A stretch of 64,000 nucleotides of DNA from Alviniconcha marisindica (taxonomy: Eukaryota > Mollusca > Gastropoda > Provannidae). Within the stretch, counting starts at the first letter, position 1. Every line of letters starts with the position of its first letter. The position numbers and the translations under genes are program-made. Where the stretch lies: assembly GCA_018857735.1 (NCBI GenBank), contig JABMCL010001542.1:316001-380000 (forward strand), read 5' to 3'. This document shows, piece after piece, positions 1 to 64,000 of this stretch. The notes below the pieces were generated by a model, which saw only the letters and a list, made by a program, of their open reading frames with translations, was not told the origin of the DNA and searched no databases.

Positions 1-310
1 AAACTAACAGGAAACAGACTCTTTCTCGGATAAGATTGTTCTCGCACGATGCTGTGATACCGAAAGTAACACCGAAGTAGTGAGTTTTCTGTTAAATGAA
101 AATAATTTATGGGTATCCAGGGTAAATTGCATTGTGATTGTATTATTTTAGATATCCAAGAAGTCACGACACATAATTTCTCAAGTTTTTATTTTGTACT
201 TAACCTTAAATTTCTCGGTATAAATATGCCACTATGGACGCACTCGGATTTCGAGTTGATTCTGCTTCATCATCATCATCTTCTTCTTCCATATTTTTTA
301 ATTTTTTATC

Positions 311-620
311 CAACTTCAATACTCTGAAGACTGACGCTTTTAACGTATGCTAGGTTATTTTTTGTGTTTTCATAATCCACCGAACTCTGAAACAGACTAC
401 AGGATCTCTAAGTCTAACTCGGATTATAGTCTCATCCAAAGGACTTTTTGTAAGAGTCTGTGCAGAATTTGACTCGAGAGATCTCAGGGCGGGCGCAAAG
501 CCTAGCACATAACGGTCACCCATACATTTGGTGACCACGCTCAATTGTGCTTAACTTTGGCTTTCAAGAGTGAGTACTCTTGCTCTGTGCCACTGATCGA
601 CTCTCTGCGCCACCAACCCT
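311..620 (-). mobile_element. 5S rRNA-derived SINE, copy 1
   Basis: Read on the minus strand, this stretch contains blocks resembling the internal promoter of 5S rRNA: an A-box-like AAGCCAAAGTTAAGCAC followed about 20 bases later by a C-box-like TATGGGTGACCG. A diverged copy with the same order of blocks lies at 15499-15815, and the two also share the body out to a TCCAACTTCAA end. Dispersed copies with a 5S-like head and unrelated body are what SINE3-class elements look like. Boundaries are estimated from where the two copies stop matching. It could instead be an unrelated repeat with chance similarity to 5S, so confidence is moderate. Confidence 0.5.
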
Positions 621-1054
621 CCATCAGCATCAGCATCAGCTAGGGTTCACCAGTATGCATAAAAACATGTTTTTAATGCTAAGTAAACCCCTCTCATGCA
701 TTTGCACAAATCCCATGCATTTAATATGTGCAAAAACGTCCAGATCAGTATGACAGTGTGTTTAAATAAAGTCTTTATGCAGTCTCTCTCTTGCTCTGTC
801 TTGGTCTCTGATGTAGGGATGTGAAATCAGTTGTCAGAACATACCAACTTTGACAGCTGCCCAACCAGGGTGGGTGACATTGCTGAACGAGGTCAGTGGT
901 ACTGGTAGTTCACTGCCTGCGTCAGTTTCTGGACATATTGCTAGTTTCCCACCGTTCATTTGCATGCAGCACCAACCACATTTTGCAGCTCAGCATAATG
1001 TTGTGAAACTGAAAGACAATATGAAAAACTCAGATTTTTTATTTTTTTTAGTTG

Positions 1055-1126
1055 GGATGATTGATAGTGCTGAACCAGTTCCTTCCACTAGCTCTGAGCT
1101 GGTTGACGATAGGCTGTCTACTCAAG
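1055..1126 (+). other. Possible upstream exon of FKBP8
   Basis: A T-rich tract ending in AG precedes TTGGGATGATTGATAGTG, and the stretch ends in a good donor, CAAGAAG/gtaaac. It is open from its ATG and codes for an acidic, serine-rich peptide like the FKBP8 N-terminus. However, it ends in phase 1, and joining it to the exon at 2538 gives an immediate stop (GAT GGA TAC TGA). It may be a 5' UTR exon, belong to another isoform, or contain a sequence error. Confidence 0.25.
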
Positions 1127-1667
1127 AAGGTAAACAAACCAGCCAGGAACTTGCCAATACCAGTGAAAAGCTGAGATCTATCCAGGCACTGGTGAAAAGT
1201 GTTGACAGCCATTTAGGGTCCCAAGCTCAAGGATGCTGAAAGTAGTGCTGTTATCCATCAGGCTTGGACAGAAGTTTAAAGCCGGTACGGGGCAAAATTT
1301 TATCTAGATGAGTTCAGGCTTGTCCTTTAATTTTAAAAATAGTGTCAGTGTATGTAGTGCCATCTTTGACTTTGGTTGTACACATTTTTTTCAAGGCACA
1401 GTACTTGCTGTATGCAAGTTTAAAAAATGTTTGTGACCCCTGATCAATGGCAACCTGTATGCCTCAAGGCTTCTTGTTGGCTTCCTCTGATGTATTTCTG
1501 GATCAGCTTATGCTTATGGATAAACTATATCATGTTTAAAAACATTATCAATTATGTTTCACTTTTAAGAGTCTCAGAAAAAAGGTAAAAAACCCAAGTA
1601 GAATGCCAGCTTTTTTCTTGATGGGTATAAGACTTTTTTTGAATTGATTGAATAAAAATAAAAATAA

Positions 1668-2026
1668 AATGAGTATCCACCGAAGTGGTGTACTTACATG
1701 GCTGGTGCCACATGAAACTGCAGCCATCTCAGCGCAAGTTCTGTGTACACCATACAACCATGCACCATGTCACTTCATGCAAAGCCACATACATAAGGTG
1801 TATGCATGTTTAGCTGTAACCTGCCACCTGCGCTTTTGGCAGAATGACCGGGATCTTTTACGTGCTACTGCGGTAACATGGGGGTGGAACAGATACCGAA
1901 ATAAGAGTCAGCACAGAAAGTTGACCCTGGAGAATAAACTTCTCCCACTGCTCCTGCGGGGACTCAAACCCGGGACCTTTCGATCACGAGTCCGACGCTC
2001 TGACTACTGAGCTATCCCTGCTCCCC
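1668..2026 (-). mobile_element. tRNA-derived SINE (family 1), copy 1
   Basis: On the minus strand this begins with a tRNA-like head: A box TAGCTCAGTAGTCAGAG and B box GGGTTTGAGTCCC. A body of about 270 bp follows that is shared with copies at 6862-7215 (plus) and 51115-51345 (minus, head missing). The anticodon arm resembles a Thr-type CTCGTGA loop, but its stem no longer pairs properly, so this is not a functional tRNA gene. Confidence 0.85.
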
Positions 2027-2537
2027 AAGACCTCAAAATATAAAATCTGTATTAGGAATTCACTTTAGAATTCAAGTGTGAGTATATTATATTGGGCTTA
2101 GAAAATGAGTCTTTCTTAGTGGACAGTGCACTGAATGACCAGCTACATGTGCATGGTATGGTTTCGTGCTGCCTCATGTTATCCCCATTGCCTGGAGGAG
2201 AGAGGCTTGGAAAGGGGAAGTGTTTGCTGAGCTCCCTTGAAATGATGAGAGAAGGCCTTGTCAGACAAACACTGGAACTGATTCAAAGGCAGAGTCGGGG
2301 GAAACATCTGAGAGATGGGTTTGAGTGCTTATAGGCTTTTCCGAGTGCATAGACAACATCTTGAACTGAACTGAACTGTGTCATGCTGGATGCCAGTAGC
2401 TTTGCTGTCTAACCTGTGGCATTTGGCAGTGTTATGCATGCCTGTTATCATAACATAAGTAACCCCCATTATGATGATGACATTTTCATGACATGTAATG
2501 TTGTAGTGATGTACAGGTACTTTGATTGATGTTGCAG

Positions 2538-5330
2538 ATGGATACTGACAGTGCACCAGCCACTGGAACTCAAGACATGCCGAGGGATGAGGAAAGGTCC
2601 ACCTTTGCTGCTGGCATTGAGGAGGCTGGGGACCAGAGTACAAATGCATCTGACCTTGCACAAGTCTTTAGCCAGTTAGAACAGAAGCTCTCGTCAGACT
2701 ATGATAAAATAGCGGAAGAATTTAAAGAAATGACAAATGGGGAGGAAGCAGATAACGAAGACACCTTGAAATCAAAGCCAGGATCAGATAAAGATGGACA
2801 GACAAGTACCGAGTCAGCAACATCAAAAGAGCAGCAAGCATCACAACTGGACACTTCTGAAACTGATTTAGATAAACCAGATTCAGGGTCTGGTGAGCAA
2901 AAGACAGATTCAGATGGGAAGTTGGCTGCATCAGTCAAAGAGGATGATGTGAGTGATGAATGTCTGACAACTGGACCTGCACAGGAGGATGAGTGGATGG
3001 ACATTCTTGGAAGTGGACAGCTAAAAAAGAAGGTAAATTCAGAGTTCTGAGAACAGAACATGTATTAAGAATAAGAGTCTGGTGGGGGGTGGGGAGGGGG
3101 GGGGGGTATTAGCAGTAACTGTGTACTATTGCCTAATTCAGTAGCTACATAGAAAATTGACCCAAAGACAAAAAGAAGATATATACTTATGTAATCATCA
3201 TTGAAGACACTCTAATACTCACGTCTTTACAAGGGTCATCCTGAGTGACCCTGTGTAGTGGACAGGACGTTAAAAATAAAACCCAATGACTAACTAACCC
3301 ACACAGTTGAAGAAGGTATAAGTGCTATAAGAAAGTAAAAAAGTATCAATTAATAAAGTTTGGTGGTATGACAGTATTAGCAATTGATGACATTTTTGAT
3401 ACATGTGCAGGCAAGGTAAATTGTCATCTGTCACAGCAGAAACTGTTGCATGCTATCACCTGTGTATCAAATTATTTTCCCAGGTGGTGTCAGCAGGAAC
3501 AGACTCATCTCGCCCGATGCAAAGCAGCCTGGTGAAGGTGAAGGTCACTGGACACCTGGACAGTGGTGTCTGCATTCAGGACAGCACTGAAATGTTTGTC
3601 CTTGGTGATGGAGATGTTATTGCTGGTGGGTTTTGACATTTATAGTTTCTTGACCATTTGTAAGTCTTAATTCTCTTCTTTTCTTTTAATATTAAGAAAA
3701 AGACATCAACAACAATAACAAAAAGACAAAACAACAACAACAGCAAAACAGTGAACAAATAAGAACTTTGAACAGGTCTTTTACCCCACTACATGATATT
3801 CACAATCATTGTGCTTTGCATTTTGTTAATCAGTTTGGGACTTTTTTCTCTATTTTGACTCAACTTGTTAATAACTACTATGAAGTACAAGCATGTGTTA
3901 GTTTGCATGGCTTGATGTAATGTGCAACTTAGTGTTGTGAGACTGATGGATCAGAAGTCTTGGCTCATTGAATATGATAATATATTAATCATGTGTCATA
4001 TATGCTCTCCCTTTTATTCTGTGTTGCACACACTGTGGTATGTGTTTTGTAAGGGGTTCATATGATAAGGAGGAAGAAGACTAAAGTTCAGATGTGTTTG
4101 GTTTTTGGAGACTGTTTTACAGCTTTTGAAGAGAAAGCAGAGCTGAAGCGAGGAATCGAACTGACGTCACCCACTTACCAGCCTAACGCCTTACTGCTAG
4201 GCCAAACAGGCTCACGTTTCATTTAATACATCTTATAGAAGCTTTTGATTATGCTTGTTTGTGAGACATCCACTTGATTCTGTTGACAGCCATTGACATG
4301 AGTGTGGCCTTGATGAACAAGGGAGAGACTGCAGAAGTAATCACAGCCCCTAGGTTTGCATACGGGACCAAAGGCAGGTACGTAACTGCTAGTAGTCAGT
4401 GAAAGAACCAGCCTTTGGCCTGGTACTCACCAGGTAAAAGTTTAAGTTTCCTTTGTACACAGTCACGCTTTAAAAATTAACGCCATGAGTATGCAGTCAT
4501 AGTGACATGACTGACACCCTGAACTGTGCAGTTCAGTTAAGTTTCTTTTGTACACAGTCACACTTCAGAAATTAACACAGTGAGTATGCAGTCTTAATGA
4601 TGTTACATACCCTGAACTGTGCAATTTTTGGCTGTTGAATAAGTATTATGTTCATATGAACCAGTACATGTTCAGTGCTATACCGCCTCATACAATCCAG
4701 TACATATTCAATATGTTATGGTTAACTTTCCAGATTTTGATGTAAAACTTTAATATATATATGTATAGTAAGTCTGGGGATGTTCATCATGAAAGGTCTG
4801 ATGACTTAAAAAAATCTATTTCAGGGTGCCAGATATTCCAGGTGATTCCACCTTGACATTTACCCTTGAATTGTTGGATGTCCAGCCAGCTCTTGACTAC
4901 AGCAAGCTGACTGCAGAAGAACGTCTACAGTTTGGGTAAAAACACAGTTGTTGTGAAAATCTTGCTGCAGAGTGTTGGCCGCATTGAATGACACAATGTA
5001 TGGCTTAACACCCTCTGCCGTCATAATAATAATCAACACAATGCTTTGTGATATGTATAGGCTTTATAATAGTACATTTCTGAAGACAGGCCTATTTTAT
5101 TTTTTAGGGATCTGGAATTTAGGTGTACTTATTCCTCCTCTTCATGTTACAGAAAGTTTTACAAGCCTGGCTCTTTGCTTAATTCATGGCGATGATTTCT
5201 TTTCACACAGTGAGAAGAAAAGAGAACGTGGAAATGAACTGTTTGGACGGGAGGATTACTCGGGAGCAATTAACTCATATTCAAAGTAAGTAACATGTGT
5301 ACATCAGATATGTTTACTGCATCATGTGAA

Positions 5331-5387
<57 letters not shown>

Positions 5388-7824
5388 TGTCTGTGTTTGT
5401 TTACATGCACTGAGTATTGGCATTAGATGAATATGGTATCGCAAAGAGGAAACTAGTTTGGACACACACAAAGTCCAAGAGATGCTACTGAAATGGGTCC
5501 ACCTTGGTTTGGGCTATGTCACAATGCACTAACACCTGCAAGAACACCATGGCCACATTAAGATGTTTTGAGCTGCATAGTTAAATGGGAACTACCCTCA
5601 GCCATGATAAGCTTGTTGCATAATGGCATATCCACCCTCCAGAAGTGGACATAAATCCTTCAGAGACAGCATGTGGCTGCCCATGTGGCAGGGTAATAAA
5701 ACATTGGTCGCACACTCGATCATCTTCCCCTATGGAATGCATTTGTCAATGTACAAGTATGAATGCCAGGTGACCCCCAGTGTTCAGCTGGGGAACGCAA
5801 CAACTACAGCATGAAATCAGACTGACAGAAATGGAGTATCTTTGTGATCTGCAGGGCTGTCAAACTCCTGGATTCCAGCGCAGGAGGTCTGTCTGGTGAT
5901 ACCTCTGTTCTTCAGAAAATTTTAGACAGCAGACTGAAGAGTTACAATAACATGGCTGCATCACAGCTTAAGGTAAATGGAGTGAACTGTAAAGTGTAAT
6001 AATTATAGTAAATAAGGTGGATTTGTTGTGGACAAATGTAATCAAACAAATCTGAAATGTCACTGGCTCTATCCTCAATTCTGTACCTGCATAATTCTTT
6101 ATAAACAATTTTTGTTTTGTTTTAAATTGAACATTGAAGCTGAGATGGAGGAATGCTAACAGTAATTTTTCTGGCCAGTTTTGACTTTGGCTAGTTAATC
6201 CTTAAACAGCATACAGGGTTTTTTAAGTTCAGTTCAGTAATGTTGTCAAGACATCAGTTTTGAAGACCATGGGTTAGTGTGAAAAGTAGTTAATCTGTAA
6301 GGAGTGTACGTGGTTTGTATTTGTGTTGTCAAGACATCAGTTTTGAAGACCAAGGGATAGCGTGAAAAGTAGCTAGTTAGTCCATAAAGAGTGTACTTGG
6401 TTTGTAGTTGTGTTGTTAAGACATCAGTTTTGAAGACCATGGGATACTGTGAAAAGTAGCTAGTTAATCCGTAAAGTGTACAGGGTTTGTAAGTTTAGTC
6501 ATGGTGTCAAGACATCAGTTTGAAGACCGTGGGATAGTGTGAGTAAGTAAGTAACTTGAAGAGTAGCTAGTTAATCCGTAAAGAGTGTACAGGATTTGTA
6601 TGTTCAGTCCTGGTGTCAAAACATCAAATTTGAAGACCATGGGATAGTGTGAAAAATATGGAGTAAGACTGACTAGGAGTTTGCTTTGTTTGTTTGTTTC
6701 ATGTTAGTCTGTTCTGGTTGTCACACAGGTTGGTGCTATAGATGCTGCCATCCGTTCCTGTGAGGAAGTGCTGCTGTCGCAGCCTGAAAACATCAAGGCT
6801 CTGTACAGGCTGGGCAAGGTACTCGCAGCTGTTAAAACAGTTGATCTTCTGTTGCATTCTGGGACCAGGGGTAGCTCAGTGGTTAGAGTGCCAGACTCGT
6901 GATTGAAAGGTCATGAGTTTGAGTCCCGGCAGGAGAATTTTCTTCTTCGGGTTCAACTTTCTGTGCTGACTCTTATTTCGGTATCCATTCCAACCTGTGT
7001 TACTGCAGTAGCACAGAAAAGGTCCTGGTCATTCTGCCAAAAGTGTAGGTGGCAGGTTACAGCTAAACATGCATGCGTCCTTCGTATGTGGTTTTGCATG
7101 AAGTGATGTGACATGGTGCGTGGTTGTATGGTGTACACAGAATGTGCTGAGATGGCAGCAGCCATGTAACATGCAGACAGCACTGTAAATACACCACCTT
7201 GATGGAAATTCAGAAATGCACTGTAAAAAGCTACAGCCACTCATTTAGAATCACATGCGACAAGAGCACAGTGAGTCTGCTCGAGAGTGGAGAATAGTGC
7301 TCTATAAAAGCATTCAACACCAACAACATGCCAGCATATGTCAGACATTTAGGTCATTGTTGCATTCAGGATTCAGCATGCTGGCCTATGTCAGACATTT
7401 TGGTATTTAGTACATTCGTATGTTGTTTATCATGTCACTGCTAGAATTTGACTTTGTATTTGGGAGGTAATTTTTGTGTGTGTGTATGGTCAGTTTAATT
7501 ACTACATTCTCAATCATCTGTGCACAGTGCACAGTTATTACCATCCATTGTGTAAGTTAGGTTTTCTCCATTGGTGTAGCTGCTCATGTTTTGTTTTGTT
7601 TTTCTCTCAGGCATACAGCTCCAAGGGACAGACAGACAAAGCCATACCATTGCTGAAGAAAGCCATCAAGTTAGACCCAGAATCAAAGGTACAGTGTGTG
7701 TGTGTGTGTGGGTGTGTGGTGTGTGTGTGTGTGTGTGTTAGCTATATCATGTCATCAGCCATACAACAAAGACATAATAGTAGTACTGAAGAAAGCCATC
7801 TCGTTAGACCCAGAGTCAAAGGTA

Positions 7825-7883
<59 letters not shown>

Positions 7884-10800
7884 TTTGTTAGCTATATCGT
7901 GTCATTAGCCATACAACAAAGATATAGTGTGTGTTATGTGTGTATGTATGTTGTGTGTGCATGTATGTATGTGTGTGATGACTGCAAGCATCTGTGGCTT
8001 TTGCATGTGCCTCAGGCTGTTAACAGATGGAGTGCCATAAATCATCTGTTATTATGATTATATTTTACAGGTGTAAGATATACCAGTTATTAGAGTCAGT
8101 ATAGCATGAAATAAGAGAAAGGAAAGGAAACAAATTTTGATGTGGCCCAACCTGTACCATCAAGCTGGGGATCTTTCATTGCTGGGTTGCTTGTTTTGGG
8201 AACCAATACCTCACTTTGGAGAACTTCTGAAATTTCTTTTAACGACCTTGTGACCTTTTTCCACATGCCAAGTGGGCTGTTGCATTTTTGTAAAAATTTG
8301 TTTAGAGGTCTCCACCTCATTGCTGCTGGACACCACCGCAGTGTGTTCCCTCACGTGCATTCACTATTAAAGAGCTACAGTATCTACAGATGTGCACATT
8401 TCGGAATTTTGATGCAGTTCTGTGCAATTTTGGTACAATTCTGTTTTATTTTCGTGTACATTGAAAACATACAATAGTGCAGCATTTGTTAGTGGTGTGA
8501 TCCCAGTGTCTGTAAAGCACAACGACCCAATGTGGTGTGGGTGGGGAGGGATTAACAACAAAATTAATGTGGTTACCAGGTTCTTTATTGTAAAGCCCGT
8601 TCTTAATTGGGCGAATGTTTGTTCGCGAACCTAGTTGGGAGTATGCGGCAAACCTAGTTGATTCTTAATTGGGCGAACTTTTGCTTCATGAACCTAGTTG
8701 GAAGTATTCGTCGAACTGCAATGAAGCTATATTTGGGGTCCAAAAAGCTTTGCTCAATGTGTTCTGGGAACATTCACCCTGTTCGATGAACATTGCCTCT
8801 GATTGGCTGAGAACAGAGCTCTCCTGTGGATGAGGAAGAAATAAAAATGGATGATGGTGTTGCTAGGTTCTTCACTCGCTTCAGAGGGATTTTTTTTATT
8901 TGTTGACTTGTGGGAGGCCCAGCCTTGTCTCAGGGACCCAGAATGAGATAGTATGAATTACCCTGTGAGGGATGATTAAAGTATATTGACTTGACTTGAC
9001 TTTAGCCTACATTTTCGATCATGCTGTCTGCTGTACGTCTGCCACAAGTTCGGGCTGAAGCTTGCATCTCATTACAAGCCAGTTGAGAACGAAGTAAAGT
9101 TCATCAAACTGTCCAAACCATGTTCGGCGAACTAAAAGTTCAATTAAGAAATGAATCATAGTTTGTCGAACTGTCCGAAGTATGTTCGGTGAACAAACAT
9201 TCACCCAGTCAAGAACGGGCTTAAGGGTGACTAATGGCTTAAATTTTGTTTTCTGCTTTTCAGCTGTTGCACCGAGAGCTTGCACTCCTGACACACAAGC
9301 ACAAGAAGGAAGTGGAGTCGGAGAAGACGATGTACAAAAGAATGATGGGAAGCATGGCTGATGCAGCTCAGAATGAGAAGGGCGGGAAGTCTGGCACGAG
9401 TGTACGTCTGCTATTAGAGAGTCATGAAAGTCTCAGCATTACTTGAAACTTTCAAGAGCTCAACCTGGGTATTCATGGATGTAGTTTGTTTTCAACTGGA
9501 CAGTTTTCCACATTACAGTAAACCTTGCAGTGGGCTGACAGTCTGCCTGACAGTCTTTAAGAGTGCTACTTTTGGGACCTCATGATTAGTCTGCTCTCTT
9601 AGTGTGTAAAGTGTGTGATTTCAGTTTCTGACTAACAAACATGCATTCAACAGTCTAAAAAAACACACACAAAAACACACACACACAAAGATTGTGTCTC
9701 AGATAAGGTATTAGTGACAACAAGGCACAGAGGTCAACATTTATGAACAAAACAGTACCCTCTAATCTAACAGGTTAGTTTTTTTACTTTAGAGTCCTGT
9801 CAGCCACATTGGGTCACTTCAGGAGGAATTGCACATTAAAATTTGCAAACATGAGTCACCAAATCGCAAATAAAATGCTGGCTCTCAGTTCTTGCTATAA
9901 CACAATCAACTGCAAACACAACCAAGTCAGTAGGGTCAGTAAAAAGGTATTTACGTTTCATTTAGTTATAACTGACAGTGATATTTTCAGACAAGGTATT
10001 CATGACATATTCAGTGCTCTGTCTTATCTCTGTGACTGTCTTCAACTTACACACCCTCCCATGCTCTCTGCTCTGCTTCTGATAGTCCCAGCCTCCAGAT
10101 TCCTTTTACCAGACTTTCCACTGTTGGTTCCAGTGCCTTTTGTGTCTTTGGCCTCTCTACGTGGAATGACCTCCTCTTTCCTATCTGACAGAAACCCTCT
10201 CTGGACTCCTTCAGATCAAACCTGAAGATGTTTCTTTCCCAAAACAATAAACCCGCCATGTTTTCTGTCCTGTGCTGCTATCTTCCTCTGCCTCAAGTCT
10301 CTGTTTGTTGCTGGTTTAAGTTGTGCGCAAATTAAGTTTTGTATGGTCAGTATGCTTGTGTGTATGAGTGCCTGTGTGAGTGTTTGTACGTGCCTAGAAT
10401 AGTCTCTAGGGACAAGATTTTGCGCTTTATAAATACTTTTGATTATTATTAATGCAAAGTCAAGATACAAGTAAAAATCAGATTCATGTTTGATACACAC
10501 TGTTTACATAATTTTGCATATATGAATATCTTTCACCAGTTGTAAATATTTTGAAGCCAGTTAATAGTGCATGGGTTCCCGACACAGATGAGCAGTGCAG
10601 CTTATTTTATTTGGCATGCCTGCATGGGAACCTATATTAGCCACACCTAATGCAGAAAAAGGGGAGAAAGGATTTGGAACTTGTGACGTTGAATGGGCTG
10701 GGAAAGTAGAAACAAAGAAATTCCTGGCAGAGGGTGGAGCATGCATGGCTATTCCAGGCTTTAAATGGAGAACCTTTGACAACTCGGGGGTGGTGGAGGG

Positions 10801-11696
10801 GGGGGGGAGGTTAGTACAAGGTTCCAGGTGAGATCAAAAGATCAAGAGGAAGGAGGTGGAGCTGGACCTTCAAGTTAGCCCAGAAGAGATCATGAGTACA
10901 GAGGTGGAGCTGGGCTGCAAAAGTTGCACTTCTTTCGCTTCGAGTTGTTCCTCAACAGCAGTGCAGTGGACATTGTCCTTGTGATGCTCAGCACGGCAGT
11001 TGAAACAGCAATTGCGCAGTGCACTAGTCACTGCGCAATAGCGAGGGGATATCGCCTTAACACTTCCATTGTTCTGGCGGCGGTCCACGGTCTCTCCAGT
11101 CTTTTTCGGGTGGTATCCATGGTCAAGCCTTTACTCTGTCATCCTCTTCCCCCCTGTCCCCGTCCCTAGTAAGCCATCTCACTTCCGTGGATGTAAAGCA
11201 AAATGTACACACACAACTCTGGGTCTTCAACAGAGGGGACCTTAATTTCTGCATCCACAGTACCCTACTGCAGGGCTTTCATTGGAAAAGTTTACGATTT
11301 AATTATTGTTAAAAGAAGAGGGTAATGTATTGACGGTAAAATCAACACATACGGGAGTTAATTAGCACTTGAAAGATGTCACATGAACACAACAACAAAG
11401 ACCCTGAGTCACCTGTGGTAACTCTCACCTGGCATGTGAGTGAATACAAGGTACATAAACTCCATCAGAGGTACACTAATAAACTCCCTTGTGTGTTGAT
11501 TCTGGGCCTTGTTCTGTTTCAGATTGTATTGACGGTGAGAATGTGTAAGTATTGTGGGCTGTGAGTTAACAGAACGCTTATATATCCGTGCTTGATTAAA
11601 TTCTGTGTACAGGTTCTGAAGTGGTCACTGCTTGCTGGGGGAACAGTTGCAGCAGTGGTATCAGTGGGTGTGGCCTACTATCGTGCTACCCACTGA
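2538..11696 (+). CDS. FKBP8: Peptidyl-prolyl cis-trans isomerase FKBP8, tail-anchored
   Basis: Ten coding exons rebuilt by phase: 2538-3032, 3484-3625, 4290-4377, 4825-4935, 5211-5285, 5855-5972, 6729-6818, 7611-7688, 9264-9401 and 11613-11696. Every intron is GT-AG and the joined frame is open for 472 codons; from memory, human FKBP8 is about 412. Residues 1-150 are acidic and low complexity. EDEWMDILGSGQLKKK then leads into an FKBP domain (about 150-278, with FVLGDGDVIA and YGTKGRVPDIPGD). TPR-type helices follow (about 280-399, including ERGNELFGREDYSGAINSYS and NNMAASQLK), then a charged linker. The final exon is a hydrophobic tail ending YYRATH. In the known family this tail anchors FKBP8 in the outer mitochondrial and ER membranes, where it partners Hsp90, Bcl-2 and LC3. 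The first ATG directly follows an acceptor-like gttgcag, so the N-terminal start is the least certain part. Confidence 0.93.
3236..3300 (+). repeat. Short dispersed GTGACCCTGTGTAG repeat
   Basis: The block TGAGTGACCCTGTGTAGTGG followed by acaggacgttaaaa recurs with small changes at 27604-27655 and 30973-31030, and inverted near 43150-43200. It ends in a run of A and AC-rich sequence each time, so it looks like the 3' end of a retroposon. Only this end is recognisable. Confidence 0.5.
4121..4222 (-). mobile_element. Short tRNA-like SINE (family 2), copy 1
   Basis: On the minus strand GGCCTAGCAGTAAGGC (A-box-like) is followed by CAGTTCGATTCCTCG (B-box-like) and then a GCTTCAGCTCT segment ending near TTCAAAA. 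The same arrangement occurs at 12669-12762. Both copies are in introns or intergenic DNA and are only about 100 bp long. Confidence 0.6.
4438..4630 (+). repeat. Two-copy tandem repeat, about 105 bp
   Basis: Two diverged copies of a segment starting agttTAAGTTTCYTTTGTACACAG and ending ACCCTGAACTGTGCA lie head to tail in FKBP8 intron 3. No coding content is seen. Confidence 0.6.
5332..5386 (+). repeat. (GT)n microsatellite
   Basis: About 27 GT units, with a few TCTG variants at the end, begin about 46 bases after the donor of FKBP8 exon 5. Confidence 0.95.
6240..6660 (+). repeat. Five-copy tandem repeat in FKBP8 intron 6
   Basis: GTCAAGACATCAGTTTTGAAG-type blocks recur at about 6247, 6330, 6418, 6509 and 6619, each followed by GGGATAGTGTGAAAAGTAG and TTAATCCGTAAAG. 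The period varies from 83 to 110 bp. The array does not include a splice site. Confidence 0.85.
6862..7215 (+). mobile_element. tRNA-derived SINE (family 1), copy 2
   Basis: Plus-strand copy of the element at 1668-2026. It starts with GGGGTAGCTCAGTGGTTAGA (A box), continues to GAGTTTGAGTCCCGG (B box), and then has the shared body ending near GTAAATACACCACCTTGATGG. It lies in FKBP8 intron 7. The body is shared with the headless copy at 51115-51345. Confidence 0.88.
7648..7945 (+). repeat. Duplicated 3' end of an FKBP8 exon with its donor and GT tract
   Basis: The last 40 bases of FKBP8 exon 8 (CTGAAGAAAGCCATCAAGTT to TCAAAG/gtacag), the adjoining (GT)n run and a following TTAGCTATATCATGTCAT segment recur about 135 bp downstream as a pseudo-exon. 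That copy reads CTGAAGAAAGCCATCTCGTT and ends TCAAAG/gtatag. The copy of the segment after the second GT tract breaks off at AGCCATACAACAAAGATA. The second copy has no recognisable acceptor of its own and is not needed for the protein. Confidence 0.8.
8592..9223. mobile_element. Foldback MITE, about 630 bp
   Basis: The left end AAGCCCGTTCTTAATTGGGC and the right end (inverted) AAGCCCGTTCTTGACTGGGT form terminal inverted repeats of about 40 bp, including GAATGTTTGTTC. The interior is full of TTCGNCGAA-type palindromes such as GTTCGCGAAC, GTTCGATGAAC and GTTCGGCGAAC. A separate short repeat ending in TTGACTTGACTTGACT (8915-9000) appears to sit inside it. No transposase ORF is present, so it is non-autonomous. 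It lies in FKBP8 intron 8. The target-site duplication is unclear. Confidence 0.75.
9985..10450 (+). mobile_element. LINE 3' end fragment (CR1/L2/Jockey-like)
   Basis: Translation in broken frames gives FGLSTWNDL-type residues followed by PSLDSFRSNLKMFLSQ, the typical end of a LINE reverse transcriptase ORF. Downstream is a TGCGCTTTATAAATA block and an ATTATTATTA tail. Frames are interrupted and only the 3' end is present. It lies in FKBP8 intron 9. Confidence 0.7.
11145..11210 (+). repeat. Short dispersed repeat (GTGGATGTAAAGC type)
   Basis: The sequence around CCCTAGTAAGCC followed by TCCGTGGATGTAAAGC is repeated with variation at 27700-27765 and 34270-34325. It is probably the 3' end of a retroposon. 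The body is not recognised. Confidence 0.45.
11345..11535. mobile_element. Palindromic interspersed element (AATTAACTCCC family), copy 1
   Basis: GGGAGTTAATTAGCACTTGA near the left end is mirrored by AATAAACTCCCTTGTGTGTT at the right, followed by GGCCTTGTTCTGTTTCAGAT. The middle carries GAGTCACCTGTGGTAACTCTC. Other copies are at 14205-14375 with 15147-15184 (split by a LINE), 22800-22990 and 51883-52086, and a weak partial copy at 33265-33400. The inverted arms fit a MITE with no coding capacity. Confidence 0.75.
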
Positions 11697-12295
11697 CACT
11701 CTTCACCGGACAGTTGGAGAAAACGTGCAGCTTAATTGATGTCATACAGTGTGTTGGCTTGGGATATGAAGAGTGTGCCAGCTGTTTTCTGATGTTAGCA
11801 GCCATTTTACAAGGGACCAGACTTTCAAGTGTTTGCTCCGGTTGAATTTTATTTCTTTAAAATTATTTCTACATGTTCAAGAGAAATAGCTTGTATGTTT
11901 GGAGTCTCTTGAGAATCATATCTGTGTGTGCTAGTGCATGTACTGATCTTTTTTAAAGCTCTTTTTTTATGAGCTATTCTCCTATAGCAGCTTAAAAACA
12001 CTTGTTACCAGCTTCAAAACCATTAGCTCTGTTATTAATAATGCTATTATTATTATAATTAGACATTTATAATGTGCCTCCACCTGTCAGAGTTTGCAGC
12101 AGCATGAGGCGTGTACAACGGCAGGTAAATCCAACCATACATCTATGGAATAAATGCACACACACATGCACCCATGCACAGACATTTATAATAATGATTA
12201 AGATTTCTTGGAAGGCGCATTTCCCTAAACAACACAGGCTCAGCACAAAGCACCTTACAATACACCCACTCACACATTCAGTAATCCTTGCAGCC

Positions 12296-12296
<1 letters not shown>

Positions 12297-12364
<68 letters not shown>
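12297..12364 (+). repeat. (CA)n microsatellite
   Basis: About 34 uninterrupted CA units in the FKBP8 3' flank. Confidence 0.97.
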
Positions 12365-12369
<5 letters not shown>

Positions 12370-12668
12370 GACATACAGTCTAAGACATAGTCACAGACTG
12401 ACATTGTGACTGACAAACCACACGCCCACTCACATGCATGCTGGCAGTCAAGCAGGTGCTGGTTAATCTTGTTTAACGCCAAGTTGTCTCCAAAGAAGTA
12501 CTGGTAGGGACCGAGATCCCAGGAGGTGGGGGAGGGGAGAGACACCATGTACATAACGCTACACTGTCATCACCAGAATGATTCCTGCATTAAGATGGAC
12601 AGTGATGAGAGCCTTTATGTTTCATTAATTGTATGAGACAAAGTTGCATGACAGTGTCCATAGACCAT

Positions 12669-12762
12669 GAATTTTGAAGAGAGAGGAGAGCTGAAGTGGA
12701 ATCAAACCAAGGTCCTTCTGCTTATCGGCCTATTGCCTTACTGCTAGGCCCTACTGGCTCAT
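12669..12762 (-). mobile_element. Short tRNA-like SINE (family 2), copy 2
   Basis: On the minus strand GGCCTAGCAGTAAGGC is followed by CTTGGTTTGATTCCACTTC and GCTCTCC, the same order as at 4121-4222. Confidence 0.6.
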
Positions 12763-13214
12763 GCAGTCAAGCAGTATAATGCTGATTAAGTAAGAGTAAA
12801 AGGGACAAAATCAGTACAAAGGCAGTACAGTTTGTGTAACCATGCATCGAAAACAAACAAAAACTTACAGTACATAAACAGACTAGCTGAAAGCTAGACG
12901 GAACAGGTGAGTTTCAGCTGAGATCATTTATGCACATGGTATTGTTCTTGTTTGTCTTAGTTTTGTTTAAATAAATTTTAAGTCATGGAGCGAGATTTTA
13001 AAAAAAGAAGACAGTTTCATTCATTGCTAAGTATCAAAGGGACAGTTCATTGTACCTGGTATATCAGTGAAGGAACTGTTTAGATACTGAAGAACAGCAT
13101 TGCAAACAGAACAATATCCCCTTTATTATGTTGATGTATTTTGACTGTAGGACTTGCCAGAAAAGTTGCATATCTGTTTTGGTGGTGAAAAATGTGCAGG
13201 TCACAGCACCAGAT

Positions 13215-13745
13215 GTTACAAAATTAGATCTACACTGACACAGTTGACTCTTACACAACCCCACACCATGCCAGAGTGACACATTTTGGCTCTTATGCAT
13301 TCCCACACAAGACCAATCAAATACATCATCACAAAATTAGATCCACAATGACACACTTGATTCTTGTACAACTCCACACAGCACCAATCAAAGACAATGC
13401 TACAAAATTAGATCCACAATGACACACATGGTTCTTGCGCAGCTCCAAGCAGAACCAATCAAATACAACCTCACAAAATTGGGTCCATGATGACACACTT
13501 GATTCTTGTGCAACTCCACACAGAACCAATCAAAGACAATGCTACAAAATTAGATCCACAATGACACACATGGTTCTTGCGCAGCTCCAATCAAATACAA
13601 CCTCACAAAATTGGGTCCACAATGACACACATGATTCTTGTGCAACTCCACACAGAACCAAAGACAATCTCACAAAATTAGATCCACAACAACACACATG
13701 ACTCTTGCACAGTTCCACACAGAACCAGTCGAAGTACAATACACT
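13215..13745 (+). repeat. About 70-bp tandem repeat, seven or more copies
   Basis: CAAAATTAGATCCACAATGA (or TTGGGTCC variants) and CACACATGGTTCTTGCGCAG recur at about 13218, 13335, 13408, 13475, 13548, 13605 and 13675, alternating with CAGAACCAATCAAA. The overlapping long ORFs on both strands are only this array read through. Confidence 0.85.
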
Positions 13746-13972
13746 GCAGTGCAGGATTTGTTTGTTGGAGGTTGGGTCTACAATAGCACTGAGTAACAGT
13801 ACATGCACTTTTTTTGTCCTGCATTCAGAATTGCAGATTTGTGCGGAAGTTGTAAATGCTTTGCGCATCTAGAGAAAAATATTCTGACTGACACTGTAGA
13901 ATTCGGTGGAAGTGTTTATTTGTTAATATTATGAATCGGTCCATACTGTTAACCTTTGCTTGTGCCTGCTTG

Positions 13973-14215
13973 TTAAAGGGGAATGAAAGCAGTGAAGCTT
14001 CCTGGGCCCTGTTGATAGCATGGAATAAAATAATTTAAATAGACACACCGCAGTTTTTCACCTGATTTCTTCTCCTGTTTGTAATAATCAACATTTGAAA
14101 GTCACACACAAAAACAAAAAACAAAAAACATTACCATGAGTGCTGCCATTTTGTGCCCAGCAGTTGGTATCAGTGATGTCATGAACTAGGCCAGAATGTG
14201 TGGCAAAAGTACCAA
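13973..14215. mobile_element. TTAA-AGGGGA family fragment
   Basis: This starts with TTAAAGGGGAATGAAAG and contains GCTGCCATTTTGTGCCCAGC, both shared with the fuller copies at 40012-40626 and 43111-43850. The right end is missing where the palindromic element begins. Confidence 0.55.
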
Positions 14216-14375
14216 ACTGTAAAAAATCAAATATGAGGATGTACCTCTGGTTGCATTTATGTACCTTGTATTTACTCGCCTGCCAGGTGAGAATTACTGT
14301 AGGTGACTCGGGTGTTTGTTGTTGTGTGTGTGTGACATCTTTCAAGTGCTAATTAACTCCCTTGTGTGTTGATTC
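14205..14375. mobile_element. Palindromic element copy 2, left part (interrupted)
   Basis: Ends with CAAGTGCTAATTAACTCCCT followed by TGTGTGTTGATTCTG. The expected outer end (GAGTGCTCAGGGCCCCATTC and TTCTGTTTCAGATTGTATT) appears only at 15147-15184, after the LINE fragment. The LINE therefore inserted into this element. Confidence 0.7.
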
Positions 14376-15146
14376 TGCATTCATCCTTGACTCAAAACTG
14401 TCCGTGAAGAAGCACGTCATAAAAATCTGCCAAACTGCTTATTTCGAGCTTGAACGCATTAATTCAATCTGCAGGTTTCTCACTGAAGACGCAACCAAGA
14501 CTTGTTACTTCCTATATCCGCTCACGGCTTGACTTCTGCAACTGTCTCCTCATGGGTACAGCTAATTCTGTCATCCAACCTCTCCAGAAAATTCAGAACT
14601 TTGCTGCAAGACTTGTTCTCTTGGCACCCTGTCACCACCACTCAACACCTCTCCTGGAAAAACTGCACTGGCTTCCCATTTTAGAACATATTAAGTATAA
14701 AGTTGCTTGTATGTGTTTCCATGCTATAAGTGGTTCTGGTCCCGCTTACCTCTCTGAACTGCTACATGTCTGCACTCTGTCTCGTACACTACGCTCTTCT
14801 TCTGACACTCGCATGCTGGAAATCTAAATACAAATGCAAGACTCGTGGCTTTCGCACCTTCTCTTGCCTCTGGACCCCACATTTGGAATTCACTCCCACA
14901 AGACCTTAGACACTGCTCAACCCTGTCATCTTTTAAAGCCAACCTGAAAACCTTCCTCTTCTCACAGTATTTCCATCCTAACTAATATCAGTACCCAGTT
15001 TCTGCTACGGTCATTGTGTGTGTGTATGTAAATTGTTTCGGTAGGACTATGCTCTACATGTGTATAGAATATCATATTTAGGTTAATATGTATCGTGTGA
15101 GCGCTCAGGGCATTGATGAGCGCATGAGAAGTGTACATTATTATTA
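14376..15146 (+). mobile_element. LINE reverse-transcriptase 3' fragment (CR1/L2/Jockey-like)
   Basis: Conceptual translation shows ILDSKLSVKKHVIKICQTAY, then SYIRSRLDFCNCLLMG, QNFAARLVLLAP, LEKLHWLPILEHIKYKVACM, GPAYLSELLHV and SLRSSSDTR-like residues. After a frameshift come HIWNSLPQDLRHCSTLSSF and ANLKTFLF. This is the usual thumb-to-end segment of a LINE RT ORF. At least two frameshifts make it a dead fragment. It ends in an ATTATTATTATGA tail inside a palindromic element. Confidence 0.85.
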
Positions 15147-15498
15147 TGAGTGCTCAGGGCCCCATTCTGTTTCAGATTGTATTAAATCTGTTTTTCATGA
15201 GCCAAGCTTTTCCAGCCCTTCATTGATAAAAAGTGAACCAACATGACTGCGCCCTTTGATGTTCAAGTTCAGTGCCAAAAAAGTATGCCCATTAGGTATC
15301 TACTGACAGAAAAAATGAATGAAGCATACAGATGTTGAAAGCCAGCATGCATCATCTCTTTGATTCACCTTTAAATAAACGTTTCCTTGTGCCTGAAAAT
15401 AAGATTCTTAAACAGGAATTGAACAAGTGTTTAGTACAAGCTGCAACTGAATGCTGTACAAGACTGCATAAGAACATGACTGACCAACATCTTTGTCT

Positions 15499-15815
15499 TC
15501 CAACTTCAACATTTTGAAGACTCCGTCACTTTTAATGCATAATGAGTTATTTGGGCATTTTTACAATCCACTGAACTCTAACAGGGACTAATTATGTGAT
15601 CTCTTTTCATGTGTAAACACATGGGGGCCCTCAGTTTACAGTCTCCTCTGAAGGACTTTTTTTAGCGTCTGCATGGACTTTGACTGGAGAAATCTCAAGA
15701 CACTTGCAAAGCTTAGCATGTGACAGTCACCCATTCATGCGGTGACCATGCTTGATTGTGCTCAGTTTGGCTTCCGAGAGCATGCGCTCTCACTTTCTGC
15801 CACCATGTCTCCTCT
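15499..15815 (-). mobile_element. 5S rRNA-derived SINE, copy 2
   Basis: On the minus strand CTCTCGGAAGCCAAACTGAG corresponds to the A-box region of 5S rRNA, and GAATGGGTGACTG about 35 bases later to its C box. The body then matches the element at 311-620 as far as TGAAGTTGGA. CTCTCGGAAGC is close to the canonical 5S block ATCTCGGAAGC. Confidence 0.55.
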
Positions 15816-18744
15816 TTACCTGTGCTTAGGTAATCAGTTTTATTTCATGCTTCAGCTTTCTTTTGTGTGAAATGATCAGTTTGAACAATGCAATCATTAC
15901 TTCACAAGTGCTTGAACACAGGCTTATGATTAATGAAAGATTATTAGAATAATTGTTTTTGTTGCTGGCAGCATTCTCCTTTTGTTTGGATGTTAAAAAG
16001 GAGTGTTTTGCCTTTAATTTTGATGACTATGCAAGAAGTAGTGATTCATCCAAGGTTGATGTATTGTCTTTAATGAAGTCAGGGTGGTGGTATTGGTGCA
16101 AAAGTGGTAGTTGAAAGCACTGTAAGTTAAAGATAAACCAAAGTATTCATATCATTTATGTCAAAGTGAATTTGAATATTGGTCTTTAAAAAACTACCTT
16201 ATTCAATTTCCGACAGCAGTGTGTTAAGATACCATATTATTCTCAAGCCTATTCTGATCAGCAAACTTTAATTTTTTCTCCAGCTACAAAAAGTTAGTCT
16301 GTGCATTGATCAGTGTCTTGTATCAGATTCTTAAATGTAAGCATTTTCCTCACACCATTACACTGAACCTCAGATTTATATATATTATTTTTTTTAAATC
16401 CACACAAAATAATGCATGGTCACAGTGCTAGGTGCACACAGATGCTGTCACAAGATAGTAATAATAATAATGATAATAGATTATTTATGGTACCCCATCT
16501 ATTAAGAGCACTTATAAAAGCCTACAGATGTGTACATTCATCACATTCATAAACACACACACATACACTTGCACGCAAACTGCATGTGCACATGCACACC
16601 CCATACATGTACATGCACACACAGATGCACACACATACACACTAAAAATACAGGCATTAGTAGTGATTACTGAAAGAAAGAAAAATTGACAAAAAAGGAG
16701 GGTTTTCAGTTTTGGATAAGAACGTTCGACACTAGTAACAAAGAGAGGAAGAGAGTTCCAGGTATGATGCCCCCCCCCACCCCCAACCTGCCCCACAAGA
16801 AAAGAAAAAAATTGCACATCAGTACAATCAACCACAGAAACTGCCCAAAAACAAAATAGAGACATAGCACACATGCAAGTGACTATATAAGCAACAAGGA
16901 TGGAATTAATATTGTACACACACACATGCACACACACATACCTTACATCATAAAAAAAGAGATCTTTTCAGAGTGTTGCTACCAAATTGTTTTGCATCTA
17001 CATACTTTCATTGACCTGACCTCTAAGCAGAGCAGCAGCAGCAGTGTGTGTGTGTGTGGGTATAACCCTGCCCATGACCTTTACACAAGGGACAACATAA
17101 TTAGTTTTCAAACATGTTTTCAAGCTTGGCTAAAACATTATGGATGGCATTTTATCAGACATTTTTTTCTTAAGGTGATGAATGTTCAAGGTTTCTCGTA
17201 ACAGTGTAAATGACATTGATAATTTGTTTGGGTTAAGTAGGATTTTAATGTTTATATATATATATATATATAATATGTGTACATATTTAAGTCGTGTAAG
17301 GTCCATTGCATCAGTGATCCTTAATGGCAAGAGAGCATGTGCTATGCAGATAAGTGTTGATTATGTTCATTCTATGTATACTGCATTCCTAGGCTGTTAC
17401 AAAACCTGTCAAATGACAGTAGTTTCAGTGCTTTTTGTGTGTGGTGTGTTTGAGTAGTTCCAACATTAAAGACACAATAAATTGAAATGACTTTTCTGTG
17501 TGTTTGGATTAACCTAAAAGTGATACACATGCTCTAATTTGCTCCTGTTTGTTTACTTTTATATATATATATATTTTTTTAAATTCTTAGCCATTAGAGT
17601 CAGGGGTTGTCCTTAATTTTTCAAATAATGATTTCATAACACATAAACATAAACAGACATTTTTGTTCTAGTTCAGAAAGAGAACATTTATTTTCTGTAC
17701 AGTTTCACGTTATTAAGTATTGACTGTGGCGCACAACTGATGAAGGTTTGACAAGGGATTTTTCTCCCAGGGTTAACTTGCAGTGCAGATTCTCTTACAG
17801 TGTTCGTACAGCAGCCCCAGTGTGCAGTTGCATGCAATACATGCTTTAACACCTGTGCATGCTTTGAAAATTCACAAGAACTGGCAGCCATCCCCTTGCA
17901 TGTGAAATTATAGCATACACTTTGGTCAACCCTTGAAGATAGAATGTAACCATGCAAGTTTCAGGGAACTGAAAATGGTCACATTATTAGCAGATTTATC
18001 TAGAAGAACAGGTGTGTGTACAACTCCACAAATATTAAAAGGAGCAACTCAGAAGAAGTCTACTGCAGTACGGGTGTGAAAAGAAGATAAAAACAACAAC
18101 AACAAAATCGTGGCCCAGTTTTACAGCAATTTATATCGGTCACAATTGTTTTTTTCTATTCTGCTTACAAAATATGTAGATGAACATTCTTTAGCAATAT
18201 TGAGAAGAATTTCTTTTAGCTTTAGACAACTGAATTTAAGTCCCTATTATATTTTGAGTTTGCATAGGACTGACCTTGGCATAAAAAAGATTTATTTTCA
18301 ATTTGCCTTGACATAAAAAAAGAGTGTGTCTTGTACAGGGGAGGGAGTTGACTGAACTGTGTTAACAGGTTCCATTACCCGAAAATGAGACTACTTTCGT
18401 CTGTACAGTGAGATCCAAATGCCAAAGGTTCAAGACTGCTGTATTATCTCACAAGATAAATTAAATCTGTGCATAAAAAGAGCACTTAATTTAATCAGAC
18501 CAATACATGAAGTGCACAAATTTTCATGGTAGATCCCCTTTTCGAGCAATGAACAGACAGACAATGTACAATTGAACAAACAAGAGAAATGAAATTTGAC
18601 CAACTTCCTTTAGCTGGTGATGAAGTTGTTTTTGAAGTATTGCAGAGTATGTCATTTGTTCTTCTTCCACTATGTTCAATATTGGATTGTTCTGCTCCTT
18701 TCTGCATTATCTGTGTGTTTCCTTGCCTCTGGCTGTTAAGCCTT
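15816..18744. other. Intergenic stretch without recognised genes
   Basis: AT-rich intergenic sequence between FKBP8 and USP3. It has CA-rich tracts at 16550-16645 and 16915-16940, a short (TA)n at 17256-17270 and scattered A/T runs. A segment near 16700-16770 (TTTTCAGTTTTGGATAAGAA to GAGAGTTCCAGG) looks repeat-derived but was not matched to another copy here. No exon with conserved residues was found. Confidence 0.5.
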
Positions 18745-18935
18745 CTCTTATCAAAAGGTGACATGGGATCTTTAATGTGTGCATTGATCTCAGTGCCTAT
18801 TGTTCCTGCAAAGGCGAGACGGGCACTTGCGTGACAGCACAAATGTTGAAAACAGCCTCCTTCGCCCCCGTCACATCCGGGACTCAAACTGTGACCACTG
18901 GATTTAGAGTCCAGTGCATTAGCCAACTGGCAAAG
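18745..18935 (-). mobile_element. tRNA-Gln-like SINE fragment with CTA anticodon
   Basis: On the minus strand CTGGACTCTAAATCCAG forms a perfect anticodon stem around the loop CTCTAAA, and CAGTTTGAGTCCCGG is a B box. The arm matches tRNA-Gln (CTCTGAA loop) except that the anticodon reads CTA. The acceptor stem does not pair and SINE-like sequence follows, so this is a tRNA-derived retroposon rather than a tRNA gene. Confidence 0.55.
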
Positions 18936-19750
18936 AACTCCCATTGTTCACTTTGTGGTTCTTTGACAATGCATTTCAGCAACTTCCATGGTCACTTATG
19001 AATCCCCAATAATGTAGAAAATTGAAACTTTGATTCGTGAAGTTGTTCCATACACAATATGCAGTAAGAAGATTATGACATTCCATGTATTCTAAACATG
19101 TGGAACGCTTTCAGCTTAGAGAACATGTACAATGCTTTTAGCTTAAGTACATAATTATAAAGTGAACCATGACAGATCATACAGAGGTCTTCTTTCAATT
19201 GCGCATTTTATGTTCTCTTGGCTGGCAATAAGTTGCAGCACTTGCAGCGGCATACGTGTCAGTGTTAGAGAGTGAGAGAGAGAGGTGTAAAACACATGTG
19301 TGAGTTTGAAAGAAGTTCAAGGTCATCAAACCATGTATGAATGCATAAATGGGTAGAGCTCAAGTGAGATTGTGAGCATGCACAGTTCAAAGAACTGCAG
19401 CATTCCAGGTTAGAGAGAGTGAGAAGCCTGCATGCAAACTTGTTAGATATACACTGACTTGACTGAGCAAACAACAGCCCTGTATTATGAATTATGTGAT
19501 CTAGGCTATCTATGAGTGAGTCAAGTATGCTGGGTCAAACCCGCGGCACAGCTTTATTGGATGAGAGCTTACACAAAAAATGCTCTGAGTTTTACGATCT
19601 TTTTGACATTGTTTGGCTTTGAAATAATAATAAAACTAATATAATCATGGGGATGCTAGAGACTACCACTTGGAAAACAAAACGGGCTTTACTGACAGTT
19701 AATTTAATTGTGGAGTACAAACCTCAAATCGGTATGGTTTGTATATATAT

Positions 19751-19787
19751 CCCCCCCCCCCCCCCCCCCCCCCCCCCGTCCTCCCTG
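19751..19787 (+). repeat. Poly-C tract
   Basis: About 37 consecutive C residues. Length calls in such runs are unreliable. On the other strand it could form a G-quadruplex. Confidence 0.95.
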
Positions 19788-20149
19788 GAAATCATATCAT
19801 GGGTAGCCAGAATCAGAACTAGTTTAGAGCAATACCGAATAGTAGTCAAAATAGCTCTGTTTAAAAAGGCTTTACTACTGGAAGGCTGAAAAAACTAAAT
19901 AAAACAAAAACACACGAGTTCACGTAACAGGGGGAGATAATTCCAATCGAGTGAGAGAAAAGCTTGTTGACAGTGTCACGATTATTTTATAGCTCAGTGG
20001 ATCAAACTCGCATGTCTTTTAGACAGTTTTGATATCATTCTCACACGAGTGGTCTGCTGAGGTAGAAAACTATTGGGATGGGGGTGAACAGGGCCACGCC
20101 TTGGGCATAACTAAAGTTTAAAGTCATACTATATACTATAATGACTGGT

Positions 20150-20153
<4 letters not shown>

Positions 20154-20211
<58 letters not shown>
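20154..20211 (+). repeat. (TA)n microsatellite
   Basis: About 29 TA units upstream of USP3. Confidence 0.97.
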
Positions 20212-20218
<7 letters not shown>

Positions 20219-21057
20219 GCAAAATAATGACCTGGATGCCGGCCGCGCCATCAGGCCGCGATGTGGGAACTCGTCCATTATTTGTGTTAACCATTCATGT
20301 TACCATTGTGGCTCGGGTGTGTATCTTATTTTACCCATGTGTTTTTTCGGGCAAGTATGTTCTAATCTATGATTCTCTCCTCGCCCTCACCGCCCCTCCT
20401 GGCGTTTATTCGAGGGAACCCTGTTCTATTTTAGGAAGTCTTAAATACACGTGACCAAGTTATATTTTTAGATCATTTCCCTCTGGCATCGAATTTCTTT
20501 TCATCAACATTTATGGAAAGGGTACAACACTTTATGCACTCAGATGCCTAATACAGTATTCTTGGCATATTTTGAATTGCAAGTAACATATGGTCATTTT
20601 CTTCGTTATCTGTTTCGTGGATAGTTATCGGCGATGATTTCAATCATCGATGCATAGTACAAGTCACATGATCGGCAAGTAGTTCAAGGAGTTTAACCTT
20701 CCGCATTTTATTGAGTGCATCCTTAAACATTCCGTAAACTTGTTATCATAGATAGCTGATAAATTCAGACTTATTATGAGCTACAGTTTTGCAAATCAGA
20801 CATAAAATGATCGATTTTTCTCGTCTGTACAATCAAACATCTTTGTGCGTAGTAATACCGTCTATATGACCTCTTGCGAGTTTACATGTTTGCCTCCATG
20901 CTGACGAATCAAGCGACTGATTTTTTTCGACAGCTGACTCCAATGTACTGCATACAATTTTTTTGCTTACAGTTGAATACAGAAGGACTGTGTTAGAAAA
21001 GCTCACGCCCTTATTTCGTTTGTATTGCTGTCATATCCCTCCAGTTTTGAATTTTAG

Positions 21058-22233
21058 ATGGAGTGTCCTCACTTGGAAGAATGCGCAAGAATATTGGAAC
21101 CAAACTTGCAAACAGAAAATAATCCACAGGAATTCGTCTGCTCAGGTACGTGTTTGACTTGGATATAGACCGTTTTTATCATTTTCGTGAAAATTTATGT
21201 TTTGATTTTTCTATTTAACTGGAAGCGTCTACACACTTTGCTCGTTAATATGTAACCGTCATTTGGGAAATCTGTTCTGCCTGTTCCATGTGGCTTTGTC
21301 AATGTTAGGCGCCGTTTCCCTCGTTTTTCCTGTCGTTGAATAAAGAATCAATGGAATTTTGGTACCCTGCAAGCCAGTGCCAGTCTGGAGGAGGTCAGCA
21401 CACATAATTATCGCAGAATAATGAAATTTGGCCAGACGAACAGCTGCCAACATTGCTGATGTGACCATCCTTATTCTTTTGTTTCGAGTATGACGCAAAG
21501 CTACCCTATGACTGAAGCAGCCAGATAGAAGGAAAGTAAGCCAGATTCAAACATTATATTTACGAGGAAATTCCCTCTGATTTTTTCAGAAAGACTTGTG
21601 TCCTTTTTTTCTGACTTTAAAACGAAAATGGCTGTGTTGTATTTTCAGTGGAATGAAAGCAAAGGGAAGCAAGCGCGCTAAATCTCGCACTGAGCGCGAT
21701 TGTTTCCCTTCGGGCTAGTGCAGAATCGTGCCAATCATTTTATTTTCGTGCCAGCTATGGAATGTTTAGAGAGTCTATGGTTTTGCCATTAGTTCTGTGT
21801 ATTAATGATTGGGAATGTAGTAGGAAACCTGCCTCCTACCCCTAATTTCAAGCCCCGTACTCTCCCCAACCTATCTCGTTCCACAACCCCCGACCCCCTT
21901 CCACCACTTCCTCTGGTCCGCGCACCACTACAATTCGCTCTCAATCTCATTCAGCAAGTCACACCAGTGATAACGTCAGAAACATCAGAATATCGAAGTT
22001 GGACATTTAATGGAAGCAGAAGAGGAAGGCAAAATCGGTTTACTTTGTGCTGTCCAGCATTATCAGGAAGAACGGAAGTTGTCTCAGTTGTCTGTACATT
22101 ACCAGGAAGAACGAAAGCGTATACATTAGTCATTATTAAGAACCAAAGTGTTTCAGTCTGGCTGTAAGCCCCCGTCCTCATTCAACATTTACACCGCTAA
22201 CTGAGGGACTTGGAGGAGAGATCTCATTCACAC

Positions 22234-22295
<62 letters not shown>

Positions 22296-22699
22296 TGACA
22301 TGCACACCCAAACACACATGCATACACATTGTATGCATGGCAGCATGTACACACCATTTATCACTACAGTTGCCATAGGTGCTTTGTTGCCTGTTGGTGG
22401 TCATTTTTTTAAATATTTTTTATTAAACAGTTTTGCATTAAACTAATTTAAAGTATCCAATGTTAGTTGTTTCTGCAGAACTATATTACAAGACTTAGAC
22501 TAGAGTCCTTCACAGCATATTTGAATATGTCTTTTATTTTATTCTGTTGCAGTTTGTAACACAGAAAAGAGTCCTTGGATATGCCTACAGTGTGGAGTTG
22601 TTAACTGTGGAAGGTATCCTTCAGAATTCAATTCATTAACTTTATAGATATATTCATCCCACAAGTGACAATTCTGTCAGACAGACTGGATAGCTATTG

Positions 22700-22746
<47 letters not shown>

Positions 22747-24853
22747 ATTGTTATATATATATATTGGTAATGAACTATGACATAACTGAAAATAATACCA
22801 AAATCTGAAACAGAACAAGGCCCAGAGTGCTCATGCAGAATCAACACACAATGGAGTTAATTAGTTCTCGAAAGTCATCACACAAGCACAGCAACAAAGA
22901 CCTGAGTCACCTACAGTAACTCATACCTGGCATTCGTGGTGCTTGTGTGTCAACTTTTGAGTGCTAATTAACTCCCTTGTGTGTTGAAAATAATGCCGTT
23001 TACATGACTTAAGAATATGCAAGGTCTTCAGATGACACTCTTACTGGAGACTCGCTTGATTTCGCACTAATGGCAGTCAGGAACAGGGTACTGGATAGTC
23101 TTAATCTTATGGACTAGCCACTACTGACTGTGTGCCCACCTGTATTGCCTTCGTCTGTCACAGTTGACTGCCCATGTGAGACTCGGACAGGCCTACAAAC
23201 CCCAGTGCATGTTTTGCAGTCCTGACCCCTATACAGCAAAGCACAGACACAGCACTGGCCTCAAGGAACCATGCTTGCAGACAGATCTGTCTAAAGATGG
23301 TCTAGTACTAGTAGAAACAAGCACCAGCTTAATCAATACCATCAAGCTATAGAGTGGATGCCTGAGGACAATTGTGAAATGCTGAAGAGCAGCAACACAC
23401 TTATCAGTATCTTCACCCACAAAATTTGTTTTGTGCTAATGCTGACTCAGATTTGGAAGGCCTCTTGGGGCTTGAAAGTTGAATCCATCTCTGTTTTATC
23501 TGGAAATTCAAAAGCTTAGGCCATTTACATGTTCTGTCTCAAAATAAATCACAGGGACATTTTAGAAACCAACAGGACATGTATGATCATGTTGTCAGTT
23601 CTGAAATATAAGTGGTTAAAATTTAATATGCATTATTCTTTTTCTTCTGGGTAATGCAGGTACAGAAAACCAGTCTCACATGGTCATGTTGTATGGTCTT
23701 ATACATAGTTATACTGCAACAAAATACACAGTTTAGCTCAAGCCTGCATTATTGATTCTTGAAGGGTTTGTAGGTAACTGTGTGTGTGTGTGTGTGTGTG
23801 TGTTTAAAATGTTGCATTGTGATCATTTAAAACGACATTACTAATTTAGTATATAATTAAACTTTTAGATTAGGGAAAAGTGCAAACTGATGCAGTATAC
23901 ATCATTAAAATGTTGATTAACACTAATCTTTTACTACGCTTTTCTCGTCCAAGATTCAACAAATTTACAGGCAGCAGGGCACACTGTCACCACTTCAGTA
24001 AAGTGACATCAGTAATTCAAGCAATTCAAGTGGACTTGCAGGAACACCAATCCTCTAAATCGCAGGACCATTGCCTCCGTAAACACTGGCATGTTACTTA
24101 CCCACAGGCAACTTAGAAAGCACAGGTTTGTTGCCTGAAAAGTGACAGTGACAGTGAAACTGTAGCCTACTGGACAAGGGTGTTGGGTAACAGCAGTTGC
24201 CCACCCCTGTATGGTCACTTGTTACTGGCCATCCAATCTATGTTCTACACTTATGATTTCAAACAAAGAATCATAATTCATATCATGACCTCGCTCCCAG
24301 ACTCCCAAAATTATGCTTGCATTACCCTGGCAGCTGCTTACTGCTTTTTTGTTTTCTTCTGTGACATCATATTTGCTGGGAAAATGAACATGTCGGATGG
24401 TGGACCTGTGTAATATCTTTTGAGGGGAAGTATTTTCCAATGAGTTGACATAAATTTATAAAGCAACATTTATGCCTGTCAGTGTCACATTTGTGCTGTG
24501 ATTGTGAAGTAGGATTTAATTATTTTTTTTTTAATCAAATGAACATGGCATATATTTGTAAACATTGCCTTCGTTGACCGACTGGGCAAAACAATTGTTT
24601 GGACATCATGACAATTAGTGAAAAAGTTTGGGATGTTTTGAAGACATGTCATCAGTCCAGTGACCAGTGACTGATGCTCTTAATCTTATGATTCATGAAT
24701 CCCTGCCACCATCACATGTGGCAGCAGCATACGTATCTGTATTGTAAGGTCTGTTTATCCTGGCAAAGCATTGGCAAGAGCCTGGTCACTCCCAGTGACA
24801 CAAACCTCTGATGAAATGCCAAGTGAATGACAGGCAGCCTGTAACTTGCCATG

Positions 24854-24895
<42 letters not shown>

Positions 24896-27800
24896 CTGCA
24901 TGTGTGTGTGTGTGTGCGCCTGCATCTGTGTGTGTGTGTGTGTGTGCGCGCCTACATGTGTGTGTGTGTGTGTGTGTGTGTGCGTGCGTGCATGCAAATG
25001 CCAGGAATTCAGACTAAAAAAACATGGCCAGCTGCATGTTGTCACAAGCAGGGAGTGCAAAGCATGGTGTAAGAGCTGCTTAAGTCATGTTTCTGTTACA
25101 GTGTTAGTGTTTGTTACATGTGATTGTGAGGAAGCAGGACAGTTTTATGATGGACCCAGCCACTTTGTCTTGAAATTGTTCCTCTTTACAAATACAGTGA
25201 GATCCTTCACCAGCCAGATGAATTAAAAGTAAAATTGATTATCTGTCCTGAAAAGTTGGTAGTAACAATAATAATAAAGCGGCTTTCTAGAGTGCTCGTC
25301 TACCGCACAAGGTGGGAGCACAGGGCGCTTTGCAATAACACTAACAACACACACACACTCATGTGTCAGGCATGGGGATAGGCACAGCTGTGAAAAACAG
25401 TTTAGAAATACTCAAATAGTTATTATAATATCAAACGGGTGCACGTTTCATTTGATCTCCACAACAGTTTTCTCCAAGGCAGTACATGGTATTGGTGCTG
25501 AAGTGAGTGTGTGTTTTTCATGCTAGCTGGTGGAATGATATTGATACAATTGTGTAGTGGACAGAATCTTGGTTTCTGGAACTCTGTTTAATTCAGCACT
25601 TCATTGCACTTCTAGCAATGCTGTCACCACACATTGGGGAACAAAAAGAAAATGTGTGTGACAACTTCATAACAAAAACAAAGAAAATGTGTGTGACAAC
25701 TTCATTTAGTTTAACTTTGAGCCCTTCATATATATATATATATATATATATATAGTAGTACACTGCCTAATTCCAAGCAGTGGTTTACAAGGATGCAGGA
25801 TACGACACCCTTTCTCCAACCACTGTCGTAATTGGTTGTGCCATAGGCATAGGTCTCTGAAAACACTCAGCTAACTGACACTTTTTGACAGATTTTCGTT
25901 GGTGTTGGCATTAACTGATTATTTGTAACAGATAGCACAAATGATATGAGGCGTTTCTTTTTTCATCACCTACATTGTGTATGCCAGTGCAAATAAAATC
26001 AAATTCATTTGAATCAATGAACAAATCATTCACTCAGGGCGGACGTGCCTCATGTTTACATGCATGCTTTGTTACTACGTTACTTTCACACTCACAGTCT
26101 TGTTACCATATTATTAGTACCCGAACCTTTCGGAGGGTGCTGACAGCGTTGGCGGGGCAGATACGGGGAGATAACGAGTCTTCAGTGGCACAACCAATTT
26201 TGTCAGAGTTTGGAGGATGGTGCCGGAAAGCAAGGCTTGGAGTGTGGTATGCTGCTAATGTTGGTCATAGTAGTACATCCATGATTTTATTTGTATGCAA
26301 TGAATATAACAAAAATGAAAGTTTAAAACATTCTTATGTCCATGCTGGCCAAATGTAGGTTTTTTGGCTGCACATTTAGATTTGAAGCACACTAGCTGCA
26401 CATTTAGATTTGTTAAAGCACACTAAGTGACCAATATAATAACACTGTTAATAGTAGTAATTTGGTTTTGTTCATGCAGGTATGTGGATGCTCATGCCAA
26501 AAAACATTTTGAAGAGACAGAGAAGCATGATGTGTGTATGGATTGTCACAACTACATGGCATTCTGGTGAGTGCTGTTTACTGCTAAAACATCATACATG
26601 TACCAGAACTACCATTCTGCTGGACAGACAGTGCAAAAAACAAAATGGTTTTGTGATCAGTATAATGTGCAATTTGAGAAGCACATGACATTTTGTTGTT
26701 ATTGATGTGATCCTGTACTTCTGTATTTCTTCTTTTTTATGAATTTATAATGACAATGTGGGAATTTAGATGTTTAATGTGTGTTGGCAGAACTTGCACA
26801 TATAGGCCTGGAGAAACCACAAGTAATATTACATTTGCAAAGGCACTGCTGTCAGGTTTAATACTCTTAACCTTTTTGTATTATAATGTTTCATTTCCTA
26901 GTTTCACTTTCAGCCACATTACTGTAGTGTTAGCCAAGTGCCATAAATTCTGAGGAAGGATAGATCTAGTCACCTGAGAAAGTCTGCCTGTCTGCTTTCT
27001 TTTAATTTTATGCAGTGGGTTTATCAGGTTACATTGCTTTGTAACTGACAATGGATTTTGTTTCTTTTCCACAGTTACACGTGTGACGAGTTTGTTATCA
27101 ATGACACAGCGGCAGGGCACTTAGAGAAGTTGCGAAAATCCCTGAACTCGTTCTCCTGCTTGGCACAGAAATCTCAGAGGTTGGTGCTCCGCTGTTGAGG
27201 TTTCACCTGCTGACCCAACCCTAGGACTGGCATTTTGTTGATTTTGGTCTTGTGATGTGTGCCCAGATGGCTTGTCCAGAATAACAGTCTGGAGACTCAG
27301 ACTGCCAGAGATTTTGTGTTTTTGTTCTGTTTTAATACAGGGAGCGGGAAATTCTGTCTCTCTCTTGCACCCTTGTTAGTTTATGAGTAGTATGCATGTA
27401 TATTATAAAAATAAACAGAAATAAACTCTTAGAACTGCAAAATAAAATCAGATTTTCTGGATCAGATTTTGGAGCAAGAATATTGGACCTGCTGATGGAG
27501 CATCAAGGATTAGGTGTGCAAAGAATGAATAAGTGTACATGAATTGTGTCCTAGGTATACAGGTATACTACTTGTGTCCAAAGTTAATCATGTTATGAGC
27601 TAATGAGGTGACCCTGTGTAGGTGACGGGATGTTAATATTTAGTTACTGACCGAAGTTAATCTTGTTCTCCCCCTACCTCCATACCCCCACCACCCTGTG
27701 TTTCTCCCTGTCCCTAATAAGCCTTATGGTTTCTGTGGACATTAAGCGCCATGCTTACTTACTTTAAGTTAATCTTGTTTTTTAAACACATAGATTTAAA

Positions 27801-28319
27801 CTCTGTTCTTTTTGTCATCCTTCTGGTTTAGTCCACAAAAGAGGAGGGGGAAAAGACGGAGACGAACTTCAGCAGATTCTTCAGAAAATGACAGGAAGAG
27901 AAGAAAAAAGGTGCGTCCTGGTGGTTTGAAAAGTTGATTGTAAAGTGTCATGCTGTTTATACATACATGCACACATTCACAGTCATGAGTCACACGCATG
28001 CACTCATGCATGTACACATGAAAAATGATCTTGTGTTTAAATTTTCAGCATTTTTCTCTTCTTCTTTTTTCTTTCTTTTTTGAACAGTTGAAGCCCGTAG
28101 GGCGGAATGTTTACAAGATTTTTTGTGGGCTAAAACTGGTGAAAGAAAATTTTGTATGCACACATGTGCATGTTTTGCTATTAGAGTTTTAGTATTGTTT
28201 TCTGAAATTTGTTTTCATTTTCTTTTATGCTACAGTTTGAGATTTTCACAGTAAAGAAAATGAAGTCTGAATTGATTTGAACATTTGAAGAAAATGCTAC
28301 CTTTACAACATGTTTGTAG

Positions 28320-28389
<70 letters not shown>

Positions 28390-28950
28390 TGAGATGTGTG
28401 TTTCTGTGGGCCTTTGTAAATAATTTTTGAATTCAGTATACATTACCATGTCTCACAAATGCAAGATCCAGATGGACTTGCTACATGTGTCTGAAATTGT
28501 TGGATAAGACTATTAATAATTATGATGTAATTTACATGGAAATATGAAGGGGTAGTTTGAGGAAGAGTGGTCTCAAAAGAGGGTCAGTCTCATGTTGGGA
28601 GGGGTCTACTGTACAGTCACTCAGCTCCTGTCCATTACTTCCAGGAAGAGAAGAAGCTGTTGCGTCCCCCAAGAACACCTGGCTTACGTAACCTTGGAAA
28701 CACATGCTTCATGAATGCTGTTCTTCAGTCACTCAGGTAGAATTGCCAGGTGGAAGGCAGCCATGCATGGGTAGTTTATGATGGTCTCTTCTCCTTTTTT
28801 CCCCCCCTCTTGTTTTTGATGTGTAACTGTGTATGACTGCTTGATTTGATTTCATGTAATGAACTGTGTGCTCCAATGGGAGTATTAGCATATGTAAAGA
28901 AGACATCATTATTATGATTATTTTTTCTTCCTGCCTCTCTCCTCTTTGAT

Positions 28951-28990
<40 letters not shown>

Positions 28991-31900
28991 TCTCTCTCCC
29001 TCCCTCCCTCCCTCTCTCTCTGTAGTTTGATATAGCATACCTGGATTAATTGAAAAAGCATTTAAAAAAACAATCAGTGCTCTCTCTTTTTGTGTGTCTT
29101 TATGCATGCCTGTCATTATGCATACTACATAGTGCTCAGTGAAAATATTATGCTTGTGTTGAGATGTTCTGACCTAATTGATTTGAGCTCATTTATGAGG
29201 AGTCACACTTGCAGCTGTCATAAATTAACATCAGTAATGTGACAACTTTTGTGTGGGTCTCTCAAATGAGGTTTGATTCTGGTGTTTAAAAAAAAGAAGT
29301 TCTTCAGTCTTCATTATCCCTTAGGTCGCCTTACCTGGGTAGGGTTACAGCAGCTGCAAGAGCAGCGCTGCCCAGCTTACAATGTGTGTAATATTTTCAT
29401 GTGTCCAAACAATGATATAGCTGTCAGCGTTTGGGATTTTTAACATGTGCACATATTTTTTTATGTGTGCAATTGGCAGGGGAGCTGCACCAAACACTGT
29501 CACAGGGTCTGCACTGAAATTTGGACTTGGGAGAAAATCCCTTGTTGCACTCTGGAATCAAACCCACATCGATCGGTATTGCACCTGGCTTTTCAGTCTG
29601 ATGCTGTCCCAATATTAAATAGCTGACCCTTTGTTTGCTGTGTGTGTCCATTCAGCAACATCCAGCACTTCTGTGGCTACATCAAGCAGCTTCCATCGCT
29701 GGAGGACAAAGCTGTCAAGATCAAACGATACAATCACACGAAAAAGACTCGAGACCTTGGAGAGGACACGTAAGTAAACGCCCAGAAGGAGGTAATTGTG
29801 CTTGCTGATGAGACATGGGCAACGAATGATGTATACCAGAACAGGGGCCTTAGTTGCACACAGTAACTTGTCATCTGAGAAAGTTACGGTAAATAATAAA
29901 TAAAAGAGTTATTTTGACACATACTGCCATAGCCCTGAGGAAAACAACAACAACAGCAACCCAAAGCAAAATAACAACACTTGATCTGAATACATAAGAT
30001 CCCTCCACCCCTACCCCCACCCCCAACTTTCTATCTCTTGCTGTGTTTCACTCAGTTCATCACCCACCCTGACCCTCTCAATTTGTATAATACACACAAG
30101 ATTTGATGCTCAAAGCCTGTGTGCATCTACACACACACACTCACACTCACTCACATACTCACTCACACACTCACTCACTCACTCACCTACTCACTCACTC
30201 ACTCACACATCCACATATCCACACACACACAACACACAGTGCAATAAAAGTCACCACCTGAGGTAAGTAGTAACTTGACACTTAACACTCGGACAGCCAT
30301 GCCTGACATACCAGAGCAAAGCAAAAGTTTTAAAAAAGGAGAAAAAGAACTATGACTAAAATGAAACTGTTTTTGTTGTGCAATGTATATAGGCTTACCT
30401 GTAAAATGGTGTACACCCATATGACCATGCTGGACATACCAGAGCGAAGTAAAAGGTTAAAAAAGAAAGAAAGAAAAAAGTAATAAAATGACTAAAATTT
30501 TAAAAATCTTGTTGAACAAGGTAGGCTGATGATTGTGTAAAATGATGTACACCCAGACAACCGTGCTTGACATACCAGAGGAAAATGCACATTAAAGAAA
30601 AGAAACATGACTAAAATGAAATTGTCCGTGTTGCGCGAGGTAGGCTGACGTGTAGAATGGTTGTTGCAGCCTTGTGGTGGAGGAGCTGCGGAAGATCTTG
30701 GTGGCGCTGTGGCAAGGCAACAAGACGGCCATCTCTCCAGAGTCTCTCTTTAGCGTCATCTGGAAAGTGGTCCCGCGCTTCAGGTACAAGGCATCTTCAT
30801 CTAAGCCACAGCCTTTGTGGTCTCTTCTGTCTCTCTCCCCCACCCCACCCTCTCCTCCCCTTCTCGTTTTTGTGTGTGTTCTGTTTTTCTTTACCTTCCC
30901 TTTTCTACTTACCCCCTGCATTTTTGTCTCTTTCCTCCCCCCCCCCCCCCCCCCATCTCTCTCTCAATCTCTTCATCCTGAGTGACCCTATACAGTTGAC
31001 AGGATGTTATTAAAGTCCAGTTACTGTTTCATGGTAACTAACTTTAATGGTAAGAATATTATTCAGTGATATGAGCACACTTTAATGTTATGGGGGGGGG
31101 GGGGGGGGGGGGGGGGGGTCAGACTTGGCATGTAAGCCTGTTTGCTGAAATCCCAGATGGGTCATGATGCAGCTTCAAAGGGCTGGTAGTGGTACTTGCA
31201 ACCAGTATGGACCGTACTGGAGCCTTTGGTAGTTCATTGATGACTGTGTTGTTGGTGCTGCAGGGGGTACCGTACCGGAGCCTTTGGTAGTTCATTGATG
31301 ACTGTGTTGTTGGTGCTGCAGGGGCTACCGTACCAGAACCTTTGGTAGTTTATTGATGAGTGTGTTGTTGGTGCTGCAGGGGGTACCATACCGGAGCCTT
31401 TGGTAGTTTATTGATGACTGTGTTGTTGGTGTTGCAGGGGGTACCGTACCAGAGCCTTTGGTAGTTTATTGATGAGTGTGTTGTTGGTGCTGCAGGGGTA
31501 CCATACCGGAGCCTTTGGTAGTTTATTGATGACTGTGTTGTTGGTGCTGCAGGGGGTACTGTACCAGAGCCTTTGGTAGTTTATTGATGACTGTGTTGTT
31601 GGTGCTGCAGCGGGTACCGTACCGGAGCCTTTGGTAGTTTATTGATGACTGTGTTGTTGGTGCTGCAGGGGGTACCAGCAGCAGGATGCCCATGAGTTCA
31701 TGCGCTATCTCTTGGATCGCATGCACTCCGAGCTGCTGCAGTTACTGCCCTACCCCACCTCCAACTCCCAGTTCATCACGCAGAAGAGCACCTCCACCAT
31801 CGTTACGGCCATCTTTGGGGGACTTCTGCAGAACGAGGTCAACTGCCTCATCTGCGGCATGGAGTCCAAGAAGCATGACCCCTTCCTCGGTGAGTAGGTC

Positions 31901-32565
31901 AGGTAGCACGTGGGTGAGTAGGTCAGGTAGTGCTTGGGTGAGTAGGTCGGGTAGCTCATGGGTGAGTAGGTCAGGTAGTACCTGGGTGAGTAGGTCAGGT
32001 AGTGCACAGGTGTGTAGGTCAGGTAGCATGTGGGTGAGGTCAGTAGCACATGGTAAGTCAGGTATTGTGTGGGTAAGTCAGGTAGTACATGGGTGAGTAA
32101 GTCAGGTAGTGCACAGGTGAGTAGGTCAGTAGTGCGTGAGTCAGTAGGTCAGGTAGCGCCTTGGTGAGTAGGTCAGGTAGCACCTGGGTGAAGGCTGTTG
32201 TGTATTTATGATAAAGTCTGATTTAGAGCTACTGAATACTTATGAAACGAAGAGGAGGTTCAGAGTGAAGGCATTGTTTTTGACAAGCTATTATGATGCA
32301 TTCATTCTTAGCCTCTGATGTGTTGTGAGCTTTTGTTTTCCAATTGTTGGCAGTCATTAAAAAGAAAATCTTCATAGCGAATTTCAGTATTTTTATAAAG
32401 AAAAACCGTGAGTGATAATTCAAAGTTGCAAACACAACAGATACACAAATTTTGGAAAGGAAAACTACATACTCCAAGATTTGTGTATTGCAAGTATGAG
32501 AGAGTTAAGTAGCATGAATGCACAAGAAAATTGGCCTGTTTTAGCATAGGTTATGATTCACCCAG

Positions 32566-32642
<77 letters not shown>

Positions 32643-32771
32643 CACACACACACACAGTCACACACACAACACAGTCACACACACAACACAGTCACACACA
32701 CACAACACAGTTACACACACACGTACAGACAGACACACACACACACAGTCACACACACACACACACAACAG

Positions 32772-32810
<39 letters not shown>

Positions 32811-34855
32811 CAGAGGCAGTCACACACAAACATGCACTGTTACACACACACAAACTCTCTCTCTCTCCTCACTGGCTGAAGTCATTCACAGACTTGCGAA
32901 CACACACATTCTCTCTCTGAGAGTCTAATCCCTTCTGTCCGTGGTTTGATTTCTTCTTAGACATGGTTATTACCCCATATACTGTGTTGCAGATCTGTCG
33001 CTAGATATACCAAGTCAGTTTGCAGTCCGTCAGAAGCCAAAGGAAGGGGACCCTGTGTGTACTCTTTCTGGTAAGCTGATTGTGTATGCCAATTCTCTGT
33101 TATGACCTAGAAGATGTATTTGTCTTTGTCCCGGATTTTTTCTTTTCTCCTCAAGGTGTACTTTAAATACTGGAAATAATTTTTTGAAGTGTACTAAAGT
33201 TTCTAGTCATTGTTGTGTCTTGTTTAATTTTTGTGTGTCATTGATAGAATTAGAAGAAAGGAATTGATTATTACTTGATTGATGTCCCACATACAACAAG
33301 GAACACAAGAACAGAGACCTGCATCACTGACAGTAACTATCTAGCATTTCCAGGAAATACAAGCTAAGTAAAAGCCACCAAGGTCACATCCTCAGAAAAG
33401 GATGTTCCCCTATGGCACATGGTTATTCCCTCTGTTTCAAACACATGCTGCCACACAGGTGTGTAGCGTTATAGGGACATGTGCAAGTTTTATTCAGGAT
33501 CAGTCCTAGTCTGTTGATCTGGAAATTTGTGCAGTGTGTGTGTTTTTGTGTAGAATATATTTCAGTTTTTTCGTCCTGGTGAGATCAAAATACTTGGCTT
33601 CAAAAGCAAGATTTGCTCTCAGGATACAAATGCAAATCTTTTCTGGCAGAGCGGGGAACAAAACCTGATGTACTTGGGGGAAGAGTTGTGACAAGCTCCT
33701 TCAGTTTGTTGCAAACCTAACTAAACACAAACCAGACCTAACCTTGCAAACCAAACCTAAACCTCAGGCCATCTGGGACTTTGAGCAAAGTCAGGTAAAT
33801 TTGAATCGTGGCCAGACTGTTAAGTCCATTTGCAAAACCTGTTGTTTGTCAGAGCTCAGGAGCTGTGTGAAAATTGAGGTGGACGTCCTGTCAGAGCTCA
33901 GGAGCTGTGTGAAAATCGAGGTGGACGTCCTGTCAGAGCTCAGGAGCTGTGTGAAAATCAAGGTGGACATCCTGTCAGAGCTCAGGAGCTGTGTGAAAAT
34001 CAAGGTGGACGTCCTATCAGAGCTCAAGAGCTGTGTGAAAATCGAGGTGGACATCCTGTCAGAGCTCAGGAGCTGTGTGAAAATCGAGGTGGACATCCTG
34101 TCAGAGCTCAGGAGCTGTGTGAAAATCAAGGTGGACATCCTGTCGGAGCTCAGGAGCTGTGTGAAAATTGAGGTGGACGTCCTGTCAGAGCTCAGGAGCT
34201 GTGTGAAAATCAAGGTGGACGTCCTGTCAGAGCTCAGGAGCTGTGTGAAAATCGAGGTGGAAGTCCTGGGCTCCCTGTCCCTAATAGTCCTTAGGGTCTC
34301 TGTGGACGTAAAGCAGCGTTGAATTTGAACTTGTTGTTTATGCATTGGCAATGGGATTGTTTATAAGCAGGTGTCTAGTGCCCATCACTGCACAGTATTT
34401 GCCTAATACTGTAGAGCGTGAGTACCCAGCCATGGCCCCATCTTCTGCATCAGAACGTTGTGCAGCACCTGCACATGGGTGCTGTTGGCAGAAAATTAAT
34501 TCATTTTGTAGTGTTTGTTATTTTAAATTGGGCTTTGATCTCTGCATTAATCTAATTTACGGTGTGTGTGTTTGTTCATGTGTGGTGTGTGTGTATGTGT
34601 GTGTGGGTGTATGTGTGCAGACTGCCTGCACAGTTTCACAGATATAGAAGAGCTGGAGGAGTCGGAGCTGTATATGTGCAGTAGCTGCAAAAAGCGACAG
34701 CGCTCCACCAAGAAGTTCTGGATCCGGCGCCTGCCCAATGTAAGTCCACACTTGCTCTGGCTTCACTGCCACGCCATTAAATTAACAAATACGCTACAAC
34801 ACTTCATTCTGCATCTTTCTCATCACTTCCAACATGTGCACACACACACGTGCTT

Positions 34856-34896
<41 letters not shown>

Positions 34897-37800
34897 CCTT
34901 TTGTGACAGCAAAAGAAAACATACTGGTAAAATGTAATTTATACTAATTATAGACAAACAAGAGATGCGGTGTGCTTGTACAGGTTATGGAGCTGTTGCA
35001 GTCATCCCCATGCTCTCTTTTGCGCTTTGTGCAGGTTATGGAGCTGTTGCAGTCAGCCCCACACTCTGTTGCGCTTTGTCCAGGTTATGGAGCTGTTGCA
35101 GTCAGCTTCATGCTCTCTGTTGCGCTATGTGCAGGTTATGGAGCTGTTGCAATCAGCCCCACACTCTCTGTTGCGCTTTGTGCAGGTTCTATGTTTACAT
35201 ATTAAGCGGTTTCGCTGGAGCACATACTGCCGCTTGAAGCTGGAGACCTTCGTGGAGTTCCCGCTGCAGGGGCTGGACATGAACTGCTACGTCCTCAACA
35301 ACCTGCACGAGACACGGGGCAGCGGAGCTGGCAGTAACTTGTACGATCTGGCTGCCGTCGTTGTGCATCACGGGTCAGGGTGAGTCGGCGATGGTAGCGT
35401 TTTGTAACTCCTGCTTGACGTCTGTTATTATGGGGTTAGTAGCAATGACTGAAAAGGAGAAAAAAATCTGAAATAAGAATGACTGCTGGCATTCTAAAAC
35501 AAGACCCAGACTCTTAAAAGGTTCAAACAAATTCTGTTTATTATGACTAGATGTGGCATGTTGTGTTTTGTCCCAATAAATAGTGTCTTTTGAACCTTTT
35601 GTGTATGCAGTGTCTATGATTTGTTGTTGTTGCCAATCATGAGACTTCAGGAGCGTGCCGGTAGTATTTGTAACTCCTCTTTGACACCTGTTGTGAAGGG
35701 GTCAGCAGCAGCCTCTATGATTTGTTGTACATCACGAGCCTTGTTGGGGAGCTTGACAGTAGTATTTGTAACTCCTCGACATCTGTTGTGAAGGGATCAG
35801 CAGCAGATGATTCATTGTTGTCCATTATGAGCCTTGTCAGGGAGCATAGCGGTAGTATTTGTAACTCCTCCTTGACATCTGTTGTGAATGGAACAGCAGC
35901 AACCTCTATGATTTATTGTACATCACGAGCCTTGATGGGGAGCTTGATAGTAGTATTTGTAACTCCTCCTTGACATCTGTTGTGAAGGGATCAGCAGCAT
36001 ATGATTTGTGGTTGGCCATCATGAACCTTGTCAGGGAGCATAGCGGTAGTATTTGTAACTCCTCCTTGACATCTGTTGTGAATGGATCAGCAGCATATGA
36101 TTTGTTGTTGGCCATCATGAACCTTGTTGGGGAGCATAGCGGTAGTATTTGTAACTCCTCCTTGACATCTGTTGTGAATGGATCAGCAGCATATGATTTG
36201 TTGGCCATCATGAACCTTGTTGGGGAGCATAGCGGTAGTATTTGTAACTCCTCCTTGACATCTGCTGTGAAGGGATCAGCAGCATATGATTTGTTGTTGG
36301 CCATCATGAACCTTGTTGGGGAGCACAGCGGTAGTATTTGTAACTCCTCCTTGACATCTGTTGTGAAGGGATCAGCAGCAGATGATTTGTTATTGGGGAG
36401 TGTTGTGGTAGTATTTGTAACTCTTCCTTGACATCTGTTGTTAAGGGATCAGCAGCAGATAACTTTGTTGTTGCTATATGTCATGGTGTACTGTTGCCAG
36501 CAGAATGCTATGGGCAGCAGCGTGAGCCATATTCATTTTAATGTTCCGTTAATTGTGGTGACAGAGTCTTAGGACAGCATCCATAAACCCCAGCCTTTGA
36601 AGATAAAGCGGCAAAGGTGAGCCTGTGAAAAGTTGAACTGGAGTTAATGTCTGTGTGGCCTTAATCTGGGCCGGACTGGCTGCCTGTAAAAAGCTGAACC
36701 GGAGTTAACGTCTGTGTGGCCTTACCTGGGCCGACTGGTGCCTAAAGTGACCGGATTACGTCTGTGTGGCCTTACCTGGGCCGACTGCTGCCGAAGCTGC
36801 CGAGAAGCTGGGGTTACGCTGGGCCGACTGGCTGCCTGTGAACGGGTTAATCTGTGTGGTTACGCTGGCCGACTGGCTGCCTGTGAAGGAGTTAACGTCT
36901 GTGCCTCCGCTGGCCGACTGGCTGCCGAAGCTGAACCGAGTTAACGTCTGTGTGGCACTGGGCCGACTGGCTGCCTGCAAAGCTGAACCGAGTTAACTCT
37001 GTGTGGCCTTACCTGGGCCGACTGGCTGCCTGCAAACTGACCGAGTTACGTCTGTGGGCTTCCGCTGGGCCGACTGGCTGCCTGAAAGCTGAACCGGATT
37101 ACTCTGTGTGGCCTTACCGCTGGGCGATGCTGCCTGAAGCTGAACCGGAGTTACTCTGTGTGGCCTTACCGCTGGCCGACTGGCTGCTGAAGCTGACAGA
37201 ACTCCCCCGCTGGGACCGGCAGACTGGCTGCCTGGAAAAGCTGAACCGGAGTTAACGTCTGTGTGGCCTTACCGCTGGGCCGGACTGGCTGCCTGTGAAA
37301 AAGCTGAACCGGAGTTAACGTCTGTGTGGCCTTACCGCTGGGCCGGACTGGCTGCCTGTAAAAAGCTGAACCGGAGTTAACGTCTGTGTGGCCTTACCGC
37401 TGGGCCGGACTGGCTGCCTGTAAAAAGCTGAACCGGAGTTAACGTCTGTGTGGCCTTACCGCTGGGCCGGACTGGCTGCCTGTAAAAAGCTGAACCGGAG
37501 TTAACGTCTGTGTGGCCTTACCGCTGGGCCAGACTGGCTGCCTGCTAAAAAGCTGAACCGGAGTTAACGTCTGTGTGGCCTTACCGCTGGGCCAGACTGG
37601 CTGCCTGCAAAAGCTGAACCGGAGTTAACGTCTGTGTGGCCTTACCGCTGGGCCAGACTGGCTGCCTGTAAAAAGCTGAACCGGAGTTAACGTCTGTGTG
37701 GCCTTACCGCTGGGCCGGACTGGCTGCCTGTAAAAGCTGAACCGGAGTTAACGTCTGTGTGGCCTTACCGCTGGGCCGACTGGCTGCCTGTAAAAAGCTG

Positions 37801-39509
37801 AACCGGAGTTAACGTCTGTGTGGCCTTACCGCTGGCCGACTGGCTGCCTCAAACTAACCGAGTTAACGTCTGTGGCCTTACGCTGGCGACTGGCTCCTGC
37901 AAAGCTGAACGAGTTAACGTCTGTGTGGCCTTACCGCTGGCCAGACTGGCTGCCTGAAAAAGCTGAACCGGAGTTAACGTCTGTGTGGCCTTACCGCTGG
38001 CCAGACTGGCTGCCTGAAAAGCTGAACCGGAGTTAACGTCTGTGTGGCCTTACCGCTGGCCAGACTGGCTGCCTGTCAAAAAGCTGAACCGGAGTTAACG
38101 TCTGTGTGGCCTTACCGCTGGGCCAGACTGGCTGCCTGTAAAAGCTGAACCGGAGTTAACGTCTGTGTGGCCTTACCGCTGGCCGACTGGCTGCCTGTAA
38201 AAGCTGAACCGGAGTTAACGTCTGTTGGTGGCCTTACCGCTGGGCCGGACTGGCTGCCTGAGAAAAGCTGAACCGGAGTTAACGTCTGTGTGGCCTTACC
38301 GCTGGGCCAGACTGGCTGCCTGCAGAAAAGCTGAACCGGAGTTAACGTCTGTGTGGCCTTACCGCTGGGCCAGACTGGCTGCCTGAAAAGCTGAACCGGA
38401 GTTAACGTCTGTGTGGCCTTACCGCTGGGCCAGACTGGCTGCCTGCAAAAGCTGAACCGGAGTTAACGTCTGTGTGGCCTTACCGCTGGCCAGACTGGCT
38501 GCCTGCAAAAAGCTGAACCGGAGTTAACGTCTGTGTGGCCTTAATACTGGGCCAGACTGGCTGCCTGCAGAAAGCTGAACCAGAGTTACTGTCTGTGTAG
38601 CCTTACCGCTGGGCCAGACTGGCTGATATATGAGCTGAGAGTAGTGTATGTGAGCAATTCTCACCTGTGCATTAGCTGTTTGTGTGTTTGTTGCTTGTAA
38701 ATGGAAGTGGGTGAAGATGCAAAACAATATGTTACTGTGTGACTGTTTCAGAGCTGGGTCAGGTCACTACACATCGTATGCCATTCATGAAGGTAGGAAC
38801 GCTCTCTGGTGGATGCATTCTGCAGACTGTAGTCTTTCTGTCTGTGCTTGTGGAGGGTGTACATAGTGCCTATAAAGAACATACACACATACATGCACAT
38901 GCACACACACAGACACACGCACACACACACACACAGACACACACACAGACACACACACAGACAAACAAACAAACAAAACCCAAGCTTGTGAGGCTTAGAA
39001 TATGGAATGTGCTTGTATACATACTTGCTAAGAAAACAAAACATTAACGGCGGACACATATTGTTGGATCCTGAACTGAATGTTTTTCTTTGACATTGTA
39101 AACATACTATTACTAAGTGTAAAACTTTGCTTGATGATGCTAGTACTTATGCATGTTTACCATCTGGCCAGGGAGCAGGGAAGAGGCTGTTCCAGATGCA
39201 ACTGTGATTACAGAAGTGGGTAAAGAGTGAAAGCTAGGTCAAGTTTTGCGTTTGAAACATCGGAGCATCTGTACCCTTCATCTGTCGAAACTGACACTGA
39301 CGCCACTGCTGTGTTTGTGTGTGTGTGCGTGCACAGGGCAATGGTACCATTTCAACGACAGCACCGTGACAGCCTGTGAACCAGAGGTGGTGGCTCGATG
39401 CAAGGCGTACATCCTCTTCTACGTGCGTCGTCAGATCCGGCTGCCTGACTACCTGGTTACCAATACCAACGGCAACTCCCCTGCCTCCACTTCTGCCAGA
39501 CATAAATGA
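21058..39509 (+). CDS. USP3: Ubiquitin carboxyl-terminal hydrolase 3
   Basis: Fourteen coding exons: 21058-21145, 22553-22613, 26480-26566, 27075-27179, 27832-27910, 28645-28736, 29656-29769, 30670-30783, 31669-31889, 32993-33070, 34621-34739, 35186-35379, 38752-38792 and 39337-39509. All introns are GT-AG and phases join to 521 codons plus stop; from memory, human USP3 is 520. The start MECPH matches the family's first zinc ligands. ZnF-UBP spans about 3-90, with Cys/His at 3, 5, 28, 31, 40, 43, 48, 55, 59, 69, 72, 79 and 82. A basic stretch at 110-140 ([14 protein letters not shown]) suggests nuclear targeting. USP domain: Cys box [12 protein letters not shown] (Cys161), QQQDAHEF at 250-257, Zn ribbon C306/C309 and C366/C369, His box GSGHYT (His456), WYHFNDS (Asn471/Asp472). 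Known role: nuclear deubiquitinase for H2A/H2B in the DNA-damage response. Tandem arrays at several splice sites are unusual. Confidence 0.95.
22237..22293 (+). repeat. (CA)n microsatellite
   Basis: About 28 CA units in USP3 intron 1. Confidence 0.97.
22707..22762 (+). repeat. (TA)n microsatellite
   Basis: TA units with one ATTATTATTG interruption in USP3 intron 2. Confidence 0.95.
22800..22990. mobile_element. Palindromic interspersed element, copy 3
   Basis: The left end AATCTGAAACAGAACAAGGC, then GCAGAATCAACACACAATGG and AGTTAATTAG, is mirrored by GTGCTAATTAACTCCCTTGT and GTGTTGA on the right. The centre GAGTCACCTACAGTAACTC is shared with copies 1 and 4. It lies in USP3 intron 2. Confidence 0.75.
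24856..24992 (+). repeat. (GT)n cluster
   Basis: Three GT-rich runs separated by GCCTGCAT and GCGCGCCTACAT. The ORFs drawn through it are runs of Cys-Val or Thr-His and are not genes. Confidence 0.95.
25811..26222. mobile_element. Possible MITE with imperfect inverted ends
   Basis: TCTCCAACCACTGTCGTAAT followed by TGGTTGTGCCA at the left is mirrored by TGGCACAACCAATTTTGTCA then GAGTTTGGAGGA at the right, about 410 bp apart. No second copy was found in the window and no target duplication is clear. Confidence 0.4.
27604..27765 (+). repeat. Adjacent short dispersed repeats
   Basis: GAGGTGACCCTGTGTAGGTG (27604-27655, related to 3236-3300) is followed by CCCTGTCCCTAATAAGCC and GTGGACATTAAGC (27700-27765, related to 11145-11210). 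Both are retroposon-end-like, in USP3 intron 4. Confidence 0.5.
28088..28138 (+). other. USP3: Likely cassette exon of USP3 (17 codons)
   Basis: A strong polypyrimidine tract (28050-28081) ending tgaacag precedes an open stretch of 51 bases, which ends AAACTG/gtgaaa. Length is a multiple of three and both flanking junctions are phase 0, so inclusion adds [17 protein letters not shown] between the basic linker and the Cys box without a frameshift. Skipping also leaves an open frame. Transcript data would decide whether it is constitutive, alternative or unused. Confidence 0.5.
28321..28388 (+). repeat. (GT)n microsatellite
   Basis: About 34 GT units in the USP3 intron upstream of the Cys-box exon. 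Confidence 0.97.
28952..29022 (+). repeat. (TC)n microsatellite
   Basis: TC units with TCCC variants in a USP3 intron. Confidence 0.95.
29314..29615 (-). mobile_element. tRNA-headed SINE (family 3), copy 1
   Basis: On the minus strand a head with GAAAAGCCAGGTGCAATACC and GTGGGTTTGATTCCAGAGTG (B box) is followed by AAGGGATTTTCTCCCAAG. The body ends at CTACCCAGGTAAGGCGACCT. The same order is found at 61087-61620, which carries a nested insertion. It lies in USP3 intron 6. Confidence 0.7.
30973..31030 (+). repeat. Short dispersed GTGACCCTATACAG repeat
   Basis: Another copy of the retroposon-end-like block at 3236-3300, in USP3 intron 8. Confidence 0.5.
31091..31118 (+). repeat. Poly-G tract
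   Basis: About 28 consecutive G residues in USP3 intron 8, just upstream of the 58-bp acceptor array. Confidence 0.95.
31205..31674 (+). repeat. Eight-copy 58-bp array spanning the USP3 exon 9 acceptor
   Basis: GAGCCTTTGGTAGTTTATTG recurs at about 31218, 31278, 31336, 31396, 31453, 31511, 31568 and 31626. Each unit ends GTTGTTGGTGCTGCAG/GGGG. The last unit is the real 3' splice site of exon 9 (31669), and its first bases GGGGTACC are also inside the repeat unit. Each unit therefore supplies a T/G-rich tract, an AG and an exon-like start. Confidence 0.92.
31885..32195 (+). repeat. About twelve-copy 24-bp array spanning the USP3 exon 9 donor
   Basis: Starting at the real donor CTCG/gtgagtagg (31890), the unit GTGAGTAGGTCAGGTAGCAC plus TTGG-type bases repeats about twelve times. 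Some units are shortened to GTAAGTCAGGTAG. Nearly every unit begins with a consensus 5' splice site (GTGAGT or GTAAGT). In the native frame the first TAG lies five bases into the intron, so use of a later donor would truncate the protein. Confidence 0.92.
32567..32815 (+). repeat. (CA)n-rich microsatellite cluster
   Basis: Long CA runs interrupted by GTCACACAC and AACACAGT variants. ORFs through it are Thr-His repeats and not genes. Confidence 0.95.
33265..33400. mobile_element. Palindromic element, weak partial copy
   Basis: Segments such as ACAACAAGGAACACAAGAAC, AGAGACCTGCATCACTGACA and GTAACT resemble the middle of the copies at 11345 and 22800. The inverted ends are not preserved. Confidence 0.35.
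33843..34265 (+). repeat. Ten-copy 42-bp array in USP3 intron 10
   Basis: The 42-bp unit CTGTCAGAGCTCAGGAGCTG then TGTGAAAATCGAGGTGGACGTC repeats about ten times with few substitutions. Because 42 is divisible by three, both strands stay open: [14 protein letters not shown] repeats on plus, and a [18 protein letters not shown] repeat on minus. It lies between two phase-matched USP3 exons and has no promoter or splice evidence of its own. Confidence 0.92.
34270..34325 (+). repeat. Short dispersed repeat (GTGGACGTAAAGC type)
   Basis: CTCCCTGTCCCTAATAGTCC followed by GTGGACGTAAAGC, as at 11145-11210 and 27700-27765. Confidence 0.45.
34855..34894 (+). repeat. (CA)n microsatellite
   Basis: About 18 CA units in the intron after USP3 exon 11. 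Confidence 0.95.
34981..35188 (+). repeat. Four-copy 50-bp array spanning the USP3 exon 12 acceptor
   Basis: CAGGTTATGGAGCTGTTGCA followed by GTCAGCCCCACACTCT and GTTGCGCTTTGTG repeats four times from 34981. The last copy abuts the real acceptor TTTGTGCAG/GTTCTATG at 35186. Each unit boundary is CAG/GTT, identical to the true junction. Confidence 0.92.
35385..36460 (+). repeat. About 96-bp array starting at the USP3 exon 12 donor
   Basis: GTAGTATTTGTAACTCCTCC with TTGACATCTGTTGTGAAGGG and ATCAGCAGCA recurs at about 35662, 35758, 35852, 35951, 36047, 36143, 36235, 36332 and 36407. A diverged first copy lies within 15 bases of the real donor (35380). The GTGAGT itself is not repeated. Long ORFs on both strands are read-through of the array. 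Confidence 0.9.
36600..38632 (+). repeat. About 33-copy 61-bp GC-rich minisatellite
   Basis: The unit GTTAACGTCTGTGTGGCCTT then ACCGCTGGGCCAGACTGGCT, GCCTG and AAAAAGCTGAACCGGA fills the USP3 intron before the His-box exon. Copies from 37210 onward are nearly identical, while those at 36715-37200 and around 37850-37910 have many scattered one-base deletions. Confidence 0.95.
38884..38972 (+). repeat. CA-rich microsatellite
   Basis: CACACA runs with CAGACACA interruptions and CAAA repeats at the end, in the last USP3 intron. Confidence 0.9.
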
Positions 39510-40011
39510 TGGCGGTTGTTGTGGTAATGATGGTTGTTTTTAGCTAGATAAGTATGTTTGAGGACTGAAGCGTACGTGAATCTGCGAAAGATGGTGTGGC
39601 TTTCAGGGAGTCTTGGTAGATGATGATGGTAGGAGTCCCATCCCGTTCAGGGTGCCTGTTGAGAAGGGAACTTAAACGTTAAACGTCCCTCAAGAAGCGA
39701 AGCCAAACAATGAGAACAGAAAAAGACGGGCAAATTAATCAGTTGAATGAGGCATGCGCTCTGCGTCTCTCACACGCACACAATGATAATACAAGGCAGT
39801 GTAATTAGATGAGAAATGAAACTAAAACTTTTGGACTCAGACTGGCAGTAAAGAGCATGTAAAGGAACTGAATAGCATCAACACAAGCTGGTCAACACTT
39901 TTGGGTGTGCAAACCCTTCTTAGAATGTGTTAACAGGTTGATCTCAAACAGAAGGTAGGTTTTACCTTTACGAAGAAATGGTAGTCCCGCCTGGTATAAA
40001 GAAGCATCAGT

Positions 40012-40626
40012 TTAAAGGGAGCAGTCTGTAGAATCACTGGCCTGATTGATGGGAGTGGCATAAAAAAATGTACACGCAGCGGTTTTCCCTCGAGTCCTGG
40101 TACCGCTTGTGAGAAACTGACGTTTGAAAGTTGTGAAAACACGACCATGTCTGCTGCCATTTTGTGCCCAGCAGTGTGTATCATTGACCTCATAAGCAAG
40201 GCATGTGGCAAAAGTGGAAAATGCATTAGGATCCAACTGTTTCTGCTCTTCATTGGTGAAGAGTTAACCAACATGGCTGCCCTTAGGAGCTCAGATTCAA
40301 AGTCTGAACGTACTCCTTTTTCTTTAAACACATAAAAGGTTAAAAAGAATGCTGTTTATTATGACAACACAATGTGTGAGTTTTCAAGCTACAAAAAAAT
40401 GCTAAAACAACAGTTAAATGGTGAAAAATTAGATGTCAGACACTTATTTGCTCTTGGTTGAGCTGTTTTGTTATGTTGTTGTGGTGTCCAGTGTTTTTTA
40501 TATGTATATATATGTAGATATATATACATATTGACAGAACAACAGTACAGAGCCTGCAGATAAAAACATTTGCACAGTTTCTGGGTTTTCAGACCAGCTT
40601 CCGTCTTCAGCTCCACTCCCCTTTAA
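40012..40626. mobile_element. TTAA-flanked non-autonomous transposon, copy 1
   Basis: Starts TTAAAGGGAGCAGTCTGTAG and ends GCTCCACTCCCCTTTAA, so short inverted ends AGGGGAG lie just inside TTAA. It contains GCTGCCATTTTGTGCCCAGC and a segment ending CAGCTTCCGTCTTCAG, both shared with 43111-43850. TTAA target sites are typical of piggyBac-type elements. No transposase is present. Confidence 0.65.
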
Positions 40627-41996
40627 GTTCTTGTTCAGAAAATGTGTGGACCTGTAGGATTAGGACCAGAAGGGAAGTCAGTCAACTGAAATTGTATAAC
40701 TTTTTCAATGCAACCAGTGTTTCACTGTGTGCGTATACCTGAAGGTTTTTTTCTTTTCTTCATGTTCTGCATACAGCTCCTGTGTTCACTTGCTGCAAAC
40801 GTTCTAGTGTTCAGTCTCTGCATGCAACCAGGGTTCACTTCAGCCTTATGGCTAGCACTCACTCCCTTTGTTCATAGAACAGGGGTCACAGCACTGTTCC
40901 CATGGAAACCCTCTCTTAAGGCCACTTTTGGGGGTCTTAAAAGAGGAACGGTCCTTGGCACGGCATGGGGTCTGTTTACGCAGGAACCTGAAGGGAAAGA
41001 GGTTTCAGGGAAAGTGGTGGTCTTGGAGGGTGGCCTCCAGTCACGGTGGTCTTGGAGCAGGGGTTTTGACGTCGTACTTTCAGTCCGTTTACCCTGCAGA
41101 TCTGTTGCAGTCAGCTTGGATGGTGGCAAACCCAGAGCAGTTTCCTCAAAGAACATTTTGGTTTCCCCGTGCGACGCACTTTTAGGATCTCATTTATCTG
41201 AATTTGTATGATATACAATGCACAAAAGTACAGTTTGCTGATATATTTTTGTATAGAGATTGGGTGGGGTTTTTTTTTTTCGTGGTGTGTTTGTGGGGGG
41301 AGGGGGTTAGTGTGGTTTTATGCCTGTCATAGATCAAAACCTATAACATTGGATGTTACCGCCTTGGGAGCAAAGTGTATTATATGCTATTGATCCACAA
41401 TTTGTAAAAAAAAAAATGCCCGGTCAACTGGTCTTGTTGCTGTGTGTTGAGAGTATTACTGAGACGGAGAAAAGGCTGAAGTGAAAAAGTTCTGCAAGTG
41501 TAAGAGACGGTTGTGTGTCAAGATGTCTGCAAAATGAGTGTGCGTAATTGTAAAATGTTGGATTTGTGTATCATTGCAGACAAGGTCACAGATATGATTA
41601 AAATAACATCATCTTCATTTCCCATCCTTTTCAAATGTGCATTTTAATGGGTTTTTTTTTCCTTTACATGTATTGTCTCTGTGGAAGCCTTGGTGAGATT
41701 GAGTGTGCGAAAAACAATGCTGGTAAAAAAAAAAGGTCTATGAATTAATCTGGAATGATTGGAGGTATGTTATTTGCTTATTGGCTTGTGACTGTGTAAG
41801 AGATTCTTTTGGTTGAAGCATATGTGTTTGTTGAAAAGTAGAATCTGGAAGTGTGTATGAAACAAGGAAAGAGAAAGGAAGAAGATAAGCTGGCAGTGTT
41901 GTCTTCCAAAGTACAGCTAACTTTTTGTCATTCAAAAGAATCATGTGAAGGGGCAAAGAGGTTCAGATTGAATCTGTCCATCCATATACTTTACAC

Positions 41997-42155
41997 TACA
42001 CCACACCACACCACACCACACCACACCACACCACACACTACACATGCACATACACACTCAGACGTGCACATGCATATATACGCACACACACATATACACC
42101 CATACACACACACACACACATACACACGCATATATATATATATATATATATATAT
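41997..42155 (+). repeat. CCACA, CA and TA microsatellite cluster
   Basis: Tandem CCACA units followed by CA runs and an AT run. Confidence 0.9.
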
Positions 42156-42917
42156 CTATAGATATAAAAAACAGAAACATGCACTGTCAGGGCAGAGTTT
42201 GATTTGAGAGGAGTGGAATTCTCCATATGATGATGATTGTCTTTATTCATTTATATTACTGCTTGATGCTGTTGCCTTTGATCTACAAATGATGAAATGG
42301 TTGCTCCAGTCACAAACAAAACAAAAGCAAGCAAGCAAACAAAGAAGTGGGGAAAAGCAGAAAGAAAACATTGACCTTGCCACTACAACTGGCTGTAATA
42401 GCAGAAATAGCATTTTGGCTTGAAGTAGACCTGTATACATGTTTTGTGGGTTTTTTGCCTCTTTTTTTTTCCTTCTTGCTTTTATCAGCTCATAATTCCT
42501 GTGATAGACTTCATCATGTTGATCAACACATACCTGTCATATTTGTCACATTTAACATTTGTTTCATAAACATGGATCTTGAACAGGTGATGTATTCGAA
42601 GAAGTAGGTTTTGGTTCATTTATTCGTATATCAGGTGGTAATGTAAAAGAATAGATGACTAATAATTGCTTTATGTCATATGTTTATCAAAGACAGAAGG
42701 TTAGTTCATTTAATGATGATATGATTAAATTCACTTGGACTGAGGTCTTTTAATGTGTTTCTGATTTGTTTAGTAAACAGAGTTCTAGTTGTTCATTTTT
42801 TTTTTTTTAAGCAGTGCTGGAAGATGTGTAAAATAATGTGGAATTTATTTTATTGAAACTCGGACTTGTTATTTTCATTGTTGTTTTTGTAATTAGGTGC
42901 CAATTTTCAAGCTAGAG

Positions 42918-42952
<35 letters not shown>

Positions 42953-43110
42953 TACAATTTGAAGTAGTTCACGTCTTCATTTAGTGATTGGTGTTGGTAA
43001 TGCTTTTTGTTTTTTGCATGCATTGCTCAGTTTGTCAAACTTGATTTTCCCCAGAGTGCAGTGGAACCCTCTTATAACCAAGCAAATGAGGCCATCAGAA
43101 TTGCTTCTTC

Positions 43111-43850
43111 TTAAAGGGGATCTGAGCCAAAGATCTTAGAAGCTAGTTACGTAGTAATTGGATTTTAACATCCCATCAGTTGCACATGGTCACCTCAGGA
43201 TGAATCTTACACATGTCATGAGCCCTGTCAAATAAAAATTGTACACACAGCATCATCCAAACATATAAAAGGTTAAAAAAAAAGAAGGGACACTCAGTTA
43301 ATATGACAATACAAAACGTGCAGATTTTTGGGGTAAGCCCCATTTTCAAGCGACAAAACAAAGGGTAAACAATTAAATGGTGAAGAATGAAATTGTACTG
43401 AGCCATTTAACTTGACAGTTCAAAAGGTAAATTTTTTAGGGGTAAGCCCCTTTTTCAAGTGACATAAAACAATGGTGTAAAATAACGTACTTATCAAGTA
43501 ACGCTAACAGTCATCCTTGATTCAGATTTTTTTTAACGCACAACAGTTTGGCACTCACTTTCTCATTCAGTTTTCACAAGAACCAATGCTTGAAAGTCAT
43601 GAAAACAAATCGATGCTTGAAATCCACGAAAACATGACAGTGCATGCTGCCATTTTGTGCCCAGCAGTCTGTGTCAGTGACATCACTCACAAGGCGTGTG
43701 TGTGGCAAAAGTATGGAATAGTTTGTGAGCTAGCCTTTCTTTTGCAGAAATATTGATAGAACAACCAAACGAAGCATGCAGGTGAAAATACTTGCATATT
43801 ATCTGCGTTTTCATTCCAGCTTGTGTCTTCAGGTTCCATTCCCCTTTGAA
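43111..43850. mobile_element. TTAA-flanked non-autonomous transposon, copy 2
   Basis: Left end TTAAAGGGGATCTGAGCC and right end TTCCATTCCCCTTTGAA, with the internal GCTGCCATTTTGTGCCCAGC block. The left part holds a nested or repeated AAAAGGTTAAAAAAAAAGAA segment also seen at 40337. The right TTAA is degenerate. Confidence 0.6.
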
Positions 43851-44259
43851 AAGAATTTTGTACTTGAAGAAATAACAATTAAAGGAAACTGCAGTTTAGG
43901 ATATTGGATTTACTGTGCCTTAAGCACACTTTCCCTTGAAAGGAGTTTGCTGTATCTTGTAAGGGTGTTCCACTGTAGTGCGTTTGTCACATGTAATATA
44001 CATGTCTTTAGAATTCCTCCCACAAGCAAGGACAGTAATGGCCAAAAGAAGCGGCTCATTTTTACTGAAGACATCTTTGCTCATGGAATCATACCCAGAA
44101 TTTCACTGTTGCAGTTTCACACTTAATTGATTGCTTTGAGGGTAGGTCAGTTTGAGCTATGCTGGCCGCCATCTTCTGGTTTCATGGAACCATAGGATTT
44201 ATGTAGCACAGTGAAATTGGATCATGTATGCAAATTGTGTCCCTGTAGCATACTTGTAA

Positions 44260-44375
44260 AAGCTGTAGCATATTAAGGTGTACCATACTTGCCAAAAGCT
44301 GTACCATACTTACAAAAAGCTGTAGCATACTTACTACAGCTGTAGCATACTTACAAAAGCTGTAGCATTACTTAC
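44260..44375 (+). repeat. Short tandem repeat, about 21 bp
   Basis: AAAAGCTGTAGCATACTTAC recurs about five times with changes. Confidence 0.75.
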
Positions 44376-46549
44376 TAAACCTGGGGCAGTTCAGCTGTAT
44401 GGTCTTGCATTTAAGCACAATTTGGAGAGGGTTCTGCTAATTTTGATTCACATTTCACGGGTCAGGTATAAGAGCGGACAGCTTGCCATGTCGCGTTTCT
44501 GTTGGCCATAATTGTGTTGGCATGAGAGGAGCTCCCCCAACCTCGTACTGGTAAAACCCCAAAGTATTGTAACTGTAACAAGCCTGTCAGATGTGCATAC
44601 TTTAACTCTATTCATGACCATGACCATTGTAGCACCACGACTCATCTAACATCCCTGCATTGATTTGTTTCACACACACTGTGATAGCGACGTGTGCGCC
44701 TGTACCGCGCACTTGTCTGCCTACACTGTACTGTAAATGTATTGACTGACTGCTACTTAACCAAATGTGTTCACTATGGGAGGGGGTGGGGTGATGGGAC
44801 TTTTCAGTGTGGTACGGACCATTCTTAATGAGATGGGTCATGAGATCTAAAGCGGGGTTGGGTTCTGTTTTGACCTGGGGTCATCCTTCTTTGTGATGCA
44901 GGTCTCAATGGGCCACAAGACTGAAGGCGAGGTGGGGTTGCCGTTTTTGCGTGATCCAACCTTGCTTTCCATTTCACAACCCGCTGTGACCTAGCTCAGT
45001 AAGAGTGACCTTGTGTCGATTCAGAACCCAACCTTGCTTGCGCTCTCGGTTACCTCAGTGACCTACCTCGGTGGTGAATATTCTGGAGAATGGTCCTTTG
45101 TTTGTTGTGTAACCTGTAGCTGGCGTTTGATTTTGTTTGTTTCCTGGAGCTGTTCAATAGTTGTATTCAGTAATGCATTCCAAGGGTACTGTTTCTGGTG
45201 ATTTTTTTCGCTCAGTAAATGCATTTCTTCTTTTTTTTTTTTTTTTTTTTTTTTGGCAATCACTTACATGAAAAACTGGTTTTCGTACGAAGGCTTCAGA
45301 GGTTCTTCAAACTGCTATGGAGCAAGAGTTTTTGTTGTTTTTCATTGTTAGTAGTCGGTCGTCTTTTAGATTTTTGCTTTTTGTTTGTTTATACCCACCC
45401 CCAGGGTTTAATTGGAATGACAAGCTGAATGCAAACACTGCAAGAAGCAGCTTGGTTTTGATCAGTTAATGTTAAATTTCATGTCTATGTAAATTGCCTT
45501 CCTTCAGAACAAAAATACAGTGCTGTCAGAATTCAGCTGTGTTTTTCTCCAATTTGTTTGTTTGTTTGGTCTTCTGAAATTGAGGCCATAAGACGCAATG
45601 AGCAGGTTCTGTATGACAGATCTATCTAAATATTGATAAAGTTGCACACAGCTGGCTACTGTTAATTTCCCTCCCCCTCCCCCAAGGAATTCTCCTTGTT
45701 TACTGTAAAAACGTTGTTTACTGATAAAACCTTTTTTAACAACAATAACAACATTGTTGACCATTTTTCTCGACAACAATAACATTGTTTACTGATAAAA
45801 CCATTTTTCTCAACTATAAAAAACACACAAAAAAACGGTTCTTTTTTTGAACAGGTGAATATAGTAATCCTTGCTCTGTCTGAGACATGAAAGGGTTAAC
45901 TTTTCATCATGGCCCCCAAATTTGGATTCTTCCTGAGGTGACCTGACCATTTGCTGTTGGTTGGACTTTTAATTCCTGGAACTAATCTTCCTAAGATTTT
46001 TTTTATTTTTATTTTTAAATTGGTCTTGCCAAGTAAACAAAATTGATGATCAGGGAAATGTTACATTTTGTATCATTTCCAGCTGTTTGCCACAAAGTCA
46101 GTCAGTGGGTCTGTTTTGAGAGGCACTGTGGTGGAGGTTATGGGTGCATGTTGAGGGGCAAAAGCCAGAATTCCTGAAAAGTTGATTACATTCTGGACAA
46201 CTAAAACCAAAAAGAGAAAAATGCATGTCAGATACATGCATCAAAGTACAAAAGGCATAACCTCTTGCTAATTTTCCAAAAGCTGGAATCAGTTTTCAGG
46301 ACCAGGTGGTTCAGCATCTCACATGCACCCATGCTACTCTATTCAGCTATGTAAATTGGATTGGATCAAAGGGTTCACTCATTGTTTACAGCTGCTGGCT
46401 TTACACTAGGAATGTGGGAAGCCCTTACTTGGGCAACTTTAAAGGAACTAGCCCTCTCAAAGCAAGTGTCCAGTGCATGGAAGTAAAAGCTTCAGTTTTT
46501 GTTGTTTGTTTTTTAAGTTTCAATTAAGGATTTTGTTTGGGAATGCCCC

Positions 46550-46770
46550 ACTGATTTTACATCTAATTTAGAACACAATTTTTATAATGGTTTCCATAGT
46601 TTGATTATTATTTTTTTAAGTTACAATTAAAGGTTTTGGTTGAGGTCACACTGATTTTACATCTAATTTAGAACACAAGTTTCATAATAATAAAAAATTC
46701 TAGTTTCAGTGGAGGATTTTGGTTGAGAACGCCCCACTGATGTTACATCTCTAATTTAGAACACAAGTTT
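46550..46770 (+). repeat. Three-copy repeat, about 95 bp
   Basis: CTGATTTTACATCTAATTTA followed by GAACACAA recurs at about 46553, 46650 and 46740, with AAGGATTTTGGTTGAG-like spacers. Confidence 0.8.
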
Positions 46771-47017
46771 TTGTTGTCTTCACCCAGCTCGGTGACCTGG
46801 CTGACATGGCTGTGTGCATACACTGCCCCAAGGTGAAGTGTAAAAGATGCAAACGACAGGCATGAGCAAGTAGAGCCAGTAGAGCAAACAACAGGCATGA
46901 AATTTGTTTTGGTCAACCGGGCACTTTAAAAACAAAATTCATTATTTGAGTTTTCATTGTTTACCCACTGGTTTTGAGAAGGCTGGGTCCTTTAATGTAG
47001 CTAATACCCAGTACCTC

Positions 47018-47019
<2 letters not shown>

Positions 47020-47053
<34 letters not shown>
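47020..47053 (+). repeat. Poly-C tract
   Basis: About 34 consecutive C residues. Confidence 0.95.
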
Positions 47054-47055
<2 letters not shown>

Positions 47056-47593
47056 ACCCCTCTAGACCAAGCATTTTGAGGAATTTCATAAGATTCACAT
47101 TATATACTTTCAGAACTTTGAAAAGTCTCCAGCTCTGGCATGCTTTTGTGCTTTCATTCCGCACAAACAAAAGCAACAAGAAGTCAGACTTACCTGGTGT
47201 AAGTTTTGTCTATGGCCGTACGAAAAAGAAAACCTGCTGGTAAATGAAATAGCAAGCGCACGGCGGGCAGGGGGTAATAAATTTGAATATTGTGTGCAGT
47301 TTGGCGGTATGGACTGTAAACATGAATTCTCCTCAGTATTTGCATTTGAACTGTTTTTGGTGGCAAGTCGCTGCACAAAAATGCTGATTAAAATATCAGC
47401 GCCCTGCACCTCCGCTTGGTTACGGCATCTCCAAAGGAGCAGTGTACTGTTAACGGAGCTGTTAGCTGTTAAAGGAGCAGTTAGCTGTTAAAGGAGCAGT
47501 TAACTGCATTGCACCCACATATAAGTTCTCCATCAGCAAAAGGTTCATGATCAGTTGAATGCTGCCAGGAAGTACTGATACTGTTCAGTGTGG

Positions 47594-47835
47594 TAACACC
47601 CTTTTGGAACTGCATTGTATTTCCCATAGGATACAGAAACAAATATAAATGCAGCCAGAGAGTTTGGTGCTTGTAACGTTGCAACACCCTTTTGGATTGT
47701 ATTTCCCATGGGATATATAGAAACAAATATAAATGCAGCCAGAGAGTTCGGTGCAACACCCTTTTGGAATTGTATTTCCCGTAGGATATATAGAAACAAA
47801 TACAAATGCAGCCAAAGAGTTCTGTTCATGCAACG
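47594..47835 (+). repeat. Three-copy repeat, 70-90 bp
   Basis: AACACCCTTTTGGA with TTGTATTTCCCATGGGATAT and ACAAATATAAATGCAGCC recurs three times. Confidence 0.85.
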
Positions 47836-48200
47836 CTGCAAAGTATCCTGAGGCATATCTTTGTATGATTCTGATTTCAGATGCTGCGCAAATGTCCGTC
47901 TGTGCTTTGAAAGTGCAAATTATTTTTTTGTCTGCTTGCGTCTTGATGCTGTTGTAGTCACATATACCAGACATGCTCACACATGCACACATTTACAAAC
48001 ATTGACATGTTTTTTTGTCAGATTTAACCTTGACAGCAGAGCTATTTTGTGTGTAAATGATCTTACTGTACAGCAGAAACAGACGTGTAAAAAAAGAAAG
48101 GAAAAAAAAAAGATGAAAAAACACATGACAATAAAAAGTGCTGAACATCTGTTGCTTTTTTCTTTTCTTTATTTTAAATAAGAGAATGAATGATACACGA

Positions 48201-49997
48201 CGGGAACTGGATGAAGGTGGTATGGGATGGTGTTGGTGTGAAACAGCCAAAGACCCTCTTTCAAGACAATGACCCTAAAAATTACAGTCAGGTGTTCTGA
48301 AAAGGGGGTTGGTCCTCGATCAGAGGTTCGTCTATCAATCACCAGTGCCATCCTTGTGTGTGCATGCGCATGTGTGCATGCATGCGCACTGGACTCTTCC
48401 AACCCTCTGAGTCGGCTGGTTGGAAACTTCCAGTCATGACAAATGAAACTGTCTCTTAGTCCCAGCTGGCTTCTATCCTGCATGAACATTTACAGACTGC
48501 TTAAACCTGTATCTATTTTATTTAGGTCAGTGTTTAGAAGAAACACACAAATGCACAAAACAACAAGCAAGCAAGTTGATTGTTGAGGCATTAAATTAGG
48601 TCTGGAAGACCTTAAACAGAGTAAGATTGGAAGAAGAAGAAAGAAAAAGAGAAAAAAGGCCTACTCCGTTAAGAACCTGAACATGCATCTGACCAGTGGT
48701 GAAAAAAATGCACACACACACACACCCAACAGAGAGAGGGGGGAGAAGAAAAAACACACACCTGCAAGCCAAAATTTGTTAGTATAATCTTTATTTTTTA
48801 TAAACATTGTTATTATAAATACTTCGTTGTAAAATTTCGCCATTCACGCCACTTCCATTCAATCTCTCTGCAGTTGACTGGTACAAGATAAAGGGAAAAA
48901 GTCTGATGAGATTATTACAGGTTGATTTCCTAATGTATGATAAAAACTACGTTACATATAATAATACAAGTTAGCATTCTCATGTTAAGATAAATGATTT
49001 GAGTGATATGTTTCTGTAAAAAAAAAAGAAATTAAGAAGAAAAGAAAAAAAGATTTTTTTTTTACTACAACACTCACTCATTCCCAGTACCATGATTATG
49101 GAGAATAAATAAATATTGATGGCAAGTATTGTTGCAAAAAACATACACATTTAGCTGTACAAAATAGTCTTGAGTTGCCCAACATCTCAACAACAAAAAA
49201 GTGCAATTACAAAGTGACAAGTAAATATGTCACATTCCAGAACAGCACTTGTAAGTTTCTTCAGCTGACAGAAAGTGTGTGAGAAACACACAGTACTGTT
49301 GTTCTTTGTTGAAAAAACAAATTTCCCCATCACAAAATCAACGCAAGTTTCAAGACATGCTCTGTGTTTGTGCAACGTGCCAGCTTTACTATTTAACAAA
49401 GCAAAAATAAACCTAACCAGTACTTCAGTCATATTCTCTCCCCCCCCCCCCAAAAAAAAGGAAAAAAAAGAATCCAACCCAACTACAACCCCCCAAAAAA
49501 CAAAAACAAACAAACAAACAAAACAACCACAATAACCCAACAACAACAACACAAAAACACCCCCACCCCACCCCACACAACAAAACCCACTGAACTTTTG
49601 TACTCTCTTATTGGTCAGGGATATGTCTGATAGTTCACATAATTATGTTTGCACTACAGTTGGTTACTATAGCAACGGCCTGTAGGAAGGTAGCTCTCAT
49701 GGGCTTTGTCAGTCACTGTTCAGCATTTGCAGCCCAGTGCAGAAGCCACAAATCATGGTGAAAAGTTTTCTTTTCAGCCATCAACCAAAACTGTCCAGTT
49801 GCTTGTGCTCAGAAATGTAAACACATAATTATTTTTAAAAATCCCCTCCTTCTCCATGTGCTTAAATTTGTTTAAACATTACCCCCCCCCCCCCCCCCCC
49901 CCCCCCCCGCCCACCATGTGCTCAGAAAAATTTTAATGTTAAAAAAAATAAAAAATATACCCAGCTTGCTTGTGTTCTGAAATTTACATAGATGTTT

Positions 49998-50029
<32 letters not shown>

Positions 50030-51114
50030 ATCAATAAATGTATTCTTTTTATGATCTAACTAGAATTTAATCATCTGAACCATAAGTTGATTAGTGTGTG
50101 TACAGTTTTGCAAATTTCAATTGATTTCACTTGCATTTCTCTGTTGGCCATGCATTTTACAAGGAAAAAATCACACAAACCTCAAAGAATATAAAAATTA
50201 AATAAAAAGTAGAAATAATTGTTCGACACATTTCATTCTGAGTCACTGAATAAATGATGAACATGTGGACATACACAGACATGAGCATAAACTTGCTAAA
50301 TATACGCCTTGGTAATCAATGAATATAATTTTGCTGAGATTAGGTATTATTAATGTCAGTCTTAGATAACTATACATATGCACATGTTGACTGAAATACT
50401 GATGAGTTTGTTTACAGGCGTTTTTTTGTTTGTTCAGGTAGTGGCCAAACTGTTCTTGTCTTCAGATGATAAAGACTGACACAACATCACAAATATTGAC
50501 TGATGTCACGCATGCATAAAAAGATCACCATTAGTTCAGGCACTGTCAATTGTGCTATCAACAATGGGTTGGTAATGACTTGAAAAATGCCACTGTCTAA
50601 ATAATCGTGTAAAGAAAAAACAATTCTGAAGAGAATATCTTCTCATAATAATTACACTGCTTGGCATAAGTCTGATGAAATCGTGCCAGTAATACCTGAA
50701 ATGTTACTCAAGCAAAAACAAATACTGACATGCTACTTTTCAATATGATTTCCACCCAGACACTGAGCAAAAAACCCACAAAAAAACCCACAACCCAAAA
50801 CAAAAAGAAAACAACCACCAAAAACAACCCAAAAAAAGACACCCACCCCACCCACCCCCAAATTTTTTCTCCAAATAACACCAGAACAAACCCGAAACAA
50901 CTGAACAAGCAAAGAAAACAAAACAAACTAACAACTCAATGCTGGACAAGTCAGCAGTGATAACTTCTTGTTGATTGATTTTATTTCTATAGTGCAAGCA
51001 TTAGTCTGTTCTCAAGTGACTCGGAGCTGGTTGGTTAAGTGTTGCTTTATGGCCACAGAAACCGCAGGCTTATTAGGGACGGGTTCCTGGGCTCTGATTC
51101 TGAGTGAGTGGCTG
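48201..51114. other. Intergenic stretch without recognised genes
   Basis: A- and C-rich sequence, probably 3' UTR or intergenic DNA between two convergent genes. It includes poly-C tracts at 49882-49908 and 49999-50029 inside an imperfect repeat of about 115 bp, an AC-rich stretch at 49440-49590, and another at 50755-50925. No exon is recognised. Confidence 0.45.
49795..50030 (+). repeat. About 115-bp repeat with expanded poly-C
   Basis: TTGCTTGTGCTCAGAAATGT and TTGCTTGTGTTCTGAAATTT-like blocks are each followed by a run of C: about 27 C at 49882 and 31 C at 49999. The poly-C seems to have expanded independently in neighbouring repeat copies. Confidence 0.6.
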
Positions 51115-51345
51115 CATCTTTTATGGTGCACTTTTGAATATCCATCCCAGTGGACGGGTGTACTTACAGTGCTAATTGGTTGTTGCATGGCTGGTGCCAT
51201 GTGAAGCTGGCACCGTCTCGGCACACATTCTGTGTACACCATACAACCATGCACCAGTGCACAGTGTCACCTCATGCAAAGCCACATATGTAGGGTGCAT
51301 GTGTGTTCGGCGGTAACCTGCCACCTGCACTTTTGGCATATATTG
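51115..51345 (-). mobile_element. tRNA-derived SINE (family 1), copy 3, truncated
   Basis: It matches the body of the elements at 1668-2026 and 6862-7215 (GTGTACACCATACAACCATG, CTCATGCAAAGCCACATA, GTAACCTGCCACCTGC) but stops at CTTTTGGCA, before the tRNA-like head. It is a 5'-truncated insertion. Confidence 0.82.
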
Positions 51346-51882
51346 TAAAAAGTCATTTGTATTACTAATTCAATCCATATTACTATGTTTATGTGAATAT
51401 GACTGCTCTTTACAAGTATGGGTAGCAGTGGACTTTTTAAATTACTGATACGGACACATCTACAAATACAGTTGTTACATTCTCAAATAAAACTGACACT
51501 TTTTTACAGCATAATGCACCTGAACTTCTCCAACAGAGGGGGCAGACGATAAAAACCACCCCTTTTCAGAAACTATTCAAAAAAGTAATGCATTGTTCCA
51601 CCAATCCTGAGTACTGATGCCGAGAGAGGCAGTCTACAGAGAGACACACACAGAACCTAGGTTAAAGAGGAGTCAAACCGGTTCAGGCCGAACCATCTTT
51701 GTGGTCAAACAACTCACCCACATATATAGCCACCATGGCCGGCGGGTTTGACCATGCTTGTACACAGAGGGAAAGTCAAATGAGCAAAATACTGAGGGTC
51801 TCTCTGTTTACTGGGTTGCAAAGCTGCTAGCCCAGCAAATGAGGCAAAGCCCCTGAAAGTCTGCTGGAAGAGAAAAGACATC

Positions 51883-52086
51883 TTAATCTGAAACAGAATG
51901 AGGCCCAGAGCGCCTATGCAGAATCAACATACAAGGGTGAGGAGATGCACCTTTGGTAGAGTTTATGTACCTTGTATTTACCCGCATGCCAGGTGAGAGC
52001 TACCGCAGGTGATTCTGGTCTTTGTTGTTGTTGTTTGTGTGGTGTGTTTCCAGTGGTGATTAACTCCCTAGTTTGTTGATTCGAGA
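51883..52086. mobile_element. Palindromic interspersed element, copy 4
   Basis: Starts AATCTGAAACAGAATGAGGC with CAGAATCAACATACAAGGG and ends GTGATTAACTCCCTAGTTTG with TTGATTC. The middle GCATGCCAGGTGAGAGCTAC is shared with copies 1 and 2. A left internal segment seems deleted. Confidence 0.7.
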
Positions 52087-53252
52087 CATTTTACGACAAC
52101 GGGATTCCCTTTACTGTATAAAACAGGATTCTGTTTACTGTATAATTCTTTACAAAGGCATGTATACGACTTGTGAGCAGCCTTGATCCCTAGTTTTAGT
52201 TCTAGGTGGATGAGCTGCATCCACTTTAAATGACCACACTCGAACTACAATAAAGAAGAAAAAAAGGGAAAAAAAGCAGCAAATGGTTACACATATTTTC
52301 AATGCTGTGATCATGTGACTCATGGACATTTAATTCAGCTGCCTGGAACAGAAACCTGAAAGGTATTAAGCTGTGTGCAAAATACTTTGTGCACTGATTG
52401 CTTATTGTAGAGTTGAAATGACTAGGTCCAAGGTGATTTAAGGCCACGTTTGGATGGAGTGCAGACAGAGACAGACAGAGAATGGGAAAACAAAAATCAC
52501 AATTTTCTGTTTCACCCACCACCATACATCGATTAAGTGACATGTTAAAAATCTCTCTTAAAAAACAAAATATTAAAAAAAGGACAAAAGAAACTAAAAT
52601 CCACATTTTCACAACCTAACTCGATAATTTTAACATAAAAGCAAGGCCACTTTCAAGAAACTGGCAGTGTTTTAAAATACACACAAATTAACACGCACCT
52701 ATCTTAAAGTTAAACTCTTATCCAAAAATTTTTTAAAAAATTAAAAAATTTAAAAAAAGGAAACATTTACGTGCAGTTTGAGTTAAACAATCTTGCACTG
52801 TTTCAACCAAAAGGAACTTGGGCACAAATTTTATTAGCAACATGTGAAGACCATATTAAGACATGACCTAAGTTAACAAAAAGCATTTGTAGGATTCCAT
52901 GATGGTGGCAAATGCATAATGGGTGATGAGTGACAAAAAAATAATACATGTAATAAATTTTGTCTGCTACTAAAGTAACAAAATTCCGCCAGCTACTAAA
53001 GTCACAACTATGTCATCTTAACATCTTTCATCTGATTTGGTTTTCTGTACATGCTTACTTACACAACAACAGTCAATTTCTCATTTGTTAAAAATTAACA
53101 GCAGTCTTACTACAGTTGTATGACAAAAGTAATAACACAACTAAGATCTTCATATACAGGAGGATCACGCAACTTTGTGTTTATTGTCTATTTGTTTTTG
53201 CCATTATGTGACCCAAATGTCACAGATTATGTCAACTGCACCATAGTGGAGT
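52087..53252. other. Intergenic stretch without recognised genes
   Basis: AT-rich sequence before the 103-bp satellite. The minus-strand ORF at 52226-52612 has no recognisable domain or splice context. Confidence 0.4.
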
Positions 53253-54508
53253 AGTACCAGTTGGAGTGTTTCTTGTTTCAGCTTTTTACAGTATGTGGCT
53301 AAAAATGTCACAGCTTTATGTGAAATACACTGTAGCAGGCTAGTACCAGTGGTACTAGTACCAACTGGAGCGTTTCTTGTTTCAGCTTTTTAAATTATGT
53401 GGCTAAAAATGTCACAGCTTTATGTGAAATACACGGTAGCAGACTAGTACCAGTGGGGTAGTACCAACTGGAGTGTTTCTTGTTTCAGCTTTTTAAATTA
53501 TGTGGCTAAAAATGTCACAGCCTTACGTGAAATACAATGTAGCAGAGTAGTACCAGTGGAGTTGTACCAACTGGAGTGTTTCTTGTTTCAGCATTTTACA
53601 TTATGTGGCTAAAAATGTCACAGCCTTACGTGAAATACAATGTAGCAGAGTAGTACCAGTGGGGTTGTACCAACTGGAGTGTTTCTTGCTTCAGCTTTTT
53701 ACATTATGTGGCTAAAAATGTCACAGCCTTACGTGAAATACAATGTAGCAGAGTAGTACCAGTGGAGTTGTACCAACTGGAGTGTTTCTTGCTTCAGCTT
53801 TTTACATTATGTGGCTAAAAATGTCACAGCCTTTACGTGAAATACAATGTAGCAGAGTAGTACCAGTGGAGTTGTACCAACTGGAGTGTTTCTTGCTTTT
53901 AGCTTTTTACATTATGTGGCTAAAAATGTCACAGCCTTACGTGAAATACAATGTAGCAGAGTAGTACCAGTGGAGTTGTACCAACTGGAGTGTTTCTTGT
54001 TTCAGCTTTTTACATTATGTGGCTAAAAATGTCACAGCCTTACGTGAAATACAATGTAGCAGAGTAGTACCAGTGGAGTTGTACCAACTGGAGTGTTTCT
54101 TGTTTCAGCTTTTTACATTATGTGGCTAAAAATGTCACAGCCTTACGTGAAATACAATGTAGCAGAGTAGTACCAGTGGAGTTGTACCAACTGGAGTGTT
54201 TCTTGCTTCAGCTTTTTACATTATGTGGCTGAAGATGTCACAGCTTTATGTGAAATACAATGTAGCAGAGTAGTACCAGTGGAGTTGTACCAACTGGAGT
54301 GTCTCTTGTTTCAGCTTTTTACATTATGTGGCTAAAAATGTCACAGCCTTACGTGAAATACAATGTAGCAGAGTAGTACCAGTGGAGTTGTACCAACTGG
54401 AGTGTTTCTTGCTTCAGCTTTTTACATTATGTGGCTGAAGATGTCACAGCTTTATGTGAAATACACTGTAGCAGAGTAGTACCAGTGGAGTAGTGTCAAC
54501 TGGTGTAG
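53253..54508 (+). repeat. Twelve-copy 103-bp satellite
   Basis: The unit GTACCAACTGGAGTGTTTCT followed by TGTTTCAGCTTTTTACATTA, TGTGGCTAAAAATGTCACAG, CCTTACGTGAAATACAATGT and AGCAGAGTAGTACCAGTGGA recurs about twelve times. Each unit carries a TTGTTTCAG sequence like a 3' splice site on the plus strand, but no exon is near it. Confidence 0.93.
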
Positions 54509-54532
54509 AAATGACTGTACAATTTCTGACGT

Positions 54533-54720
54533 GATAACCTTTAGAACATTCATTATTCTGACATGTTTTGCTGATAACTTTAGAACATTCATTATTCTGA
54601 CAGGTAATGCTGAGAACCTTTAGAACATTCATTATTCTGACATGTATTGCTGTCTGACAACCTTTAGAACATTCATTATTCTGACACAGATGCTGATAAT
54701 CTCTAGAACATTCATACATG
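54533..54720 (+). repeat. Five-copy repeat, about 45 bp
   Basis: CTTTAGAACATTCATTATTC followed by TGACATG and GCTGATAA recurs five times directly after the 103-bp satellite. Confidence 0.85.
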
Positions 54721-54825
54721 CATACCAGAGTTACTGATGGCAGATTCAATTCAAATCCACAAGTACACAGACTGATTTATCAGTGAGAGAGAACTGTAAG
54801 ACTGAGAGGCTGGGCAAAGCTCTTA

Positions 54826-54955
54826 CAACTTGCACCCGGGCCCATATGCATCAAGAGCAAATAAAGTAAAGGTGGATAGCCCCTAATACCAACTTGCACC
54901 CGGGCCCATATGCATCAAGAGCAAATAAAGTAAAGGTGGATAGCCCTGAATACCA
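54826..54955 (+). repeat. Two-copy 64-bp tandem repeat
   Basis: CAACTTGCACCCGGGCCCAT then ATGCATCAAGAGCAAATAAA and GTAAAGGTGGATAGCCC occurs twice in a row, almost identical. Confidence 0.9.
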
Positions 54956-55318
54956 ATTTGCTAAAAGGTATGCAAGTCTGGTGCTTATTCCACACACATG
55001 AGTTGTCAAAAGGCTCCAAAAAAATGATTTTGCCTGTGCTTATCTTTAGATCCGGAAAGCCACTGTTTCACCAAGAAGGCAACATGCATGATGTTGAAAA
55101 CTCGATGGTGTGCATGACAAAGACCTGTCAATTTCCAAGAGTCAAACTTCACTTGGAGTATGTTTGAGTCGCTTACATTGTTAAATTCTGACAGCCTCTG
55201 TGGAAGTGTTACGAAAAGCCGTAACTTCAATGAAAGGGAAAAAACAATACTTTGTCTCAAAGGGTGAACCTTGGACATAATTAGTTCTGCTTATCTCCAG
55301 CAATCTATTTGTCGCAGA

Positions 55319-55561
55319 CTATTTTTCATTTAAATGTGAGAAGCACCGCTGTCTTACAGCAGATGTGTCAGTGACCCAGTGACCTTTGTCATTCAGGATT
55401 TTCCTGTCCTTCTCTTCATCATCTCTGTCGACTTTGATGCGTCTTGATGCATGAATCCAAATTGCCTGAACCATCCTCCATGGTGTGTGGGGTGGTGTTG
55501 GTCTGTACACATGCTTGGTTTCTTCTCTGTCTGTAATGGCAGCATCAGAGCAGCCACTTTC
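55319..55561 (-). other. Exon-like open segment, possible GIY-YIG remnant
   Basis: On the minus strand a pyrimidine-rich tract ends CACTGCAG/GAAAG, and 80 codons stay open to TAG at 55319. The start reads ESGCSDAAITDREETKHVYR, with WRMVQAIWIHASRR, KVDRDDEEKDRKIL and GHW further on. The order DRE, then basic/EAI-like residues, then an RD motif and a final W loosely resembles the C-terminal part of GIY-YIG endonucleases in Penelope-like and related retroelements. It starts in phase 0, so it could also be an alternative last exon of the minus-strand gene at 59495. No active-site half was found next to it. Confidence 0.35.
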
Positions 55562-56644
55562 CTGCAGTGTTTAGGCGGTTAAAGGTAGAAAAACCAGTCT
55601 ACAACTCTGAACACATTTAGGCCACCCAAAAGCTCTTTTTGCACTCAACATGCCAATTTGTGCCATGTTGTCACCATTTAGAAGATAAACGCCATAAAGG
55701 AGGCTATTTGCTTCTGCCTGCATATGGGCCCTGGTGACGAAAGACGCCTGTAACACGGCATTTTGATAAAAGACACTTCATCAACAGTCGGCAGAACAGT
55801 CCTCTGACATTTTGAGACAGAAATCTGGTTCAACAACTTCTTGTCAGACGGTAATTCTATCCACCTGACTAAAGATGAAAGTGGGAGTTTTTGATGCATG
55901 CATGTTTTGTTTTAGTGGCCTTACAAAGCCATCCCAACAACAACTATTCTGATGACACGCGACATATGAAGTACCAACAAACAGTTGTATCAAGCATTAA
56001 AAACAAATTGTGCATGATATTTTTTTTTTTTTTAGGGGGGTTAGGTGGGGGTGGGGGGAGATAAAATTGGTCAGTATATTGATTCAATAAATGGTCAGGT
56101 TGATCGAGTCACAATGTGATGCAATGATCGTCTTCTGACCAATTGTTTTTCCACGACAACATACTGGTATTTCAACCGAAACACACATTGAAGACTTTGT
56201 CCATGCAGCAAAATTGATTCTTGACAAAATGCTAGCTCTGACTTTGAATGCAGTGCCATCAAGGAACCAGGAAATGGATAAAGTAGCATGCTGGTAAGCA
56301 CGGATTAAGTGCCTTGTGAACACACTGACACACCAATTTCTGTTTATTTTTTTAAATGAGGCGATGCACTAAGGAGTGGGAAACAGGCTGAAAGTACACA
56401 TGAGAATTCCTTGGTTCCATGTAGGGCATGTACCTGTACAAAAGTATCTCAGTATAAGAAAGACACATAACCCTCTCCTCCATCACGTGCAGTGTCTTCT
56501 CTTCCACACACACATTTGCTCATGTTAAAAAAGAAGAAGAAAAAAACGAAAAAACAGCAGAAAGTAAATGGGAATGATGCTTGTTTCTATGTTATTGTTT
56601 GATAAACAGAACATAGGCAGATGTGCACATCCACATATGCACAT

Positions 56645-56775
56645 ACACACACACACACAGAGGCAGGCACACACATGACTGTTTGCTCAACACACACACA
56701 CACACACACACGCACACACAGACACACATGCACACACAGACACACACACACACACTCACACAGTCACACACACAG
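56645..56775 (+). repeat. CA-rich microsatellite
   Basis: CACACA runs with CAGACACA and GCACAC interruptions. Confidence 0.93.
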
Positions 56776-57787
56776 CTATCATACTCAACACAGATCCCAT
56801 CCACCTGAAGCACATGTAGGTGAAATATGCACCACAATAAATAGTTGTGCCACAGGTGTCAAGGACGCTGAGAGGGGCCTGCCTCTCCGGGCCAGTTTCA
56901 CAGTCAGACAGGTGTAGCCTAAAATGCAACGATTAAGTCACCAAGCACACTCAACAACATCACAGTCTGGCCGCCAAAACATATACACCTGCTGTAGTGC
57001 ACAACCAGAAATACCAGAGATTTCCAAAGTGCTATTTTTCAGAAGATGAAGCAATAAAAAAAATAAAAAAAAAGGCTTCACAACACACTGAACTCACTGG
57101 AAACATTTGCGTTTAAGTAAGTAAGAATCACAACGACAATGTGCAAGACTTAGAACAACTGCTGAAATGACCGTTGCCATGAAGCTCTGTTGTGCAAAAC
57201 ACTGGGGTGGAGCGATTATTTGCTTGCCTGAGCGCTTAGGTATCATCCTGGGCTGTGGACTGAACTGGCAAACAGAGCTTTGACAACATAACCTGGTGAC
57301 AACGCCATTTCAGAAATGTTTGGACTAATATACTGGCCAATAAGGGGGGGGGGGGGGGGGGGGGAGAAATGGCTACGGTCCCGAAGAAAATGCGACACAG
57401 CATGAAGCAAACGTTTTCCAAACTTCAACAGATGTGCGATACCAGTTTGGAAGACCTCTGAGGATCTGTGATAACCCACAGGTTCAAGTGGACTGAATCT
57501 TTAAAAAAAAAAAAAAAAAAAAAATCTGTGATAGACATTAAAATAAACAATTCACAGAGACATGAACAGGGACTGAAGCCAGTGGGAAAAGCCACGCAGC
57601 AAACATGAAAACTCAGCCTCTTTACAGTTTCTATGCATGGAGGACTTTCTCCGGAGGAGCATGATGTGTGCATTAAAGCAGCCTGTGCAACCAGCTTGCA
57701 GTCATTGCCACTAAGGCTGCTAACATGGTGAGTGCAATTCTCTCTCTAACAGAGATCACAGCCAGTGTACTGGTAAATTAAAGGGTA

Positions 57788-57830
57788 GGGGGGGAGCTTG
57801 GGGGGAGGGGGCTGGGGGGGGGGGGGGGGG
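57788..57830 (+). repeat. G-rich tract
   Basis: Several G-runs, GGGGGGGAGC to a run of about 14 G, that could form G-quadruplexes on the plus strand. Confidence 0.85.
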
Positions 57831-58005
57831 AGAGGGGGAACATGGGGCATGGGATGGATCAGGAAAGGTGACCAGGATGTGGGGAAGGGGTGGGACTGAA
57901 CTGATCAAGTACTTGATCACAGAACTGAAGTGATCATGCCCAAAGGAGGACTGGTGAGCACTGCTCATGTTGCAGTTCAAACACTGAAAGATATGTTACA
58001 ACTCA

Positions 58006-58036
<31 letters not shown>

Positions 58037-59494
58037 ACCCCTACCCCAGCCCTCTCACCCCTACCCCACCCCTCTCCCCCCCTCCTCTACCCCTCCCTGC
58101 CACAGTAACTGTCTGAACTTGGTCAACTGGACCCCAGTTTATCATGAGCAGTGCTCAAAATGGAAAGCCCAGCACAGTGTTATTTCTAACTCTGTGCATA
58201 GGACATGATGGCCATTTTGATCATATGAAGGCAAGGCAACACTATTTTCAACACTGTGCTATGCAGCACAATGATAATGCCAATGCCCGAATCCTTCACA
58301 GATATGGCAGTTGGCTGTGTAAGGGAGACAGGCGTACTTTAAAACGCACAAGAGCATGACTGGCATTGTAACCTGGAAGTGTGTGCTGCCAGCCAATGCC
58401 GTACATGCTGAGGGTGCTGCAACTGTCACCGACTGCTGCTGATGCTGTTCGCTTGTGGTTCACAGACACACCAAGGAGTCACTAAATCCTTTTCTTTCAG
58501 CCCGTTCCCTGCCTGTCTGTTGGACATCCGATGGTGCCCTGGCAAAACCGTTCTCACTATGTTCTAAACAAAATCATTCCCACCATGTTCTTAAATCACT
58601 CCCACTTGCCAATCTGAAGCGCACAATACATATGACGGCAGTGGCAGAGTTTTTCCTGTTTACTGCAAAGTGATTCCCATTTGCCTGCATATCATATGGT
58701 GCCCCTGGCCATGTGATTCCAGTCACTAATGTCAGCCTATACAATGTCACTGGCATCCCATTTTGCCAGTGTGACATCATACGACATCCAGCTAAAATTC
58801 TGACTGTTTGTGCACCTGAAGATGCAGCAACGGTCTGACAGATGAATGTTTCTGGCTTGCTTAGCCTCTCTTTGAGACTATTTCGGGAAGAAGACTGTGC
58901 CCACACAATAAAAAGAAAGTTAAAAAAAGATTTTAAAAATCTTGAAATTCAAGAGGGAACGAGTTAATACCAAGCCCCTCAGGTCGATGGTCAAAGATCA
59001 GCAGTGTGAAGATCTTCCGAATTTAGTCCCGTGCTGAATCTTCTCTCCTCCCCTGCAGTTTCATCTTCCGACACACAGCACAGCTTTTAGATTGCCTGGA
59101 ATTTTGGCTGTGCTTTTTCACAACTTGTAAACCAGAGACATGATTCAGTCAACACAGAGATAAATAAAACATAGCCGCTTCTCTGTGATTAAACCGCATG
59201 CAGGTCTTCTCTCAACGTCAAAAACATGAGTTTTTCCATGCATATGTTTAAATTTGACGCAACAAGAGAACACAGTGTGAATCCTGATTAGGCAAGTGCC
59301 CTGTTAGATCAATACAACTTTTCATTAAAAAAAAAAAAAAAGCACAAACAACCTACCGTCAGTGCTTTAGAGTCTACCAGAGACTGAGTTCACAATCTTC
59401 GCTTGGCGAAATCTATGCTCAGCATCGACCCGCTGATTGAACATTGTTGCATTTCTAACGAAAAGTTTCCCTTTCTCCGAGCGATGGACCAGTG

Positions 59495-62400
59495 CTAGCT
59501 GTGAGACTCCTTGCGGATGGAGGCTATGATCTGCTCGTGGAGTTCGTACAAGTCCGTGATCTTGGACCCCAGCGCCTCCTGAAGAGTGAGAACTTCCCTG
59601 GACTCTGACTCTCGGCCGGCACGGGTGTCCTGCAGCTGTCGCTGAAGGTCCTGCACTTTGACCGACAGGCTGTGATTCTCTTCCTCTAGGTCCTGCAAGG
59701 ATGGATGGAATGCAGTAAAGATAACTGTGCAACATTTTACCAGCATGTATGTTGACAGTCAGGCTGTAATTCTCTTCCTCTAGAATGCTGCAACGATTAA
59801 GAATGATGTAAACGGGTGACCAGTCTGTGCTTTGACTGACAGGCTGTGAATCTCCTCCTCTAGGTCCTGCAAGGATGGATGGAATGCAATATATGTAATG
59901 TATGACCAGCATTCACTTTGACTACTGGGCTGTGATCCTTTTTCTCTAGGTCCTGCAAGGACGGATGGAATGCAATATGTAATGTATGACCAGCGTTCAC
60001 TTTGACTACTGGGCTGTGATTCTTTTTCTCTAAGTCCTGCAAGGATGGATGGAATGCAATATGTAATGTATGACCAGTGTGCACTCTGACAGACAGGCTG
60101 TGAATCTCCTCCTCCAGGTCCTGCAAGGTTGGATGGAACGCAGTAAAGATAAATGCGCAATGTTTGACCAGAGTGCACTTTGATCAACATGCTGTGATTC
60201 TCTTCCACTAGGTCCTGCAAGGACGGATGGAATGTGGTAAAGAAAAATGTGTAATGTTTGACCAAGCATGCACTTTGACTGGCAGGCTGTGAACCTCTTC
60301 TCCAAATCCTGCAAGGACAGACAGAATGTGGTAAAGAAAAACGTGAAATGAATGACCAAGCATGGACTTTGACCGACAGGCCATGAACCTCTTCATCTAA
60401 GTCCTGCAAAGACAGATGGAATGTGGCAAAGAAAAACGTGTAAAATTTGACCAAGCGTGCACTTTGACTGACAGGCTGTGATTCTCTGCCTCTAGGTCCT
60501 GCAGTAAAGATAAATGTGTAATGTACGACCAGCAAGCACTTTGAACAACAGACTGTGATTCTCTTCCTCAGAAAGAGTAGTCTACGCTCTATCACAAACT
60601 CACAGAAAAGTAAAAGATGCAGGTCTACACTCTGACCATCACAAACTCTGACCGACAGCTATATATGGTGCTCTCTGCAAGGGCTACACAGAAAGAGTAG
60701 TCTACGCTCTATCACAAACTCACAGAAAAGTAAAAGATGCAGGTCTACACTCTGACCATCACAAACTCTGACCAACAGCCATATGGTGCTCTCTGCAAGG
60801 GCTACACAGAAAGAGTAGGTTTACAACGTCAACAACCACACTGTAACCAGTGTACAACAACAAACCAAAGTGCTTCACCTGAATTCGCCTCTGAAGTGCG
60901 GGCAGCTGTGCATCTCGTAATGAGGAATCCTCCAGTTGTTTACTGAGCTGGGCAATCTCCTGAAACATCAACACAGATTTGTCCATCAGCTCGCTGGCTT
61001 GACCATCGAGTGAATAAGATGAGGAGTATGTGGTGAACTGGTCTGGCAGAGTGGTAAGGTGCTTTTTACAACTGAATATTTTTAATCTTCATTAATCCCT
61101 TGCCGTAAACTTGGGTCACCTTACCTGGGTAAGGCTACAGCATCCACAAGAGCAGCGCTACCCGTTCCTATCCGTGTGTGCAGTATTTTTGTATGGCCAA
61201 ACAATGGTAGGGGTGCCAGTGTTTGGGATTTTTAACCCATTCGCTGCCCCCAGGACGTCATATGATGTCACTGTTTTCCATCGAAGAGTTCCTGATTGAC
61301 TATTTTAAGTTTTCGCATACTCTCACACCATACAAAGTTCCCCAAACGCTAAGTTTGATCTGCTCAGCCTTTTCTGGAGAGACTGATCTTGGGAGGAAAC
61401 GGCACTGGTAATACAGTTTATTGGCAGTGAAAAGGTTAATGAGCACACAATGTTGATGCATGCGATTGCACACAGCCAGGGCTGTACAAACATGGTAAGA
61501 CAGCCTGCACTGAAAACTGACCCTGGGAGAAAAAAATCCGTCACACCAGGAATCAAACTTCCATCAGTATTGCACCTGGCTTTTCAACTTTGATGCTCTA
61601 CCAGCAGCGCTATCCCTGCACTGAAAAGTGATCCTGGGAGAGAAAAAATCCCTTGTCACACCAGGGAATCAAACCTCCATCAGTATTGCACCTGGCTTTT
61701 CAACTTTGATGCTCAACCAGCAGCACTATCCCATCCCCTGTTGCTTAGCTGTTGAAAGCATGCAGACAAGACTCATGTTCACCTCCACTTCAGATGGCTT
61801 TAGTCTTGCAAAGCTGTATGTGATTTAGGACTGAACTCTGTGCAGTTAATGAAACAGCCAAATGGTTAACATCCCTTGCCTATCTTCATGCAGAATTACT
61901 TGGTAGCAGTACAGCATTACATTTAGGCCGCCTCTCACCCAGTCTTTAAGGATGCTGGCTTCTACCCAGACTGCTACGGAGACCGCTTTTGTGTTAAAGC
62001 ATTAAAGGGGATCACGAGTGAAGATACAAGCTGGCCTAAAAATGTTGAAAATGTGCACAGGTTTCCACTGGCAGGTTTCCCCCAGTTATTCTGTTAATAT
62101 TTATGCAACAGAAATACTTTCTGGCTTCAGGTTTGGTTCACTCTTTATCAACCAGCAGCAGAAAAAGGTTGGCTCACAGTGCAATGCACATGAGGTCATG
62201 CAAGCCAGAGACCTCCTCATGATGCCACAGACTTGATCAAAATGGCACTGACCATGGCTGTCCTTTCATGACTTTCAAACATTTTTTTTTTAGAAACTGG
62301 ACCACAAACCAACTGAAATAACTGCTGTGACTGCTTTTTATTGCATTCCAGTGGACAGAACCAATGATGCTTCATCTAGTGTCCCCTTTAAGCAAGTCCA

Positions 62401-63386
62401 ACAAAAGAAAGACATGCACAGAAAGCACAAAATGGCGGCAGTTCATCACCAGAACAGAAATACTTTCTGACTTCAGATTTCTTCACATAAAGAAAATGAA
62501 AGAGAAGAGTTTAAAGGGAAGAAAAAAAGCAAAGACTGTTTCCAAAAAACAAACAAACAAACAAAAAAATGCCAGCATTCCAAAACAAAATCAGAACACA
62601 CAATAATGTTGAAAAGCTGAGCATTCTTTTCAACATTTTTGTGTGATGTCTTATTCTAATCACGTGCATGTTTTGTATTGTCTGATTAAAATAAGGATTC
62701 TTTTTGAACATTTTTGGTGTCATCTGCAAACTCTGCCTGAATTAAAGTAAACACACAAAAGATTTTTTTGCAAAGAATGCTCATTTTAGTCAGCTCATAC
62801 AAAACATGTACATGCGATTAGAATAAGTGTTCTTTTTAACCTTTTGTGTGTTTTGACAGTCACTGGAAAATGCAAGCAACCACATGTCTGGCTTACAAAA
62901 GGTCAATGGTCTACACCTTCACCCTCCAACCCACTCACTTACCATCTCTTCCAGTGCTGGCTCATGCAACTAACATTCATCATGCAAAAACTAAAAGTGT
63001 CCCCCTCAGAGAATAATTATCAGTTTACGTAGGACGGTGGTTCAGCTGAGCACTGAGACGCAACGGACCTGCAACTGCATCAGGGAAAAGAGCCGGGTTT
63101 CCCTCGGTCTACACCATCACCCTCTAACCCACTAACTTACCATTTCTTCCAGCACTGGCTCATGCAACTAACACTGATCATGCAAAAACTAAAAGTGTCC
63201 CCCTCAGAGAATATGTAGTTTACGTAGGACGGCGGTTTAACTGAGCCTCAAGCAGCAACGGACCTGCAACTGCGAGTTGTTGTCTTGCCGCAGACGTAAG
63301 GCTTCCTCGTTCAGGGAGTGCAACTCCTGCTGCAACAACTGAGAGTTGGCATCAGCCGCACCCCCTTCCTGCTCTTTCTCCGCCGC
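59495..63386 (-). CDS. Unidentified coiled-coil protein, C-terminal exons
   Basis: Three phase-0 exons on the minus strand: 63386-63264 (41 codons), 60959-60879 (27 codons) and 59692-59495 (65 codons plus stop). The joined protein is a continuous heptad-rich helix: QLLQQELHSLNEEALRLRQD, then EIAQLSKQLEDSSLRDAQLP and ALQRRIQ, then DLEEENHSLSVKVQDLQRQL. It ends GSKITDLYELHEQIIASIRK and ESHS. Each exon has an AG acceptor and GT donor where expected (TTGCAG/gtccgt, ATTCAG/gtgaag). Upstream exons lie beyond 64000. I do not recognise the family; it is probably a dimerising scaffold or cytoskeletal/trafficking adaptor. An extra exon between 61000 and 63200 cannot be excluded. The acceptor of the last exon and the donor of the first are both duplicated in tandem. 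Confidence 0.72.
59693..60510 (-). repeat. Array of about nine units spanning the last-exon acceptor
   Basis: On the minus strand the unit holds CATTCCATCCATCCTTGCAG, then the exon-like start GACCTAGAGGAAGAGAATCA, CAGCCTGTCGGTCAAAGTG and a CTGGTCATACATT-type spacer. Decoy acceptors lie near 59863, 59951, 60036, 60119, 60213, 60307, 60402 and 60498; the true one is at 59692. Unit length is 85-95 bp. Each unit contains about the first 42 bases of the coding exon, so most decoys would splice to a DLEEE-like start. Confidence 0.9.
60569..60822 (+). repeat. Two-copy 120-bp tandem repeat
   Basis: CAGAAAGAGTAGTCTACGCT to GGGCTACA repeats at 60569 and 60689 with few changes, and a third start (CAGAAAGAGTAGG) follows at 60809. 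Confidence 0.9.
61087..61620 (-). mobile_element. tRNA-headed SINE (family 3), copy 2, with insertion
   Basis: It matches 29314-29615 at both ends: CACCTTACCTGGGTAAGGCT, and GTATTGCACCTGGCTTTTCA. On the minus strand the head has a CTGCTGGTAGAGCATC A-box-like and a GAAGTTTGATTCCTGG B-box-like block. It is interrupted at 61236-61435 by a TTAA-flanked element. Confidence 0.75.
61236..61435. mobile_element. 200-bp piggyBac-like MITE nested in a SINE
   Basis: Flanked on both sides by TTAA (61232-61235 and 61436-61439). Ends are inverted: CCCATTCGCTGCC on the left, and GGCAGTGAAAAGG on the right (reverse CCTTTTCACTGCC). The uninterrupted SINE copy at 29314 has a single TTTTTAACATGT at the same place, which shows the empty site. 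There is no transposase, so it was moved in trans. Confidence 0.82.
61621..61735 (-). repeat. Tandem copy of the SINE family 3 head
   Basis: GATCCTGGGAGAGAAAAAAT to GATGCTCAACCAGCAGCACT repeats the last 110 bp of the neighbouring SINE directly next to it. Confidence 0.8.
62002..62391. mobile_element. TTAA-flanked non-autonomous transposon, copy 3
   Basis: Starts TTAAAGGGGATCACGAGTGA and ends CTAGTGTCCCCTTTAA, giving inverted AGGGGA ends inside TTAA on both sides. The GAAGATACAAGCTGG segment is the inverse of CAGCTTGTGTCTTC near the right end of 43111-43850, so this copy lies in the opposite orientation. Confidence 0.72.
62905..63290 (-). repeat. Two-copy repeat spanning the donor of the 41-codon exon
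   Basis: The segment from GGTCTACACC(T/A)TCACCCTC through GTGTCCCCCTCAGAGAAT, TTTACGTAGGACGG and GCAACGGACCTGCAACTGC occurs at 62908-63084 and again at 63108-63276. On the minus strand both copies end an exon-like CAGTTGCAG/gtccgttgc. Only the one at 63264 belongs to the open exon. Confidence 0.85.
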
Positions 63387-63860
63387 CTGCAAACAGCAAA
63401 CACAGAAGCAACCGTCAGTCAGCGCTGAGCGGATCCAGCCTCCGTGGCATCAGCGGCTCTCGTCCCTTTCCCCCACGGCGCAGAAAACACCGTCTCAGCT
63501 TCCGCAGCCCACCCGTCACGCTCTGTTCCAGTGCTCCAGCCTCGGTTCGGGTTGTTCCGACCAAAGCCTTCAGCGTCAGAGTCCATCAAGGTGAGCAGAC
63601 GCTGGGATGCACGGGTGCGGCCTGATCTTTCAAGGGGATGACGCTCACTCAGCCTGGCTCCAAAGCCGAGTCAACGCAGTCCAGTGTCATCAGTTGGGGG
63701 TGTAGTGTAGTTAGGTATCACACTGTTCAGTGTATGATGAATCGGAACAGGCATCACCGAGCGCCACGGAAGTGACTGTGCAGCAGTGTGGGATCTCCTC
63801 TGGATGGTAGCCTGCCAGCTGTTTAGCATTTCCCCCCTGTGGACCTCTGGCAGCAGGGCA

Positions 63861-63950
63861 GTGACGTGATGTGAAACACACCTTGAATGTGGCTGGGAAC
63901 ACACCCTGAATGTGGCCGGGAACACACCTTGAATGTGGCCGGGAATGTTG
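63861..63950 (+). repeat. About 24-bp repeat, three to four copies
   Basis: GGGAACACACCTTGAATGTG and GCC recur in tandem near the right edge of the window, in an intron of the coiled-coil gene. Confidence 0.85.
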
Positions 63951-64000
63951 GAGTGTTGAGGCGAGCAGCATGGGAGCACTATCCTAGAAACTGGCACTGT

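Follow-up and report, generated by a model that had tools for sequence, protein, structure and literature searches.

Arrays of donor and acceptor splice sites flanking exon 9 of USP3 in the snail Alviniconcha marisindica, a probable by-product of a genome rich in repeats

Minisatellites whose repeat units carry 5' splice sites (donors) have reportedly been in print since a 1995 paper on human IFI6 (6-16). The IFI6 minisatellite has a 12-nt unit in 26 copies and starts close to the end of exon 2; we know of no array of 3' splice sites (acceptors) on the same exon. Two of its downstream repeat units serve as donors (PMC4526556). In intron 7 of human coagulation factor VII (F7), 37-bp repeats contain donors as well, and normal splicing takes the most upstream donor only (PMC6627357).

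Here we describe a locus of this kind in a window of 64,000 nucleotides from the gastropod Alviniconcha marisindica (assembly GCA_018857735.1, contig JABMCL010001542.1, positions 316,001 to 380,000 of the forward strand; coordinates below are those of the window). The gene concerned, USP3, is intact on the plus strand, its 14 coding exons (21058-39509) joining into a coding sequence of 521 codons plus stop. Its catalytic part is 92% identical to that of Babylonia areolata, 91% to those of Littorina saxatilis and Nucella lapillus and 88% to that of Pomacea canaliculata; it matches the Pfam family UCH (4.8e-65), and the solved structures that score best against it are other USPs, such as USP4. 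The Cys box GNTCF begins at residue 158 and the His box GSGHYTSYA at residue 453. Because the protein is intact, and because the two exon 9 junctions and the exon 12 acceptor show no insertion in an alignment with nine mollusc USP3 proteins, the exon-proximal sites must presumably be used to yield the conserved protein. No structured RNAs or tRNAs were reported in the window, the tRNA program having been run under the bacterial code. The features around exon 9 are as follows.

31211-31676, plus strand: acceptor minisatellite with a 58-bp unit and 8 acceptors (Tandem Repeats Finder)
31263, 31321, 31379, 31437, 31495, 31552, 31610 and 31668 (the true one), plus strand: AG ends of the exon 9 acceptor array
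31669-31889, plus strand: USP3 coding exon 9, 221 nt, encoding a peptide that ends KKHDPFL
31889-32191, plus strand: donor minisatellite, 13 unit starts of about 24 bp and a partial unit (Tandem Repeats Finder)
31890 (GT), plus strand: true donor of exon 9, TCG/GTGAGT, score 4.79
31895-31897, plus strand: in-frame TAG soon after the true donor, retained if any later donor is used (read from the sequence)
32117-32122, plus strand: strongest decoy donor, CAG/GTGAGT, in unit 11, score 8.47

The donor unit (consensus GGTGAGTAGGTCAGGTAGCACATG) contains the donor consensus, and the array begins on the last base of exon 9, at the true donor of this coding exon. An earlier note on this DNA had claimed exactly this start, and had described about twelve donors in units of 24 bp. 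The array is real; the count and the regularity need correction, as it divides into 13 full unit starts followed by a 9-bp remnant (13.2 copies with a period of 24 bp in Tandem Repeats Finder), and only 8 of the 13 units measure 24 bp, the rest being 19, 20, 20, 20 and 27 bp long. The same note had the units beginning with GTGAGT or GTAAGT, and GTRAGT is indeed still spelled at the start of 11 of the 13, with GTAAGT in units 8 and 9 owing to a short internal deletion. The plus strand has 15 GGTRAGT motifs, and because 10 of them fall inside the array their local density is far beyond chance. When GT sites are scored with a human 5' splice-site matrix, 11 sites scoring at least 4 lie within 31889-32195, as against 62 on the entire plus strand of the 64 kb. 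A GT scoring at least 3.4 is present in 12 of the 13 units, the exception being unit 12, in which a C precedes the GT. The true donor is not the strongest site in the array: units 6, 8, 9 (barely, at 4.80), 11 and 13 all outscore it.

As one half of what would refute its reading, the earlier note had named unit starts no more conserved than the remainder of the unit. That is what the units show. In the GTGAGT columns 13 of 78 cells (16.7%) are mismatches to the consensus or gaps, compared with 14.5% elsewhere, and the GTGAGT window ranks only 16th in conservation among the 24 circular windows across the units, so that special conservation of the donor motif was rejected. The AGGTCAGGTAG block is better kept, with 4.9% mismatch. 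These column counts understate functional retention somewhat, as units 8 and 9 align ambiguously yet spell GTAAGT.

The claim that exon 9 is flanked by an acceptor array too is borne out. Its acceptors are spaced 58 bp apart, once 57, with tracts of 53-59% pyrimidines (59% at the true acceptor), and every unit carries TTGAT starting about 27 nt ahead of the splice point, which could act as a branch site. The 32 nt ahead of the true acceptor recur unchanged in two of the seven decoys and with one or two differing bases in the other five; thus the acceptor site itself does not distinguish the true one. Across all eight units 20 of 464 cells differ; the last 20 columns account for 3 of these, out of 160 cells, and TGCAG for none, and differences this few say little on conservation in either direction.

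The choice among these sites matters for the protein. Splice outcomes were simulated for 19 single changes, out of the 8 x 13 possible site pairs. With the true acceptor kept, the first stop falls at codon 323 whichever of the 12 later donors is used, and it is supplied by the TAG at 31895-31897. This agrees with the earlier observation of an in-frame TAG a few bases past the first donor, and with the prediction that later donors would truncate USP3 between its catalytic halves, as codon 323 lies between the Cys and His boxes. With the true donor kept, each of the seven upstream acceptors leads to a stop, which falls at codon 258, 275 or 294; skipping of exon 9 leads to one at codon 273. Because every simulated later donor or upstream acceptor truncates the protein, the exon-proximal pair alone is expected, of the 8 x 13 pairs, to give full-length USP3. 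The stop reached through later donors is located at least 448 nt 5' of the last exon junction, and such transcripts would therefore be expected to undergo nonsense-mediated decay.

The position of the donor array at exon 9 is not unique in the window, as five other junctions also carry tandem copies. The six junctions belong to three genes, and two of them are two-copy duplications. Those away from exon 9 are listed here.

34976-35188, plus strand: second USP3 acceptor array, before exon 12, with a unit of about 51 bp and 5 acceptors (Tandem Repeats Finder)
34983, 35034, 35083, 35134 and 35185 (the true one), plus strand: AG ends of the exon 12 array
59651-60570, minus strand: acceptor array at the last exon of a coiled-coil gene, 9 decoys plus the true acceptor (AG end 59693), spacing 79-95 bp (Tandem Repeats Finder)
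7611-7823, plus strand: exon end and donor (GT 7689) of an FKBP8-like gene, with a second copy of the exon tail and donor (GT 7822) 133 nt downstream
63067-63264, minus strand: donor of another coiled-coil exon (GT 63263), with a copy (GT 63068) 195 nt downstream that shares 10 nt of exon

At exon 12 of USP3, simulation shows that the two nearest decoys add 51 or 102 nt in frame and free of stops, that is 17 or 34 residues inserted between RRLPN and VLCLHIKRF. With either of the more distant decoys an early stop follows. A diverged partial copy of a 96-bp array in intron 12 (35380-36473) apparently lies about 13 nt past the exon 12 donor, as judged by eye, and most of the last 2 kb of the same intron is taken up by arrays whose unit measures about 62 bp (36621-38625, up to about 23 copies). 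In intron 10 there is a 42-bp array of 10 copies (33847-34268); one of its frames is open because the unit is a multiple of three, and the array is probably intronic. In most copies of the coiled-coil gene's array, a stretch of about 40 nt resembles exon sequence. On the minus strand at 59740-60500 most units combine this stretch with an acceptor whose tract is rich in pyrimidines and with GGTCA or GGTAA, and it is conceivable that the latter acts as a weak donor, making the units tandem mini-exons. A 92-residue piece of this gene gave no Pfam family at cut-off among the best 25 matches listed. The gene at 2400-11700, upstream of USP3 on the plus strand, has TPR-like exons and the C-terminal sequence VLKWSLLAGGTVAAVVSVGVAYYRATH; from the features of the family, we take it to be FKBP8-like.

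With six junctions affected, it is natural to ask whether splice junctions attract duplications. A tandem duplication is found at 6 of 45 junctions (13%) and at 1201 of 4708 intronic positions sampled (25.5%), a comparison that covers a single 64-kb window in which a few of the arrays are large, and enrichment of arrays at splice junctions was accordingly rejected. The 45 junctions, located by visual inspection of reading frames and GT/AG, comprise 26 from USP3, 14 from the FKBP8-like gene and 5 from the coiled-coil gene, and leave out some FKBP-domain exons and all UTR exons. In a first comparison, with a threshold of 18, the 6 of 45 stood against 21.1% of 3000 random noncoding positions; after removal of low-complexity sequence the background was 733 of 4000 positions for noncoding sequence and 508 of 1895 for genic noncoding sequence. 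The detector found 0 duplications in 1000 shuffled controls. If the junctions are taken as independent there is a nominal depletion (P about 0.025, threshold 18), whereas circular shifts that keep the clumping give a mean of 11.5 junctions expected, with P(6 or fewer) 0.08 and P(6 or more) 0.97. The earlier argument that one exon with two independent arrays is hard to ascribe to chance fails: under independent shifts about 1.3 of 20 internal exons are expected to have duplications on both sides, and the probability of at least one is 0.68.

The exon 9 arrays most likely arose as a side effect of how rich in repeats this genome is. We consider it quite probable that neutral minisatellites overran splice junctions and that the splicing machinery copes with them by choosing the sites nearest the exon. 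This reading is favored because the GTGAGT core is no better conserved than its surroundings, because junctions are not enriched in duplications, because copies also occur at other junctions in three genes, and because F7 offers a human precedent in which the most upstream donor is normally the only one used. Segments spanning a junction would have been duplicated in tandem and then multiplied via slippage or unequal exchange, the extra copies ending up on the intron side, each with its own copy of the splice site. Such arrays could persist if splicing normally still selects the donor and acceptor next to the exon; in terms of exon definition, these are the only copies that border the true exon with its enhancers. 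Occasional use of a decoy would produce stop-bearing transcripts, to be cleared by nonsense-mediated decay.

Several observations count against the neutral reading. The decoy at 32117 (8.47) scores well above the true donor (4.79), so site strength does not readily point to the exon-proximal donor as the one chosen. In IFI6, repeat donors farther downstream are used (PMC4526556). The spelling of GTRAGT at 11 of 13 unit starts is above the impression given by the column counts. Lastly, the duplicated exonic stretch is no longer than 10 nt in four of the six junction cases, which might hint at a junction bias.

Could the arrays instead be functional, with many U1 and U2AF sites reinforcing a weak exon, and with copy number tuning the inclusion of exon 9? 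The middling score of the true donor, the acceptor tract of just 59% pyrimidines and the retention of a GT scoring at least 3.4 in 12 of 13 donor units would fit this idea. However, the donor core lacks preferential conservation and junctions are not enriched in tandem arrays, and exons 8 and 11, with still weaker acceptor tracts (41% pyrimidines), have no junction-spanning copy; we regard it as improbable. A related proposal is that the later donors and upstream acceptors act as a switch, adding a stop and thereby lowering USP3 through decay in a regulated way. All 12 later donors and all seven upstream acceptors do lead to an early stop, and one decoy donor outscores the true one, but chance alone predicts stops in intronic sequence and the comparison of donor-core columns gives no sign of selection on the decoys, so this too seems unlikely. 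We would grant similarly little to the suggestion that the copy numbers of the two arrays set the choice of the sole productive pair among 8 acceptors and 13 donors, making repeat number a rheostat of USP3 via unproductive splicing.

A mutational process that targets splice sites, acting for instance at the GGTRAG motif or at R-loops, would account for copies at six junctions in three genes and for the short exonic part (at most 10 nt) in four of the six. It is very unlikely, as duplications are fewer, not more, at junctions than in introns at large. Copy numbers of tandem arrays in assemblies are often unreliable, but that read misassembly made the copies is extremely improbable, given that the units differ by substitutions and small indels and that arrays of many different periods occur across the window.

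Exon 9 thus offers a natural test of how sites are chosen among near-identical competitors flanking one conserved exon, in which the true donor is outscored by others and full-length protein apparently comes from the exon-proximal pair alone. The locus also suggests that in a minisatellite-rich genome junctions are overrun at about the rate of ordinary intron sequence or below it, and that splicing must therefore tolerate many decoys. Arrays of splice sites can also mislead gene prediction.

In the open-licence literature searched, we found no single exon with long arrays on both sides and no paper matching the acceptor arrays, which is not proof of absence; judged from listings, nothing there on minisatellites and splicing in molluscs or gastropods appeared to be on point. 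The nearest relative of the acceptor arrays is a duplication in a potato RdRp gene, which likewise spans an acceptor and part of an exon. According to PMC4974935, it comprises two copies and its new intron is backed by RNA reads, whereas the snail arrays have up to 10 acceptors. For the donor side, the 37-bp repeats of F7 carry donors as the snail units do, in another gene, with another unit length and in another lineage; passages of PMC3778950 and PMC7373156 had nothing to say on the F7 repeats. The F7 copy number varies, and the snail exon has an acceptor array, of which the passage on F7 in PMC6627357 makes no mention. IFI6 has a donor minisatellite as USP3 exon 9 does. Donor minisatellites are therefore already known from human IFI6 and F7, and exon 9 of the snail USP3 is another such case, with arrays on both sides.
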